Source: Bacteroidota bacterium (lineage in GTDB: Bacteria; Bacteroidota; Ignavibacteria; Palsa-1295). From it: a stretch of DNA of 60,417 bases. A program made the position numbers and the translations under genes. The notes below the pieces were generated by a model that did not search any database, was not told where the DNA came from, and worked only from the letters and a program-made list of their open reading frames with translations. The stretch spans positions 1 to 60,417 of the forward strand of contig JAJPIQ010000066.1 in the NCBI GenBank assembly GCA_021324685.1. The letters run 5' to 3'. Positions 1-60,417 of the stretch are shown one piece after another; the first letter of the stretch is position 1; the number at the start of each line of letters is the position of its first letter.

Positions 1-534
1 AATGATATAGCGTCCTTTTTCGGACGTATTGAAAATACTTTTGCGGTAACTAAAACCGCATTCTTCGTTCCTCAGCGTTCGAAACAAACGGCGCTGCCGG
101 TCGAAGACCTCGACGGAGACCAGCGTCTCTTTTATCTCCTCGCCATAGGCTCCCACATTTTGGACCGCGAGCGCGCCGGCCTGCCCGGGAATGCGCGAAA
201 GGTTTTCGATCCCCCAGAGCTCGCGCTCCACCGCAAATTGTACAACACGGTCCCATACTTCGCCGGAAGCAATGCGCAACTGCGTCCGGGTCCCCAGGTC
301 TTGTACGTCGATCCCTCGGTTCGCAATATGAATGACGAGTCCCAGAAATCCCCGATCGCTCACCAGCATGTTGCTTCCGCCGCCCAAAATCAGGACCGGC
401 ACGGTTTCTTTTTCGGCAAAGGCGAGCGCTTCCGTGAGTTCGTTCGCGTGGGCAAGCTCGACAAAAAAACGCGCGGGGCCGCCGATCTTGAACGTCGTCA
501 GCGATTTTAAAGACCGATTTTGTTCGATATTCAC
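1..534 (-). CDS. murB: UDP-N-acetylenolpyruvoylglucosamine reductase MurB, 5' part
   Basis: MurB is the cytosolic FAD enzyme that reduces UDP-GlcNAc-enolpyruvate to UDP-MurNAc with NADPH in peptidoglycan synthesis. The frame is open from a GTG at 532-534 to the window edge, so 178 residues are visible and the C-terminal part is missing. Visible motifs are LTTFKIGGPARFFVEL near the N-terminus, the FAD-binding LILGGGSNMLVSD, GIENLSRIPG, and VQNVGAYGEEI. NEECGFSYRKSIF follows, typical of type I (E. coli-like) MurB. The GTG start gives an N-terminus beginning NIEQNRSLKSLTTF, as in the family, and GGAG lies just upstream. The catalytic Ser and Glu of the C-terminal domain lie outside the window. 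The identification is firm; the start is a choice. Confidence 0.93.
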   Translation of the reverse strand, partial: MNIEQNRSLKSLTTFKIGGPARFFVELAHANELTEALAFAEKETVPVLILGGGSNMLVSDRGFLGLVIHIANRGIDVQDLGTRTQLRIASGEVWDRVVQFAVERELWGIENLSRIPGQAGALAVQNVGAYGEEIKETLVSVEVFDRQRRLFRTLRNEECGFSYRKSIFNTSEKGRYII

Positions 535-660
535 GGATCTCCGGTATTCACTTCGAATTTGTTCGACCTAAAACGCCGGACGGCTTGGTTTTGTCATCCC
601 TCGCAAAATTACCTGAAATCAGACTACGGCTCCGTTGGGACGATTTTGGATTATTCCCTT

Positions 661-689
661 TCAGCGTAATCAGTCAAATCAGCGTAATC
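661..689. repeat. 11-bp direct repeat upstream of the phosphodiesterase gene
   Basis: The word tcagcgtaatc occurs at 661-671 and 679-689, a period of 18 bp, just before the start codon at 697. The repeat is short and may be chance. Its core gcgtaat also occurs, inverted, in the queF/queD tandem repeat at 8184-8225. Confidence 0.5.
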
Positions 690-696
690 CCGGTTT

Positions 697-1989
697 ATGA
701 TAGACGAGCAATCCATCCGCGCCCTTGCCGAAAGCCGTTTTGGGGAGCACTTCCGAAAACCGCTCTACGACGGCTATGCCTTTGCGCAGCTCCCGGCAAC
801 GGTCCGCTCGCTGCTCACCGGAAGCTCCGAGCCCGAAGGACACCCCTCCCATCGGGGCATCCCGTTCGGCCCGCGACAGGACCTTTGCGGAAAGTACGAT
901 ACCGTCGTCCTCTTTTTTATCGATGCGCTGGGCTGGTGCTTTATCGACCGCTATCTCGACCGGCCGTTCTTAAAACGGATCGAACGGGAAGGACTGATCT
1001 CGAAGATCAGCTCGCAGTTCCCATCGACCACGGCCGCGCACGTCACGACGATCCACACCGGGCTCCCGATCGGGCAGAGCGGAATTTACGAATGGTATTA
1101 CTACGAGCCCTCGCTCGATGCCGTGATCTCGCCGCTGCTCTTTTCATTTGCGGGCGATAAGGAACGCGACACGCTGCTCAAAGCGGGCGCCGATCCGGCC
1201 CGGCTGTTCCCGACCGATACGGTCTATTACGACCACGCGAACCACGGCGTTCGATCGTTCGTCTTTCAGGACCATCAGTACACGCACTCGCCCTACACCC
1301 AAGTGGTAACGGCCGGGGCGACGCTCGTTCCTTACCGCAGCCTCCCCGAAGCGATCGTCACGCTCGCCGAACTCATCGAGCGCCAAAAAGAGCGCAGCTA
1401 CTATTTTTTGTATTACGATAAGATCGACTCCGTCTGCCACGAACACGGACCGAACGCGCGCCAGCTCGATGCCGAGATCCACACCGTGCTCTGGATGCTG
1501 GAAACCTTCCTCGTGCCGGCGCTCTCGAAACGGCACCGAAAATCGATCTTCCTCATGACGGCGGACCATGCGCACACCTCGATCGACCCGGCCACGACGG
1601 TGTACCTGAACGAATCGGTCCGCGAACTGCTGCCGCTGCTCCGGCGCACGCGGCGCGGGCACTATATCGTTCCCGCCGGTTCCTCGCGCGATATGTTCCT
1701 GCATATCGCGGAAGGCCGCGAGCAGGAAGCCTGCCAGATGCTCCGCGAGAAACTCCACGGCCGGGCCGAAGTCTATCTCACCGACGAACTGATCGAACAG
1801 GGATTTTTCGGCTCGGCGCCGCCCTCGGCCGCATTTATGGGGCGCGTCGGGGACGTCGTCGTCCTTCCCTACACCGGGGAATCGGTCTGGTGGTACGAAC
1901 CGGGCCGGTTCGAACAAAAATTTTACGGCTCGCACGGCGGCCTGACCCCCGAAGAAATGGAGACGGCACTATTAGTGCAGGCGTTCTGA
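697..1989 (+). CDS. alkaline phosphatase superfamily phosphodiesterase/nucleotide pyrophosphatase
   Basis: This 430-residue protein has the two-metal site layout of nucleotide pyrophosphatase/phosphodiesterases. Asp76 lies in VVLFFIDALGW, the Thr nucleophile in SSQFPSTTAAHVTTIHTG (residues 111-112), a D...H pair in YYDKIDSVCHEHGP, the metal-binding DH in LMTADHAHTSID, and the last His in YGSHGGLTPEEME near the C-terminus. No signal peptide is visible, so it is probably cytosolic, unlike many alkaline phosphatases. It stands alone: murB diverges upstream and a convergent T9SS gene lies downstream. The substrate cannot be told from sequence; phosphodiester, pyrophosphate and phosphonate substrates all occur in the superfamily. 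Confidence 0.85.
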   Translation: MIDEQSIRALAESRFGEHFRKPLYDGYAFAQLPATVRSLLTGSSEPEGHPSHRGIPFGPRQDLCGKYDTVVLFFIDALGWCFIDRYLDRPFLKRIEREGLISKISSQFPSTTAAHVTTIHTGLPIGQSGIYEWYYYEPSLDAVISPLLFSFAGDKERDTLLKAGADPARLFPTDTVYYDHANHGVRSFVFQDHQYTHSPYTQVVTAGATLVPYRSLPEAIVTLAELIERQKERSYYFLYYDKIDSVCHEHGPNARQLDAEIHTVLWMLETFLVPALSKRHRKSIFLMTADHAHTSIDPATTVYLNESVRELLPLLRRTRRGHYIVPAGSSRDMFLHIAEGREQEACQMLREKLHGRAEVYLTDELIEQGFFGSAPPSAAFMGRVGDVVVLPYTGESVWWYEPGRFEQKFYGSHGGLTPEEMETALLVQAF

Positions 1990-2031
1990 ATGTTGTTTGT
2001 CGTCGTGACCTGTTCCGTCCCTACCATCGAT

Positions 2032-3369
2032 TCATTGCAGGACGATCGTTCCCTTCGGCACTGTCTCTCCATTCTTTTCAACCATTACTTCATACACGCC
2101 GCGCGGAACCTGCGAAACGTCGAGCGTAAGCATGCCGCTCGAAGGAACGATTGTCATTAGTAAATTGCGGCCCATCAGATCGAGCAGGTGCAGTCGATGG
2201 CCCGGTGTCAGTCCCGCAATGTTTATCGCGGCCGTTGCGGGATTTGGAAAGATTCGTACGTCGCGCGCTTCGTCAACGATCGGCACAACGGTCGAGGTCA
2301 CACGATGACCGATAACGATCGACGATTTAATTTTTTGACCGGCGACCGCAAAACTATGAAAAGCACCCACGAGCTCGCCTTCGGAATTCAGGCCGATGCC
2401 ATCGTTCTGGTACCCATCGAAATTTGTGTCCGAACATATTAACGTATCGGCTTCCCAGGTAGCGCCATGGTCGGTACTCCAAAGGGCGACATTTTCCGGA
2501 CCTCCCGCAACGATCGTATCGGCATTTATATTGGAAAAGTCGCTTATACCACCTGTCAAATTCGTTGTATCGTCAAAGACCATTTTCCAATGCTGCCCCC
2601 CATCCGTTGTTCTGGCAATGCACGGATCATTGATTGGAAAGGGGCCATGATAGCCGTAACCCAGGACCGTGTCCCCCGAGCCAAAGTCACAATAAAATTG
2701 GTAGTCGGTTTGTCTCGAAGGATCCGAAATGATAGGACCAAGCGTGTCAATCGTCATCCAACGATTGGACGTATAGTAGATTCTGCCGGTGACCTGTTCC
2801 GAGATACGATACCTGCCATTACCATAATCGTGGCAGTCCCAGCCGAGAAACTGATTTTCGTGAAAGGCCGCGACGGTATCCCAACTACGTCCACCATCGG
2901 TCGTCAGAAAGGCTCCGATTCCGCCTGAGGTAACAATACCCTCCAGTGGGTTGCAGAAACTAAGCCCCGTAATCTGGCCTTCGCGTGTCGGAACGCTTTC
3001 CTGCTCCCAGTTCTGGCCTCCATCGGAGGTTCGAAGAATAAGTCCGTACGGAGAGTGCCCGGAGATGCCATACGCTACCATATTCAGGGAGTCGATCATA
3101 TCGATACCGGTGATGCCTTCCATCGTATCGATCGGCTTTCCGGGATCTTCGATATACCACGAGTGGCCACCGTCCGACGAACGAAGGAAAATAAGATAAT
3201 CATGATATCCCCCGGCAGCGATACAACTGTTTCCAGAGCAAAGCAATGCACTACCATGATTAAGGTTCTTGGGAAGGTTTTCACTTGTTACCGTGCAAAT
3301 AAACTGGGCCTGCGCAGGCCGCCCGAATGCGGCCCACGCAAGACAAACCATTATTAAACGGTTGCGCAT
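2032..3369 (-). CDS. secreted Asp-box (BNR-like) repeat protein with T9SS sorting domain
   Basis: A 445-residue exported protein from ATG at 3369; an ATG four codons upstream is also in frame, but the chosen start gives a compact signal peptide (MRNRLIMVCLAWAAF, cut after AQA). The body carries Asp-box motifs (SSDGGHSW, TSDGGQNW, TTDGGRSW, TTDGGQHW, STDHGATW) typical of sortilin/sialidase-like beta-propellers. The last 75 residues form a T9SS type A C-terminal domain: VRIFPNPATAAINIAG, then LLDLMGR and VPRGVYEVMVE. It is therefore expected to cross the outer membrane and be anchored or released. The ligand is unknown. Similar proteins recur at 4354-5808, 18645-20756 and 35244-36554, so it is one of a family. 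Confidence 0.85.
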   Translation of the reverse strand: MRNRLIMVCLAWAAFGRPAQAQFICTVTSENLPKNLNHGSALLCSGNSCIAAGGYHDYLIFLRSSDGGHSWYIEDPGKPIDTMEGITGIDMIDSLNMVAYGISGHSPYGLILRTSDGGQNWEQESVPTREGQITGLSFCNPLEGIVTSGGIGAFLTTDGGRSWDTVAAFHENQFLGWDCHDYGNGRYRISEQVTGRIYYTSNRWMTIDTLGPIISDPSRQTDYQFYCDFGSGDTVLGYGYHGPFPINDPCIARTTDGGQHWKMVFDDTTNLTGGISDFSNINADTIVAGGPENVALWSTDHGATWEADTLICSDTNFDGYQNDGIGLNSEGELVGAFHSFAVAGQKIKSSIVIGHRVTSTVVPIVDEARDVRIFPNPATAAINIAGLTPGHRLHLLDLMGRNLLMTIVPSSGMLTLDVSQVPRGVYEVMVEKNGETVPKGTIVLQ

Positions 3370-3493
3370 TGGCAAATCCATTTAGTCGGCGCACGCCGAA
3401 GGAGTAACACGCCGACTACTCAGGGAAATGAGCTTTTTCATATTGGACTAAAAACATCCATCGCTTAGGAATTACTACGACGGACTCTAGGAA

Positions 3494-3501
3494 CAAATAT
3501 A
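3494..3501 (-). promoter_or_regulatory. possible Bacteroidota -7 promoter element
   Basis: On the minus strand this reads TATATTTG, an exact match to the TAnnTTTG -7 consensus of Bacteroidota promoters. It lies about 125 bp upstream of the start at 3369. No clear TTTG -33 box was found, so support is weak. Confidence 0.3.
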
Positions 3502-3555
3502 CGACATTTCTCCTAAACTATAAAATTCCGTTTTCGGCTTTTTTATGGCACGCGG

Positions 3556-4335
3556 ATGGATGAAAACTCATCCATGCAGCGCGACGCACGCGAACTCAAA
3601 GGGATCGAACTCGTTCCGGAGGCCCAATGGGCGTTTTACGACGAGGTCCTCGCGGCCGCGCGCTCGACCGGCCGGCCGTTCGCGCTCGGTGGCGCAATGG
3701 CATGGGCCGCTTACTGTGGATATTACCGCAACACGAAGGACCTCGACCTCTACGTTCCCGAACGGCACAAACAGGATTTTATCGACGCCGTAACCGGGAT
3801 CGGCGCGCGAGATTATTACGATACGCTTGCCTACGACCGCGGCTGGATCTATCGCTCGACGCGCGACGGCTCCATTGTGGACCTGATCTGGGCCATGGCG
3901 AATTACGTTCGGCCGCTCGACGAAGATTATTTTACCGGCACGACGATGCTCGCGCTCCGTGGGAATGTTTATCATGTCCTCCCGGCAGAAGAACTCATCC
4001 TCAACAAACTCTATATCATGAACCGCCAGCGCTGCGACTGGTTCGACATCTTCAATGTGCTCTTCGTGACGGAGGGCGCACTCGACTGGGAACGCCTGAT
4101 CGCAAAACTGGGGGACGACAACATTCTGTTAGGCTCCGCGCTGCGGGTCTTTTGCTGGCTCTGCCCGGGGCGGGTCGAACGGTTCCCAATACGCCTCTGG
4201 TCCCTGCTCGAGATTCCGCGGCCGCCCTCCGACGGACCCGACGTCGTCGAGCGCCGCGTGAACTATCTCGATTCCCGGCCGTGGTTCATCCCCACGCTCA
4301 AACCCGGGGAGCGGCCCTTTGCCCAAGGCGATTAG
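3556..4335 (+). CDS. nucleotidyltransferase-fold protein
   Basis: A 259-residue protein with the signature of polymerase-beta-like nucleotidyltransferases: FALGGAMAWAAY (GG helix) followed by RNTKDLDLYV, where the two Asp residues would bind metal, and IVDLIWAMANY as the likely third acidic strand (about residues 50-120). The middle part, LPAEELILNKLYIMNR, resembles the region after the catalytic core in AbiEii-type and related proteins of unknown substrate. No partner antitoxin-like gene is adjacent, so toxin activity is only a possibility. It converges on the T9SS gene at 4354 with an 18-bp gap. Its final 51 bp are duplicated at 5966-6016. ATG 3556 was chosen; ATG at 3574 is also in frame. 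Confidence 0.75.
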   Translation: MDENSSMQRDARELKGIELVPEAQWAFYDEVLAAARSTGRPFALGGAMAWAAYCGYYRNTKDLDLYVPERHKQDFIDAVTGIGARDYYDTLAYDRGWIYRSTRDGSIVDLIWAMANYVRPLDEDYFTGTTMLALRGNVYHVLPAEELILNKLYIMNRQRCDWFDIFNVLFVTEGALDWERLIAKLGDDNILLGSALRVFCWLCPGRVERFPIRLWSLLEIPRPPSDGPDVVERRVNYLDSRPWFIPTLKPGERPFAQGD

Positions 4336-4353
4336 ATAACGAGAGGAATGGAC

Positions 4354-5808
4354 CTACCGCTCGATCGTCACGCGCCGGACGTCACGGACATCGCCGTCCT
4401 CGACATGCACCATATACGTTCCCACCGGCAGGGCGCTCGCATTCCATTCGTAACTTCCCGACATCCGAAAACGCGCCACGTCGCGGCCCAGCATATCATA
4501 GATCTCGACATTGCCGGACGGAATGCCCGTCAGCGATAGCGTTGCAGTCGTCGATAGCGGATCGGGAAAAATAGAGATCTCGAAAGCAGCGCTCGGGGAC
4601 CGTTGCACGCGGGCGGAATTAGGAACGAAACGATAGAGGAGCAGTGTGCTGTCCCGCCACGCCGTGAGATAGCCATGCCGCGCGTCCGGCCAGGACATCA
4701 GGACGAGGGTATCTCCAATGAACGTGGTGGAGTCCTTCGTCCACGAATGGCCATCGTCCGAAGAATAAAAAACGGAATCGGCAAACGCTTCCCGGTCGTA
4801 AACATCGGTAAAATCGAACGCTCGGCTCGAATTATTTGCAGGACCAACGGCCGCCCATAAGACATTCGGCGCGGGCGAGTTCATAAAATAGATCCTTGGG
4901 TTCCCAAGCGACGAGTCGAGCCGCCATGTTTTTCCACCGTCGGTCGTTTCGGCAAAATCGGGATCCGGCATCCATGGGCTGTCCACGCCTTCATTGAGCA
5001 CGATATACGCGCGGCTGGTATCCGCATCGGCGATGCTGCGGGGAATACTCGAGATGCCATTCTTCGCGGTATCGAGATATTCCATGGACGACCAGTCCTT
5101 ACCTTCATCGGTTGTCCAGGAAACACCGAGAGAGCAGCCCCAGAAATGGTCCGAGTCCGAGATCACCACATCATCGAGAAGGTCGGTAAACTCTTCGCCC
5201 GGGAATGGTAATTTTTGAAAGCTCTGTGCGAAATCGTTCGTTTTATAGATACTGAGAGTACCCAAATTTTTACTATGTTTCATTAATAAGTATCCGGACC
5301 CATTGGGGAACATTCGAAAACCGACTGGGTCCTCATCGTATGGCAATTCCGGATACGACTGAACGGACCACGATGTGCCTCCATCAGAAGAAATATAGTC
5401 ACGACGAGCTTGATCCATAAAGTATAAGTGCTGGCGGTCCGGCATGGTAAAAAGATGAGGATAATCATTATTACTCTCAAACGTGGTATACCGAAGCATG
5501 AGAATATCGGTATCAACCCAATTATTAAATTCCCATGTTTTGCCCCCGTCCGTCGTGCGATAGGCACCGCTGCTCGGAACGAACGGCGGCTGCGGCGGCT
5601 CTGAATCGACCAGGAGGACGCCGCAGGCCGAATCGCAAAAAGCCATTTCTCGCGGGACCCATCCATGCGGGGCCCGGAGCGATAGTTCCCAATGCCCCGG
5701 CAGTTGGCCATACGTCAGCCGCGGCAGCGTCACAAGGGCAACGACAAGAAAAACGAGAACAATCGTTTTACTCTGCAACGACCGTCGCGCACGGCTCGGG
5801 GCGCTCAT
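4354..5808 (-). CDS. secreted Asp-box (BNR-like) repeat protein with T9SS sorting domain
   Basis: A 484-residue exported protein. The start at 5808 (MSAPSRARRSLQSK) puts a basic n-region before the hydrophobic core VLVFLVVALVTLP and a cut near TYGQ; an ATG five codons upstream is an alternative. Asp-box motifs TTDGGKTW (twice), SSDGGTSW, TTDEGKDW and SSDDGHSW suggest a beta-propeller. The C-terminal domain reads ISIFPDPLSTTATL, EIYDMLGRDV, ALPVGTYMVHVE. PDP replaces the usual PNP, a mild deviation. It sits between the nucleotidyltransferase gene and a relic of that gene's 3' end, so it may have landed within a former tandem pair. Confidence 0.85.
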   Translation of the reverse strand: MSAPSRARRSLQSKTIVLVFLVVALVTLPRLTYGQLPGHWELSLRAPHGWVPREMAFCDSACGVLLVDSEPPQPPFVPSSGAYRTTDGGKTWEFNNWVDTDILMLRYTTFESNNDYPHLFTMPDRQHLYFMDQARRDYISSDGGTSWSVQSYPELPYDEDPVGFRMFPNGSGYLLMKHSKNLGTLSIYKTNDFAQSFQKLPFPGEEFTDLLDDVVISDSDHFWGCSLGVSWTTDEGKDWSSMEYLDTAKNGISSIPRSIADADTSRAYIVLNEGVDSPWMPDPDFAETTDGGKTWRLDSSLGNPRIYFMNSPAPNVLWAAVGPANNSSRAFDFTDVYDREAFADSVFYSSDDGHSWTKDSTTFIGDTLVLMSWPDARHGYLTAWRDSTLLLYRFVPNSARVQRSPSAAFEISIFPDPLSTTATLSLTGIPSGNVEIYDMLGRDVARFRMSGSYEWNASALPVGTYMVHVEDGDVRDVRRVTIER

Positions 5809-5965
5809 CTGGGCGAGTATCAATTATATTGTTATCGAAAAAGAAACACTCGATACGCCTTAGCAGGAATAAGACACAGCGCTCCGCTAATAGAATCCAT
5901 ACCTATAATAGAGTCCATACTTCCGGGAAGCCCGGCACGATTCGGTGCGTTCCAAACGGGCCGCC

Positions 5966-6016
5966 GTCGCGTGAACGATCTCGATTCCCGGCCGTGGTTC
6001 GTCCCCACCCTCAAAC
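5966..6016 (+). pseudogene. relic copy of the nucleotidyltransferase gene 3' end
   Basis: This stretch matches 4253-4303, inside the nucleotidyltransferase gene, at 47 of 51 positions in the same orientation. In the homologous frame both encode VN-(Y/D)-LDSRPWF-(I/V)-PTLK, so the differences are few and the reading frame is kept. No further homology is evident upstream or downstream, so only the C-terminal segment survives. Confidence 0.7.
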
Positions 6017-6071
6017 GACCCTATGAACCGGGTAGCGGTGGGAACTCACTTCGAATGTGGAAGGAAGGTAT

Positions 6072-6660
6072 CTATTGGTCCGTTCTGTGCCCGGAAACAA
6101 CGCAACTGACCGTTTGGAGCGAATATGGAGGATGACGATCTTTTTTAGGCATGAACGGGTGATACCATCGAGCTTCTGTGCTCGAAAAGGAGTATGTTTC
6201 TCCCTTGAATTTCCAAAGGCAGGCAAAAACGTTATCGAAGATAGGATCTGGCTCCCTTATCATGTTGCCACACCAGCTCGGTTGTCCAAAAATCTTTATG
6301 CAGTTCTCTTTAAGTCTGGGGTATGCCATCGTATCCGCCGGATGAAGCCCACTGACATGGACCACAAAAATATATCCAATCAACGTATCGGCCCGGTTAA
6401 AAATAACGCGGCATCCCCCATCCGTTCCAAATAAGTTCACATCAAAAAAAATAATGGAATCCGACCCGTCCGAGTCATCGGGATGGCTCGAACCGAGCGT
6501 TTTATAAACAGTTTTTCGGTCCCATCCCTATCCACAATGCCGAAGCACTCCGGACTTTCGGAAGTTCACGAATGGCCGTTTTCGGCGCTTCCGTACCGTT
6601 CTTTTTTGAGCACCCGAAAAGAACAACAAAAATCAGGAAAAAAAAGGCAGATCGCTTCAC
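6072..6660 (-). pseudogene. putative lipoprotein gene broken by frameshifts
   Basis: A GTG at 6660 opens a frame beginning VKRSAFFFLIFVVLFGCSKK, a clear lipoprotein signal with the cysteine in LFGC, ending at 6502. Protein-like sequence continues in other frames of the same strand: PECFGIVDRDGTEKLFIK around 6510-6560, then from about 6500 to 6072 GSDSIIFFDVNLFGTDGG and on to a stop. Joining them needs two frame changes, near 6560 and near 6500-6525. The whole would be a lipoprotein of about 195 residues with no recognised domain. It could be a decayed gene or two separate small genes. The region is AT-richer than its neighbours. No Shine-Dalgarno sequence is obvious. Confidence 0.5.
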
Positions 6661-6786
6661 GTTATCAAAACTAACGATAAACTCTTGTCGCGTCCGGAAC
6701 GGCTGTTCCAACCGCGTCCACATTTTCGCGACAACCGAATCGGTCCAGGGCGAATCATGCTCGAATTCATCAGTCAAATAAAGTAA

Positions 6787-6808
6787 AGAGTGAAAAAATT
6801 CACCTTTT
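6787..6808 (+). terminator. small terminator-like hairpin
   Basis: The arms gtgaa and ttcac enclose a four-A loop and are followed by cctttt. The stem has only 5 bp, so function is uncertain. A very similar element lies at 15365-15385. Confidence 0.3.
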
Positions 6809-6822
6809 CGAACGTGTTCGCC

Positions 6823-6858
6823 GCCGGCCGGTTCCGGCTGACTCAGGCTCGCTCTGAG
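6823..6858 (+). promoter_or_regulatory. two consecutive hairpins in the queE leader
   Basis: Hairpin 1 pairs gccgg (6823-6827) with ccggc (6834-6838). Hairpin 2 pairs ctcag (6842-6846) with ctgag (6854-6858), followed by an A- and C-rich stretch leading to the queE start at 6912. The leader of a queuosine operon is where a preQ1 riboswitch would be expected, but I do not see the known preQ1-I consensus. Confidence 0.25.
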
Positions 6859-6911
6859 GAAACGCCGATAACGGAACTCATCATCCGTCTTTCTTCATTC
6901 AGCTTTTCCCT

Positions 6912-7619
6912 ATGCCGGAGACCCTCGAAGCGCAAGCGCGGAACGCGTTAACGACCGCTGAAAAACAGCGGGCGGACGTGCTGCGCGTCAATGAGATCTT
7001 TTACTCCATTCAGGGGGAGGGTTCGCGCGCCGGGGAGCCGTGCGTCTTCGTTCGCATGACGGGCTGCGGGCTCCGCTGCAGTTATTGCGACACCGAATAT
7101 GCCTTTTACGAAGGCGACGATCGATCGATCGATGAGGTCGTAACGGCCGTGGAGGACTTTCGTTGCAGCCTCGTCGAGCTCACGGGCGGCGAACCGCTCG
7201 AGCAGGAAGGCGTTTACCGCCTGATCGACGAACTGCTTGCCCGAGGGTTCGACGTCATGATCGAGACGGGCGGGCACGTCGATATTTCTCGTGTGGACCG
7301 CCGCGTCCGGCGCATCGTCGATCTGAAAACGCCCTCCTCCGGCATGATGAAGCGAAACCGGTACGAAAATATCGGCGAGCTTACGGAGCACGACGAAGTG
7401 AAGTTCGTCATCGGTTCCCGCGAGGACTACGAATGGGCGCGGGCCCAGCTTTGGAAGTACGACCTTGCTGCGCGCGCGGGATGCGTATTATTTTCGTCGG
7501 TGCACGAAAGGCTTCCCATTCGCGCGCTGGCCGAGTGGGTCCTGGAAGATAAATTACCTGTGCGATTGCAAACGCAGTTACATAAGCTCATCTGGCCCGA
7601 CGTGGCGCGAGGGGTCTGA
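6912..7619 (+). CDS. queE: 7-carboxy-7-deazaguanine synthase
   Basis: A radical SAM enzyme that rearranges 6-carboxytetrahydropterin to 7-carboxy-7-deazaguanine in the queuosine/preQ1 pathway. The 235-residue protein has EIFYSIQGEGSRAG, the [4Fe-4S] cysteines C52-x3-C56-x2-C59 in GCGLRCSYCDTEYAF, and the SAM-binding TGGEP at 91-95. These match the compact QueE fold. It is the first gene of queE-queF-queD-queC, which supplies all steps from carboxytetrahydropterin formation to preQ1. About 25 residues precede the conserved core, so a later start is conceivable. GTP cyclohydrolase and Tgt are not in the window. Confidence 0.95.
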   Translation: MPETLEAQARNALTTAEKQRADVLRVNEIFYSIQGEGSRAGEPCVFVRMTGCGLRCSYCDTEYAFYEGDDRSIDEVVTAVEDFRCSLVELTGGEPLEQEGVYRLIDELLARGFDVMIETGGHVDISRVDRRVRRIVDLKTPSSGMMKRNRYENIGELTEHDEVKFVIGSREDYEWARAQLWKYDLAARAGCVLFSSVHERLPIRALAEWVLEDKLPVRLQTQLHKLIWPDVARGV

Positions 7620-7697
7620 TGGACCGGATGCTTCCGCTTTGCTTCTTTCGACACGCTTCCACTTCGAATAAAATCGCGCATAAATTAGAACACGCGA

Positions 7698-8129
7698 ATG
7701 CATGTTCTACACGATATGGCACAAAGCAAACCTGAACTGATCGTTTTTCCGAACCCGTATCCAAATCGGGATTATGTGATCACGCATACGAACCCGGAAT
7801 TCACCTCCGTGTGCCCCGTGACCGGCCTGCCGGACTTCGGGGAGATCACCGTCGTCTTCGTTCCCGATGCGCTCTGCGTGGAGCTGAAAGCGCTGAAGTA
7901 TTATTTCCTGAGCTTTCGCCAGCGGGGGATTTTTTACGAGGCGGCCATCAATGAAATGCTCGAAGATTTGGTTAGTGCACTGGAACCGCGCTGGATGGAA
8001 GTGACGGGGGAATTTTCCACGCGCGGCGGGCTCCATTCCACCGTGGTCGCAAAATACACGAACGGCGAGGACCCGCTGCCGCGCTCGAAACGCATCCGCA
8101 TCAAAAAATTAGGGAAGGCCATTCAATAG
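7698..8129 (+). CDS. queF: preQ0 (7-cyano-7-deazaguanine) reductase
   Basis: A NADPH-dependent nitrile reductase of the T-fold family that converts preQ0 to preQ1, the base inserted into tRNA. The short (YkvM-like) form of 143 residues has the catalytic cysteine C39 and acid D46 in SVCPVTGLPDFGEI, and the family motif ELKALKYYFLSFRQRGIFYE that binds substrate. ATG 7698 is used here; the second Met at residue 7 (MAQSKPELIVF) is an equally likely start. The gene lies 78 bp after queE. Its stop codon overlaps the first of seven 14-bp repeats that separate it from queD. Confidence 0.95.
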   Translation: MHVLHDMAQSKPELIVFPNPYPNRDYVITHTNPEFTSVCPVTGLPDFGEITVVFVPDALCVELKALKYYFLSFRQRGIFYEAAINEMLEDLVSALEPRWMEVTGEFSTRGGLHSTVVAKYTNGEDPLPRSKRIRIKKLGKAIQ

Positions 8130-8225
8130 TCCGCGTTACGCAGTCCGCGTTACGCAGTCCGCGTTACGCAGTCCGCGTTACGCAGTCCGCATTACGCAGT
8201 CCGCATTACGCAGTCCGCATTACGC
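8128..8225. repeat. seven 14-bp tandem repeats between queF and queD
   Basis: The unit agtccgcgttacgc occurs four times (8128-8183), then agtccgcattacgc three times (8184-8225), with no spacer. The array starts at the queF stop codon and ends 12 bp before the queD start. Since 14 is not a multiple of three and no frame is favoured, it is not coding. It has the form of a VNTR within an operon. Confidence 0.97.
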
Positions 8226-8237
8226 TCCGAATTCACC

Positions 8238-8678
8238 ATGCTCACGACGATCGCGAAAGATTTTCGCTGGGAGATGGCCCACCGGCTGCCAGCGCACGAG
8301 GGCGGCTGCCGGAACGTCCACGGCCATTCGTACCGCCTGTGGATCGAACTCACCGGCGAACCGGTGAACGGTTCCCATTCGAGTTCCGACGGAATGGTCC
8401 TCGATTATTTTACCCTGAAGAAGATCGTCGATCCGCTCGTCGCCGAGATCGATCATGCGTTCCTGTGCGACCGCTCCGACGCGCTCATCGTCGAATTCCT
8501 GGAGCGCTCCGGCCTCAAGGCGGTCTATGTCGATTTCCCGACGACGGCGGAAAACCTCGCCCGGTGGTTCTTCGAGCGCTTATCGACGGTTTTTGCGCCC
8601 ATGAAACATTTAGAGTCGCTCCGCGTGCGTATCCAGGAGACGGAACGGACCTTTGCCGAAGTCTCGGGCCGATTGTAA
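8238..8678 (+). CDS. queD: 6-carboxy-5,6,7,8-tetrahydropterin synthase
   Basis: A zinc enzyme of the PTPS family that makes 6-carboxytetrahydropterin from dihydroneopterin triphosphate, the first committed step of queuosine base synthesis. The 146-residue sequence shows the three zinc histidines: H15 in EMAHRLP, and H28 and H30 in NVHGHSY. The catalytic cysteine is C24 (GGCRNVHG). The DHAFL motif and the E in RIQETE near the C-terminus also match. Three bases separate it from queC, so the two are probably co-translated. The tandem repeats just upstream may affect its expression. Confidence 0.95.
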   Translation: MLTTIAKDFRWEMAHRLPAHEGGCRNVHGHSYRLWIELTGEPVNGSHSSSDGMVLDYFTLKKIVDPLVAEIDHAFLCDRSDALIVEFLERSGLKAVYVDFPTTAENLARWFFERLSTVFAPMKHLESLRVRIQETERTFAEVSGRL

Positions 8679-8681
8679 CTC

Positions 8682-9362
8682 ATGAAATCTGTCGTTCTTC
8701 TCTCCGGCGGCATGGACTCCACGCTCACGGCGTGCATCGCCACGCAGGACTCCGAATCGGTCGCCGCGCTGCACCTGAACTACCGGCACCGCACGGAACG
8801 GCGAGAACGGCGCGCGTTTCACGATGTCTGCGCCCGCCTGGGCATCGAACGAAAATTGGAGGTCGATCTCGAGTTCCTCCGCGCGATCGGCGGTTCCAGC
8901 CTGACCGACGAACGGATCGACGTCACTCCGGCGGACCTCACGAACGCGGAGATCCCGAGCTCTTACGTTCCCTTCCGCAATGGGAATTTTCTCTCCATCG
9001 CGGCCAGTTGGGCGGAAGTGCTCGGGGCCACCGCGATCTATATCGGCGCGGTCGAAGAAGATTCCTCGGGCTATCCCGATTGCCGGCGCTCGTTCTTCGA
9101 TGCCTTCGAGCGCGCGATCGATCTCGGAACGAAACCGGAAACGAATATTCGCATCGTGACGCCCGTGATCCAGATGAAAAAAAGCGAGATCGTCCGCGAA
9201 TCGCTTCGGCTCGGCGCGCCCCTCGATGCGACGTGGTCCTGCTACCGGTCCGAAGCGGCCGCCTGCGGCGTGTGCGATAGCTGCGCCCTGCGCCTGCGCG
9301 GCTTTGCCCAGGCGGGAGCGGAAGACCCCATTCCGTACGCCGTTAAGCCGATCTATGTGTGA
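8682..9362 (+). CDS. queC: 7-cyano-7-deazaguanine synthase
   Basis: An ATP-dependent enzyme that turns 7-carboxy-7-deazaguanine into preQ0 through an adenylated intermediate. The 226-residue protein has the PP-loop SGGMDS at residues 8-13 and the C-terminal zinc cluster C187, C195, C198 and C201 in CYRSEAAACGVCDSCALR. These are diagnostic of QueC. It is the last gene of the que operon, and the LptD-like gene starts 13 bp later on the same strand, so read-through is likely. Confidence 0.96.
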   Translation: MKSVVLLSGGMDSTLTACIATQDSESVAALHLNYRHRTERRERRAFHDVCARLGIERKLEVDLEFLRAIGGSSLTDERIDVTPADLTNAEIPSSYVPFRNGNFLSIAASWAEVLGATAIYIGAVEEDSSGYPDCRRSFFDAFERAIDLGTKPETNIRIVTPVIQMKKSEIVRESLRLGAPLDATWSCYRSEAAACGVCDSCALRLRGFAQAGAEDPIPYAVKPIYV

Positions 9363-9375
9363 CGACAGCCGATCG

Positions 9376-12138
9376 ATGCCTGAATACGCCGGCCGACGCA
9401 GGAAACGGATGTCGGCCCGCGCGTTCGCCTGCGTCGCATGGCTCGCCGCAGGGGTCCTTGTGGAACTTCTCGCGGGACCGTCGCTACGCGCGCAGGTCGC
9501 GACGCCCCCCGTCGACACGACGGCACCGAAACTGAGGCAGATCCGGCCCGGCCTTTCGCTGCCGGACTCGCTCTACATCGCGAAGGACTCGATCAAGGGC
9601 GATATCGATACCATTGTCCGCTACACCGCGAAAGATTCCACGGTCTTCGATATTCCGATGAAGCGGATGACGCTCGTGAATAACTCCATCGTCGAATTCC
9701 AGAACCGGGAACTCGATGCGTACACGATCGTGATGGACTTTTCGAAAAACACGCTGACCTCGTATAGTTACGATGTCGATTCGGCTCTTTCGTCGTCGCT
9801 CGCGCTCCGCCGGCGCATCCTCCGGGATACGACCCGCGCCAAAACACGCGGCGCGCCAAAGCTCACCGAAGGCGGCACGGTGTACGAGGGCGAAGTGATC
9901 GTCTATAATTTCAAGACCAAGCAGGGAACGGTCCAACTCGGCACGACGGAGATCGAGAACGGATTTTACTACGGCGAAAAGATCAAGCAGGTCGCGCCCA
10001 AAACGCTCTTCGTCGAAAACGGGCGGTACACCAGTTGCGATGCGGAAGTCCCGCACTATTATTTCGAGTCGCCGAAGATGAAAGTCGTCATGGGCGACCA
10101 GATCTTCGCGGCGCCCGTCTTCCTCTATGTGGCCGACGTCCCTATTTTTGCGCTCCCCTTCGGCGTATTCCCGAACCACGGCGGCGGGCGGCACTCGGGA
10201 ATCATTCCGCCCAGTTACCAGACGCAGGGCGATCGCGGCTATGGACTGACCCACCTGGGGTACTACGAAGTGTTCAACGATTATCTCGATGCGCGCGCGC
10301 AGGGCGATATCTATACGAAGGGCGGATATAACGTCGATTTCTTCGCCGAGTGGATGCAGCGCTACCTCCTCAACAGCGCGGCCTCCGTCGAATACGGCTT
10401 CGGCGAATCGCGCTTTTCGAGCGACGCGCCGTTCGACCGCAACTGGCACGTCGCAGGCCAGCTCCCGAACCTCATGCTCGGCTACGAAACGTCGCTCTCG
10501 GCAAACCTGAGTTTCCAGAACGACCGGACCCTGACAAGCGGAGGATATTTCCAAAATAATGCGACGAACATCCAGCAATACTATACCCAGCAGGTAAATT
10601 CCGACGCCAGCTTCAACACGGGATGGAGCGATCTGGGAATTAATCTTGGCGTCGATTACCACCGCGCCGAAAACCTGGTGGACGCGACCTACCAGGAACA
10701 GAGCCCCTCCATCTCATTTTCGAAGACGACGTGGATGCCGTTCCAATCGACCGATCTTGCGACCTCCAATTCGCTCGTCTCGAATCTTTTTTCCACGCTC
10801 GCCTTGGGCTACAATTTCAGCGCGAGCCATAATGTCAATAAATATACGACGACGCCCGACAGCATCACGAACGCTACGCGCTGGGCGACGAGCGAAAACT
10901 ACAGCATCCTGCACTCGCCGACGATCAGCATTTCTCCCAAGCTCGGATACTTTACCATTACGCCCTCCATCGGGCTTTCCGACGCGATGTTCCTCCGGGA
11001 ACAGACGCTCTCGAACGGGCGCAAAGTCTATTACCGCGATTCGACCGGAAGGATCGTCGATTCGGTCGCCGTCTTCGATACGACGACGACGCACCATTTC
11101 GCAAATCTCTACAATGCGAACTTCGGCATCTCCGCATCGACCACGCTCTATGGCATCGCGAATATCGGCGCCTTCGGCATTCAGGCGGTCCGCCATACGA
11201 TCCAGCCGCGCGTCGGCTTTGTGCTCCAGCCCGACCTGTCGCTCCAAAATTATCGTTCCATTATCAACCCGCTCACCGGCGCTCCGGAGCAATACAATAG
11301 GTTTGGCGCCGAGCCGAATGGAACCATCGTTGGCCTGGGGCGCGCGGCCACGCTCACGATGGACCTCGCCAATAACTTCGAAGCGAAAGTCGAGCGCCAG
11401 GTCACGAAAGATTCCACTACGGTCGATCACGTCAAGCTTTTCAATCTCGATGCCGGGACCGGATACAACCTGGTCTCGAAGCTGCTCAGCTCGCTGACGG
11501 TCAACGCCAGCTCTTCGGTGGGAACGCTCTTTGCGCTCTCGGGCAATGCGACGTTCTCGTTCTATCCGGCAAATTATGTCGGCGGGGACTCGACCTTCGC
11601 TTCGCTCCTCAGCCTGCACGAGGGGATCGTCCGCGCGACGAACGTTTCGGCGAGCCTTACGGGGAGCTTTTCCGCGCCGACCACCATCGAAGGCGAAAAC
11701 TACGACTCCGTCCGAAGGCTCTTCGGCATCACCTCGCCCGAGGACGAACGCGCGCTCTTCCTCGGCGGATTCTATCCCGGGCCGTACCTCGATATTCCGT
11801 TCCGGCCCAAGTGGAATATCTCCTACAGCTTAAGTTACACGCAAAGCTTCTCGACGACGGGCGCGCCCGTGCGCGATTTCGGGGCGACGGTAAACTTGAA
11901 CCTTCCGCTTACGACCAACTGGCTCTTCAGCACCTCCGCCTCGTACGACCTGCTCAACAAACAGATCCTCATTCCCCAAATCACCGTCACCCGCGATCTC
12001 CACTGCTGGGTCATGAATTTCTCCTACCGCCCGCCGGGTTCCCAGATCTCCGGATTCAATCTCGAGATCCGCATCAAAGCCCCGCAACTCCAGGACATCA
12101 AACTCACCCGGACCGAGAATAGCTACGGGGAGTTTTAA
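9376..12138 (+). CDS. lptD: LptD/OstA-like outer membrane LPS assembly protein
   Basis: A 920-residue outer-membrane protein. In Gram-negatives LptD is the beta-barrel that inserts LPS into the outer leaflet. After a signal peptide (core FACVAWLAAGVLVELLAG, cut near RAQ) comes an OstA/LptA-like jelly-roll region with GGTVYEGEVIVYNF, ENGFYYGEKI and NGRYTSCDAEVPHYYFESPKMKV, then VPIFALPFGVFPNHGG, typical of the transition to the barrel. From about residue 300 to the end, alternating aromatic strands form the barrel. The frame is open from 9226 inside queC, but ATG 9376 or 9409 is the sensible start. It is followed by a 110-bp gap. Confidence 0.85.
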   Translation: MPEYAGRRRKRMSARAFACVAWLAAGVLVELLAGPSLRAQVATPPVDTTAPKLRQIRPGLSLPDSLYIAKDSIKGDIDTIVRYTAKDSTVFDIPMKRMTLVNNSIVEFQNRELDAYTIVMDFSKNTLTSYSYDVDSALSSSLALRRRILRDTTRAKTRGAPKLTEGGTVYEGEVIVYNFKTKQGTVQLGTTEIENGFYYGEKIKQVAPKTLFVENGRYTSCDAEVPHYYFESPKMKVVMGDQIFAAPVFLYVADVPIFALPFGVFPNHGGGRHSGIIPPSYQTQGDRGYGLTHLGYYEVFNDYLDARAQGDIYTKGGYNVDFFAEWMQRYLLNSAASVEYGFGESRFSSDAPFDRNWHVAGQLPNLMLGYETSLSANLSFQNDRTLTSGGYFQNNATNIQQYYTQQVNSDASFNTGWSDLGINLGVDYHRAENLVDATYQEQSPSISFSKTTWMPFQSTDLATSNSLVSNLFSTLALGYNFSASHNVNKYTTTPDSITNATRWATSENYSILHSPTISISPKLGYFTITPSIGLSDAMFLREQTLSNGRKVYYRDSTGRIVDSVAVFDTTTTHHFANLYNANFGISASTTLYGIANIGAFGIQAVRHTIQPRVGFVLQPDLSLQNYRSIINPLTGAPEQYNRFGAEPNGTIVGLGRAATLTMDLANNFEAKVERQVTKDSTTVDHVKLFNLDAGTGYNLVSKLLSSLTVNASSSVGTLFALSGNATFSFYPANYVGGDSTFASLLSLHEGIVRATNVSASLTGSFSAPTTIEGENYDSVRRLFGITSPEDERALFLGGFYPGPYLDIPFRPKWNISYSLSYTQSFSTTGAPVRDFGATVNLNLPLTTNWLFSTSASYDLLNKQILIPQITVTRDLHCWVMNFSYRPPGSQISGFNLEIRIKAPQLQDIKLTRTENSYGEF

Positions 12139-12249
12139 AGAGTGCCGCAAAATGGTTTTAGACGAGCGAACTGTCGAATGTGATGGTTAGAGCTTTGAGC
12201 CTTCATGGACTAGATTGGACAAACTTCTTCTAAAAAAGGATTGAGACCG

Positions 12250-12918
12250 CTAATGACGCGAATGAGTATAGAAGTCCATGGATACCACAGAATCGCTGTC
12301 AAGCATAACAAATCCATCATTTAGAATAACGCTGTTTGTTTGCACAGACTGTCCCCTTAACCTTTGAACTAACGTGTCAAATAGGTTTCTGCTCGAATTG
12401 GTCCGGACTGGTAATTTCAAGCCTTCCTGAATAATCGAATCCCCCGCAAAAACAAGGTGGAATTGGTCAAAATAAAAATGCCCGGATTTAACAAGGTTCC
12501 CTTTGCTATCATGGAGATACTTCGGACTTGGTGTTTTTTCGGAAGTCCATACAAACGTTCGGTGAGGAACGGCTGGAGTTACAAAATTCGGATTAACGTT
12601 TGTATCTCCATGTGGTTCATAAAATTCAATAAATAAAACTCCAGCTAATCCTTTCACAAAAACAGGAGAGAATTCCATAAAGTGACGGCCTATGACATCC
12701 TCCCATTCGCTATCTTGTAAAGAACGAGCTCGAAGATAAGAAATTAAGTTCGAGGTCGATAACGTTGAGTTCTGCAGCGTTTCGAGATTAACTTCAGGCA
12801 GTCGGTGACTCGTGGCCGTGTTTTGGCGCGTACACTCCGTCATTCCCGTGAGTAAAATTAAGCATAACGGTATTACAACCATGCGCTTTATCTTAAAAAG
12901 ATTAAGGATAATTTCCAT
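12250..12918 (-). CDS. putative exported or lipoprotein of unknown function
   Basis: A 222-residue protein starting at ATG 12918 with a basic stretch and a hydrophobic core (MVVIPLCLILLTGM) followed by TECT. The cysteine could be lipidated, but MTEC is not a good lipobox, so plain export is also possible. The mature part has no domain I recognise. It overlaps the end of the upstream 602-residue gene by 17 bp and is the last gene of a three-gene minus-strand unit. Its position after a large modular protein would suit an immunity or accessory lipoprotein, but nothing in the sequence proves it. Confidence 0.65.
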   Translation of the reverse strand: MEIILNLFKIKRMVVIPLCLILLTGMTECTRQNTATSHRLPEVNLETLQNSTLSTSNLISYLRARSLQDSEWEDVIGRHFMEFSPVFVKGLAGVLFIEFYEPHGDTNVNPNFVTPAVPHRTFVWTSEKTPSPKYLHDSKGNLVKSGHFYFDQFHLVFAGDSIIQEGLKLPVRTNSSRNLFDTLVQRLRGQSVQTNSVILNDGFVMLDSDSVVSMDFYTHSRH

Positions 12919-14710
12919 AAAATTCCCCGAATTCCATGTAATACCAATTCTCAAGATTTGTTAATTGATTTAATAAGGTATTATAATTTAGAAGACCACT
13001 CGGATCCGAGGGAGGAGTTGGATATTTTTTACGAAACGCAAGTAAAACATCCAATTTTTCTTCCACGACTTGTCTCCATCCATCAAGTTGAGTGCCTCCA
13101 GCTAACTTAATGTTGTATACCGGATCGGGATCGTTGGTAACAAAGGACCCCAGCAAAGCCGTGATCACATCTAAAAGTTTAGTGCTCGTTAAATTAAAAA
13201 ATTTAAGTAACTCTCGAGCTTCGTAATCTGGATTGCCGGGTAATGGCGTTGGATTGAGATATGTAATTTCGGGAATAGGAAACGGCGAAGGGACCGTGTC
13301 CATTCTAACTCCAGTAGCATCTGGAGAAAACATTCTTTTAATGGGAAGATTTGGCCTTCCTCCAGCCTTAATCGTTATTGTGCTCTGAGTTCGTACCGGT
13401 ATCGATGTAGTTAGTCTTCCCGTAGTGTATGCCTTATGTAAAGTACTGCCTTGAGTGTTCTGAGATACTCTACTCGTAACCCCCGTACTCGGGTTACGTC
13501 CGGTAAAGGGAACAGCGGTCTTTTTTGCCGGGGCCTTATTTCCCTTACCTTTGGCATTCTTTGTGTTCCCACTTCCTTTCCAAGACGAAGGGAGCGGTGG
13601 GACTGGTCGGGGATTTAAATTCCCACCCACTTTTTTGAGCAGGTCGTTTGCGTTCTGCTGATCATTGTGCGCATTTCGTTGGGCATTATTGTATGCCGAC
13701 TCTACATCGCCACATGGAAAAGAACCTCCTCCGCCCAGCGTTGCCGCCTGAAGTGAAGCGGCGTCTGCGCTGCCCTGTGCACTTAAATACGCTCCAAGTG
13801 CGCCCCAATCAATATTGCTGTTTGAGCCTCCAGTAGGATCGGAAACGTCGTTTGCGAGTTGATCGATGGCAGAAACCAATGCCGGAGGTAACGTTGCAAT
13901 GCCGGTGGGATCTTCCCCCAAAAGAGAAGCAACTATCCAATCCGCCTCTCCTTCACCGGAAAGTCCAGACGGCAACGACATCACCGCATCCTTGAATGCC
14001 TGTTCGGCATCGTCATTCGATCCAAAATTACTGCTAATATTGCTGAACAGGCTTCCCATAGCTTGCTCGAACAGTACTCCCATCGCCTGTTTATTGGCAT
14101 CGCCTTTATTGTATGCCGTCTTACTCAAATCCGACCCCATGGGATCCAGTGGATTAATGGGCGACGGTAGATTTGTCGATTGAACAAATGCCGCTGATCC
14201 ATTACATGGATCTTGGTTTTGTGTATTGGCGATGTTGTGACCTTTATAACCGCCGAGTTCGGTCACATTGTATTGTGGGAAATCGACATACTTATTTCCG
14301 ATGTAATTTGGATCGATGTTAATCGGAGGAGGGCGAACGTTGCTATCCTCATCGATGAACTCTTGTATTTGTCGCTCAGCTTCTTGCCTCGCGCTATTTA
14401 ACCAGTCTTGCCAAGACTGACTGGTGGAAGATCCTGTTCCACCTGGCAGTGCATTCGGTCCAAGCCCCAAGCCCTCCAGGAGCGAAATAAGCATGCTTCT
14501 AGCAAGCTCGTCCGCAAGCTGTGCGGCTTCATTTTCTAATTCAACTCGCTCCATGGCTTTGATCAACGCATCGAGCGTTGAAGCTTCCGAGTGCAAAAGT
14601 AAATATTGCAGGTAATTAGGGTCAACGGGTGGCCCTTGATCACCGGCGTCAGGGCCAGTCATATGTCCAGGTGTTCCGCGTCCTGGGCCGCAAGTAGGAG
14701 GGCAAGGCAT
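12902..14710 (-). CDS. 602-residue modular protein of unknown function
   Basis: No signal peptide is visible. The N-terminus is Cys-, Pro- and Gly-rich (MPCPPTCGPGRGTPGHM), followed by a helical segment (about residues 35-80), an Asn/Pro-rich middle, a segment with small residues (about 250-330), a basic linker NTKNAKGKGNKAPAKKTAVP (about 385-405) and a helical C-terminal region (about 490-602). I recognise no catalytic motif or known family. It lies 15 bp after the 207-residue gene and overlaps the 222-residue exported protein gene, so the three are one operon. Base use is AT-richer than in the flanking que/lptD and tilS genes, suggesting recent acquisition. Effector, structural or adhesin roles are all open. 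Confidence 0.75.
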   Translation of the reverse strand: MPCPPTCGPGRGTPGHMTGPDAGDQGPPVDPNYLQYLLLHSEASTLDALIKAMERVELENEAAQLADELARSMLISLLEGLGLGPNALPGGTGSSTSQSWQDWLNSARQEAERQIQEFIDEDSNVRPPPINIDPNYIGNKYVDFPQYNVTELGGYKGHNIANTQNQDPCNGSAAFVQSTNLPSPINPLDPMGSDLSKTAYNKGDANKQAMGVLFEQAMGSLFSNISSNFGSNDDAEQAFKDAVMSLPSGLSGEGEADWIVASLLGEDPTGIATLPPALVSAIDQLANDVSDPTGGSNSNIDWGALGAYLSAQGSADAASLQAATLGGGGSFPCGDVESAYNNAQRNAHNDQQNANDLLKKVGGNLNPRPVPPLPSSWKGSGNTKNAKGKGNKAPAKKTAVPFTGRNPSTGVTSRVSQNTQGSTLHKAYTTGRLTTSIPVRTQSTITIKAGGRPNLPIKRMFSPDATGVRMDTVPSPFPIPEITYLNPTPLPGNPDYEARELLKFFNLTSTKLLDVITALLGSFVTNDPDPVYNIKLAGGTQLDGWRQVVEEKLDVLLAFRKKYPTPPSDPSGLLNYNTLLNQLTNLENWYYMEFGEFYGNYP

Positions 14711-14725
14711 GATTTATATCCCTTT

Positions 14726-15349
14726 TTACAATACGATCCACTCCATTTCGAAGAGACTATAGTTACCACCGTTATCGATAATACGGAGACCAACATTGAA
14801 CCGGCCCGTGCGGAGTAACGTCACCTGAAGGTTCCTGCCAGGCGTTCCATACGTCGCCGTCGTTGGAAAAGAAAACACGGGAATTGTTCCCGTACCAGAA
14901 TTTTGGAAGTCGCCACTCGTTCCCGCATTATCACGAATGCTCAATTGAATGTCTGTCGAGGTTGCGCCTCCCGTAAAATCGAGGAAGACATTGTTGATGA
15001 ATGCCGTACCAGCTTTCAGGAACATGATCTTTTGTACTGCAGGCGGGACCTGGGCCGTCGGGACGGTCATCTGATGCAGCCCATTCCATGTATTCGCTTC
15101 CTCGATCGAACCAAAATCATATGGATTATTCACCTGAACGTTCGAAAGCGTTGAAGGGCTCGGCTGGCTCACGAGCATGGGCGGTGTAATCCACGCTCCG
15201 GCATGAAGATAAGTCGAACTTCTTGCGAAACTTGCCTGATGCATCGATCCGGTATTATCCTGTAACGAAACCATTGAAATAATGGCACGGGGGTCGTCGG
15301 GTGGTGTGACAACAAGATCGCTCCACGATTGAATCATTCTCCAGTTCAT
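14726..15349 (-). CDS. 207-residue beta-rich protein of unknown function
   Basis: First gene of the three-gene unit. There is no signal peptide. The sequence is rich in Thr, Val, Gly and Asn with alternating hydrophobic strands (GTAFINNVFLDFTGGATSTD, then LQVTLLRTGRFNVGLRIIDN), which suggests a beta-sandwich or jelly-roll such as those in tail-fibre or carbohydrate-binding proteins. This is a fold impression only. The upstream region holds a 12-base G tract on the coding strand, 49-60 bp before the ATG. No homologue is recognised. Confidence 0.7.
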   Translation of the reverse strand: MNWRMIQSWSDLVVTPPDDPRAIISMVSLQDNTGSMHQASFARSSTYLHAGAWITPPMLVSQPSPSTLSNVQVNNPYDFGSIEEANTWNGLHQMTVPTAQVPPAVQKIMFLKAGTAFINNVFLDFTGGATSTDIQLSIRDNAGTSGDFQNSGTGTIPVFSFPTTATYGTPGRNLQVTLLRTGRFNVGLRIIDNGGNYSLFEMEWIVL

Positions 15350-15364
15350 ACATGTATAAAGTTT

Positions 15365-15385
15365 AGAGTGAAAAAACTCACTTTT
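15365..15385 (+). terminator. small hairpin resembling the one at 6787
   Basis: The sequence pairs gtga with tcac across an A-rich loop, followed by ctttt. It is nearly the same as the element at 6787-6808 (agagtgaaaaaa..tcac..tttt). The stem is only 4 bp, so it may be a shared regulatory word rather than a terminator. Confidence 0.25.
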
Positions 15386-15397
15386 CTGAACCGAATG

Positions 15398-15409
15398 CCC
15401 CCCCCCCCC
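15398..15409 (-). repeat. 12-base homopolymer tract (poly-C on +, poly-G on -)
   Basis: An uninterrupted run of twelve C residues (G on the minus strand) lies 49-60 bp upstream of the start codon of the three-gene minus-strand unit. Tracts of this length are prone to slippage and, in promoter regions, can cause phase variation. The length could also be a sequencing error. Confidence 0.85.
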
Positions 15410-15519
15410 TCAGTTCCGTTCGGTTTAAGTAAATCGTTATCCTTTTTTTAAGTCAAAATTTAGGGCCGCCACGAATAAATTCGGGGCACCTATTTTCTCA
15501 CTTTGGCCTATCGAATCGG

Positions 15520-16500
15520 ATGCAGGGCAAGCTTTTAGAACTCACGGCGAACGCACTCGCGGCGCATGGCGTCACGCGCACGTCGCGGGTGCTCGCGGCG
15601 GTGAGCGGCGGGCCGGACTCGCTCGCGCTCTTTTCGGTGCTGCACCGCCTGCACGCGAAGGGAACGTTCCTGTTCCTCGCGGCCGCGCATGTGGACCATG
15701 CCCTGCGCCCGGCCTCCGCGCTCGAAGCGCGGGCGGTCGGACGGTATGCCGAAGAGTGGGGCGTACCGCTCCACACCGTGCGGCTCGATACGGGCGCGTT
15801 TGCCAAAGCCCATAAAATGGGGATCGAGGAAGCGGCGCGAACGCTCCGCTACCGGTATTTCGAGGACGTGGCGCGAGAACACCGCTTCGATTTCGTCCTT
15901 ACCGCGCACACCGCGAACGACCAGGCCGAGACCCTCCTCATGCATATCGTCCGCGGCGCGGGCGTGCGCGGGATGTCCGGCATTCCGCCAGATCGTTCCC
16001 TTGGGAGCGCCGTGCTCCTGCGTCCGTGGCTCACGGTCGCGAAACCCGAGGTCCTCGCCTATCTTCGCGACATGGACCTTCATGCGTCGCACGACGAGTC
16101 GAACGAGGACCTTTCGTTCCAACGCAATCGCGTGCGGCACGTCGTGCTCCCGGCCATGGAAGCGGCGTGGCCGGACCGCTCGCCGGTCCATGCGCTCGCG
16201 TCGCTCGCGGAACGAATGCGGGAGCTTTCCGACTATCTCGCGCCCGCGCTCCAGTCCCTCCTGGAACGCGTGAAAACGGAGGGCGGTCTTTCGATCGCAG
16301 AATTACAGGCGCTCTCCGGGTTCCCATTCCATGCGGTGCTGGAAGCATGGATCGAAACAGAGTCTCCGGGTTACCGCCTCTCCTCCGAAGAAACGGAGCG
16401 GATCGAAACGTGGCTTGCCACGAAGCCTTCCGCGCTCGAACTGCGCGGCGGCCTGCGGCTCGAAAAAGATAAACAAATCCTTCGGCTGCACGTAAGATAG
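15520..16500 (+). CDS. tilS: tRNA(Ile)-lysidine synthase
   Basis: TilS ligates lysine to C34 of tRNA-Ile(CAU) using ATP, so that the tRNA reads AUA codons. The 326-residue protein has the PP-loop SGGPDS at residues 29-34, then AAHVDHALRP, the HTANDQAETLLMHIVRGAGVRGMSGIPP block, and LLRPWLTVAKPEVLAYLRD. All are canonical for the N-terminal catalytic domain. The length is like the short form of Aquifex, so the C-terminal tRNA-binding domains are reduced. The gene diverges from the minus-strand unit to its left. Confidence 0.95.
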   Translation: MQGKLLELTANALAAHGVTRTSRVLAAVSGGPDSLALFSVLHRLHAKGTFLFLAAAHVDHALRPASALEARAVGRYAEEWGVPLHTVRLDTGAFAKAHKMGIEEAARTLRYRYFEDVAREHRFDFVLTAHTANDQAETLLMHIVRGAGVRGMSGIPPDRSLGSAVLLRPWLTVAKPEVLAYLRDMDLHASHDESNEDLSFQRNRVRHVVLPAMEAAWPDRSPVHALASLAERMRELSDYLAPALQSLLERVKTEGGLSIAELQALSGFPFHAVLEAWIETESPGYRLSSEETERIETWLATKPSALELRGGLRLEKDKQILRLHVR

Positions 16501-16598
16501 CTCCGCCGGCTCCATGTAATATCGTGGAAGTTATAAAGTAGAAGGTCTCCACGCCCTGTGGCAAGGAACCTCGCCGCGCGCCGCCTCCTTAACGTACT

Positions 16599-17939
16599 AT
16601 GCCGTTTCTCGTCCGACCGTGGGTCGTCCTCGCATTCCTTGCGCTTCTGGCGTTTCCCGAACTTCGCGCCGTCGGGCAGACCGGCGCGCTCGATAAACGC
16701 CGCGACGCCACCCGGCGGCCCGATCTGGTCGCGGCCAACGGCCAGGCGATGCTGACGATCAAGAACGTCGATATCACCCATTTCCCCGACATCGGCGTCA
16801 TTTTTTCGGCGGTCGATAGCCGGAACCAATTTATCCGCACGCTCAAGAAAGAGGACCTCGTCATTATGGAAAACGGGATCGAGCGGCCGATCCTTTCGCT
16901 CGACCTCGTAAGCGGCGAGAACCGGGTCCCGATCGATATTATTTTCGTGATCGACCAGACCGCCTCCATGGGCGATATGATCGGTACCGTCAAAGAGAAC
17001 GTCAACCGCCTGGCCGAGCAACTGCGCGAGCACGGCTTCGATTACCGGCTGGGCCTCGTCCGCTTCAGCGATATTATCGAGTGGGTAAGCCCGAAGCTGA
17101 CGGACGACGTCTCCGAGTTCGAAAAATGGGTGGCCGATATCCAGACCGTGGGCGGCGGCGACCCGAAAGAAAATGCGCTCGAAGGCCTCCACGCGATCGA
17201 ACAAATGCCGATCCGCCCCATTGCGCTGCGGCTCGCCGTGCTTATTACGGACGCCCAATGCCATCAACAGGGCGAGCAGGGCGATGGCACCACCGATTTT
17301 ACGATGAAGTCCATGGGCGACTGGCTCTACGACCGCGAAGTCCGCCTGCTTACGGTCACGCCGCCGCAATATCCCGAATATCATGCAATGGCCGAAGCGA
17401 CGGGCGGCACGAGCTTCGACCTGGGTCAGAGCTTCGCCAGTTCCGTGGCCGACCTTGCCACGAGCATTACGAGCCTTTACTCGCTCAAGTACCTTTCGCA
17501 ATCGACGCTGGCGCCGGACTCGGTCCGCATCGACCTGTTGCGCGCCGAAGACCATTCGACGCTGGCCAGCCGCAAGCTTTTGGCCATGGAGCCGGGGCGC
17601 CGTTTTGTCTTCGAGGACCTTCAATTTGGGCCGAACCAAGCCCAGCTCGTCAACGAATTCATCCCCGAGCTCGAGCGGGTCGTCCGCCTGATGCACGTCC
17701 GCCCCTCGATGCGGATCCGGATCGAAGGCCACGCCGATTCGACCGGCAGCAACGAAGCCAACCTCAAACTTTCGGAAGAACGGGCTGTGGCCGTCAAGCG
17801 TTACCTGATGGAAGAGGGTATCGTACCCGACCGGCTGGAAACGACCGGGTATGGCGCGAGCCGGCCGATCGCTCCCAATACGTCCGAGGCCGGGCGCCGC
17901 TTAAATCGCAGAATCGAGTTTTTGATCTTGTCGAAATAA
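16599..17939 (+). CDS. exported von Willebrand A-OmpA fusion protein
   Basis: A 446-residue envelope protein with a signal peptide (VVLAFLALLAFPELRA). A VWA domain spans about residues 110-300, with a MIDAS-like D119-Q-T121-A-S123 (Thr in place of the first Ser) and MGDMIGTVKENV after it. A C-terminal OmpA/Pal-type domain (about 325-446) binds peptidoglycan: IRIEGHADSTGSNEANLKLS, then ERAVAVKRYL and TGYGASRPIAPN, NRRIEFLI. A partner-binding VWA tethered to the cell wall is the likely architecture. The stop codon is 5 bp before aat, so the two are probably co-transcribed. Confidence 0.88.
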   Translation: MPFLVRPWVVLAFLALLAFPELRAVGQTGALDKRRDATRRPDLVAANGQAMLTIKNVDITHFPDIGVIFSAVDSRNQFIRTLKKEDLVIMENGIERPILSLDLVSGENRVPIDIIFVIDQTASMGDMIGTVKENVNRLAEQLREHGFDYRLGLVRFSDIIEWVSPKLTDDVSEFEKWVADIQTVGGGDPKENALEGLHAIEQMPIRPIALRLAVLITDAQCHQQGEQGDGTTDFTMKSMGDWLYDREVRLLTVTPPQYPEYHAMAEATGGTSFDLGQSFASSVADLATSITSLYSLKYLSQSTLAPDSVRIDLLRAEDHSTLASRKLLAMEPGRRFVFEDLQFGPNQAQLVNEFIPELERVVRLMHVRPSMRIRIEGHADSTGSNEANLKLSEERAVAVKRYLMEEGIVPDRLETTGYGASRPIAPNTSEAGRRLNRRIEFLILSK

Positions 17940-17944
17940 TTCCC

Positions 17945-18577
17945 ATGCTCTCGCATCCGATTTCCAATCGGTTTGTGACCCCGGAAGTAATCCTGAACGC
18001 CTACTATCAGGGCCTGTTTCCTATGGCCAATGAACGGGGCGAGATCGGGTTTTACGTGTTCGAACCGCGCGGTATCGTGCCGCTCGACGGCCGTTTCCAT
18101 GTCCGCCGTTCCGTGCGGCAGGTGCTGAAGAAAAAGAATTTCCAGGTCACCTTCGATACCGCCCCGCTGGAAGTATTGCGCGGCTGCGCCCGCGTCGGCG
18201 TGGTGCCGGCCTATCAACTCTGGCTCTCGGACGAACTCATGGAGCTCTACCTGCGGCTCTTCGAAATGGGGCGCATGCATACGGTCGAAGTATGGGAACC
18301 TTCCGCGAACTTCGGCGGCGAGCGCCAGCTTTTGGGCGGCCTCTATGGCATTACGTTCGGCGGGGCATTTTGCGGAGAGTCGATGTTCTCCCGGACCCCC
18401 TTTGCATCGCAGATCGCGCTCGTCCATTTGGTCGAACACCTCCGCCAGCATGGCTTTACGCTCCTGGACGCGCAGATGTCGAGCGAGCACTTGAAGCAGT
18501 TCGGCCTCTACGAATGCTCGCAGCAGGAATATCTCGACTACTTCTACGAAGCCGCCGAAGTCCCCGTCACCTTCTGA
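17945..18577 (+). CDS. aat: leucyl/phenylalanyl-tRNA-protein transferase
   Basis: Aat adds Leu or Phe to proteins with N-terminal Arg or Lys, marking them for ClpAP degradation (N-end rule). The 210-residue protein has the family motifs: the AYYQGLFPMA start region, RSVRQVLKKKNFQVTFD, GERQLLGGLYGITFGG, then FCGESMFSRTPFASQIALV, and LLDAQMSSEHLKQFG. The same frame is open for another 860 bases upstream, but that is the shadow of the VWA-OmpA gene. ATG 17945, five bases after that gene's stop, is the real start. Confidence 0.95.
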   Translation: MLSHPISNRFVTPEVILNAYYQGLFPMANERGEIGFYVFEPRGIVPLDGRFHVRRSVRQVLKKKNFQVTFDTAPLEVLRGCARVGVVPAYQLWLSDELMELYLRLFEMGRMHTVEVWEPSANFGGERQLLGGLYGITFGGAFCGESMFSRTPFASQIALVHLVEHLRQHGFTLLDAQMSSEHLKQFGLYECSQQEYLDYFYEAAEVPVTF

Positions 18578-18644
18578 AACACCCCCTCCGATTTGGCGGG
18601 CAAATGCTATCGCGATCACACACCGGTGCGCTTTCGTTGGGAAC

Positions 18645-20756
18645 TTAATGGCCCACAACAACGCGCCCAGCGGCAGACCCGGCGCGAATAAAATATATCC
18701 CCGCGGGAAGATTCGACACGTCAACCTTGATCGCGCCGTTCTCCGTAAGGACTGCAGCACTGACCGGCTCGCCCAGTATATTCTCCACTCGAACGCCATC
18801 GGCAAACAAACTGGCTGCACCATCGAGCATGATGAAGCCGTTAGCAGGATTCGGAAATACGATCGGTAACTGCGAATCGACGTGCCACAATGAAACGATT
18901 CCCCGTGGCTTCTCATACCAGGGCATATCCAGCCGCCATAGCCAGGAGCCGTTCGTAAAAAAGGCCTCGGACGTATCAATTTCGACGAGCCGGAATTTCT
19001 GCAGGGCGATATCATCTGCCGGCCACCCCGCAATAGAGTGCCACGTCTCGCCGGCGTCCGAAGTATAATAGTTTCCTTCGACCCAGCGGTTGCTGTCCAG
19101 CGGGATGAGGACGGACGAGCTCCCGGATGGGAACGTAACGGTGTCCCAGGAGTTGCCGGCATCGCTCGTCGTGGTGTATATTTTTGTGTGGATGAACCAC
19201 CGCCGACTTCCGGCGACAAGGGAAGGTAAATATGGGACCGCATTCCAGGTCTGGCCCGAATCGCGCGTAAGGTATATTTTGCTCGTGCCTTCGCTTGCAA
19301 AGCAAGTCGCTGCATCGATTGGCAAAAAGGAATATACAGAGTCCGTAATATCCGGAAGATTTGGACTTACCGTTCGCCAACTATCGCCCGCATCGCTTGA
19401 AACGAGGATCCCACTGGCGCTGCCTGCCCAAATCGACGTTCCCACACCAAAGCGGACGAACGGCGATTGTGAACCTAAGAAACCAACGGTGCGATAGTGC
19501 TCACCGTCGCTTGTCCAGATGAGAGTGTCCTGGTGGACCAGGAAAAACCTCCCCTGGACCGCACCGGGAATACTATTTGTGTTTTGTAACCACGATGGGA
19601 ATTCGATGCTGCCGCTCCAGGATGCACCCCGATCTGTGGAAATAAGAGCGACTGGACGATAGGAAGAATCCTGCCCCATTGCATAGTAGGAACCGGGGTT
19701 CAAACCGGTCGGATGAAGGTTCCCAGTGATTCTATAAGGCTGCAGGTCGAACCATGATCGTCCGGCATCGGATGTGCGGCCAAGGATCTGATTATACCCG
19801 AGCGCCAGACCGTTCACGCTGTCCGAGAAAGAAAAGGAAGATGCTCCGAAACCGGGAATCGAGCCATGCTTCCACGATTGCCCCGAGTCCGTCGAAATCT
19901 CAAAGTCATTCATCGGTTGGGTGGGTGGATAAAGCGTTGCCAGCCATCGGTCCGAAGATAGAGGAAAAATGCCATCAAAATAATTCTGAAATTTCCAGGT
20001 ACGGCCGGTATCGAAACTCGTATAACAGGCGCCCAAGCCTTGCAAAGAAATCGCGGTGAGTACCGAGGGCGTATGATAAATGATTTGGTCGGCAAAGCCG
20101 AGTAAAAATTCGGCGGAGTCGGCCGCCGCCAACGTATCCCAATGTAATCCTCCGTTCGTCGTGCGAACGAGAAAGTTCTGCGCAAATATAATTCCATGAA
20201 GGGAATCGCACCATGAGGAGTTGATGTACATGCCATAGTTCGGTGAATCCCAAATGCGAACCGCCGAATCGCCGCCCGGTGCGATCGAATAAAATCCATC
20301 GTCTTTCTCGTAGATTAGGCGGCTTCCATCCGTCGCGACGGTCGCGACCGTTTGCATCCCGGGACCGGCCTGAACGGAATCGGGCAGCGCATTCTTCCAC
20401 GTGTCGCCATTGTCGCGGCTATATTGCACCCGATCGGAGTCAAATAACATTCGATAGATCGGTCCGGAACGCGAAATATAGTAGGCATGCCCGGGGACAA
20501 ATGCGCCAATCGAATTCCTATGCACTCTTCCGGAGTCAAGAGCCGTATATGTAGTTCCAAAATCGGTCGAGCGAATAAACCAATGTATGCCATAAATGGA
20601 GTAACCTGTATCCGTCATGACAATCGTCCCGTCCGATCGATAAATACCTTGTTGAAAGTTATTCAACAAGGGGACGAGGTTACTATCCGTCTGCGCCCAG
20701 AGGGGCACAGCCGGCATCGTTGTGATGATTAAGAATGCGATTCGCCGAATAATCAT
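18645..20756 (-). CDS. large secreted Asp-box (BNR-like) repeat protein with T9SS sorting domain
   Basis: A 703-residue exported protein. The start at 20756 gives the signal peptide MIIRRIAFLIITTMPAVPLW cut near AQ; the open frame extends 21 codons further upstream. It has about twelve Asp-box motifs (SRDNGDTW, TTNGGLHW, SFDTGRTW, STDSGQSW, TSDAGRSW, STDRGASW, SSDAGDSW, TRDSGQTW, TSDAGNSW, TSDAGETW among them), enough for one or two beta-propellers. The tail is LPIVFPNPANGFIML, then VENILGEPV and NLPAGIYFIRAG, a type A T9SS signal. Sortilin/photosynthesis-stability-factor-like proteins have this layout. The ligand is unknown. Confidence 0.87.
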   Translation of the reverse strand: MIIRRIAFLIITTMPAVPLWAQTDSNLVPLLNNFQQGIYRSDGTIVMTDTGYSIYGIHWFIRSTDFGTTYTALDSGRVHRNSIGAFVPGHAYYISRSGPIYRMLFDSDRVQYSRDNGDTWKNALPDSVQAGPGMQTVATVATDGSRLIYEKDDGFYSIAPGGDSAVRIWDSPNYGMYINSSWCDSLHGIIFAQNFLVRTTNGGLHWDTLAAADSAEFLLGFADQIIYHTPSVLTAISLQGLGACYTSFDTGRTWKFQNYFDGIFPLSSDRWLATLYPPTQPMNDFEISTDSGQSWKHGSIPGFGASSFSFSDSVNGLALGYNQILGRTSDAGRSWFDLQPYRITGNLHPTGLNPGSYYAMGQDSSYRPVALISTDRGASWSGSIEFPSWLQNTNSIPGAVQGRFFLVHQDTLIWTSDGEHYRTVGFLGSQSPFVRFGVGTSIWAGSASGILVSSDAGDSWRTVSPNLPDITDSVYSFLPIDAATCFASEGTSKIYLTRDSGQTWNAVPYLPSLVAGSRRWFIHTKIYTTTSDAGNSWDTVTFPSGSSSVLIPLDSNRWVEGNYYTSDAGETWHSIAGWPADDIALQKFRLVEIDTSEAFFTNGSWLWRLDMPWYEKPRGIVSLWHVDSQLPIVFPNPANGFIMLDGAASLFADGVRVENILGEPVSAAVLTENGAIKVDVSNLPAGIYFIRAGSAAGRVVVGH

Positions 20757-21238
20757 TTTCACTACCTTGCGGATCTCGATTAAGGGACCTTCCGACAATA
20801 TCAAAACTTTTATTCCCAACTCTCAATAATCGAACGCCGCGCGTGTTACAGTGAATCCCCAAAAGCCGAAGGTCAAACACCGCCTGGCACCATGTAAATG
20901 GAGCCGCAGTGGATAAAGTCAGACCTTTCAATGATATGCACCCAGACCGAAACGTCATTCTCCAACATCGCGAAGGTCCCCCTGCGGAAGCTACAAAATC
21001 GCTCGGACGCAAACACTCCCCGGCGCAAAACCGAGAAACCGGAACGGGAAGCCTATTCGACAAGTTTTGCACTCCCAACCATCGATACATCGAACATCGG
21101 ACTTTTGACGAACGTGCAGTTAGTATTATAAACCAGCGTTTTGAGGCCATTTGAAGCGGTTACAGGGGATGGCACCTCCCCTTCGGTGTAGCTACGAATG
21201 ACCTCGTTATCTTTCGTCCAGCATGGCGGGAGACTCTT
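20757..21238. other. gene-free region upstream of tRNA-Ser
   Basis: About 480 bp with only short open frames that lack recognisable protein character. It should hold the promoter of the T9SS gene at 20756 (minus) and of tRNA-Ser (plus). No clear TAnnTTTG box, repeat or structured RNA was seen. Confidence 0.5.
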
Positions 21239-21328
21239 GGAGAGGTGGCCGAGTGGCTGAAGGCAACGGTTTGCTAAACCGTCATAGTAGGTAAACTGCT
21301 ATCGAGGGTTCGAATCCCTCCCTCTCCG
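21239..21328 (+). tRNA. tRNA-Ser (anticodon GCU)
   Basis: A 90-nt class II tRNA. The acceptor stem pairs GGAGAGG with CCTCTCC. The D arm starts with TGGCCGAGTGGCTGAAGG, the anticodon loop is TTGCTAA with GCT at 21273-21275, a long variable arm (about 21282-21304) follows, and the T arm is GAGGGTTCGAATCCCTC. The discriminator base is G, as in tRNA-Ser. The 3' CCA is not encoded. It reads AGC/AGU codons. Confidence 0.97.
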
Positions 21329-21540
21329 CAAAAAACCGATGGTGCCGAGGCACGGTAGGCCCTGCTGCCCTGCGGTCGTTCGCTCTCGAACGGTAAAATT
21401 GTCTCGCCATTTATTGTTCTTTTTTTTCTTTCCCTTCTTTTCTGCATCGCTCATTTCCAGATCCCCGATTTAATTCCGGATTCCAGATTAAATAGAAGTT
21501 ATTCTCCTGGGACAATAGTATGTCTTAGATAATATTATGT

Positions 21541-21573
21541 CTTACGGCGAAGATAATATGTCTTCGTCATAAG
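21541..21573 (+). terminator. long stem-loop, possible terminator or structured RNA
   Basis: The arm cttacggcgaaga (21541-21553) pairs with tcttcgtcataag (21561-21573) over 13 positions with one C-A mismatch and one G-U pair; the loop is taatatg. It is followed by atatatttt. It lies 210 bp after the tRNA. Confidence 0.5.
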
Positions 21574-21625
21574 ATATATTTTCACATTGTTTACGTCCCG
21601 CAGAATTCGAATCGCCTGCGTCTTC

Positions 21626-21690
21626 TTCCCTTTCGGAAATAAAAAATTTTCCCTTTCGGAAATAAAAAATTCTCTCTCGGAAATAAAAAA
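21626..21690. repeat. three tandem copies of an A/T-rich unit
   Basis: Two copies of ttccctttcggaaataaaaa start at 21626 and 21649. A third, diverged copy (tctctctcggaaataaaaaa) spans 21671-21690. Each unit contains the semi-palindromic tttcggaaa or a variant of it. Confidence 0.75.
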
Positions 21691-21770
21691 ATGTCGGTCA
21701 GCGCAGTGTGGAAATGAAACGCGATTGCATCGAAAAATAAAATTTCAGGGCGCGCTGAAATTTTTATCTT

Positions 21771-23600
21771 ATGTTTGCAATGCTCATTGTACGTTTTAGC
21801 CCCCCCATCGGGCTTTGTTTTGTGAACGTCCTTCAAAATATTCGATTTTTTGCATTTTTGCTCGCCAGTTTTTTGGGACTGACCGCTCTGCACGCCCAAA
21901 GTTTCCGTAGCGCAGCCTTAGACAGCGATTGCTATTTCCCTGTTTTAGGAGATCCGGCAGAATTGGATACAATTTGTGGCTCGGTAGCAGGACAAGGGCT
22001 CGGACGGTTTGTCAAAAACCTTGGTCTTCTACCCGATGGCCGTTCGGGCCGGATGTTCCTGTCGAACCTGGATCCCGAATTGGGAGATCAGGGACCGTGG
22101 GATCGGGTCCCGACCGGCCCGGTCTTCGACCTTCACCATCTGGAGGCGTCCCTTCAGAAGTTCCCATCGCGCGGGACCGTTCCGAATTTCACACTCGCCC
22201 ATTTCCGCAATCGGGCGTACCTCGATGTATTCGTTCCCGAGACCTGGCGTATTTATTGGGCAGACACGCTGGGGAATTACGATACCACCCGATACACCCA
22301 ATTATCCTCGCATCTCAAAGGGGACCGGGAGTGGTACATGAAAATCTTTGGGTTCGGGAATTCTGAAGCGTATGTCGCCCCCATGACCGACGATACCCTG
22401 AGCGACGTCGTGGTCGCCCTTTATACGGATTGGACCGACGCATCGAAAGATACCGCCTTCCTCTTGCTGTTTCGCTCCACATCGTTGCATGGCCAGGACA
22501 CGGCCTTCGAGGACACTTCCTGCGTTTTGTTCCCAACTGTGAAGAACAATCCCTATCGAAATATCTTTCAGGGCGATTTTCGAGGGAGCGGCCGGGACGA
22601 CCTCGTCATTTATACGCAGGCGGTCCAGGGCTGGCCGGGAACGAACAATAATGATTTCTTTTATTTTCGGAACGACCCTCCTTTTTCGCTAACGCGCCTT
22701 GCGACGGCGATCGTATCGGATACGCTGATGGCAGCATGGCAGATCTTCGACAGCCTCTCCACCCCGTCCGTCCCCGACTTCCGCGTGGAATTTTCCATGC
22801 GAGCCTTGCCAAAGAGCATCGACGATCGTTCGCAGGACTGGATGCCCGTCTTTCCGACGATATCGCATCCGGACAACGAGATTCTTATTTTTCGGGGAGG
22901 ACCCGATTTCGGAACTCACCGGCTGACCTTGGACTCCGCCGCATTTAGAATTCCCCCGCCGGGAACCTATGACAATGCAGCGTTCGGGGGGCTCGTCTGG
23001 CCGGACGGACTCGGGCTGGCCGATGCCGGCGACATGACGGGAACCGGCAATCGCGTGCTGTATGTCCCGGCCGCCGATGCCGCCGGAGATTTTTGGCAGG
23101 AGATGTTTTACGTTACCGGCGCGGCCCTCGACGATAAGATCGACATGTATCAGGGCCCCGCTCCCGGTTCCGCATTCGGCGATACCCTTACGGCGAACGG
23201 CGACCGCCGTGAAGACTGGTTAAGCGGGCGCCCCGGCATGGTGGCCCCGAATGGACGTTCTTCGGGTTCCCTGTGGCTCTATGATGGTTCGTCGAAAATT
23301 CCAGTCCATACGAAGACCGATGGAATAACAAATCCGCAAGCGGAGCAGAGCGGCCTTGCGTTTTCGCCGAATCCGGCCATCCGTTGGAGCGTGGTAACGG
23401 TGGACTGGCCCGTCGCCGAGGAGGTGCAATTCGAGATACGCAATGTATTGGGCAACCTCGTCCAGGAAGGAACGTTGCGAATGCGTGGCGGACCCGAGCA
23501 GCAGCGAATCTATTTTAACGATCTTTCCCCAGGAGTTTATTATGTAACTATTCACGGTGCGCATACGGAACGGCGAGGTACGCTCGCAATTCTGCGCTGA
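21771..23600 (+). CDS. secreted VCBS/FG-GAP-like protein with T9SS sorting domain
   Basis: A 609-residue exported protein. From ATG 21771 a 26-residue extension precedes the signal core FFAFLLASFLGLTALHAQ; a GTG at 21822 gives a more typical signal and may be the real start. A run of seven C residues (21800-21806) lies between the two. The body has integrin/VCBS-like segments (GDFRGSGRDDLVIYTQ, GLGLADAGDMTGTGNRVLYV), suggesting a beta-propeller. The C-terminal domain contains AFSPNPAIRWSVVTV, FEIRNVLGNLVQ and LSPGVYYVTIHG. It is followed closely by the 2121-residue T9SS gene and may be co-transcribed with it. Confidence 0.82.
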   Translation: MFAMLIVRFSPPIGLCFVNVLQNIRFFAFLLASFLGLTALHAQSFRSAALDSDCYFPVLGDPAELDTICGSVAGQGLGRFVKNLGLLPDGRSGRMFLSNLDPELGDQGPWDRVPTGPVFDLHHLEASLQKFPSRGTVPNFTLAHFRNRAYLDVFVPETWRIYWADTLGNYDTTRYTQLSSHLKGDREWYMKIFGFGNSEAYVAPMTDDTLSDVVVALYTDWTDASKDTAFLLLFRSTSLHGQDTAFEDTSCVLFPTVKNNPYRNIFQGDFRGSGRDDLVIYTQAVQGWPGTNNNDFFYFRNDPPFSLTRLATAIVSDTLMAAWQIFDSLSTPSVPDFRVEFSMRALPKSIDDRSQDWMPVFPTISHPDNEILIFRGGPDFGTHRLTLDSAAFRIPPPGTYDNAAFGGLVWPDGLGLADAGDMTGTGNRVLYVPAADAAGDFWQEMFYVTGAALDDKIDMYQGPAPGSAFGDTLTANGDRREDWLSGRPGMVAPNGRSSGSLWLYDGSSKIPVHTKTDGITNPQAEQSGLAFSPNPAIRWSVVTVDWPVAEEVQFEIRNVLGNLVQEGTLRMRGGPEQQRIYFNDLSPGVYYVTIHGAHTERRGTLAILR

Positions 23601-23636
23601 AGCACTATGGTGTCATCACTTATTCGATTGACGATC

Positions 23637-26600
23637 ATGAAAAAGATCCTTTTGCATTGTCGGACATTCCTTTTGCATCATAGGACATGGTTGATGCTCC
23701 TTGTTAGTTCCCTCTTCATCCCGTTCGGTCCTGCGAGTGCCCAAACGCTTGCCGATACGGTCTTTCCGCTGGGAGGACTCCAGTTCGGGCTTTCCGAAGG
23801 AGAAATTACGACCGGCGTCCTATCGGATCCCGCCTTTTGGAACCAGGGGCTTCCCCAATTAGGACTGAATACCCTCAACGACGAAGGCAATGGCACGACC
23901 CTGTCGAATTTAAATTTGGGTATGACGGGATACCCCGGAATTAGCCTCGGGAGCTATCTGGACCAATTTTCCGACTATGAGTTCTTCCTGGTATCGAACG
24001 AAAACAGCACGGCCGCGTGGGACCTTGCGCGGGCATGGCAAGATCCGGCTTCGAAATCGGGATCGAATGGCGGTGCTGGAAATCTGGAGTGGTTCATTCC
24101 AGCCCCTCCCGCCGATCCGGTCGGAACGGCCTACCTGAATCAATCCGGTCTCGGTGGGAACTTTAGCAATGGCGGGATTAAGGGCTATCTCGATTTCGTC
24201 TATCGCATCGATATCAGTGCCGACTATCCAAATATTTCTGACCCGTCGACCGTCATTTACCAAATTCAATACACCGTCCACTACTCGGATGGGTCGGCTT
24301 CGGCGTTAACCACCGCCAACCTGACTTTCGGCGATTACACGAACTATTATACGTCCGGATATCAGGCGACGTTCGGAAACGATTACACGAGCGAGATCCT
24401 GAATATCAAAACATTCCCAAACCAGGCGAGAACGGGAGTATCCCCGACTGGAACCAATAATTATTCGGTGTTCCGCATTCCGATCGCTCTTTCTGCGGGA
24501 CAGGACTCGTCGAAGACGTATATCAGCGGTGTCGATTTTAAACTTCTAAAGACGGCAGCAAGCAACGGCATCTTCGTCCGCGGCGTGCGTATCCGCTCGC
24601 AACACAGCGATTGGCTATTTCGGGGAAAATTAAATTACGATGCGCCTGCAAACTCTCAATATCCCAATGGCTATCCGGGTCTTTATACGACATTTCAGGG
24701 CGTAAAAAATATCATGGGAAATACGGGATGGAAAAACATGCTCATAGGCAAAGCCGGAAATGAGCTTGGCCCGGACGTGTGGCGCGCCTTTGCATACGTC
24801 GATTCGATGTGGCGTCGTTGGACGCGAGGGCACGGCGGCCAAAAGGACTTGAATTATGTCATCGCCGATAGTTATCAGTACTGGCGTTCGATCTATGAAG
24901 ATGAGACGGCAACGACCCGGAGCCCGCTCGGCGCCACGCCGCCTCCGCTGCAATACGAAGGCGGTTCGATTGCCCCGCCCAGATGGGAAGCACAGTTGAA
25001 CGGCACGCACAGTTATTCATACGATAATGATGGAACGAATACGACGTTTTACGGACATCCCGGCGATGGATCCAACCGGTGGAACTCCGGAGACCCCTGG
25101 TGGCCGTTCGTGAATGGCGATCCCTGCGGCCCCGTCTTTCCGGGCGATGCAATCCCTGCCTCCATTAAAAATCATCAGACCGGTACTTCCTTCGACTTTC
25201 AGGAAATGAACCTCCTGATTACGGGCTGGGCTTCGAATCAAAATGCGCCACGGTTCGGATCGTACGGGACCACAACCATCGGATCGAAGTCATCGAGCTG
25301 GGTCGGCATTAACCTCAATACCTATACCGGTTATACTCAATTCTTTCAGGATGAAGTAGTCTATAATGAAAGACATTTCTGGGATAACCCCCTCATCAGT
25401 AGCAGCCCTCCGGGATTTTCCGGTTATGATTCCCCCGGCGAACCGACGACCATCGAGTCCCCGTATTACATAGCGGCAAAGACGTGTTACCCGCAAAATC
25501 TTCCGAGTTCGAGCTGGTCCACATTTTATGCGTATCCCAATACGTATGGCGGGTGCGTCGATGGCGATAATTTTCTTGCGGTCGACGACGTGACTCGAGT
25601 CGGCATTTATTCCGCGATGCGGTCTGGGAACCCGACGGGCACCGATGGGCAGACCTTTGGCACGAATCTCTTTCATAGCTCAACGGGTTCGTTCAGTTCG
25701 CCGATGGTCGGGAGCACCATCACCATCGGCTCCAATACGTATACGATCACGGCCTTCGATGGGTCGACGCAATTGGAACTGGACGGGACGCCCGCCGCGG
25801 CTTCGAATCAGACCTGGACGATAAATTACCCGGCGCCCCTAAGTTTCGATCCCTCCACCCTTAACTATTTAAGCCGGCTCTACTTTAAGTTTGCACTCCA
25901 GACCCGATGGGAGATTCGGGAACAATCGTGGGATGGTCTTGCGTGGGGTGCAAAAGGGATCATGTTCAATCCGGTCGGTACCGATGAAGGCCCGAACACC
26001 GGGTTCTGTACCAGCACCCTCAAGACACAGGAACCAAATCCGAGCAACCCTTCGACGCTCATCGATTTGACCGATGGGTTCGATAACCCGGACTTCCCGC
26101 TGTATCTTTTGTTCTTAGCCCCGGTATCGTCTTTTAGCGGGGGGATTAGCTCGACGCCCGATGGAGTCACCGATGGGACCGCGAAATTTTACACCACGTA
26201 TAGTTCCGTGTTCCAGAGTGGCATGGTCGGAAGTCAAATCACCATCAATGGCGTGAACTACACGATCACCGCGTATGTGAATCCCTCGACGATCCAGATC
26301 AGCGGGACTCCGGCCGCGGCGACGGGCCTGACGTGGAGCTTCCCACCGCAGTTCCTGATCCCGCCGATCTCGTCGAGCGATCCGCCATCGAGTTCTGGCA
26401 TCTACCGGTTCCCGGACCATCAAGTCAAGAACAGCAATGGGTCAACGATCTACATCCCCATCCTGAGCGATTACGATATCTACAATGGCGACCCCAACAA
26501 TGGAGGGACCTTACTGTATAGTAAGGGAACGCCGATCGCGACCGATGGCGATAACACGACCTATCATATGATCGATGAGTATATCACCGATATCCAGAAT

Positions 26601-29600
26601 GGATGGACGGGGAACTCGAACCTGCAGACCTATTATGCGGGGCTCGCCAGCACGGGATGGCAACCGTCCGACGAAGGAACGGCCTATAGCGATAATTGGA
26701 TCGCCTGGGACCGATCGCTCGCCTCGGTCTGGGGGGATATTTCGCATTCCCCCATCCGGTATCCGGCGAAGGATAATTTCACCTATACCATAAATTACAC
26801 GGGCCTCCCGACCTATTACGGTATTACGGAAAGAGCCAAAGGCGTGAAGCGCGTCTCTCAGGACCTGGCACCCATCATGTCGGAACTGAAGAAGCTGCAA
26901 TGGCGGACGACTTTTACGTACGCGAATTATATTCCTTCCTGGACGGGAAATTCCCCCGCCAACTGGGCCCAGAAATGGGCCACGGACACGGCGGAAATCC
27001 TTCTGCCCCTGACCGCAGATAGTCATGTCAATTCCTTGCTCGGAAGCTACAAGATGAACCGGTTCACGCTGGACGCGAACCATCGCTTGCAGCCGAAATC
27101 GACGGACGATGGATTAGGTCTGAAAGACAATTTGAACGAGATGCTCTATGATTTTGGAGTCTTCACCGACCCCACCGATCCCGGAGCGCTCTACGTGGTC
27201 ATAACGAATAAACGGACGTGGCCCTTGATCTACGATTGGACGCATGTGGACGCGAATGGAAAACCGACCGCGATTCGCAGCGCGGACTCCACCGACCCGA
27301 TGACCAATCTTCTCGGAGCGATCGATGCTCGCCGGTTAATCGTCTCCGTGAAAAATGCGAGTAATTTCCTCGATCATAGTTCCGGCTTTTATTCGGTGAC
27401 CAATATGCGCACCGGATGGGAAAAAGTTCACCGGTGGGCCGCGAGCGGACTGCAGTCCGATGAAGATACGTGCCAAATCGATTTTGAACCGGGCGAAGGG
27501 ACGTTGCTGAGGATCGCTCCCGCGACCGGTATCGTCCTGGGCAAGACCAATTATGCGGGGATGTCCTACAATAATGGCCATCGCGTTGCCGATGTCCATA
27601 CGGTAACCATTCCTGCTCCCCCCGGCTGCCCTCCGCCCGCAAATCGCGGGATTTGCTGGGAAGAGAATGGGAAAATCATGTTTTCCCTCGTCGATCCGGC
27701 CGGCGCCGCACATCCCGATCAAAATTATCCGGTGGTCACGATTTACGATCCATCCGGTTCCGGTCCCGATGGACACAATCCGTCTATTGCCTCCAAACCG
27801 TCCCTCGGCAATGGATGGTCGGACACGATCGCAATTGTTTTTTCAACGGACAATTATGTGACGGACGTAGACGGCTCGCGATCGGTAAAATTCGCATGGA
27901 ATCCGGGTCCAACGATGGGCGATTATACCAATCCATCGAAGTGGACCGTCGAGCCGGCTATCGCAACGCCCTCCTATAAAATAGGTGGAGTTCCGGATGT
28001 CACCGGAGGGTGGGACGACCTGGTTGTACCCGCGATTTCCCCGGCGATCGATGGCTTTGTCGGAGTGTATACGGAGTTTAGCGATGCTCAAACGTTCTGG
28101 ATGCACGTTCGTTGGAATAATGGAACTCCTTCCTGGACGTATACTCCGCTGGCGGCACTCACCACACCGAACGCGACTCAAATCCGATTTGGGACGGTCG
28201 GCTCCAATGACGATCACGCGCCCGCCGCAGAGTTATGGCATTTTGCATGGGAAGCCGATTTCGCCGATGGGACCAGCACCATCAATTACCGCGGCATTCT
28301 GCATACGTTCCCGACTCCGTTAGTGCCGGATCAGTTCCAATATGGCTATTCTGTTGAAGCTTCGCAGGGCTATCCTGTCCAGGACCTTACCGTTATCGCT
28401 TCGACCAATGGCCAGCCGGTCGTACAAAAAGAATCCCCTGCCTGCTGGCATCGCCATCCGATGATCGTATCGACGCATCCACCGACCGTTGGTAGTTTTT
28501 CGATGCCGGCAATTACCTGGGAAACGACCGATAAAATTCAGGTCTGGGTCTCGAACGGCCAGGGATTGATCTATCCCAGTTGGGCGAAAGGTCCCACGAA
28601 GCCCGTGCTGCGTGAAGCGACCGCATACAATCTGACGCACCTTACTCCGACATGGGGCTCCTTTATTTCCGTTCAGGCATATGAGATGAATAACCTGCCT
28701 CAACCGGTCGTCCGCGTCGAGGATCATCTGTGCAGTAATTGGTATACCTTGTTCGGAAGGGAACTTTGCTTTCAGGACACCTTTAGAAGTCAGAATTATG
28801 CGTACCGAGGCCAACCGAATGCGAATAACTGGCCCTACGATTACCGCCTGCTCGATCCCGGGCAAACGCCAAGCGTCAGCTTGTCGTACGAACTCGATCC
28901 GTTCCCAGATTATGGCTCGATTTCGTATCGCGGTATAAACCCGGACGTGAATAATCTATACAACGCAAAAATCGTCGCCAATCCGTGCATTCCGGACGCT
29001 TCGGGTTGCACCCCGACGGAGGCGTATTTGAAAAAGAACCTCGTCCAGTTCCTGGACGTGAAATATGCCAACGCCGATCCCTGTAATCCACCGGGGATCT
29101 GGACCTCGATCGTTCCCATCCGAATCACTCGAACGAGCGGCGATTCCACGATCTCGCTCGACGTGCGTTGGATCGATCGCCCGGTGGGTCAATTCGATCC
29201 CATACCTACCAGCGATACCACCGCGATGTTGGTTCAGACCTCGTGGCCCCGTACCGAGGACTCGATCGCCACAACGTACTTCTCAACGTTGAATGCCCCG
29301 GAGATTGAAATCGAGCGTATTCTCGAAGCCGACACCGATCAGTTGCCGACCATCCTTCCCGATGCCTCGCATTTCATTTCGTATAAACTTGTCGTAAAGG
29401 ATTCGGCAAGTGGACAGGTGACTCAAGTGCTCGATTCGGCGCTGTGGCGTGGAGGACCCTTATCGCAAGGTTCGTCCTATATCGGCACGAATCCGCTCGA
29501 TACCACGATGACCGGTATGGGCTTCCATATCTACGCTCCGCTGCTTCCAACCTCGTCCGGCAGTGCCTACGTCACAGCCATCCTCACGAAGGATAGCCTG

Positions 29601-30002
29601 ACCATGGCCGAACTCGATCAGGACCAGGAGTATGCGGACAGCCTCATCTTCCCGATCGTGACCGATACCGCCTCCGATTCCGCGGCGAATGCCGGGTATA
29701 AGAAGGCGCAGCCGGGCGGATCGATTTCGATCCCACACGATCTGGCCGTGACGGTGTATCCGAATCCGGTCAAGGGGATCGTCCAGGTCTGTGTCGAGGA
29801 CCTGCCCGCACAAATTCCGGTCACGGTGGACGTCGTAAACCAATTGGGCGAACAGGTGGCCGAACTGTATCATGCAACACCCGAAGCCGAGTTGGGACTG
29901 TGCCTGCAGCTCGACTGCTCAAAACTTCCCAACGGCATTTATTATGCTGACCTTCAAACGCAGGGACAGCATCGGACCGTCAAGTTCTCGGTCGAGCACT
30001 GA
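23637..30002 (+). CDS. giant (2121-residue) secreted protein with T9SS sorting domain
   Basis: The signal peptide from ATG 23637 (MKKILLHCRTFLLHHR, then WLMLLVSSLFIPF, cut near ASAQ) fits better than the ATG ten codons earlier. The mature protein is rich in aromatic and small polar residues, as in surface proteins. It contains two copies of a domain of about 60 residues at about 675-735 and 845-905, with shared words MVGS-I-I-G--YTITA and GTPAAA---TW. C-terminal segments EVEIERILEAD-like and LVVKDSASGQVTQVLDSALW precede the sorting domain VTVYPNPVKGIVQV, VVNQLGEQV, LPNGIYYADLQ. No enzymatic motif is recognised. A perfect 30-bp palindromic terminator follows. The function could be adhesin or surface structure. 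Confidence 0.82.
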   Translation: MKKILLHCRTFLLHHRTWLMLLVSSLFIPFGPASAQTLADTVFPLGGLQFGLSEGEITTGVLSDPAFWNQGLPQLGLNTLNDEGNGTTLSNLNLGMTGYPGISLGSYLDQFSDYEFFLVSNENSTAAWDLARAWQDPASKSGSNGGAGNLEWFIPAPPADPVGTAYLNQSGLGGNFSNGGIKGYLDFVYRIDISADYPNISDPSTVIYQIQYTVHYSDGSASALTTANLTFGDYTNYYTSGYQATFGNDYTSEILNIKTFPNQARTGVSPTGTNNYSVFRIPIALSAGQDSSKTYISGVDFKLLKTAASNGIFVRGVRIRSQHSDWLFRGKLNYDAPANSQYPNGYPGLYTTFQGVKNIMGNTGWKNMLIGKAGNELGPDVWRAFAYVDSMWRRWTRGHGGQKDLNYVIADSYQYWRSIYEDETATTRSPLGATPPPLQYEGGSIAPPRWEAQLNGTHSYSYDNDGTNTTFYGHPGDGSNRWNSGDPWWPFVNGDPCGPVFPGDAIPASIKNHQTGTSFDFQEMNLLITGWASNQNAPRFGSYGTTTIGSKSSSWVGINLNTYTGYTQFFQDEVVYNERHFWDNPLISSSPPGFSGYDSPGEPTTIESPYYIAAKTCYPQNLPSSSWSTFYAYPNTYGGCVDGDNFLAVDDVTRVGIYSAMRSGNPTGTDGQTFGTNLFHSSTGSFSSPMVGSTITIGSNTYTITAFDGSTQLELDGTPAAASNQTWTINYPAPLSFDPSTLNYLSRLYFKFALQTRWEIREQSWDGLAWGAKGIMFNPVGTDEGPNTGFCTSTLKTQEPNPSNPSTLIDLTDGFDNPDFPLYLLFLAPVSSFSGGISSTPDGVTDGTAKFYTTYSSVFQSGMVGSQITINGVNYTITAYVNPSTIQISGTPAAATGLTWSFPPQFLIPPISSSDPPSSSGIYRFPDHQVKNSNGSTIYIPILSDYDIYNGDPNNGGTLLYSKGTPIATDGDNTTYHMIDEYITDIQNGWTGNSNLQTYYAGLASTGWQPSDEGTAYSDNWIAWDRSLASVWGDISHSPIRYPAKDNFTYTINYTGLPTYYGITERAKGVKRVSQDLAPIMSELKKLQWRTTFTYANYIPSWTGNSPANWAQKWATDTAEILLPLTADSHVNSLLGSYKMNRFTLDANHRLQPKSTDDGLGLKDNLNEMLYDFGVFTDPTDPGALYVVITNKRTWPLIYDWTHVDANGKPTAIRSADSTDPMTNLLGAIDARRLIVSVKNASNFLDHSSGFYSVTNMRTGWEKVHRWAASGLQSDEDTCQIDFEPGEGTLLRIAPATGIVLGKTNYAGMSYNNGHRVADVHTVTIPAPPGCPPPANRGICWEENGKIMFSLVDPAGAAHPDQNYPVVTIYDPSGSGPDGHNPSIASKPSLGNGWSDTIAIVFSTDNYVTDVDGSRSVKFAWNPGPTMGDYTNPSKWTVEPAIATPSYKIGGVPDVTGGWDDLVVPAISPAIDGFVGVYTEFSDAQTFWMHVRWNNGTPSWTYTPLAALTTPNATQIRFGTVGSNDDHAPAAELWHFAWEADFADGTSTINYRGILHTFPTPLVPDQFQYGYSVEASQGYPVQDLTVIASTNGQPVVQKESPACWHRHPMIVSTHPPTVGSFSMPAITWETTDKIQVWVSNGQGLIYPSWAKGPTKPVLREATAYNLTHLTPTWGSFISVQAYEMNNLPQPVVRVEDHLCSNWYTLFGRELCFQDTFRSQNYAYRGQPNANNWPYDYRLLDPGQTPSVSLSYELDPFPDYGSISYRGINPDVNNLYNAKIVANPCIPDASGCTPTEAYLKKNLVQFLDVKYANADPCNPPGIWTSIVPIRITRTSGDSTISLDVRWIDRPVGQFDPIPTSDTTAMLVQTSWPRTEDSIATTYFSTLNAPEIEIERILEADTDQLPTILPDASHFISYKLVVKDSASGQVTQVLDSALWRGGPLSQGSSYIGTNPLDTTMTGMGFHIYAPLLPTSSGSAYVTAILTKDSLTMAELDQDQEYADSLIFPIVTDTASDSAANAGYKKAQPGGSISIPHDLAVTVYPNPVKGIVQVCVEDLPAQIPVTVDVVNQLGEQVAELYHATPEAELGLCLQLDCSKLPNGIYYADLQTQGQHRTVKFSVEH

Positions 30003-30023
30003 TCGGAACGGAATTCGTTCACG

Positions 30024-30053
30024 AACGTGGTCACAGATATCTGTGACCACGTT
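30024..30053 (+). terminator. perfect palindromic terminator after the 2121-residue gene
   Basis: A perfect 30-bp palindrome with left half aacgtggtcacagat, followed by ttatttttaaag. It starts 22 bp after the stop codon, as expected of an intrinsic terminator. Confidence 0.85.
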
Positions 30054-30158
30054 TTATTTTTAAAGCTTCGATCGGACGAGGAAAAATGAGGGTCCGCCAC
30101 AGAAATCTATTTTTTCTATTAGAAACTTGCGGCGCATAGCTTTTTTTTGTATTATTGT

Positions 30159-30181
30159 AAAAATGGCTTTGGCCATTTTTT
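30159..30181. terminator. second terminator-like hairpin
   Basis: The arm aaaaatggc pairs with gccattttt (9 bp) around a four-base loop. A on one side and T on the other make it possible in either direction. Confidence 0.5.
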
Positions 30182-30374
30182 AAAAACTGAGAAGAGCCTT
30201 CCAGAAGCCCGCGCCGCAGCGTTTTTGTTGTCTTGCATGCGGTTCTCAAGTCAACGATGCCCCAAGCATACGTTGAGCTAGCTCACGACGCCTGCCCCGA
30301 AGACCCACTTGGTTTGTCCTGGTTAAACCGTAAGGTTTGCCATTTACTGATTACAACTTAACTACTTTTTGCCT

Positions 30375-33300
30375 ATGAAACACCAGATTCACTACGTCTG
30401 CCGTGCTCATGCTCGCATACACACGGCGGTAGCTCTTTTTGCATTCCTTGCTATTTTCCAGGGCAGAGCCAATGCTCAAGTCGGCTCCGATGCCTTCTCG
30501 CCAAGTATCACCAGCTTCCATGGCTCGGACGGGAATACATGGGTTGTTACGGCTTACACGATTCCTGCAAGCGGTTCTACCGGCCGAACGATCGGTCTTC
30601 AACGAAAGAAAACAACCGATGGGGCCTACACAACGATCAGCTCTCCATTCTCATCGGGAGTCCCACAAATCTCCGGGACCTCCGTCGATAACATGGACGA
30701 AGCAAATATTCTCGCCGTGGGAACCGATACGCTCGTCCTGGTCGTGCGGGCATGGAAGGCCGATGGCAGCGGCGATCAATACGGCGATCGAGGATCGGCA
30801 TGGGCCGATCTAAACAATACGATTTTTACGAATTGCGGAATATTCCTGGCGGTCTCGACCGACCGCGGAAGCCATTGGGGATATTGGGACGCACAAAATT
30901 CTTCCACTCTCGATGGCGGGAAGTGGAAGCAAATTGCGGTCTCCGATATTAATTCCATGACTTCCACGGACGCGAATACGGTCGAATACCCCCGGATCGC
31001 GTATCGAAAAGGTTTCGACTCGCATGGGTACATCGTGTGGAATACCAAGTCCTGGGTGAACGAAAGTTCCGTCACCTACACCAATGCCGATGGCTCTTCT
31101 CCCTCCTATAACACGGCACCGTTTTTACAATCCGACGGGACGGGAACTTCCGGTTGGTGGGTCACGAACTGTTCCGTCTCCGTGGCCGCGTTCAACGTGA
31201 ACGAATCGGGAACCCAGGAAGGCTGGGTCTTTTTAAATGGCAGTAGCGCCGTGCTATCGAGCACTTTTTCCAATGTCAGTGGCGGCCTCGCCCATAATCA
31301 TTTTTCGCCGGGACCGGAGTCCCCCTCCGTCGCGATTTCGCCCGACCATCAAATCTGGATTTCGTACCAGAAGATTTGCTATGCCGGTTACGACGCTTTT
31401 ACCTCCGGCGTCTGGTACTTCGACCCGGACACGCCGGACGCCATGAGCTGGATGATGAATGGGCAGGAACAACCCGATGCCTTCCTGTACGTTACGGCCG
31501 GTACGTTCAGCCCCTCGAGTGGATTTTCGTTCCAGACCCCCCAGGAATTGTATCACGATGAAATTGTCGGATACTATAACCACTCACGAGGATATTTTTA
31601 TTATCAGGACTATTCCTCCTGGGCACCGAATTCCGAGACTTCGAATTCAAACTGGGACGGAACCCTCGCCGAAGGGCCGTCGGTCCAGGTCGCCTGCAAT
31701 CACCCAAACGGAACCTGCTCGAATTACTCGGTGGGCGTGATCGATGCATTTACGACCGGTGGGACCACCTCCGCAGGGACCAATATCGCAGACCCGCGCT
31801 CCTGGCTTCTGTTTTTCCACGCCGATCTCAGCAGCGGGGGAACCGCGCAATCGTTCGTGACCACGGCCAGGAATAACGTAGGAACGATTCCGGATTTCGG
31901 TGAAAATTTATGCCAGGGCGGCTGTACCTCCGATGCCGCTTCCCGCGTCGAACCGGACGGACGAAGTTCGGACGGCAGCCTTGGGCCGGTCTATTTCCGA
32001 TTTTTTCCGACGCTGAAGTACGCCTCGGCTCCGGACGGTTTCGCCGCCTACACTGCGAACCCTTCGATCGACCCTTCTTTCTTTATTCTCACCTGGATGT
32101 CGGCCTATCAGGACAATTCCGCGCACGGATCGAATTATCTCGACTCGGTCTCCTGCCGGGTCGCCGTATCGTTCGACAATGAGTCGTTCGAGATCAGCAC
32201 CGCGAATACACCGTCGATCGTTCGCCAGATCCAGGACCCGGACGACGCGACTCCCACCTATGTTTTTGCGACCCATTGGGGTTCGAAAATAGATGTCTGT
32301 GGCGATGGCGATGACTTCCGGGTGCACGTCATTTGGCATACGCCGGAAGGAAACAATGCCAAAGGCGTACTGGAGGCCTCCTCGGGATCGTGTATCCTCG
32401 TCCGACCGTACCTTACGAATTACTTACCCACCGATGCACACGGCTTTCCGGGTCCATCGACGTGGTTTGCGAACGTTAACAGCGTTACGACGCCCGTCTA
32501 TAATCCCCTGGTCGCATTCACGATGGGAAGCGACCCTTCGCTCTCGGGCATTGAATATGCGAATGTGCTCACCATGGGAAGTGCTCGGCCACGTTCGCTC
32601 CAGGAACGAATGCTCCCACCTCGATTTCCACGCCGGGAATTTATAATGCCCTGTATGTGGGCACCCCGAACGTCCCGGATATTGGAGACCTGGGTTTTAG
32701 CGACCAGCGAAAGATCGCGATGACGGGAACGGTGGCGCATGCCGTCGCCTATGGCACCGGGACGAATTTTACGGGCGTCGAATACTCGACGCAAATGACG
32801 ATCGGGAATCATACGACGGATTGGACCGCCCCACTCGAAATCGACATCGAACCCAATACATATGTCGAACCGCCGTGCATTGCCAGTTACGTTCGCGATC
32901 CTTCGGTATCGCAATCGGCGATTGCGGTCTGCTGGGGGTTCGAAGACGACATTATTCCTCCGAATGGGACCGGAATTAAAGTGCGCGTCAAGGAAAGCGG
33001 GAACTGCAATTGGAGCCAGGAATTTGCCATTCCGACTTCTTCCTGTGCGTGCGCTCCCTCGATCACGCCCCTGACCGTTCCGGTCTCTTCGGGATCTAAA
33101 AATACGTACTTATTAGGATGGGTCATCACCTGGGAAGATTATTTGAGTGACGTGTTGAACTCCGTCACGCTGTTGCGCGGAGGCCAGGCCACGAATCAGT
33201 TGACCCAAAATCAGAACTGGGGCGATTACTCGAATTACACCACTACCGGCACGCAGATCATCCTGACCGCACTCACTCCGAGCGGTTCCCACGAACATCT

Positions 33301-35170
33301 TGGGGCGACCTCCAATCAGAGCAATGGCATTACCGCCGATCACTCGAACGAGATCGTTTATACGTCCGACGGAGACATCAGCGGCTGTAAGGCGCTCAAT
33401 GCGCAATATTTCACGTCGGGTGCAACGCTCGGAAATTGGTCCGGCAATACGGCCGGTAGCCAACAGGTGTTGTCGGCCTACAACATTAAAGGACAGTTCG
33501 ATCGCGATCCCTCGGTCACGGTGACGAGCTTTGGCCAGAACATCGCCGCGTGGGAACACATTGGCCCCGGCCTGCTGATTCCGGATTGGCCAAGTCCAGG
33601 GATCTTTACACCGGGCTTCACTTCCAGTATCCGAATTGCGAAAACAACGGATGCCGGTGGGGATTGGTCCGTCTTACAGGACTTTATTACCCTTCCCTAT
33701 GCCGGAGATCCGACGTTTCATTGGCTTACCAAACCGAGCGTCACGGCTTTTCCAACGACGACGATCAGCGGTTCGGCGAATGCCCATGGAGCGGAGTTAC
33801 TCTATACCCAGGAAGATGGCTATTGTTACTGCAGCCCGGCACCTGGGTTTTCTCCATTCCCTCATGTCAACACCCTTCACGAACGTCTTTATGACTTGTC
33901 CTATCAGGGATCGTGGGGAAGCGGTACATGGACGAGCGGGGAAAAGTCTCCGTTTCCAACTTCGGGCGTGAATTCGCAGAGATCGTTCGGATTGTATACC
34001 ACCGGGCCACAATATGCTCTGCTCCATGGATCGTACCAACTGGTCGATCAGGACCTTACCACTTCTTATACTCATGGACTAACGTATGCCCTTGGGAATG
34101 CCCTCAGTAGTGGTGCCGTCACCGATAAATTTACCACGCCGGTTATTGGGGCGTTCAAGGGTACCTTTGCACAACCGCTCGGGGAGGACCTCTTCCGCGT
34201 CGAAGATCGGTATATGGATTCTTCCGCGATTGAATTTCAATGGGGAGGAGTCTATGTAGACGACACCGCGATCGGAATGGCCGCTCGCGAAGTCATATTA
34301 CATAATCCGGCATCGGATTCTGGCTTTGCTTCCCACGAAGCAATCCGGGATTCTATTTTCCAAACCGAATGGTTCGACTGGCCGGTGAGTGGCGAAGTAG
34401 TCTATAGCCGCTGGCTTGCTTTTGCGGTTGGACGGTTCACCGATACCACCATCGATACCAACAAATCGGATGGCGGCGGCGGTGGCGGTGATAATTCCTC
34501 AAAATGCACCGGTTCCGGGAGTGCCCAGGGAACGACGACCAAGCTCTACGTACCGGATACGACCGTCCGCGGAGATTCCTCGTTTATAAAACCGTGCGTC
34601 CAAATAAAATATACCGTAGAATTAGTCCATCAGAGCGGACAAATCGATACGATCGACCGCATGACGTATAATCCATTCGGACAGCAGTTGATCGCGCCGA
34701 AAAAAGTGCATCTCGTCAATGCAAATTATGCCGGCGATACGGTAATGCTGCGTGTTCGGGCCGATATTCCACCGTGTGTTCCGGATGCCGACTCGAATGT
34801 CGTTTTTGGACGAGAACAAATGCTGGATACGCTTCGCGGTCTCGCCGATACCACGATCGCAATCGGTCCAAGCGGTGGCGTGATGCCGCCTCCCGACACG
34901 TGCTTCATGGCACTGGGACCCTTCGCAAATCCTTCCGCAGCATCTTCGAACGATGTTTCCATTCTTGTACACCTTTGCGGAATAGGAGCACCCATTACGG
35001 TCCAGGTGTATGACATGATCGGAAATCCGGTCGGGGGGCAATCGCACGCCGTGTCGGATGGCCAGGTCTGGGACCGTATCCCGATCACTTCGCCGCCGGT
35101 CGCCGGTTCCTACTATGTCCAAATCAGCGCGCCGTTTTACGGTACGTCATTAGGGCTTACCGTGTACTGA
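30375..35170 (+). pseudogene. giant secreted T9SS protein split by one frameshift
   Basis: The first frame runs from ATG 30375 (signal peptide with core HTAVALFAFLAIF, cut near ANAQ) to 32723. The second runs to 35170. Near 32581-32592 the first frame turns into low-quality sequence, while the second picks up with SATFAPGTNAPTSISTPGIY and continues smoothly. One missing base would join them into about 1600 residues. The N-terminal part has segments such as FLAVSTDRGSHWGYW and SPGPESPSVAISPDHQIWIS, as in sialidase-like propellers. The second half has a Gly-rich linker and ends in a T9SS-like domain with VQVYDMIGNPVGG and VAGSYYVQIS. It could be a recent pseudogene, a sequencing error or programmed frameshifting. 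Confidence 0.8.
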
Positions 35171-35188
35171 CGTCCGTGTACTGACGTC
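35161..35188. repeat. 14-bp tandem duplication over a stop codon
   Basis: The word cgtgtactgacgtc occurs at 35161-35174 and again at 35175-35188. The first copy contains the stop codon of the split secreted-protein gene (TGA, 35168-35170). Confidence 0.95.
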
Positions 35189-35193
35189 CTTGG

Positions 35194-35225
35194 AACCGGG
35201 GACCGCCTTTCGGCGGTCCCCGGTT
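35194..35225 (+). terminator. strong intrinsic terminator-like hairpin
   Basis: The arms aaccggggaccgcc and ggcggtccccggtt pair perfectly over 14 bp around the loop tttc, followed by cttagtttc. It separates the split gene from the next secreted-protein gene. The T tract is poor. Confidence 0.75.
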
Positions 35226-35243
35226 CTTAGTTTCAAATTTCGT

Positions 35244-36554
35244 ATGACAAAAGCAATCGGCTTCTTCTCCGTTCTTTTTTTAAGTCACCTGGCTTCGGCA
35301 CAATGGAAGGAGATTGGGAATTTCGGTCTGCAGGACGAATACATTACGCGCGTGTATTTTCTCGACCTCCCCGGCCCGCCCAGGATCGGCTTTGTCGGAA
35401 CGGGAACGAACTTGTACAAGACCAGCGATGGAGGAAGTTCCTGGCGGGCGGTGTGGGGAAAAGGAATCCATAGTTTATATTATGTGACAGACATTTTTTT
35501 TAAGGACAGCCTGACCGGATGGATCACGGTCTTTGGAGATACCGATGCCTGTTACAGGACACTCGATGGCGGCAACTCCTGGAAGGAGATCTATAGCGCC
35601 AACGACGGCGGATTTGCGGTCTATTATTCCCCATCCTCGAACCGGTTGTTCCTCAGCCTGGAAATCGGAGGGATGGTCGCTTCCAACGATTTAGGCGATA
35701 CATGGGAACCCGTCACGGACACGGCGACGACCAGCGCCTTTACGTTCTGGAACGATTCGGACGGGATCGTACTCGCGATCCCGAATGCCGACTCGACCGG
35801 GAACCCGGTCTCGAATGCGGGCTTTCTGCGAACGACGAACGGGGGCCGGAACTGGGAATTTAATCGAGTAGCGTTCCATGGTCCGTCGCTGCCCGGCGAG
35901 CCCATCGCCATACCGGGTACGCACACTTGTTTTGCGGTAACGCAGGGACGAATAACCGTCTGGCGCAGCGACGATTTCGGTGCAACCTGGAGCATGATAA
36001 CCGATTTCGGACCGCTTCTGGACTCCAATAATAATCAACGGACCCCGTACTGCACAGGATATATTAAAGGCGAACTCCGTCGCCTCTCGATCCAAACCGA
36101 TTCTGGAATGCTTGTTTCTACCGATTCCGGCTTTACCTGGAGAAACGATCGTGGCCCAACGTATCTTACGAACTTTTCCAACGATAATTTTTATAGCCGA
36201 AATGGGATCACGGTCGCAGGCATGACCTATGGTGCGTTCGGTGGTGCGGTCGATGCCGGCGGCGGTCTTTGGGAAGAACAATGGGACCCGGCGGCCGTTC
36301 AGGGCGAAGACACCGCAGCCCGGTTGCCTTCCGCGTTCCCGAACCCGGCTTCGGATGTCATCACCATTTCGGGTCTTCCGGAAAGCGGCTGGCTCGAGAT
36401 CAGGAATATCGTCGGTGAACGGGTGTTCCGGGAACCCCTGAATCCATATCGCCAGAGGGCGGGAAGCCTTGCGATCGACGTTTCCGGATATGCTCCGGGA
36501 ATTTATTTTATCGAGGTGTCCGGGCACCGGGTGGGGAAATTCCTTAAGCAATAA
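35244..36554 (+). CDS. secreted Asp-box (BNR-like) repeat protein with T9SS sorting domain
   Basis: A 436-residue exported protein. The start at 35244 yields the signal peptide MTKAIGFFSVLFLSHLASAQ; the open frame reaches 18 codons further into the terminator hairpin. Asp-box motifs are TSDGGSSW, TLDGGNSW, SNDLGDTW, TTNGGRNW, SDDFGATW and STDSGFTW. The tail has SAFPNPASDVITISG, EIRNIVGERVF and YAPGIYFIEVSG. It resembles the N-terminal region of the protein encoded at 43093-47322: both start with W---------(I)--V-FLD----P--GFVG followed by an Asp-box. It is probably part of the same paralogue set. Confidence 0.86.
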   Translation: MTKAIGFFSVLFLSHLASAQWKEIGNFGLQDEYITRVYFLDLPGPPRIGFVGTGTNLYKTSDGGSSWRAVWGKGIHSLYYVTDIFFKDSLTGWITVFGDTDACYRTLDGGNSWKEIYSANDGGFAVYYSPSSNRLFLSLEIGGMVASNDLGDTWEPVTDTATTSAFTFWNDSDGIVLAIPNADSTGNPVSNAGFLRTTNGGRNWEFNRVAFHGPSLPGEPIAIPGTHTCFAVTQGRITVWRSDDFGATWSMITDFGPLLDSNNNQRTPYCTGYIKGELRRLSIQTDSGMLVSTDSGFTWRNDRGPTYLTNFSNDNFYSRNGITVAGMTYGAFGGAVDAGGGLWEEQWDPAAVQGEDTAARLPSAFPNPASDVITISGLPESGWLEIRNIVGERVFREPLNPYRQRAGSLAIDVSGYAPGIYFIEVSGHRVGKFLKQ

Positions 36555-36661
36555 CTTCCTTTCGCGGGGCGCCGAATTCTAAAACGGCAAGGAAGCACTT
36601 TTCCTGCGATCGTCGAGCCCCGCATCTCCCCCTGCGATCCTGTCGAATGTTCCCGTTGCTT

Positions 36662-37612
36662 TTATTTCCCGGAATTTCGCCGCGTGGAGGAAGGACGGGT
36701 GCCACCGGTTTGCGCCGGCGCCGAGCGGGCCGGGGCAGCCCCCGAGCGGGCGGGCGGAGGAGTAGGCGGTGCGCGATATCCGGAACCATAATTATATTTT
36801 CGCGTCTCAGCGGGCATGGTACGCGCAATCGTGCGCATCGGCACTTCCTGGACCTGACGATCGTACGTTGCGGGTGTCCGGGGTTGTGCCTCCGGCGGCG
36901 CGATCGGAGCCGGTGCACTCACGTGCGGTATGGGATTCTCATGTGGTACGGGGTTCTGCTGTGGTACGGGATTTTCGTGCGGTACCGGGTTCCCGGGTGG
37001 GACCGGCGGATTTTCCCGCTGCGATGGCGGAACTTCCCGTCCATTCCCTGCATCTGGAGCACTTTGTCGTTCCCCTGCGCCGGGAGCGCGGCCGGGAACG
37101 ATCGTTCGTCGCATAAAGGTCACCCGGTTCGAATTCTCGTTGAAGGCGCGCGGAACAAGTTCCCCCTCCATGGGGTGCCGGCGCCCAAACCGGTGGCGTT
37201 CCGAAAAACGGCGGTAGTGATCGTAGAGGTGCGCCGGATAGTTCCTGTGGTAATAGCCATCGCGCAGCCAGGGCCGCGAGACATGAAAATCGAGCAGGAC
37301 GATAAACGCCGTATAGAGATCGAGCGCCGGGCAGAGCGCGGGAACGAATGCGCTCGAGACCCAGATCGTCCCCTCCGGATACCAGAACATGCCTTCCCAC
37401 ACATCGTAGTAGATCCCGCAATCGGGAAGATAATAATATCGAATGCGGCTGAGATTATCGTAGGGCGGCGCCCACGGCGGCGGAACATAATTGGTAAACA
37501 CCACCACGGTGTCGCTGAGCGTATCGACAAACGGTTGCTGGGCGCGGGCCGCAAGCGAAGAACAAAGAACGAGCACGGCGAGAGCCGATCCGCGGGCGAG
37601 GTTCGATTTCAT
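36662..37612 (-). CDS. exported protein with proline-rich tandem repeats
   Basis: A 316-residue protein with a signal peptide from ATG 37612 (MKSNLARGSALAVLVLCSS, cut near ARAQ). The N-terminal half (about 30-150) is aromatic-rich, with RYYYLPDCGIYYDVWEGMFW and DFHVSRPWLRDGYYHRNYP, a pattern I associate with uncharacterised envelope proteins of Bacteroidota. The C-terminal half is disordered, with a run of NP-V/I-P-H/Q repeats (about residues 210-235) and a Pro/Ala/Arg-rich end. There is no catalytic motif. It lies 5 bp after the 159-residue gene and so is in one unit with it. Confidence 0.78.
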   Translation of the reverse strand: MKSNLARGSALAVLVLCSSLAARAQQPFVDTLSDTVVVFTNYVPPPWAPPYDNLSRIRYYYLPDCGIYYDVWEGMFWYPEGTIWVSSAFVPALCPALDLYTAFIVLLDFHVSRPWLRDGYYHRNYPAHLYDHYRRFSERHRFGRRHPMEGELVPRAFNENSNRVTFMRRTIVPGRAPGAGERQSAPDAGNGREVPPSQRENPPVPPGNPVPHENPVPQQNPVPHENPIPHVSAPAPIAPPEAQPRTPATYDRQVQEVPMRTIARTMPAETRKYNYGSGYRAPPTPPPARSGAAPARSAPAQTGGTRPSSTRRNSGK

Positions 37613-37617
37613 AACGG

Positions 37618-38097
37618 TTATTCGGCGGTCGTGGAAGACGGATCGGGCGCCAGCCCGGGTAGAAGCCACGCTTCGAGTTCACGATAAAAATCGTGCAGGG
37701 CGTTGGCCTGCGCCCGTTCGGTGACATCGAGCATTCGATGGACCTTCTTTTTCATGCGCAGGATCCGCTTGTCGATCGCGATCTCGAGCAGGTCCTGTTT
37801 CGCGGGCGGAACTTTCTGCGAGGCCCGTGCCAGGCACGTCGTCATCCGCGCGACGGACGTGACTTCGTGCGCGATGGCCTGCATGACTTCGCTCGTCGTC
37901 CCCAGCGCTGCGCCTAAGGTTTGAAGCCGGGGTTCCAGCCAGTTCATAAACCGGCGCCGTTCGCGGGAGCGGGTCCGTCGCTGTGCTACGCTTCGAGAAA
38001 TTCCATAGACCCCGGCCGCAGCTCCGGCCGCCAGAAGGCCGAGGCGAATATTCTTTCCGACCGAAGTTTTTCCGTTATGCTCCAATACCGTTTCCAT
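37618..38097 (-). CDS. small membrane protein of unknown function
   Basis: A 159-residue protein from ATG 38097; an in-frame ATG lies 13 codons upstream. One possible membrane segment (IRLGLLAAGAAAGVYGI, residues 17-33) is followed by a very basic stretch RRTRSRERRRF and then mostly helix. No family is recognised. It precedes the proline-rich exported protein gene in the same direction. Confidence 0.68.
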   Translation of the reverse strand: METVLEHNGKTSVGKNIRLGLLAAGAAAGVYGISRSVAQRRTRSRERRRFMNWLEPRLQTLGAALGTTSEVMQAIAHEVTSVARMTTCLARASQKVPPAKQDLLEIAIDKRILRMKKKVHRMLDVTERAQANALHDFYRELEAWLLPGLAPDPSSTTAE

Positions 38098-38276
38098 GAT
38101 AAGTAGTGTTTGCTCGGGTATCGAAGCAAAGCGCAAACCGCCACGTTATTTAGCCATTCTAAGGCGATTGGGCGCGTGCGCGCCCAGGGACCGGTATTAA
38201 TTTCTTACGACCGGTGGCAATTGTTCTTACAGCGAAAAGCAATGTAAATTTGGGTGGAATGGCCGCCCCGTGCGCT

Positions 38277-39947
38277 TCAGATCTCTTCCGGGACCATCTC
38301 GATCGCGCCGCAGGGGCATTCGGCCGCGCATACGCCACAGCCCTTGCAGTAATCGTAATCGATCGCGAACGGCGCCGAATGTGGGCTTCCGGCGGAGTCC
38401 GAACGCTCGATCGCCGCGGAGTCGGGAAGTTTGATCACGGCGTTATCGGGGCAGACGCCGAAGCAATTATCGCATTCGAAACAGTTCCCGCAGGAGAGGC
38501 AGCGCCGGGCTTCGAAGAGCGCATTCGTTTCGTCCAGGCCGCCGACGACCTCCTCGAACGTACTCCGGCGGCGGACATCCTCCAGCACCGGCTGGACGGT
38601 CTTGCCGGCATCGCTGTAATACCACGTATTTAAACGTTCGAAACTTGCAAGCGCCGGTTTTACCTTGGGAACGTATGGGATGCCGCGCAGGTAGGCATCG
38701 ATATTCCTCGCGGCTTTTTTGCCATGGCCGATGGCGACCGTGAGGGTCCGTTCCGAAGGCACCATATCGCCGCCGGCAAAAATTCCCTTGTGGCCCGTCA
38801 TCATATTCGGGCCGACCTTCACCACGCCGTCTGCGCTATGCTCCACGCCCGGGATCGAATCGAGCACGTGCGTATCGACGTTCTGGCCGAGCGCAAGGAT
38901 GAGCGCATCGCCTTCGATCGTTTCGTATTCGCCGGTCCCGCGTGGGAACCCGTCCGGGCCCAGTGTCATCTTCTCGACGGTGATCGATTCGCCCGTCATG
39001 TGCGTCACCGTTCGCAGCCAGTGGAACTGCACGCCCTCTTCGAGCGCTTCGGAAACTTCGAACTCGTGCGCCGGCATTTTGTCGCGCGTCCGGCGATAGA
39101 CCACGATCGCCTCCTCGCCCAACCGCCGCACCGACCGCGCAACGTCGAGCGCCGTGTTGCCGCCGCCGTACACGATCACGCGCCGGCCGATCCGGGGCAT
39201 CGATTCGCCGGTTTCGAGTTCCCTCAGCACGCCGATCGCGTCCAGGATCTTCCCGGCATCGGGCGCCGGGATATCGACCCGTTTCGCAAGGTGCGCGCCG
39301 ATCGCGACGAACGCCGCATCGAATCCTTCCCGCTCCAGGAGCGCCGGAATGTCCTCGACCGGTTCGTTCAGCCGGATGGTCACGCCCAGCGCGACGATCC
39401 GTGCGATCTCGGCATCGATGATCGTTCGCGGCAGCCGATAGGCCGGAATTCCGAAGCGCATCATGCCGCCGGGTGCCGCGCCGGCTTCCACGACCGTCAC
39501 CTCGTGCCCCAGGAGCGTAAGATGGTACGCCGCCGAAAGGCCGCTCGGCCCCGCACCGACCACGAGAACTTTTTTACCGGATCGTTCCTCGCTCGAGGCG
39601 ATGTTCCACCCGAGCGCGATCGCGCGGTCTCCTAAAAATCGCTCGACCGCATGAATATTCACGGCCGCATCGAGCGAGCCGCGGTTGCAGGACGTTTCGC
39701 AGGGATGGTAGCAGGCACGCCCCATGATCGCCGGGAATGGATTGTCCCGCACGATCGATTCCCACGCCGTCCGATAGTTCCCTTCCTCGGCATGATAGAG
39801 CCAGTCCTGCGTATTCTCTCCCGCCGGACAAGCCTGGTTACAGGGCGGCATGCGATCGACGTACACCGGCCGCTCGGTGCGCCACGAACCGGTATGGTTC
39901 GCCAGGCTGGAACCGACGTCGAGCGTCGTGGCAAACGGTTTGTTCAT
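38277..39947 (-). CDS. GltD-like NAD(P)-dependent oxidoreductase fused to a 2x[4Fe-4S] ferredoxin domain
   Basis: A 556-residue protein. The N-terminal GltD-type Fe-S domain has CNQACPAGENTQDW and MGRACYHPCETSCNRG. An FAD-binding Rossmann motif VLVVGAGPSGLSAAYHL (about 125-145) and an NAD(P)-binding motif VIVYGGGNTALDVARSVRRLG (about 260-280) follow. The C-terminus carries a bacterial ferredoxin pair: CLSCGNCFECDNCFGVCP and YCKGCGVCAAECPCGAIEM. The final domain resembles PorD, the delta subunit of pyruvate:ferredoxin oxidoreductase. It is the last gene of porG-porA-porB and overlaps porB by 4 bp. It likely moves electrons between NAD(P)H and the 2-oxoacid:ferredoxin oxidoreductase. The direction is unknown. 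Confidence 0.9.
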   Translation of the reverse strand: MNKPFATTLDVGSSLANHTGSWRTERPVYVDRMPPCNQACPAGENTQDWLYHAEEGNYRTAWESIVRDNPFPAIMGRACYHPCETSCNRGSLDAAVNIHAVERFLGDRAIALGWNIASSEERSGKKVLVVGAGPSGLSAAYHLTLLGHEVTVVEAGAAPGGMMRFGIPAYRLPRTIIDAEIARIVALGVTIRLNEPVEDIPALLEREGFDAAFVAIGAHLAKRVDIPAPDAGKILDAIGVLRELETGESMPRIGRRVIVYGGGNTALDVARSVRRLGEEAIVVYRRTRDKMPAHEFEVSEALEEGVQFHWLRTVTHMTGESITVEKMTLGPDGFPRGTGEYETIEGDALILALGQNVDTHVLDSIPGVEHSADGVVKVGPNMMTGHKGIFAGGDMVPSERTLTVAIGHGKKAARNIDAYLRGIPYVPKVKPALASFERLNTWYYSDAGKTVQPVLEDVRRRSTFEEVVGGLDETNALFEARRCLSCGNCFECDNCFGVCPDNAVIKLPDSAAIERSDSAGSPHSAPFAIDYDYCKGCGVCAAECPCGAIEMVPEEI

Positions 39948-41035
39948 GCAGCTTCCTTTCGTGCATCGTTCCCGTGATCGTTCCTCAGGAGGTTATACCG
40001 CTGGATGTTCTTGTCTGCGATCGCCTGCAATGCCGCAAGGTGCGCATCGTCCCGCGTGGGCCGGAACAAATGAGCAAACCGCGATTGAATTTTGAGGTAA
40101 TCCTCCACGGGGACCGCGCGCCGGATCGGGCTCGATGCGACGATCTCGCCATGCTCGGCTTCGAAGAGCGGGAAGAGGCCGCTTTCCGTCGCGAGCCGCG
40201 CGACCCGGATCGTTGCGTTGGTAACCGTTCCCCAACCGAGCGGACAGGGGACGAGGATGTGAATGTATCGCGCGCCCCGCACCTGCATCGCGTTCGTTAC
40301 TTTGCGTTCGAGATCGTGGAGATCGGCCACCGAAGCCGTCGCCACATACGGAATGCCGTGGGCCATCGCAATCCTGGGAACGTCTTTTCCCGTACCGAAT
40401 ATATTTCCCGGAGCGGTCCCGACGGCCGGCGTCGTGGCGGTCCGGGCCGTGGGCGGCGTCGCGCTCGAACGCTGAACGCCCGTATTCATGTAACCCTGGT
40501 TGTCGTAGCAAAGATAGAGGACGTCGTCATTGCGTTCGAACATGCCGGAAAGACAGGCGAAGCCGATATCGGTCGTCCCGCCGTCGCCGCCCTGCGCGAC
40601 GACACGGATGTCCGCTTTGCCCAACCGACGCAACGCCGCGGCCACACCGGAGGCGACCGAAGCCGCGTTCCCAAAGAGCGAATGGAGCCACGGGAGCGTC
40701 CAGGAGGTCTCCGGATACGGCGTGGAAAATACTTCCAGGCACCCCGTCGCGTTCACGGCGATGATCTTTCCGTTCGCCGCGCGCATGGCGGCATCGAGCG
40801 CATAGCGCGCGCCCAGTGCTTCCCCGCACCCCTGGCAGGCGCGATGGCCGCTCGTGATCGCATTGCTCCGTTCTTCGGAGGCCTGCACCGTTCGCAGGTC
40901 TTCGTCCAGCAGGCGGTTCCCGACCGTGAGCGTGCCCGTCTGGTAGAATTTTATTTTTTGTCCGGCTTCGACATTCATGGTTTCTTTGGCTTCCACGTTC
41001 ATGGTTTGTCCGGCTTTTATGTGTGGGGCGTCCAT
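39944..41035 (-). CDS. porB: 2-oxoacid:ferredoxin oxidoreductase beta subunit (pyruvate likely)
   Basis: The thiamine-diphosphate-binding subunit, 363 residues. GHRACQGCGEALGARYALDA carries [4Fe-4S] cysteines, with a further Cys in NATGC. The TPP motif is GGDGGTTDIGFACLSG, then FERNDDVLYLCYDNQGYMNTG. The SSATPPTARTATTP stretch is typical of PorB. The reading frame is open for another 790 bases upstream inside porA, but ATG 41035 is the real start, overlapping porA by 19 bp. The first 25 residues contain a short duplicated TMNVEA segment and are probably flexible. Two-oxoacid specificity cannot be decided with certainty. Confidence 0.92.
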   Translation of the reverse strand: MDAPHIKAGQTMNVEAKETMNVEAGQKIKFYQTGTLTVGNRLLDEDLRTVQASEERSNAITSGHRACQGCGEALGARYALDAAMRAANGKIIAVNATGCLEVFSTPYPETSWTLPWLHSLFGNAASVASGVAAALRRLGKADIRVVAQGGDGGTTDIGFACLSGMFERNDDVLYLCYDNQGYMNTGVQRSSATPPTARTATTPAVGTAPGNIFGTGKDVPRIAMAHGIPYVATASVADLHDLERKVTNAMQVRGARYIHILVPCPLGWGTVTNATIRVARLATESGLFPLFEAEHGEIVASSPIRRAVPVEDYLKIQSRFAHLFRPTRDDAHLAALQAIADKNIQRYNLLRNDHGNDARKEAA

Positions 41036-42273
41036 GAAAGCTCCTTCGTTATGGCCTGGTTTACCGCGTCCCAGTGGAGATCGAGAAACGTCGTTTCGGG
41101 AAGTTCCCGGTCGCGGGCGCGTTCGAAGATGGACTCGAGCGAAGCCTGCGGGATCGGCCGTCCGCCAAGGCCCGCGATCACCGAATAGACCGGCGTGGAA
41201 GTGTTTGCCAGCGCGAGCGTAACGTCGGCGGCAAGCGGGCCGCCCATCCCGGCCGTCAGGCTTTTTTCGACGACGATCGCCTGGGAAGCATTTTTCAGCG
41301 CCGCCGCGACCGACGCATACGGAAACGGCCGAAAGGTCGTGAGGATGACCGCGCCGATGGCGTGGCCGTTCCGGCGCAGTTCGTCGATCGCGTCTTCGAT
41401 CGTCCCATTGATCGATCCCATCGCGAGCACGATCGTTTCTGCACCCTCCGTTTTGTACGTCCGCAGGATCCCGCCCGAATTTCGCCCGAACGTGGCATTG
41501 AACTCCGCCGATAGTTCCGGAATCCGTTCGAGCGCGCGGAGCTGCTTCCGGTGCGCCAGGTAGCGGACTTCGGAGAACGATTCCGGCCCGACGAGCGCCC
41601 CCATGGTGATCGGTTCCGCGGGGTCCAGGACCTGCCGCGGCTGGAACTTCGGGAGCCACCGATCGACCGCCTCCGGCGTCGGAAGTTCCACTTCCTCGTA
41701 GGCGTGCGTGAGAATAAACCCGTCCACACAGACCATGACGGGGGTCGAGAGTTCCTCCGCCAGTCGAAACGCCTGAAGGTGCAGATCGATGGCTTCCTGG
41801 TTCGTTTCGGCAAACAGCAGGACCCACCCGGCATCGCGGAGCGCCATCGCGTCCGAATGATCGTTCCAGATATTGATCGGCGCGCCGATCGCGCGGTTCC
41901 CAAGCGTCATCACGATCGGGAGCTGCATCCCGCTCGCGTTATAGACCGCTTCGGCCATATAGAGCAAACCCTGGCTCGAGGTCGCGGTGTATGCGCGTGC
42001 GCCGGCCGCGGAGGCGCCGATCGCGACCGAGAGCGCCGCAAATTCGGACTCGACATTGATAAACTCGCAGTCCATGAGTTCGCCCGTCTTCACCATCGCG
42101 CTCAACTCTTCGACAATATGCGTCTGCGGCGTGATCGGATAGGCGCAGATGACCTGCGGCCGGCAGAGCCCAACGGCCTCCGCGATCGCGCGGGAACCTT
42201 CGATCTGCCGCGCCTTCGGGAGCGTGAGTTCGACGGGCCCCTTCGGGGGCGTGAGTTGGATGGGTGTTTTCAT
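41017..42273 (-). CDS. porA: 2-oxoacid:ferredoxin oxidoreductase alpha subunit (pyruvate likely)
   Basis: A 418-residue alpha subunit supplying the pyrimidine-binding and domain II parts. Motifs are GSRAIAEAVGLCRPQVICAY, YPITPQTHIVEEL, INVESEFAALSVAIGASAAG, ARAYTATSSQGLLYMAEA, and the domain II strand IVLAMGSINGTIEDAIDELR. These are diagnostic of the four-subunit POR type found in many anaerobes and in reverse-TCA or acetate-assimilating bacteria. It overlaps porG by 4 bp and porB by 19 bp, so translation is coupled. The enzyme makes acetyl-CoA, CO2 and reduced ferredoxin from pyruvate, or runs in reverse. Confidence 0.93.
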   Translation of the reverse strand: MKTPIQLTPPKGPVELTLPKARQIEGSRAIAEAVGLCRPQVICAYPITPQTHIVEELSAMVKTGELMDCEFINVESEFAALSVAIGASAAGARAYTATSSQGLLYMAEAVYNASGMQLPIVMTLGNRAIGAPINIWNDHSDAMALRDAGWVLLFAETNQEAIDLHLQAFRLAEELSTPVMVCVDGFILTHAYEEVELPTPEAVDRWLPKFQPRQVLDPAEPITMGALVGPESFSEVRYLAHRKQLRALERIPELSAEFNATFGRNSGGILRTYKTEGAETIVLAMGSINGTIEDAIDELRRNGHAIGAVILTTFRPFPYASVAAALKNASQAIVVEKSLTAGMGGPLAADVTLALANTSTPVYSVIAGLGGRPIPQASLESIFERARDRELPETTFLDLHWDAVNQAITKELSWTPHT

Positions 42274-42875
42274 ACCATGAGCTCCTCTCCCCGAGCGGCG
42301 ATCGGTTCTCCCGCGATCGCATGCTGCACGGCAGCAAAGGCCGCCTGCGCGGCTTCGATATTTTTTTCTGCCAGCGCCTTCGGGAATTTTGTATGAATGG
42401 CCCAGGCCAGCGCCTTCAGCGTAATGATCCCGGTCATCGCGGCAAAGCCGCCCAGCATCGCAATGTTCGGGATCGGGCGGCCGATCTTTTCGCGCGCGAT
42501 CTCGGTGGCCGGGATGGTCCGTACATGGCCGGTGGGAAGTTTTTCCAGGATCGCCGAAAGGCCGAGCGATTCCGGCGTTCGGCTCGAATTAACGAGCACG
42601 AATCCCTCCTTCGACAGGCCGCCGAACAGATCGAAGAGATGGATCAGGGTGGGGTCTTGCACGATGACCCCATCCGGATCCGCGATCGGTTCCCGCGTAC
42701 GGATCGGCGTATTCGAGATGCGGCAAAACGCCGCGACCGGGGCGCCCATCCGTTCCGAACCGAAACTCGGGAAGGCCTGCGCGTGCAAACCTTCCGTGAA
42801 TGCGGTCATGGAGAGGAGTTCTGCCGCCGTGACGACGCCCTGCCCGCCGCGACCGTGAATGCGTACCTGAAACAT
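42270..42875 (-). CDS. porG: 2-oxoacid:ferredoxin oxidoreductase gamma subunit
   Basis: A 201-residue gamma subunit, which binds CoA and completes the POR active site. Motifs are MFQVRIHGRGGQGVVTAAEL at the N-terminus, AQAFPSFGSERMGAPVAAFC, and PNIAMLGGFAAMTGIITL. It is the first gene of the operon. A perfect palindrome tttacgcgtaaa lies 95 bp upstream as a possible operator. Confidence 0.93.
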   Translation of the reverse strand: MFQVRIHGRGGQGVVTAAELLSMTAFTEGLHAQAFPSFGSERMGAPVAAFCRISNTPIRTREPIADPDGVIVQDPTLIHLFDLFGGLSKEGFVLVNSSRTPESLGLSAILEKLPTGHVRTIPATEIAREKIGRPIPNIAMLGGFAAMTGIITLKALAWAIHTKFPKALAEKNIEAAQAAFAAVQHAIAGEPIAARGEELMV

Positions 42876-42969
42876 GCGGCAGGCATTCTCTCACTTTTCC
42901 TGCCATCGGATGGGATTCCAGGCCGGGCCGGAATTTCGCCGGTTTTCGATAACCCGCGCGGAAAAAATA

Positions 42970-42981
42970 TTTACGCGTAAA
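42970..42981. promoter_or_regulatory. palindrome upstream of the por operon
   Basis: A perfect 12-bp palindrome tttacgcgtaaa, with the half-word gcgtaaa repeated 13 bp further on (42988-42994). It is about 95 bp upstream of porG. It could be an operator, but there is no known regulator match. Confidence 0.3.
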
Positions 42982-43029
42982 CTTTTGGCGTAAAGTATTT
43001 GAAGGACCAGAAAAAATTTTTCCGCATAA

Positions 43030-43056
43030 AAAAACCGGCCTGTAAGGCCGGTTTTT
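43030..43056. terminator. intrinsic terminator after the 1409-residue gene
   Basis: The arms aaaaaaccggcct-like and aggccggtttttt-like pair over about 12 bp around a 3-nt loop, with T runs on both sides. It lies 36 bp past the stop of the minus-strand gene and could act in both directions. Confidence 0.8.
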
Positions 43057-43092
43057 CTTTTGACTCGTTTTTTTACTCGTTCTCGAGATTCT

Positions 43093-46000
43093 TTACTCTT
43101 TCTCGATCACGAACTTACGGATGACCGTATAGCCGCCGACGTTCATGCGGACGAAGTAGACCCCCTCCGGAATATTGTCCGTCGCGACCTGCAGCGTATG
43201 ATCGCCCTTCTCGAGCGGTCCGTTCCAGATCTGCGCGACCGGCCGGCCGAGCATATCGAGCACTTCGGACGTCACCGGCGCATCGATGTTCGTCGTGAAG
43301 TGCAGCGTCGCGGCACTGCCGTCCTTATGCGCCGGATTGGGAACGACCTGAATGGCGGTGATCGGCCGCAGGTTGCCCTGCATCGCTCTCGCAATCAGGT
43401 TGTCCGGACAGAGGTTCGTATCGACGCAAATCGGCGCAGCGTTACTATCGCCGCCGGCCGCGAAGGCACTCATGACGCACGCCTCGAACGCCGAATCGTT
43501 GAAGTGCGGGTCCGTTACGTGCGCGGTATCCGAAACAATATTGGAGATCGCCGCGAGTTCCTTAAGGCGGATCAGCGGAGTTCCCGAAGGCGTCCCGTTC
43601 CCGGTATATTTCAACGTCACATGCAGCCCATCGCTCTCCGGCGTCAGCGACGTCAGGCTCCAACCCGAGCCGAAGTTATAGCCGCTCGGGTTCCATAACA
43701 GATCGCCATGATAGTGAATGACAAAAGTGATCTGATTGAGGCCCAGGCCGGCCGGGATCGAATCGTACAGCGTAACATCGAACTCCTTGAGATCGGAGTC
43801 GTTCGGCGAAAGGCAGGCCGTCGATGGGGTTGTTACGCCGATCCGGGCCGAATACTTCGACCCGGTGACCATCCCTTTGATCGTGATCACGGTATCGCCC
43901 GCCGTACCATTGATCGTGTAAGAGATCGTGAGCGTCGTGGAATTGTTCCCCGATGTATTCGGATCGAACACCACGGTATCGTTGAACGGCATCGGACCTC
44001 CCGAAGACGTCGTGAGGCTGAACTGCGGCGAGCCCGAAAGCGAAACGCCGGTGATCGTTCCGGCTCCGCCGCCCGCTTGGGCGGTAAACGCAACATTTCC
44101 ATTGGTGCAATTGGGTGTCGCAATGATGGAACCCGGCATCGCGAGCGTGAACGTGCCGATCGTCTGCACGCACGACTTCACCGGAATATCATACGGCACG
44201 ACGATCGTGTTGCCGCCGGTATCCGTGAGCGTGATCGTTCCCGTGAGATCGCCGGAGCCTTTCGTCGGCGCGAAGTGGACGCCGAAGCTCTGGTTCGCGC
44301 CTCCGGCGATCGTGACCGGAAGCGAAGGCGATGTCACGCTCACGTCCGGCCCGCTCACCGATGCGCTCTTGATCACGTACGTGTAGCACGTGCTCGTATT
44401 CGTCACGGTGAACTGCTCGTCCAACGTCGCCGTGTCGCAGAGCGTGTCGGAGGCAAGTTGCGTAACGGTATAGCTGAGCGATGGCGGATTGACATTCGCC
44501 GTGAGCGTAATGACCGCCGGTTGCTGATCGCCGGCCGGATCGGTAAAGATAATCGTGACCGCATCGGTCACCGCGCCGGTATCCGTGCTCGGCTGTTTGC
44601 AGATCGTGACCGGAATACTGTCTCCCGCCGCGATAGCCGTGCCGACGGCCGGGCTCACGACTTTGAACGCCGCGCCATTCGTCGGACCGACGATCTGCGC
44701 GACCGAGCCCTGCGTGTGGCATGCACTATTTTTCAGCATGATCGTCTGGCACGTCGAATCGCAGTAGCGGAGCGTCCCAAAATCGATCCCGGTCGAGTCC
44801 GGTGCAATCGCGATCGCAATCGTGCTCGTCCCTTTCAGCGTGATCTGCTGCGAGGTGGACTCGGCGGAACTCCAGACCAGGGTCAGAATGCCGGTGTAAA
44901 TGCTATCTCCCGAGCAGGTCGTATCGGGAATGAATCGAATCGTGATCGTTGCATTCGCGTCGATCCCAAGGGAATTCTTCGGACCCAGGCTCGTGCCGAT
45001 GACCTCGAAGTGCTTATTCGAAAGCGTTATCGATTTCAACGTGTCGAGAATACACTTGCCGGTGATCTTGATCGTCCGTGTCTGGGACGTATCGCAGCAA
45101 CTGACATTCCCGAAGTTAAGCGTTGCCGGGCTGTACGCCGGCTGGATCACGCTGGTGTTGCCGATATCGACGATCAACTGCACGGTCGTGTCGCCCGAGA
45201 ACGTCTGGTCGCAATCGCCGCCAGTCGTTCCGAACGTATAAGGGAACGTTAAATTTTCGGTGCAATTGTCGCACGTGACCGTGACCGGAATTTTGAGCAG
45301 CGCCTGCGGCGGGAACACGATCGGGAAATGAAGCGGCGGAATGGAGCCGGCGCTATCGATATGCATCGTGTTACAGGTCCCGGCACTGATCAATTGCGGC
45401 TGCTGTAAGGTCAACGTATCGCACGTCAGGTTCTGGAAAAACGCATATTGGACCGATGACTTTAAGGAACAGCAGTCCGGGCCCGTCACTTTGAACCCAA
45501 AGGCCCGCGGCGTCTGGTCCGTCGTCGTGGCTGCTTCCACTACAATGTCCGGCGTCGTCCCGGTGGTATACGGAGGAACGCAGGTTTCCCAATTCAAAGA
45601 AACTCTTGCCTGGTGAAACACTCCCTGCGTTTTTCGAATCCCTGCGATATAGGTAACCGGAAAGTTCCAACAATCTCCCGGTTGAAGGATAATGGGATTT
45701 TGAGGACTTATTTCATTACATCCGATCATCTCTAAGAAGCACTGGTCTTGTGAAGTCTCATCGGTGCTGCAAGAGACAATTTGAATGCAGGTGCAGCTCG
45801 TGTTGCAGATTTGGAACGACGTATCCACTTCTCCGCACGCCGCCGAAGTAATCACGATCCGTCCCGGCACCAGCGGTTGAATATGCGGCGAAACGCCATT
45901 GCCCACAACGAAAATGGACGTATCGACGGGCTGACCGTTATCGACCAGGTGGAAATGAATAAAGCCGGAATCGGTATTGATACTCGTCGGCTGGAATTGG

Positions 46001-47322
46001 ACATCGACCGAAACCGGATTTCCTTCGGGGCTCGTCCCCGAGGTGCAGAGCGTCAGTGGCAGCGGGTTCGAAATTACGCCCTTGAACGTATCGACGATCG
46101 TTGTAAACCGTGACGTGCTATCGCCCGTAAGTACGGGGTTCGAGCCGCAATTACAAGCAAAAATGTGGACGGTCGTATCCGAAATCTTGGCACAGCCGGC
46201 ATTCGTGAACCGGACCGTGTCCGGCCAGATATGAAAATCGGTTGTGGCAGGCCGCGTCAGATAGTATAACTGGTTCCCGCTAAAAGTCCAGACGATGGAA
46301 GGCGAAGCATAGATACGCGTGTCTTTCGTCGGCGTCGGCGTGATGGCCCCACCCTGCAGGGGCTGCCATGTTTTTCCGTCGTCCGTCGAAACGAACATTC
46401 CGAGGTGCGATTGCGAAGAAGGCGCGAAGAGCACGCAGCCATCGCCCACCATATCTTCCGTAAGCGAATCGCCACAGGTGAAGGCATTCGGGATCGGGCC
46501 GAAGGCATAGCCATTCATATCGGACCGGAATACCGCTTCGGGACAACTATTGGCGCAGTCGTTCGGGTTGACCGAAGTAAAAAATGTGGTGGTGGTTGAA
46601 ATTCCAAGCGGCTGCCAGCTCTCATAAAACATTCGACTCTGGTGCCACGTCTGCCCTTCGTCCGTCGTCTGAAGCCAGTAATTGAAAGGAGACCCCAGGC
46701 AGTTGGAACCTTCCGTCGCGAGCACACCGGATTTATCGTCGATAAAAGCGAAGCCGGTGTAATACTTGTGCGTGTCCAGAACCTGCCAGGCCTGTCCGGC
46801 ATTCGAAGAGACCATAAATCCCTTATCGTCGCTGGCGACAAAGAGGAGGTTCGAGAGGTGGTTATAATAAATTCCATCGCCGCTGTCGGGCGTGCCGATA
46901 TTATCGTCGAAGACCCACGTTTTTCCGGAATCGGCGGTTATGATAATTCCCGAATCGAGCGGGTTCGTATTGCTGTCGATGATCGCAAAGCCATTGAGTG
47001 CGTCCTTGAACGTGATATCGTTGACCCAACCGGTCTGGAAGGGCGGGAGCGGTCCCGGATTGGGACTCGTGATCGTACAGCGCGTCCAGGTCGTACCGCC
47101 ATCGTTCGTGCGCCAGATCCCCGTATCGTCGCCCACGAAACCGACCTTCGGTGCGCCGACGGCATCCAAAAACTTTACGATATGGATCGTGCCATGAAAT
47201 CCTTGCATGACACGCTGCCACGTGGCCGGGCCGCCCTGCGCGAACGCAGAACCGAAGCACGCCAGAATTAAAAAAGAAGTGAAGATGGAAGGACCGAAGA
47301 CGTTGCGTAGTAGTTTTTTCAT
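43093..47322 (-). CDS. 1409-residue secreted T9SS protein with Asp-box and Ig-like domains
   Basis: The signal peptide MKKLLRNVFGPSIFTSFLIL is cut near AFAQ. An Asp-box region (about 25-370) has TNDGGTTW, TADSGKTW, TTDEGQTW and STDDGKTW. A cysteine-rich region of repeated Ig-like, choice-of-anchor-D/ASH-type domains follows (about 370-1200), e.g. ATLNFGNVSCCDTSQTRTI and GIDFGTLRYCDSTCQTIML. A cohesin-like segment lies at about 1150-1310 (KEFDVTLYDSIPAGLGLNQI). The sorting domain is VVPNPAHKDGSAATL, EVLDMLGRPVAQ, IPEGVYFVRMN. Similarity of the repeat units suggests internal duplication. The function is probably surface display or binding. Confidence 0.87.
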   Translation of the reverse strand: MKKLLRNVFGPSIFTSFLILACFGSAFAQGGPATWQRVMQGFHGTIHIVKFLDAVGAPKVGFVGDDTGIWRTNDGGTTWTRCTITSPNPGPLPPFQTGWVNDITFKDALNGFAIIDSNTNPLDSGIIITADSGKTWVFDDNIGTPDSGDGIYYNHLSNLLFVASDDKGFMVSSNAGQAWQVLDTHKYYTGFAFIDDKSGVLATEGSNCLGSPFNYWLQTTDEGQTWHQSRMFYESWQPLGISTTTTFFTSVNPNDCANSCPEAVFRSDMNGYAFGPIPNAFTCGDSLTEDMVGDGCVLFAPSSQSHLGMFVSTDDGKTWQPLQGGAITPTPTKDTRIYASPSIVWTFSGNQLYYLTRPATTDFHIWPDTVRFTNAGCAKISDTTVHIFACNCGSNPVLTGDSTSRFTTIVDTFKGVISNPLPLTLCTSGTSPEGNPVSVDVQFQPTSINTDSGFIHFHLVDNGQPVDTSIFVVGNGVSPHIQPLVPGRIVITSAACGEVDTSFQICNTSCTCIQIVSCSTDETSQDQCFLEMIGCNEISPQNPIILQPGDCWNFPVTYIAGIRKTQGVFHQARVSLNWETCVPPYTTGTTPDIVVEAATTTDQTPRAFGFKVTGPDCCSLKSSVQYAFFQNLTCDTLTLQQPQLISAGTCNTMHIDSAGSIPPLHFPIVFPPQALLKIPVTVTCDNCTENLTFPYTFGTTGGDCDQTFSGDTTVQLIVDIGNTSVIQPAYSPATLNFGNVSCCDTSQTRTIKITGKCILDTLKSITLSNKHFEVIGTSLGPKNSLGIDANATITIRFIPDTTCSGDSIYTGILTLVWSSAESTSQQITLKGTSTIAIAIAPDSTGIDFGTLRYCDSTCQTIMLKNSACHTQGSVAQIVGPTNGAAFKVVSPAVGTAIAAGDSIPVTICKQPSTDTGAVTDAVTIIFTDPAGDQQPAVITLTANVNPPSLSYTVTQLASDTLCDTATLDEQFTVTNTSTCYTYVIKSASVSGPDVSVTSPSLPVTIAGGANQSFGVHFAPTKGSGDLTGTITLTDTGGNTIVVPYDIPVKSCVQTIGTFTLAMPGSIIATPNCTNGNVAFTAQAGGGAGTITGVSLSGSPQFSLTTSSGGPMPFNDTVVFDPNTSGNNSTTLTISYTINGTAGDTVITIKGMVTGSKYSARIGVTTPSTACLSPNDSDLKEFDVTLYDSIPAGLGLNQITFVIHYHGDLLWNPSGYNFGSGWSLTSLTPESDGLHVTLKYTGNGTPSGTPLIRLKELAAISNIVSDTAHVTDPHFNDSAFEACVMSAFAAGGDSNAAPICVDTNLCPDNLIARAMQGNLRPITAIQVVPNPAHKDGSAATLHFTTNIDAPVTSEVLDMLGRPVAQIWNGPLEKGDHTLQVATDNIPEGVYFVRMNVGGYTVIRKFVIEKE

Positions 47323-47528
47323 AGAGGGACCAGCTTAGCGAGGCTGGGTTGAAAAAAGTGAAAACAATTGCCCTTTTGAAACCGGCTTCGCACCATAGGA
47401 GTGCACTCTTGTCCGAGCACCGCACCCCTGTGCAACACACCGCAGATGTTCATGGCATCCGCGATGCGCAAATGGCGAAAGGAGTCGAAAAAGCAACACG
47501 AAAACCGATGAGATAAATTTCACCGGTG

Positions 47529-47536
47529 CAAATATA
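47529..47536 (-). promoter_or_regulatory. possible Bacteroidota -7 promoter element
   Basis: On the minus strand this reads TATATTTG, an exact TAnnTTTG match. It is 207 bp upstream of the 1409-residue gene start, with a T-rich stretch (gtttttcg) about 15 bp further upstream that could be a weak -33 box. Confidence 0.35.
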
Positions 47537-47614
47537 CGGAACAGGGAGCGAAAAACCGGCATTTTCGCATTCGAGAGGCTTCAATCGCTGAGCCGGATTC
47601 TTTAGAAAGAAAAA

Positions 47615-48322
47615 ATGGCAAAATGTAATCGCCCGGTTTTTAGCCTGCTCTTTGTAGTTTGTTTATTTTCCTATGCACAAAATGCCGCGGGCCAAAGGTT
47701 GAGGTCGGCGAAAATGATCACGGTGGACTCCAATCGCACTCTGTTTCTTCACCGGGCGGCCATCATCGCTGATGTCAGGATCTTGGATACCAGTCAATTC
47801 CTTACAAAGGATGCGTCATTCCCGAAGCTTGTGGTTGTAACCGCCATCATACTCGATGGGATGAAGGGAAAATATGTTCCCAGATGTCCTTCGGTTCGCA
47901 AAGCATACGCCAAAGAGTACCCGGATGATTATTACCGTACTTCTGCAGACACCATTTTAGCTCTGCCGGGAACAACGTTTCAGTTCGAGTATCGCCCTCA
48001 CTGGTTTCGCGGAATTGTAACCGATGTCATGATGGGTCCTCAACTAACGTATTCGAGTGGCGATTGGATTAAAAAAGATTCCGAGTACGTCGTGTTTTTG
48101 GATTTTGTCGGAGTTACATCCGATGGGACGAACCTATACTACGCCTTACAGCCAGAATGGGGCTCCTTCGGTTCGGTGGACGGTTTGTATCCAGTCCGTG
48201 ACGGTCTTGTGTACGATCCGAACGACGATTTCGGTCTCGGAGCTTTTAAAGGCCTTGCACTTCCCGAGTGGAAATCAAGGCTACGAGCAAGGATACAAAA
48301 GAAAATCGTAGTTAATAAATAG
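47615..48322 (+). CDS. secreted protein, one-domain member of a three-gene paralogue family
   Basis: A 235-residue exported protein (signal core FSLLFVVCLFSYAQNAAGQ). It shares with the genes at 48346 and 49879 the segments (D)IIAD-(V/I)-(K/R)-(V/I)-(S/L)DT, an FEY-P-W-R block, a W--K-(D/G)-EY(I/V)VFL block, and the tail DPNDDFGLG--(LP)-WK(S/A)RLRARI. It lacks the N-terminal helical domain of about 100 residues that the two longer paralogues have. Cysteine content is lower too. No T9SS domain is present, so it is probably released to the periplasm. It is 23 bp before the next paralogue. The family is not recognised; an NTR/OB-fold comparison is discussed under findings. Confidence 0.78.
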   Translation: MAKCNRPVFSLLFVVCLFSYAQNAAGQRLRSAKMITVDSNRTLFLHRAAIIADVRILDTSQFLTKDASFPKLVVVTAIILDGMKGKYVPRCPSVRKAYAKEYPDDYYRTSADTILALPGTTFQFEYRPHWFRGIVTDVMMGPQLTYSSGDWIKKDSEYVVFLDFVGVTSDGTNLYYALQPEWGSFGSVDGLYPVRDGLVYDPNDDFGLGAFKGLALPEWKSRLRARIQKKIVVNK

Positions 48323-48345
48323 TCAAAATCTTTAAAAATGGAAGC

Positions 48346-49347
48346 ATGAAAAAATCAAGCATAATTAAATACATGGCATTTGTTGTAGTGCTCGTTTCCT
48401 TTGTGGGTAATTCACGCGGCCAATCGACTTATAGTGGCGCGCTGCAATATTATATCGATCAACTAAAGTCAGTACCAACAGCCTCTAGTGGCGAACCGAG
48501 CGACATACAATTGGCTTATTTGCGGCTCGATAAATTATTGCGAATGAAGGAACGGTCCCAAACAGAATCATTCCTTGATTCTCTATCGTATGGCGACACA
48601 TTGAAATTTTTTGCAAAAATGCTCTATCGCATTGTTGACGATAATCCCATAATGTATATGTTATGGAGTGCTTCGGCGAGTAGGTTTGCGTACAAAACAC
48701 AGCCGGACTTGGTCCGCGGTGTCCTTCAAACCAACGTAACAGAGAATTTCCGTGATTGGGCACAAACAGGTCAGCTCTTACAGTGCGATATTATTGCCGA
48801 TGTAAAGATTTCCGACACGGTAATTAACGAAAATCTTGTTCCGGAGATGGCCGTCGTGTTTTCGACGATCATGGACCCAATAAAAGGCAAAAAAATCCCT
48901 TCCTGTCCGCCCATCGTTAAATCGGAACCTGGAAGGCGGTTTAAATCAATAACGTACTATGCAGACGTGGACACTGCGGCACAGGGACAATGTCTTGCTT
49001 TCGAATATTGTCCCGAATGGTCCCGCACTGCTGTCCAGATCGGCGACGATGTACGGCCGTTCCAAAACCCTTTAACGGACGGTTCCGGATGGTGGATTAA
49101 GCCGGACAGCGAATATATCGTCTTCTTGTACCTACGACGAGTTGATGATGACAGTTCGACACAATATTTTACCGTCTATCCGCTTTCCGGATCTTTTGGA
49201 ACCCAGGGTGCAATGTACCGCGTACAAAATGGACACGTTGTCGATCCGAACGATGATTTCAATCTTGGTGGTCGAGACCTACCGGTCGAGGAATGGAAAG
49301 CTCGGCTGCGAGCAAGGATTAAGGCTCTTTTGGATTTTAAAAAATAA
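48346..49347 (+). CDS. secreted protein, two-domain paralogue
   Basis: A 333-residue exported protein with a signal peptide (MAFVVVLVSFVGNSRGQ). Domain 1 (about residues 28-110) is helical, opening with TYSGALQYYIDQLKS and including FFAKMLYRIVDDNP. Domain 2 (about 145-330) has LLQCDIIADVKISDT, DPIKGKKIPSCPP, CLAFEYCPEWSRT, WWIKPDSEYIVFLYL and DPNDDFNLGGRDLPVEEWKA. Cysteines in domain 2 may form disulfides. It is closest to the protein encoded at 49879. Function unknown; adjacency to a secreted metalloprotease suggests a link. Confidence 0.78.
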   Translation: MKKSSIIKYMAFVVVLVSFVGNSRGQSTYSGALQYYIDQLKSVPTASSGEPSDIQLAYLRLDKLLRMKERSQTESFLDSLSYGDTLKFFAKMLYRIVDDNPIMYMLWSASASRFAYKTQPDLVRGVLQTNVTENFRDWAQTGQLLQCDIIADVKISDTVINENLVPEMAVVFSTIMDPIKGKKIPSCPPIVKSEPGRRFKSITYYADVDTAAQGQCLAFEYCPEWSRTAVQIGDDVRPFQNPLTDGSGWWIKPDSEYIVFLYLRRVDDDSSTQYFTVYPLSGSFGTQGAMYRVQNGHVVDPNDDFNLGGRDLPVEEWKARLRARIKALLDFKK

Positions 49348-49467
49348 CTGTTTTTCAAAAAGTAATATAAAGAGAATAAAGAAACGTTACATCTAGGATT
49401 GAGAATGTTTACAAACGAAAGGCAGACCCAGCAATTTTAGCTGTCCTGTCACTTATAATAGATAGAA

Positions 49468-49719
49468 CTATTTTATTGCACGAGAACCGGATTGCATGGT
49501 TTTTTCGATTGCACGATCGAAAAAAAGAAGACCAGGATGAATGCCTAATGCCTTCGCAATTTGAGATAAACTAGAAACGGTCAAATTACGAGAACCGCGT
49601 TCTACATCACCAATGTAACCACGCTGAAGGCCAGAGATTTGCGCTAAATCACCCTGAGAATAGCCGCGCATTTCACGCAACGTCTTTACGTTTTTACCGA
49701 TTGTTTTAAGCAACTCCAT
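49468..49719 (-). CDS. XRE/Cro-type helix-turn-helix regulator
   Basis: An 83-residue DNA-binding protein starting at ATG 49719; an ATG 15 codons earlier is open, but would add unrelated residues. The HTH spans about residues 5-63: GKNVKTLREMRGYSQGDLAQ, then ISGLQRGYIGDVERGSRNLT and LSQIAKALGIHPGLLF. This is a typical XRE repressor of the restriction-controller (C-protein-like) size class. It is the only minus-strand gene inside the secreted-protein cluster and diverges from 49879. A perfect inverted repeat (49758-49777) lies between the two starts, a likely operator. Confidence 0.9.
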   Translation of the reverse strand: MELLKTIGKNVKTLREMRGYSQGDLAQISGLQRGYIGDVERGSRNLTVSSLSQIAKALGIHPGLLFFDRAIEKTMQSGSRAIK

Positions 49720-49757
49720 TCGGTAATAATGCACCCACACGATAAAGGTACATTTTA

Positions 49758-49777
49758 CGGTCACCTTAAAGTGACCG
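49758..49777. promoter_or_regulatory. inverted repeat, candidate operator of the XRE regulator
   Basis: A perfect inverted repeat: cggtcac, spacer cttaaa, gtgaccg. It is 39 bp upstream of the regulator start (minus strand) and about 100 bp upstream of the paralogue gene at 49879 (plus strand). The symmetry and location suit binding by a dimeric XRE protein. Confidence 0.55.
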
Positions 49778-49806
49778 CTTTTTGTGCTCGCCTCGAAAAA
49801 CGGTAG

Positions 49807-49814
49807 TATATTTA
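49807..49814 (+). promoter_or_regulatory. possible -7 promoter element for the 49879 gene
   Basis: TATATTTA is close to TAnnTTTG and lies 65 bp upstream of ATG 49879. A TTTTTG stretch (about 49779-49784) lies upstream at roughly -33 spacing. The inverted repeat at 49758-49777 would overlap or abut this promoter. Confidence 0.35.
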
Positions 49815-49878
49815 TACTAATTGTCTCGTCCGGCGAGTCCTTAATGGCCCATGTCGGTTACTTAAAAGAAAGAAAAAA

Positions 49879-50928
49879 ATGATAAGAGCATACCCTATTC
49901 GGCATCTCGGTATTTTGATGCCCCTTTTTGCTTTCACAAGCACCGCGATCGCACAGCGATCACCTTTGACGTATTCCGGCGCCATGGAATACAGCCTTCC
50001 ATTGCTAAAAGCGATGCCACCAATAAGCGATAGCCAACCGTCTGATATAGCAAACGCTTATTTGTGGGCAGATCAGCTCATGCGGACTACGTCTTCCGCC
50101 GATATTGAAACGTGGTTGAAAAACCTCATTAATATAGATACGATGAAGTTTCTCGCTAAAATGGAATATAAGGTCCGGGATGATAATCCATTGACACTTT
50201 ACCAATGGGAAAGCAGTGGTTGGCCAGAATGGGGCCACGCTGATTATCCTTGGCACTATAAAGCCGATCCAGGGGTAGAGGTCGATAGACTTACAAACAC
50301 ATGCGGCTATCTTATGGCCGATACCGGCCGAAACGGATATCTTATTGCTTGCGATATCATCGCGGACATCCGAGTCAGCGATACATCTATTACGAATGTT
50401 TCCAATAATCCAATCGCTCCGCATGAAGTTTTTATCAAATCGACCGTGCTTGATCCTATTAAAGGAAAACAAATTCCCGAATGCCTCGGCTATGGCATGA
50501 GAGCACGTCAAGGAAAAATAACGGCGCAAACCACGTATGCCACACCTTGGATTACACACGCTGTTCCTGACGATACGGGTTCCTGCCTCGAATTCGAATA
50601 TTCGCCCGAATGGTCGAGAACAAAAGCTGGAGATCAAGTTCCCTACGCGAATCCGTTTAAGGATTCGTCAGGATGGTGGGTAAAGCCAAGCGGCGAATAT
50701 ATTGTCTTTCTTTATTTCGGGGGAATTGGCAGCGATACATCTAACGCATATTTTAGTGTTTGGCCCTATTGGGGGGTGTTCGGTACGCAGGGAGGTATTT
50801 ATCGGGTTCTGGATGGAATTGTACAGGACCCGAACGATGATTTTGGTCTTGGAGCAGCTGCAGGTCTCCCTGTGAATCAGTGGAAGGCCCGCCTGCGAGC
50901 AAGAATATATAATATCCTCAATCCATAA
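49879..50928 (+). CDS. secreted protein, two-domain paralogue
   Basis: A 349-residue exported protein (signal MIRAYPIRHLGILMPLFAFT, cut near AIAQ). Domain 1 (about 32-115) opens with LTYSGAMEYSLPLLKAMP and ends FLAKMEYKVRDDNP. Domain 2 (about 155-349) has LIACDIIADIRVSDT, DPIKGKQIPECLG, CLEFEYSPEWSRT, WWVKPSGEYIVFLYF and DPNDDFGLGAAAGLPVNQWK. It is clearly homologous to the gene at 48346 over the whole length. The metalloprotease gene begins 14 bp after its stop, so the two are co-transcribed. Function unknown. Confidence 0.8.
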   Translation: MIRAYPIRHLGILMPLFAFTSTAIAQRSPLTYSGAMEYSLPLLKAMPPISDSQPSDIANAYLWADQLMRTTSSADIETWLKNLINIDTMKFLAKMEYKVRDDNPLTLYQWESSGWPEWGHADYPWHYKADPGVEVDRLTNTCGYLMADTGRNGYLIACDIIADIRVSDTSITNVSNNPIAPHEVFIKSTVLDPIKGKQIPECLGYGMRARQGKITAQTTYATPWITHAVPDDTGSCLEFEYSPEWSRTKAGDQVPYANPFKDSSGWWVKPSGEYIVFLYFGGIGSDTSNAYFSVWPYWGVFGTQGGIYRVLDGIVQDPNDDFGLGAAAGLPVNQWKARLRARIYNILNP

Positions 50929-50942
50929 AAGAGTAGATAACA

Positions 50943-52469
50943 ATGAAAAGAAAATTTTTCCTTCTTGCGGTTATCTTCTTTTTTGGAACCGCAATTCAGG
51001 CGCAAGTTCATTGCCCAATGCCCTGCGAATCCGAAAGCTTCCCGTACCTTTTTTGTACATTAACGGGAACTCAAATAATTCAGTGTTCAACAAATCCCAA
51101 CAGCATGCCTGGCCTTGTTCCGGCGAAGTCAAAAATACCGGGATGCGTAACTGTGGAACCGCTTGACCCGAGCGATTGGTATCAACCAACAGAGGGAGTC
51201 CCGGAGGCCCCTACTCCTCCAGACAAAGAAACAATCTTTGAATTTTATAGCAACACTTCTGTTTGGCCTCCGCCCTGGAGTCGTCCTTATAGCGGGGATG
51301 AAGGCGATTGGGGAAACGACGAAAGTGCGTACGAGGCAGGTTTAGCGCAGTGGAATTTAGACAGTGTTAATTTCTTTTCGGGATTAGACGATGAGTTAAT
51401 CGATACCACGGGTTTCGATCCTACTGACTCCATTGTCGCCGAAAGGTATTATACAGCCGCATATTATTCGCTGTTCAACGAATATAATACCGAGGAGTCG
51501 CAATATCTGTCTGATTCCACCGCTCATGCGGAAGGAACAGATGTAAACTACCATCAGGTCTGGGATCATGCCGAAGCACAAGACGATGCGCAAAAAGGAT
51601 TGAATGCTTGGCTAGCAATATGTAATTTACAAGGCGACCCGAATTGTTGCATCGTCATAAAACCAGACGACTATAGTTCCAATTGGCAGGGTCAATACGA
51701 TCCAACTCAAGGTGCAACGTCGTTCCCGCTTGCAAAAGAGTTTGGCAACCCGCTATGTCCGGACGATAATCAATGCCCCGACACGAACTATCGGTACATT
51801 ATTTTTAATGCAACAAATAAATTTTTATATCAAAATAATCAAAATCGGCGAAATCCCAATCCAGCGTACATTTTACATGAAGTTCCTACGGAAGATTTTT
51901 TTACTGGATTAGATGCGCCGTCAGATGTTTATCCGAGCGACAATGATTTCAGCTTTCGCGATGTAGCTGCACATGAAATTGGACATTGGTTAGGCATGCA
52001 GCATCCTGACACTTCAGTCAACGGTGCTAAGTGTGTTAATAACTATAACAATTGCAAAGATAGTATTCCCGGATATAGGATGCTTATGGGTGACTACCTA
52101 CCGCATGCCACGTCCGCGCAAGGGTTGTCGTATGACGATAAATGCATGTTCTCAAAGTTGTATTGCCCGAGCAGTTTACCATCAGGCGTTAAAGAATCAG
52201 ATCAACCAGAGCCGCCACCGCCCGAAGTGTATCCTAATCCTACGAGCGGTGGGATGACGCTTACGTTTACGGTCTCGGAACGAAATATCGTTCGAGTATC
52301 AATCTATGACATGCTCGGCAATCCGATTCGAGAAATTGTCAACGATATTTTTGAACCGAGCTCCCAATCTATTTCGCTTGGTACGGAATCCCTGCCAACC
52401 GGTAATTACGTCTGCCGCGTGCGAGTAGGAGATCGGGTGAGTTATTTGAACGTCGAGGTTAGGAAATAA
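50943..52469 (+). CDS. secreted metzincin-type zinc metalloprotease with T9SS sorting domain
   Basis: A 508-residue exported protein (signal MKRKFFLLAVIFFFGTAIQA). Residues H344-E-I-G-H348-W-L-G-M-Q-H354 form the full HExxHxxGxxH zinc site of metzincins, with the catalytic Glu at 345; the MLMGDYL segment downstream is a candidate Met-turn. Many cysteines and a long N-terminal region (about 30-300) may be a prodomain or substrate-binding part. The C-terminal part has VYPNPTSGGMTLTF, SIYDMLGNPIR and LPTGNYVCRVR, a T9SS type A domain, so it is a T9SS-exported protease. The substrate is unknown. It directly follows a paralogue gene (14 bp). Confidence 0.9.
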   Translation: MKRKFFLLAVIFFFGTAIQAQVHCPMPCESESFPYLFCTLTGTQIIQCSTNPNSMPGLVPAKSKIPGCVTVEPLDPSDWYQPTEGVPEAPTPPDKETIFEFYSNTSVWPPPWSRPYSGDEGDWGNDESAYEAGLAQWNLDSVNFFSGLDDELIDTTGFDPTDSIVAERYYTAAYYSLFNEYNTEESQYLSDSTAHAEGTDVNYHQVWDHAEAQDDAQKGLNAWLAICNLQGDPNCCIVIKPDDYSSNWQGQYDPTQGATSFPLAKEFGNPLCPDDNQCPDTNYRYIIFNATNKFLYQNNQNRRNPNPAYILHEVPTEDFFTGLDAPSDVYPSDNDFSFRDVAAHEIGHWLGMQHPDTSVNGAKCVNNYNNCKDSIPGYRMLMGDYLPHATSAQGLSYDDKCMFSKLYCPSSLPSGVKESDQPEPPPPEVYPNPTSGGMTLTFTVSERNIVRVSIYDMLGNPIREIVNDIFEPSSQSISLGTESLPTGNYVCRVRVGDRVSYLNVEVRK

Positions 52470-52550
52470 TTGCGATGAGGCGTAACGCCGCTATTTAAAC
52501 GTTCCTCCTTCGATCTTTCATAAGCGAGGCCGCCAAAATAGTGGTCTCTC

Positions 52551-54614
52551 TTATGAAAGCACGCGTTGCTCGGCCGTTTTGCCGATGAAGGCGCGGACCT
52601 GTTCGCGGAGGCCTTCGCGGTCGAGTCCGCACTCGGCAAGCAGGCCGGCGGGCGAACCGTGCTCGATAAACCGGTCCGGAAGACCCAAATGCAGGACATG
52701 CTTTAGCTTGTCCTCGGACTTCCGGGTCGCAAGGTATTCGGAAACGGCGCTGCCAAAGCCTCCGGCCACGACATTCTCTTCGACCGTGATCATATGTTTG
52801 AAGCGGACGGCGAGCGCATCGATCAGGTTCGTATCGAGCGGCTTCACATATCGCGCGTTCGCGACGGCGATCGATATTCCTTCCCGCTGCAGGTCTTCCG
52901 CGGCTTTCATCGCTTCATAGAGCACCGGCCCGACGCCGAGGACCACGGCATCTTCGCCGTCGCGCAGCATTTCGCCCTGTTGGATGGGGAGCGCGGTAAA
53001 ACCTTTGTCGGCCAGCGGCACGCCGATCCCCGCGCCGCGCGGATAGCGGATCGCCACAGGACCACGGGGCAAAGAAGAAAGAGGAGAGAGGAACGATGAG
53101 TCCTTTATTGCCTCCCTTTTCGTCTTTAAGCTTCCATCTGTTAATTCTTCATCTTTTGGAGCCGGGGCTCTAGCTTCATCTCTTGCACAGGTCGCGGTAA
53201 AGAGCATATCCCGCAGTTCCTGCTCGTCCTTCGGGACCATGATCGTGAGGTTCGGGATGAGCCGAAGGTACGAAAGGTCGAAGGCGCCATGGTGCGTCGG
53301 GCCGTCGGCGCCGACCAAGCCCGCGCGGTCCATCGCGAAGACGACGGGGAGCTTTTGCAGGGCGACATCGTGGATGATCTGGTCGAAAGCGCGCTGGAGG
53401 AACGTCGAGTAGATCGCGCAGACGGGAATCATTCCTTCCGTCGCCATTCCGGCGGCGAACGTGACGGCATGCTGTTCCGCAATGCCGACATCGAAGAACT
53501 TCTCGGGAATTTCTTTTTGCAGGATATGGAGCCCGGTGCCGTCCGGCATGGCGGCCGTGATCCCGACGACCTTCGGGTTCGTCCGGCAGAGTTCCACCAT
53601 CGCCTGCCCGAAGACCTTCGTGTACTCCGGTGGCTGCGGCGCCAGGACCGGTTTCGAGACCGCGATCCCCGTCACTTTATCGAACGCGCCGCTCGCCGCA
53701 TGGTATTTCTGCGCGTGCGATTCGGCGGGCGCGTAACCGTGCCCTTTTTCGGTGATCACGTGCAGCAGGAGCGGACCCGACTGCTGCTTTAAAAACGCGA
53801 ACATCTCCGCGAGCTTCGTCACATTGTGCCCGCTCACGGGGCCGAAATACTTGAAGCCGAGCGCTTCGAACATCATGCCCGGCGTCATGGCCGCTTTCAT
53901 CGCATCGACGAGTTTCGCTCCCGCCGAACGGAGCAGCTCGTGCCCGCCCAGTTTTTCCCAGACCTGGTCTTTAAATTTCCGGATCGCCGGGTTCGTGATA
54001 AAGGAATTAAAATGCTCGTGCAGCGCCCAGACGTTCGGCGCGATCGACATATTGTTGTCGTTGAGGACGACGAGGAGGTCCTTCTTGAGCATGCCGCAAT
54101 TGTTCAGCGCCTCGTAGGCGATGCCGCCAGTCATGGAACCATCCCCGATCACGGCGACGACGTGGTAGTCCGCCCCCGGTTCCCCGCTCGCCTTCGCATA
54201 ATCGCGCGCGGTCGCGATGCCGAGCGCGGCGCTGATGGAGGTCGAGGCATGGCCCGCGCCGAAAACATCGTACTCGCTTTCGTTCCTGCTGAGGAACGGG
54301 GCGAGGCCGTCCTTCTGGCGAATGGTGTTGAGCCGCGATTTCCTTCCCGTCAGGATCTTGTGCGGATAGGCCTGGTGCCCCACGTCCCAGATCACTTTGT
54401 CCCTCGGCGTATCGAAGGCGTAATGGAGCGCGACGGTGAGTTCGACGACGCCCAGGCCCGCGCCGAAATGTCCGCCCGTCTGGGCGATGGTATCGATCAG
54501 GAATTCGCGGACGTCCGCCGAAATGGCCTCCAGGTCGCTCGGGGCGTAGGTACGGAGGTCTTCCGGGGTCTCGATATTCTTAAGGTACGGATAGGCGTCG
54601 AAATCTGGCTGCAT
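52551..54614 (-). CDS. dxs: 1-deoxy-D-xylulose-5-phosphate synthase with an in-frame insertion
   Basis: DXS condenses pyruvate and glyceraldehyde 3-phosphate in a TPP-dependent reaction, the first step of the MEP isoprenoid pathway. Diagnostic motifs: TIAQTGGHFGAGLGVVELTV, WDVGHQAYPHKILTGR, VIGDGSMTGGIAYEALNNCG (GDG...NN TPP motif), VLNDNNMSIAPNV, FDVGIAEQHAVTFAAGMA (catalytic Glu) and AIRYPRGAGIG. The length of 687 residues exceeds the usual 620-645. The excess is a segment of about 45 residues, roughly 472-518, between the LFTATC and GPVAIRYPRG strands. It is rich in Lys, Glu, Ser and Leu and ends in an LSPLSSL tail. The gene borders the phage module. Confidence 0.95.
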   Translation of the reverse strand: MQPDFDAYPYLKNIETPEDLRTYAPSDLEAISADVREFLIDTIAQTGGHFGAGLGVVELTVALHYAFDTPRDKVIWDVGHQAYPHKILTGRKSRLNTIRQKDGLAPFLSRNESEYDVFGAGHASTSISAALGIATARDYAKASGEPGADYHVVAVIGDGSMTGGIAYEALNNCGMLKKDLLVVLNDNNMSIAPNVWALHEHFNSFITNPAIRKFKDQVWEKLGGHELLRSAGAKLVDAMKAAMTPGMMFEALGFKYFGPVSGHNVTKLAEMFAFLKQQSGPLLLHVITEKGHGYAPAESHAQKYHAASGAFDKVTGIAVSKPVLAPQPPEYTKVFGQAMVELCRTNPKVVGITAAMPDGTGLHILQKEIPEKFFDVGIAEQHAVTFAAGMATEGMIPVCAIYSTFLQRAFDQIIHDVALQKLPVVFAMDRAGLVGADGPTHHGAFDLSYLRLIPNLTIMVPKDEQELRDMLFTATCARDEARAPAPKDEELTDGSLKTKREAIKDSSFLSPLSSLPRGPVAIRYPRGAGIGVPLADKGFTALPIQQGEMLRDGEDAVVLGVGPVLYEAMKAAEDLQREGISIAVANARYVKPLDTNLIDALAVRFKHMITVEENVVAGGFGSAVSEYLATRKSEDKLKHVLHLGLPDRFIEHGSPAGLLAECGLDREGLREQVRAFIGKTAEQRVLS

Positions 54615-54706
54615 GGCAAGGAATTTGGCCGGATGGCAGGAAAATCAAAGCATGGGAAGCCTGGAAACGTTCACGAAACCGGATGTGAAACTCCCCAAGA
54701 TGCACA

Positions 54707-55234
54707 CTATAATTTTCCGACGATGATACCCGCCGCCAGGGAAAGAATAACGACGAGGGCGTCGTCGTACCACGCCGAGCCATGGCCGGTTTCGCTGCGG
54801 GTCTCGTCCTCGCGCCAATAGAACGTATCGTGCGCGAGGTAGGGAACGGCGACCGCCTGTTTCCGGGTGGCAAGGCCGAGCGCGACCGAAAACCGGTCCT
54901 GAAGATAACAGACCGAAAGCGTGTCGGGAGCAGACGCCGCGGTATCGCTCCGAAGCAGCGTATCGAGGCACGCTTCGCGATAGAGCGTGTCGTGAAGGAC
55001 GACCGTCCGTGCGCGATTCGGAGCCGAGCGAACGTGGAGCGGCGGCATGGGAACGGTTACCAGCGTCCGCACGGTGTCCGGCCGGACGCGGACGATCTCC
55101 CGTTCGCGGACCTCGTCCTGGGAACTGCTTTGCGAGTGCGGCGCCAGGAGGAACCCAAGGAGGAACGCGATCGCGAGCAGGATGGCCGCGTCCTGCCATT
55201 TGATATTCTTAATATTCTGCGGATCGATATTCAT
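54707..55234 (-). CDS. small membrane protein at the edge of the phage module
   Basis: A 175-residue protein from ATG 55234, overlapping the transglycosylase stop by 4 bp (ATGA). It has an N-terminal membrane segment (AAILLAIAFLLGFLLAP) and a C-terminal one (ALVVILSLAAGIIVGKL). Between them is an Arg-rich stretch and two cysteines. A lysis-related (holin- or spanin-like) role is suggested by its pairing with a muralytic enzyme, but no family is recognised. It is the last gene before dxs, 92 bp away. Confidence 0.65.
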   Translation of the reverse strand: MNIDPQNIKNIKWQDAAILLAIAFLLGFLLAPHSQSSSQDEVREREIVRVRPDTVRTLVTVPMPPLHVRSAPNRARTVVLHDTLYREACLDTLLRSDTAASAPDTLSVCYLQDRFSVALGLATRKQAVAVPYLAHDTFYWREDETRSETGHGSAWYDDALVVILSLAAGIIVGKL

Positions 55235-55887
55235 GGGCGCCCTCCGTTTGGATAACGTCGCCCGCCGTTTGGAAATCGGAGATCGTTTCGAAAGATCGCG
55301 TCGTAGGCGCGCCACGCGATCGTGACCCGATAGACGTAGCGCGCGTTGGCGAACATACCGCGCCGCTTTTTTGCCGAGCCCTGGTTATACGCGCTGATGG
55401 CGGCCAGCGTATCGCCGTGGTAGCGGGCGAGGAGCCGGGCGAGCAATTTCGCGCCGTGCTCGATGGCATTCGAAGGGATATACAGTTCCGCGAGGAACGG
55501 CGCGAGAAATCCCTGCTCGCGCGCGGTCTCGCCCATGACCTGCATCAGGCCATAGGAGCGCGCCCGGTCCAGGAATTCAGTGTAGGCATTCGCGCCGCGC
55601 GCATGCCTACGCGCATAGCGCGCGGCCAGGCGGCGAATCTTTCGGTTCCGAAGGTATTTCGGTTCCGCGCGCGTCGCCCAGGGATCGAACCGCGATTCCT
55701 CCTGGATCACCGCCGCGATGAGCGCCGGCGGCAGGGCATAGCGCGCCGCCGCGCGCTCGATCTCGGCGCGATACGGGATGAGGACGGTCGAACGGGCCGC
55801 CGCCGAGTCCAGCGCAAGCGCTCGATCGACCGACTGCTCGACCAGCGGTGGGGAACTAAGATGGAGCCATAAAAAAAGTAGGAACAT
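55231..55887 (-). CDS. SLT-type lytic transglycosylase
   Basis: A 218-residue exported or phage-type muralytic enzyme that cleaves MurNAc-GlcNAc bonds. The start at 55887 gives a hydrophobic N-terminus (MFLLFLWLHLSS), either a signal peptide or an anchor. Motifs of the family are AAVIQEESRFDPWA with catalytic Glu64, ARSYGLMQVMGETA, and AISAYNQGSAKK. The mature domain is about residues 35-215. The open frame reaches 41 codons further upstream, in a region overlapping the preceding gene; that extension is unlikely. It belongs to the phage-derived unit and would serve lysis or entry, though host use is possible. Confidence 0.88.
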   Translation of the reverse strand: MFLLFLWLHLSSPPLVEQSVDRALALDSAAARSTVLIPYRAEIERAAARYALPPALIAAVIQEESRFDPWATRAEPKYLRNRKIRRLAARYARRHARGANAYTEFLDRARSYGLMQVMGETAREQGFLAPFLAELYIPSNAIEHGAKLLARLLARYHGDTLAAISAYNQGSAKKRRGMFANARYVYRVTIAWRAYDAIFRNDLRFPNGGRRYPNGGRP

Positions 55888-55909
55888 AGGAGTGGATATA
55901 GGAGATAGG

Positions 55910-56350
55910 TTATGTATTGACGAGCGCGTCCGCGAGCGTCGCGGCGAGCCGGAACGAAAGGAGCAGCATGCCGTGGCGTTCCTTCGCCTCGATGAGCGAG
56001 AGCGTTGCATCGACGAAGCCGCCTTGTCCGTAGCGGACGAATTTCGCTTCGTGCAGCGCGGCCAGTTTGTAGTTGATGAGGAAGGTGACGACGCTCGCTT
56101 CGAGCGGGAGCGGAATCGGCGCGCATTGGACGCGAAGGATGAGCCCGGCGTCGTCGGCGGAGCCTCCGGGGACCGGCAGCCACGCGTTCGCGCAGCAGAG
56201 CGGCGTGATCGAAGCCGGTTCGCTCGCGATCGTTACTTGCTGCACGGGCAGCGCACCGAGGGGGACCGCCGGGAACGCGCTCGTAAGGTCGGGAACGTTC
56301 GTCCACGGGGCGCCCGTCGAAGCGCGATAATGAAGATACAGGTAGGTCAT
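55910..56350 (-). CDS. phage module protein of unknown function
   Basis: A 146-residue protein with no signal peptide. It opens MTYLYLHYRASTGAPWTNVP and contains the segments QVTIASEPASI and GMLLLSFRLAATLADALV. No motif is recognised. It lies 22 bp before the transglycosylase start and 32 bp after the next upstream gene, so it fits the phage head/neck gene order where small conserved proteins of this length are usual. Confidence 0.65.
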   Translation of the reverse strand: MTYLYLHYRASTGAPWTNVPDLTSAFPAVPLGALPVQQVTIASEPASITPLCCANAWLPVPGGSADDAGLILRVQCAPIPLPLEASVVTFLINYKLAALHEAKFVRYGQGGFVDATLSLIEAKERHGMLLLSFRLAATLADALVNT

Positions 56351-56382
56351 TGGTACATCGAGTTGGCGTTAAAAAAAGAATG

Positions 56383-56823
56383 TTAAAATAGAGTGAAATC
56401 GTACGCGGCATGGACGGCGAACGCGGAGCGCGTAGCCATTTTGTTGAGGACGGCCGGCTCGATCGACTGAAGCCGAATGCCATCGATCCGCGCCTGGTCG
56501 CCCGTCCCGACGACGGGCGGAACGTACCCGGCCGCAAAGAAGCCTTCGATGAGGCCGACGAACTCCGAATGCGTCCCGCGCATCGGGAGCGTGGAAAGTT
56601 CCGGATGCGAAAAAAGGACGCGGACCGTGAAGGACTGTTCGCCGTGCACGGCAAAGCCGAGGCTGTCGAACGCGGTGTACTTCGCTTCGCCGGGAAGGAC
56701 CTCGAATCCGGGATAATCGCTCGGGCTGAGCGCGCCGCCCTGCACGCTGACGAGCGATTTCCATCCCGTGAACGCGGCGAGCTGCGACTCGAACGTCGTA
56801 TAGAATAATAGTTCTCGTGTCAT
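56383..56823 (-). CDS. phage module protein, possible head-tail joining or neck protein
   Basis: A 146-residue protein starting MTRELLFYTTFESQLAAFTG. The size and position directly after the connector-like gene fit head-closure/neck or tail-completion proteins, which are poorly conserved. No motif is diagnostic. It has no signal peptide. The neighbours are the 193-residue connector-like gene (32 bp upstream) and the 146-residue protein at 55910. Confidence 0.6.
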   Translation of the reverse strand: MTRELLFYTTFESQLAAFTGWKSLVSVQGGALSPSDYPGFEVLPGEAKYTAFDSLGFAVHGEQSFTVRVLFSHPELSTLPMRGTHSEFVGLIEGFFAAGYVPPVVGTGDQARIDGIRLQSIEPAVLNKMATRSAFAVHAAYDFTLF

Positions 56824-56855
56824 ATTCCGTAGGGTTCACGTGGGAGATGGAAGTC

Positions 56856-57437
56856 CTAGACCGGATAGCGCTTATACGCGCGGAGGATTTCCTGATGGCG
56901 GGGACTGAGGTCGAGGAACCGTTCCCGGTCGATCGAGGAGCCGTCGTTCGTCGAAGCGGTGAGGAGCCCGAGCGATCCGGCCCCCTGATTGCTCGATTGG
57001 TAGAGCACGGCGGCCATTTCGGTAATGACCTGCGCCACGATTTCCGGGCAGACGAGGGTCGAGGGCTGCCGGTACGCGATCGTATGCTCCGCGCCGCGCT
57101 GGAAGCCGCCTACGGTGGTTTGCAGTAGGTATCCTTTTGCGCGAATGAGGAGATTGGCGGTGGGCATGGTGGTAACCGTTCCCGAACGGTCGGTGTAGGT
57201 CCACGAAAGGAGCGATCCCACGGGATTGTTCGGCGCGTAGAACGCGCGGTCATCGCCCCAGAAGACGTCCGTCTTCGTGGCGAGCGGCGTATAATCGCGG
57301 TCGAGCCAGGTATAGACCGCCTCCGTGGCGGCATTGAGGCACGTCTGGAAAAATCCCGTGAGCGTTGGGTCGGTCGACGTATCTTTCAGGTACGTCTGAA
57401 AGTCCGCCAGCGCCACGGGCGAAATATAGGTTGGCAT
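56856..57437 (-). CDS. phage head-tail connector-like protein (gp6 type)
   Basis: A 193-residue protein of the HK97 gp6/connector kind: the N-terminal helical part (VALADFQTYLKDTSTDPTLT; then FFQTCLNAATEAVYTWLDRD) resembles the region where these proteins contact the capsid portal ring, followed by a beta-rich middle and a helical end (EIVAQVITEMAAVLYQSSNQ). It lies downstream of the capsid gene, as in head operons, but a MEDS-domain gene pair on the other strand separates them. The identification rests on layout and size more than motifs. Confidence 0.6.
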   Translation of the reverse strand: MPTYISPVALADFQTYLKDTSTDPTLTGFFQTCLNAATEAVYTWLDRDYTPLATKTDVFWGDDRAFYAPNNPVGSLLSWTYTDRSGTVTTMPTANLLIRAKGYLLQTTVGGFQRGAEHTIAYRQPSTLVCPEIVAQVITEMAAVLYQSSNQGAGSLGLLTASTNDGSSIDRERFLDLSPRHQEILRAYKRYPV

Positions 57438-57466
57438 AGGCTAAAATATTTGATTGGGGTTTAGGC

Positions 57467-57502
57467 GAAATAAGCAGATTGGGCTGAAATAAGGAGATTG
57501 GG
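57467..57502. repeat. 17-bp direct repeat upstream of the MEDS gene
   Basis: gaaataagcagattggg (57467-57483) and gaaataaggagattggg (57486-57502) differ at one position. They lie between the connector-like start (57437) and the MEDS gene start (57607). Confidence 0.9.
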
Positions 57503-57606
57503 TTACAGGATAGGGCTTAATCGGCAAAAAACGGGGAATGCCAGATCGCAAAGAAAGGCGCTCGCGATCGTTTTTACGGCCCAGTTTTTGATGCTGGAGA
57601 TCGTTA

Positions 57607-58245
57607 ATGGAAGAACCTTTAGGGCCCGAAGGCGTCGCCCTTACGGCGGCCGTCTCGGCGCCTGCGATCTCGCCGGAAGTATTTTGGGCTGAAATTTCTC
57701 CGTGCGAGCACCTTTTGCAATTGTATGAGGACGACCGCGCGTTTCTGGAGCCGCTCTGTGCGTTTGTGGCCGGCGGCATTCAGTGCCAGGAGGCGATCGT
57801 CGTCATCGCGACGGCCCCGCACCTCGTCTCGCTCGAACTTCAGCTTGGCGACTTAGGGCTCGATGTGGAGGCCGCCAGGAACCGGAACCAATTCACCACG
57901 ATCGAAGCCGAGGCCATGCTCCGCAGGTTCATGGTCAATGGCTGGCCCGACGAGGAGCTGTTCCGCACGTCGATCACCGCCGTGATCGATCACGCCAAAC
58001 GGGATTTTCCGCGCGTCCGGGCCTTCGGAGAAATGGTCGCGCTGCTCTGGGCGCAGGGACGGACCGCGGCCACCGTCCGGCTCGAACATTTGTGGCACGA
58101 GCTCCATCGGCAGGAATCCTTCACGCTGTTCTGCTCGTATCCGAAAGTCGGCTTCACGAGCTCGCCCCAGGAGTCGCTCGAAGAAATTTATCGGCACCAC
58201 TCGAAGCTATTACACTATACGCTTACCGACACCCTGATCTCTTAA
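57607..58245 (+). CDS. MEDS-domain sensor-type protein
   Basis: A 212-residue soluble protein. The conserved MEDS pattern (methanogen/methylotroph DcmR sensory domain) is seen from about residue 38: HLLQLYEDDRAFLEPLCAFV, GGIQCQEAIVVIATAPHLVS, the acidic/hydrophobic middle with EAMLRRFMVNGWPDEELFRT, RVRAFGEMVALLWAQG, RLEHLWHELH and FTLFCSYPK. MEDS proteins sense small molecules and usually regulate transcription or signalling through attached domains; here the domain stands almost alone. It lies on the plus strand inside the minus-strand phage module, like a moron or cargo gene. Its ligand is unknown. Confidence 0.82.
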   Translation: MEEPLGPEGVALTAAVSAPAISPEVFWAEISPCEHLLQLYEDDRAFLEPLCAFVAGGIQCQEAIVVIATAPHLVSLELQLGDLGLDVEAARNRNQFTTIEAEAMLRRFMVNGWPDEELFRTSITAVIDHAKRDFPRVRAFGEMVALLWAQGRTAATVRLEHLWHELHRQESFTLFCSYPKVGFTSSPQESLEEIYRHHSKLLHYTLTDTLIS

Positions 58246-58269
58246 ACAGAGGTGCGCGATACGGCGTTG

Positions 58270-58316
58270 CCTCTGAAGGACATTACTATCATAAATCATT
58301 ACCTCTGAAGGATATT
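58270..58316. repeat. 15-bp direct repeat before the 87-residue gene
   Basis: cctctgaaggacatt (58270-58284) and cctctgaaggatatt (58302-58316) differ at one base and are 32 bp apart start to start. The second contains the AAGGA of the Shine-Dalgarno site for the ATG at 58319. Confidence 0.85.
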
Positions 58317-58318
58317 CC

Positions 58319-58582
58319 ATGAAAGTGTTAGAAGATACGCGCGCAAAGCTCCAGCGCGAGTTACCCCATTGCAAGACGCAGCATGACCTGGAACAACTGC
58401 TGAACGAAGCACGGACGATGCTCATCGACAGCCATGCGCCCCACGGGCAAAAGCAGCTCATGTGGGAACAAATAAAAGAGAACCTCAGCAATTATCTCCG
58501 CCGCCCGGACCTGATCAACGATGCCCACTCCATCATCGACCGCATCCTGAAGAATACCTATTCTCCGTTCGAGGTGACGTAA
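58319..58582 (+). CDS. 87-residue protein of unknown function
   Basis: A small, mostly helical soluble protein (MKVLEDTRAKLQREL; then HDLEQLLNEARTML) with no recognised family. It has a good Shine-Dalgarno site (gaagga) 8 bp upstream. It follows the MEDS gene on the same strand, 73 bp after its stop, and may form a two-gene cargo unit with it. The sequence looks like a real gene: it has steady helical periodicity and no stop within the frame. Confidence 0.65.
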   Translation: MKVLEDTRAKLQRELPHCKTQHDLEQLLNEARTMLIDSHAPHGQKQLMWEQIKENLSNYLRRPDLINDAHSIIDRILKNTYSPFEVT

Positions 58583-58627
58583 GCGGCGGCAGAATCTACC
58601 GTTCGTCGCGGGCACCGCACTACCCCG

Positions 58628-58653
58628 CCCCTCCCGCACCGGCGGGGAGGGGG
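58628..58653. terminator. GC-rich hairpin between the 87-residue gene and the capsid gene
   Basis: cccctcccgc pairs with gcggggaggggg across a short loop, with one bulge, followed by aagtatttaaa. It sits between convergent genes (58582 stop, 58684 stop) and probably ends both transcripts. The T tract is weak. Confidence 0.55.
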
Positions 58654-58683
58654 AAGTATTTAAATGCAAGTTTACGAGCGAGT

Positions 58684-59967
58684 TTACGACGCGCTCGTGC
58701 TCAGCACGGCGAGGTATCCGGGCTGGCCGATGCCGAAGGCGATGCGTTCGGTCATCCGCAGGAGCTGGAGATCGTTCGTGAAGGCATTCACGGTGTCGGA
58801 CGTGGCGTCGTAGGAAATACGAAGTTCCATCCCGCCGCGCGTCCCGAGCCAGGCGCCCGCGCTCTGCAGGTTCCCAAACGCCACGAACGGCGTGCTCGGA
58901 TGCGCGCTCGCATCGTAGCCGTTGATCATCACGCCGTTGGGCAGCGACACGACCGGGAACCCGCGAAAGGTCAGGCCCGTCGCACTGAGCCCGTTGGCGT
59001 TCGTGAGCGCCGGCGCGTCCGAATGGGTAATATCCCAGAGATACCGGTTGTTGGAATCTTTTTTCCGGGCCAGGTCGGAGAGCGTGTTCATTTCCATGAA
59101 CAGGCATGCCCCGCGCTGCTGTGCCGGACCGATCGACTGCACGAGTGTGATGAGGTCGTCCAGCGTGATGTCCGGGAAGTGAACTTTTCCGGAGGTCGAG
59201 GAGCCGCCCAGGTACGTCAGCGCGGTCCCCGAGGCCTGCAGGATCCCCGTGAAGGGCGTGCCCGTGCCGCTAAAGACCTGCATGTCCTCCTGCTGCGAAA
59301 AGACCTCGGCAAAGATGCGGAGGATCGTCGTATAGACGTCGATGTTCGCGTCCAGCAGCAGTTCGTTCGAAACGGGATAGATCGCGGCGAGCTTTTGCGC
59401 CGTGAGGACAAGGCGCCCGAAGGTCCCTTTGCTCGCCGGGATCACCGCATTTTCGCTCACCCAGGAGACCGTCGGGGTTCCCGTGAGCGTCGAGACGTTC
59501 AGCACGTTCGAGTTCATCTGGATCTGCGCGCAGTACTTCCGTGCAAAGCCGTATTGATTGAGGAGGAAGAGGACGTCCGCATAGAACTCGGGCGGGACGA
59601 GATAGCCGCCGGCGGAATTCGTTCCCTCGACCTGCGGCGAGAGCACGCGCACGTATTCGGGTTCGTACGTCTGCAGGATCTCGCGGAGCGTGCCGTGGTC
59701 GTTCGTCGCAACGGCATGGAAAAAGCGGAAGGTCTTGAGGATCTTCTCGCGGTCGTGCGCGCCGCGGAGCGGGACATTCGCGTTCCGAGCGCGGGGCGGT
59801 TCGGGACCGGCCGCGCGGTAGCCGGGTTCGCCGGCGTTCTCGTGAAGCGCCGAAAGCGCGGAGCGGTCCGGGATCGATTTGATCTTGCGGTCGAGCGCTT
59901 TGTCGATGATCGTGTTCATTTCTTCGCGCGAGGCGGTGAGGGTGTTGTCTTCTGTGTTAATGTGCAT
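58684..59967 (-). CDS. HK97-type phage major capsid protein
   Basis: A 427-residue capsid protein. The start at 59967 (MHINTEDNTLTASREEMNTI) is chosen because the remaining upstream frame overlaps the protease gene. The first 95 residues are charged and helical (delta domain/scaffold, DKALDRKIK and REKILKTFRFFHA). The shell domain carries SAGGYLVPPEFYADVLFLLN, TLTGTPTVSWVSENAVIPAS, YPVSNELLLDANID and GAWLGTRGGMELRISYDATS, all typical of the HK97 fold. The position directly after the prohead protease gene is canonical. The shell self-assembles after protease cleavage of the N-terminal part. Confidence 0.92.
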   Translation of the reverse strand: MHINTEDNTLTASREEMNTIIDKALDRKIKSIPDRSALSALHENAGEPGYRAAGPEPPRARNANVPLRGAHDREKILKTFRFFHAVATNDHGTLREILQTYEPEYVRVLSPQVEGTNSAGGYLVPPEFYADVLFLLNQYGFARKYCAQIQMNSNVLNVSTLTGTPTVSWVSENAVIPASKGTFGRLVLTAQKLAAIYPVSNELLLDANIDVYTTILRIFAEVFSQQEDMQVFSGTGTPFTGILQASGTALTYLGGSSTSGKVHFPDITLDDLITLVQSIGPAQQRGACLFMEMNTLSDLARKKDSNNRYLWDITHSDAPALTNANGLSATGLTFRGFPVVSLPNGVMINGYDASAHPSTPFVAFGNLQSAGAWLGTRGGMELRISYDATSDTVNAFTNDLQLLRMTERIAFGIGQPGYLAVLSTSAS

Positions 59968-60014
59968 AGGGTTACGTGGATGGTTAATCGTGGATAAGAA
60001 GGGTGGGACGGTAT

Positions 60015-60417
60015 TCAGGATAGCAGCCAATCGGCTGCTTCTTCCAATGCGAGGAAGGGGTCGGGCGAGGACGCCCGACCGACGCTGTCCACCGCTTCCG
60101 GGTTCATCGGCAGCTCGACTTTGGAGCATTCGATGAGTTCCCATCGGGTGAACGTGAAGCCGCCGGCATCGTTGGCTTCGTATTCGAGGGGGCGAAAGCC
60201 GATCGAGTTGGCGGGAAGGATTCCGGCGACGTCGAGACGGTAGATCTGTTCGGCGAGCGGCGAAAGGAGGGCGTCGGCATATTCGACCCGCGCATAGAGC
60301 GCATTCCCGGACGTCTGGAGTTCCAGCACCCGGCCAATCGTATTGACAAGGGAACCCGACGCGCCGTGCTGCCAGAGGAACTGCGGATTTTTGAGGAAGT
60401 TCGCCGCGTCCATGCCG
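60015..60417 (-). CDS. HK97-family prohead protease, 3' part
   Basis: The last 134 residues of a prohead protease, running off the window edge. FLKNPQFLWQHGASGSLVNT matches the conserved NPxFLWxHxxxxxIG block containing the catalytic His; ARVEYADALLSPLAEQIYRL and SIGFRPLEYEANDAGGF, then RWELIECSKVELPMNPEA, match the C-terminal conserved parts with the catalytic Ser. The Met at the right edge (60413) is internal. The enzyme matures the capsid by cleaving its N-terminal domain. Confidence 0.88.
   Translation of the reverse strand, partial: GMDAANFLKNPQFLWQHGASGSLVNTIGRVLELQTSGNALYARVEYADALLSPLAEQIYRLDVAGILPANSIGFRPLEYEANDAGGFTFTRWELIECSKVELPMNPEAVDSVGRASSPDPFLALEEAADWLLS

What the first reader, a model, noticed from the sequence alone, without database searches (positions are those of the whole stretch)
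47615..52469. Cluster of three paralogous secreted proteins, an XRE regulator and a T9SS metzincin protease
Seen: genes at 47615, 48346 and 49879 share the blocks (C)DIIAD..SDT, FEY.PEW.R, W.(K)P..EY(I/V)VFL and DPNDDF.LG..LP...WK.RLRARI; the last is followed at 14 bp by a protease with HExxHxxGxxH and a T9SS tail. A small XRE gene divides the cluster. Base use is AT-richer than the flanking genes. Inference: a regulated, horizontally acquired secreted-protease system in which the paralogues are inhibitors, chaperones, substrates or adaptors. I do not know a described system of this form.
Basis: partly seen in the sequence, partly recalled or inferred. Interest (0 to 1): 0.72.

Follow-up and report, generated by a model that had tools for sequence, protein, structure and literature searches.

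The report
Secreted protease with paired TIMP-fold partner
A bacterium carries an inserted gene block in which an exported, MMP-like protein-cutting enzyme sits behind a gene for a partner protein whose predicted fold is that of the animal inhibitors of such enzymes (TIMPs), and this enzyme-plus-partner pair recurs throughout a whole class of bacteria, which suggests a general bacterial way of keeping a dangerous secreted protease in check.

Summary
Three paralogues (47615, 48346, 49879), an XRE gene (49468-49764, minus) and a metzincin with a T9SS tail (50943-52469) form a block of 45.5% GC in 56.5% GC surroundings. The flanking genes are direct neighbours in four of six genus-mates, so the block is an insertion.

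The family has no Pfam, NCBIfam or PHROGs name. AlphaFold2 predicts a helical N-domain plus a C-terminal netrin/TIMP-like (NTR) OB domain (agrin NtA Z 9.2; TIMP-1 6.3). The protease is matrixin-like (MMP-7 Z 10.5), apparently without a large prodomain.

The pair recurs: 43 of 76 relatives across the class have a metzincin immediately next door (22 of the 27 closest have it downstream). In the window's genome both metzincin-motif genes sit in such pairs. The two gene trees share 20 of 34 splits (random maximum 4). Orphan partners are scattered over the tree.

Best reading (about 0.6): the NTR protein is a periplasmic cognate inhibitor protecting the cell from a T9SS-exported protease, under XRE control. 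No inhibition was shown. The principle is known (Listeria Mtz-Tim; Tannerella potempin-KLIKK; AprI), so this is a new variant: an undescribed, two-domain, non-lipoprotein NTR family co-inherited with its proteases.

The parts
47615..48322 (+). P1: short paralogue, signal peptide plus NTR-like domain only, no helical N-domain
   Evidence: 42% identity to P3 over its C-terminal part, E 6e-40; alignment shows N-domain missing
48346..49347 (+). P2: full-length paralogue (signal peptide, helical N-domain, NTR-like domain), no protease of its own directly behind it
   Evidence: 46% identity to P3, E 5e-78
49468..49764 (-). XRE/HTH_3 regulator, likely true start near 49719 (MELLKTIGKNV)
   Evidence: Pfam HTH_3 2.7e-13; homologues divergent to the paralogue in L053, L054, L055, L059, L062, L063, L064, L073
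49758..49777 (.). candidate XRE operator, palindrome CGGTCACCTTAAAGTGACCG between XRE and P3
   Evidence: near-perfect inverted repeat; a differently worded palindrome (CGCCATTTAAGGATGGCG) lies at the like place in L053; function inferred
49807..49814 (+). candidate Bacteroidota-type -7 element TATATTTA before P3
   Evidence: TATATTTG-like words recur upstream of the paralogue in L053, L063, L064; consensus TAnnTTTG from general knowledge; inferred
49879..50928 (+). P3: cognate NTR-family partner of the protease
   Evidence: AF2 model pLDDT 83, pTM 0.85; 38 of 76 relatives have a metzincin immediately downstream
50326..50925 (+). NTR/TIMP-like OB domain of P3 (residues 150-349)
   Evidence: VIA-align: agrin NtA Z 9.2, PCOLCE1 NTR 7.3, TIMP-1 6.3; top 30 rows are NTR/C345C/TIMP domains
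50943..52469 (+). MZ: matrixin-like metzincin with signal peptide and T9SS C-terminal tail
   Evidence: Pfam M10 and Por_Secre_tail; MMP-7 Z 10.5 over residues 33-409
51972..52004 (+). zinc-binding motif HEIGHWLGMQH of MZ
52227..52433 (+). T9SS C-terminal sorting domain of MZ (residues 429-497)
   Evidence: Pfam PF18962 5e-9
47323..52550 (.). inserted block between the left T9SS-tailed protein (43093-47322) and dxs (52551-54614)
   Evidence: the two flanking genes are adjacent, without the block, in G001, G002, G003 and G005; GC 0.455 versus 0.565

Best explanation
The block is a protease-plus-guard module. MZ is a matrixin-like metzincin carried out of the cell by the T9SS. P3 is its dedicated partner: Sec-exported, without a T9SS tail or lipobox, therefore expected in the periplasm, where it binds the enzyme through an NTR/TIMP-like domain and keeps it inactive (possibly also helps it fold) until it has crossed the outer membrane. 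The enzyme seems to have no large prodomain, so the guard acts in trans. A divergent XRE regulator controls the pair. P2 and P1 are extra guards: P2 full-length, P1 a bare NTR domain, possibly left from modules that lost their protease. Shown: anatomy, recurrence, co-inheritance, insertion. Predicted: folds. Inferred: inhibition, periplasmic location, XRE control.
For: NTR/TIMP-like fold of the partner and MMP-like fold of the enzyme: the fold pairing that in animals means inhibitor and target. Adjacency: 38 of 76 members have a metzincin immediately downstream and 5 more immediately upstream; 22 of 27 downstream for the closest; of 50 metzincin ORFs in 899 kb of fetched loci 45 touch a family member, 4 of the other 5 are pieces of split neighbours and the fifth lies 352 bp away. 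Gene order flips (protease first) in several loci of one family, yet adjacency stays. In the window's genome both metzincin-motif genes are in such pairs, in G006 both, in G037 all three. Tree congruence: 20 of 34 splits shared, random maximum 4; swapping partners within six genomes never reaches 20 in 4995 trials. Orphan partners without protease are scattered through the tree, as for orphan immunity genes; orphan proteases were not seen in the loci. Partners lack lipoboxes and, with two exceptions, T9SS tails, while 17 of 21 proteases carry the T9SS tail. Described analogues where the adjacent gene is an inhibitor: potempins directly precede KLIKK proteases (PMC7296668); AprI, and the PotA-like immunity protein of a karilysin-like effector (PMC8235301 and PMC13340143).
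Against: No inhibition, binding or location was tested. The NTR assignment rests on a predicted structure; Foldseek alone is not significant (TIMP-2 at rank 7, E 0.53), and no TIMP/NTR profile matches by sequence. The zinc-chelating N-terminal Cys of TIMPs is absent. NTR domains also act as enhancers (PCOLCE) or binding modules without protease inhibition. In the nearest described bacterial pair, Listeria Tim is cut by Mtz rather than shown to inhibit it. 33 of 76 members have no adjacent metzincin. Linked genes share trees anyway, so congruence shows co-inheritance, not contact. Two partners (L161, L069) carry their own T9SS tail and would act outside.
Confidence: 0.6

Rival explanations
1. 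Substrate or pro-effector: the protease cuts its partner and frees the NTR domain, which then acts outside or on the cell envelope, as proposed for Listeria Tim. P1, a bare NTR domain, would be a ready-made free form.
For: Mtz removes ~50 N-terminal residues of Tim and both are needed for the cell-wall phenotype (PMC8235301). P3 and P2 have a separable N-domain before the NTR domain and P1 lacks it. Two relatives have T9SS tails and would be exported.
Against: The N-domain is as well conserved as the NTR domain (mean column entropy 2.54 versus 2.44; Pro47, Pro48, Asp65, Asp87, Tyr97 nearly invariant), unlike a throw-away leader. Most partners have no export signal across the outer membrane, so they would meet the secreted enzyme only inside the cell.
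Confidence: 0.15
2. Folding chaperone or secretion escort (steric chaperone) for the metzincin rather than an inhibitor.
For: Gene lies directly upstream on the same strand with a short gap, product expected to stay in the periplasm, protease has little or no prodomain of its own.
Against: NTR folds have no chaperone role that I know of (general knowledge); orphan copies without protease persist, which suits immunity or inhibition better. Chaperone and inhibitor roles are not exclusive.
Confidence: 0.12
3. Interbacterial effector-immunity pair: the metzincin attacks competitors, the NTR protein is the immunity protein and orphan copies (P1, P2) give cross-protection.
For: Recurrent orphans, tandem partners, insertion of modules as units and divergent paralogous pairs in one genome; a karilysin-like T6SS effector has a PotA-like immunity protein (PMC13340143).
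Against: No delivery apparatus beyond the T9SS tail, no killing assay; overlaps with the best explanation, differing only in the target of the protease.
Confidence: 0.1
4. Unrelated secreted genes that merely travel together on an AT-rich genomic island.
For: 33 of 76 relatives lack a protease neighbour; AT-rich block.
Against: Near-exclusive adjacency in 899 kb, preserved over gene-order flips and across many families, and congruent trees.
Confidence: 0.03

Closest known systems
Listeria mtz-tim locus (metzincin and TIMP-like protein with XRE cI/cro switch; PMC8235301)
   Same: XRE control region, secreted metzincin with HExxHxxGxxH/D and a neighbouring exported protein with a TIMP-like predicted fold; pair conserved as a unit and mobile
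   Different: There metzincin first, Tim second, two XRE genes, Tim a lipoprotein in Listeria, phage-linked, Gram-positive; here partner first, one divergent XRE gene, no phage genes seen, T9SS tail on the protease, extra helical N-domain; sequence similarity between the two was not tested
Tannerella forsythia potempin-KLIKK operons (PMC7296668; structures in Ksiazek 2023, recalled, paper not held)
   Same: Inhibitor gene directly precedes a T9SS-exported protease, several of them metzincins; specific cognate pairs; some potempins have an OB-type barrel (recalled)
   Different: Potempins are small lipoproteins; here 235-349 residue soluble proteins, two of three with a helical N-domain, and an NTR-like fold
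Serralysin inhibitors AprI/Inh (MEROPS I38)
   Same: Periplasmic inhibitor encoded beside a secreted metzincin
   Different: [quoted passage not shown] serralysins leave by type I secretion (general knowledge), not T9SS
Animal TIMP - MMP
   Same: NTR-fold partner and matrixin-fold protease
   Different: No N-terminal zinc-chelating Cys, no TIMP sequence match, large N-domain in front, linked gene pair in bacteria

Membership tests
TIMP (PF00965, MEROPS I35) | sequence match to the TIMP/NTR profile | tested here: not met
   no TIMP or NTR hit for any of 34 members at E 0.1; TIMP search finds nothing in G000
TIMP (PF00965, MEROPS I35) | mature N-terminal Cys (C-x-C) that chelates the catalytic zinc | tested here: not met
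   NTR domain starts near residue 150 behind a helical domain; P1, which lacks that domain, has no Cys after its signal peptide
TIMP (PF00965, MEROPS I35) | inhibits metzincins | not testable with these tools
   needs a protein assay
NTR-like (netrin) fold superfamily | five-stranded OB barrel with terminal helix, matching NTR structures | tested here: met
   AF2 model; VIA-align top 30 rows are NTR, C345C or TIMP domains, Z 9.2 to 5.4, followed by SSB-type OB folds at 5.4 and lower; prediction only, Foldseek alone not significant
Metzincin, matrixin-like (M10) | HExxHxxGxxH/D and downstream Met-turn | tested here: met
   motif in MZ and in 35 of 37 paired proteases, third ligand H 28, D 6, E 1; a Met follows by a simple pattern in 27 of 35; in MZ the stretch is RMLMGD
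Metzincin, matrixin-like (M10) | MMP catalytic-domain fold | tested here: met
   MMP-7 Z 10.5, 153 residues, 3.4 A; Pfam M10 in 17 of 21; whole-model pLDDT only 67.6
T9SS cargo | C-terminal sorting domain | tested here: met
   Por_Secre_tail in MZ and 17 of 21 proteases
Potempin (KLIKK inhibitor) | gene directly upstream of a T9SS protease | tested here: met
   P3-MZ gap 14 bp; 38 of 76 relatives
Potempin (KLIKK inhibitor) | small lipoprotein | tested here: not met
   P1-P3 are 235-349 aa without lipobox; the three pattern hits among 78 relatives lie inside the signal peptide
Listeria Mtz-Tim | sequence homology to Mtz and Tim | not tested
   Listeria sequences were not fetched; comparison is of published organisation
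Serralysin inhibitor Inh/AprI (I38) | AprI-type inhibitor fold and sequence | tested here: inconclusive
   no Pfam match; not listed among fold matches, which does not exclude it

The most novel reading that the evidence does not exclude
Bacteria of this class hold an old, widely diversified MMP-TIMP-like recognition system: NTR-fold inhibitors with an added helical domain that have co-diversified with T9SS-exported matrixin-like proteases, possibly sharing an origin with the animal TIMP-MMP pairing instead of resembling it by convergence.
Probability: 0.12. Interest if true: 0.78.

Novelty: new variant of a known kind. Interest (0 to 1): 0.52.

Why it matters
If the partner inhibits the protease, a TIMP-type fold guards an MMP-type enzyme in T9SS bacteria, outside both animals and the few described bacterial cases. 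It would give a name and a testable function to a family that Pfam, NCBIfam and PHROGs do not know, provide tens of natural enzyme-inhibitor pairs (several per genome) for studying how specificity co-evolves, and show how bacteria with prodomain-poor metzincins avoid damaging themselves before T9SS export.

Tried and rejected
Sequence searches of the partner family against Pfam, NCBIfam, PHROGs, PADLOC and the PDB gave no credible match. Profile-profile comparison with a bona fide small bacterial TIMP from the same class (L177) gave nothing. Phage origin: no phage hit for the protease, none for P1-P3 or MZ in PHROGs, no significant viral fold match. No direct repeat marks the ends of the insertion. 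The first genome scan for the metzincin motif used a mistyped pattern and was repeated; one search should be ignored. Distance-matrix correlation of the pairs was modest (Spearman 0.30, random maximum 0.20, but 19% of swaps within genomes are as high), probably because distances are saturated, so shared splits were used. The idea that orphans form one separate clade was rejected (24 label changes, 26.3 by chance). TIMP-type zinc chelation by an N-terminal Cys was considered and rejected. A cysteine switch by the short N-terminal segment of MZ (C24, C28; C28 is nearly invariant) is not excluded. No sequence of Listeria or Tannerella was fetched. No complex prediction could be run.
Full report
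Observation. P2 and P3 share 45% identity; P1 shares 38% with P2 over the part they have in common and lacks the N-terminal domain. A search of the window's own genome with P3 returns P2 (E 5e-78), P1 (E 6e-40) and a fourth copy on another contig (G000:C22, E 3e-84). The protease has a matrixin match and a T9SS sorting tail, the small gene is HTH_3.

The module occurs twice in the genome. On contig C22 (locus L053) the same kinds of gene stand in the same order: XRE on the opposite strand, paralogue, and 12 bp later a metzincin of the same kind with HEIGHYLGLHH. In the whole 3.47 Mb assembly the HExxHxxGxx[HD] pattern occurs only twice, and both places are these two proteases.

The pair recurs across the class. 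A profile of the family finds it in 62 of 391 sampled genomes of the class, in many families; in a phylum-wide sample all hits fall in the same class. Record titles of near relatives read Ignavibacteriae or Bacteroidetes metagenome-assembled genomes. Of 76 members with enough sequence behind them, 38 have a metzincin immediately downstream and 5 more immediately upstream; of the 27 closest members 22 have it downstream. In 899 kb of fetched loci nearly every metzincin ORF touches a family member; of the five that do not, four are pieces of split neighbours and one lies 352 bp away. These loci were chosen around family members, so the figure shows concentration at the partner, not a genome-wide census. 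The motif counts give that for 12 genomes, and in some of them (G034, G046, G093) other motif-bearing stretches lie elsewhere. In one family of the class the order is reversed, metzincin first, with three such pairs in tandem in G037 (L066). XRE neighbours were found only within the window's genus, in 8 fetched loci plus the window, so the regulator is an accessory of the module there, not a constant part.

Co-inheritance. Trees of 37 partners and their 37 neighbouring catalytic domains share 20 of 34 splits; random relabelling gives at most 4. Swapping partners among pairs within the same genome for six genomes never reaches 20 in 4995 trials. Genome G003 has four analysed pairs that fall in four different clades, the same four in both trees. 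This shows that pairs stay together and are not reshuffled. It does not by itself prove contact, since linked genes share history.

Orphans. Members without a protease are spread over the partner tree (24 label changes, 26.3 by chance). The likely reading is repeated loss of the protease with the partner kept, or copies kept as extra guards. P2 and P1 in the window fit this. In L069 the protease beside the partner has lost its motif (YELGQ for HExxH).

Fold. The AlphaFold2 model of P3 from 34 sequences is good (pLDDT 83, pTM 0.85): helices 55-157, then a beta domain and a C-terminal helix. VIA-align puts agrin NtA first (Z 9.2, 2.7 A over 117 residues) and the top 30 rows are all NTR, complement C345C-containing or TIMP chains, including TIMP-1 in its complex with MMP-1 (2j0t, Z 6.3), with generic OB folds below (Z about 5). 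Foldseek alone is not significant, and no sequence profile links the family to NTR or TIMP. The NTR assignment is therefore a structural prediction. The protease model is weaker (pLDDT 67.6) but matches MMP-7 at Z 10.5 from residue 33 on. The signal peptide appears to end near residue 21 (read from the sequence), so a prodomain of more than about ten residues is not visible. Residues 72-205 are an insertion within the domain, mostly helical and low in confidence. A short latency segment with Cys24/Cys28 cannot be excluded.

Location. The partners carry ordinary signal peptides without a lipobox and, apart from L161 and the second copy in L069, no T9SS tail was found; 17 of 21 proteases have the tail. 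The partner should stay in the periplasm while the enzyme leaves (inference).

Insertion. In four of six genus-mates (G001, G002, G003, G005) the left-hand T9SS-tailed protein and dxs are direct neighbours without the block. With the low GC and third-position GC this supports acquisition as a unit. No integrase, transposase or terminal repeat was seen in the block. Lower GC of these genes relative to their surroundings is general for the family (61 of 70 loci, mean difference 4.4 points), so low GC alone is weak evidence of transfer.

Regulation. Between XRE and P3 lie the palindrome CGGTCACCTTAAAGTGACCG (49758-49777) and a TATATTTA word at 49807; L053 has a different palindrome at the like place before TATATTTG. 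These are candidate operator and promoter, untested.

Comparison with known systems. Listeria carries a metzincin and a TIMP-like lipoprotein under an XRE cI/cro-like switch (PMC8235301). There the metzincin cuts the TIMP-like protein and the fragment is released; relatives in other Firmicutes have an unanchored partner. In Tannerella forsythia KLIKK protease genes are directly preceded by genes for small lipoproteins, potempins, with inhibitory activity against the co-expressed protease (PMC7296668). A karilysin-like T6SS effector has a potempin-like immunity protein (PMC13340143). The AprA-AprI pair is named by the Listeria authors as a bacterial metzincin-inhibitor precedent. The present family works, most likely, like these, but is a member of none by the tests made here: it fails the sequence and N-terminal Cys tests of TIMPs and the small-lipoprotein test of potempins, and homology to Tim was not tested.

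Verdict. It is a new variant of a known kind: a class-wide family of NTR-fold partners, mostly two-domain, linked to T9SS-exported matrixin-like proteases, most likely as their inhibitors (0.6), not shown biochemically.

Noticed in passing
L177:1465-1908 (-), genome G093: A 147-aa secreted protein matches Pfam TIMP above its cut-off (5e-6) and has C-T-C near the start of its mature part, like the zinc-chelating N-terminus of animal TIMPs; no metzincin was seen beside it in the 3.3 kb held.
   Followed up: partly
L066:4732-12025, genome G037: Three tandem metzincin-partner pairs with reversed gene order (protease first); these are the only three metzincin-motif genes of that genome.
   Followed up: partly
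L069:4321-7775, genome G163: Partner - degenerate metzincin (YELGQ in place of HExxH) - second partner that carries its own T9SS tail.
   Followed up: partly
genome G046, several places: Eight copies of an identical 33-base stretch CACGAAACCGAACACCGTCTGGGCTGCCGACAT scattered over the chromosome, probably part of a repeated element.
   Followed up: no
window 12001-15000 and 21001-22000: Further stretches of clearly lower GC (0.42-0.49) than the rest of the window.
   Followed up: no
L161:5773-7032 and 7139-8440: A T9SS-tailed partner without protease lies directly behind a SurA/PpiC-type periplasmic chaperone gene.
   Followed up: no
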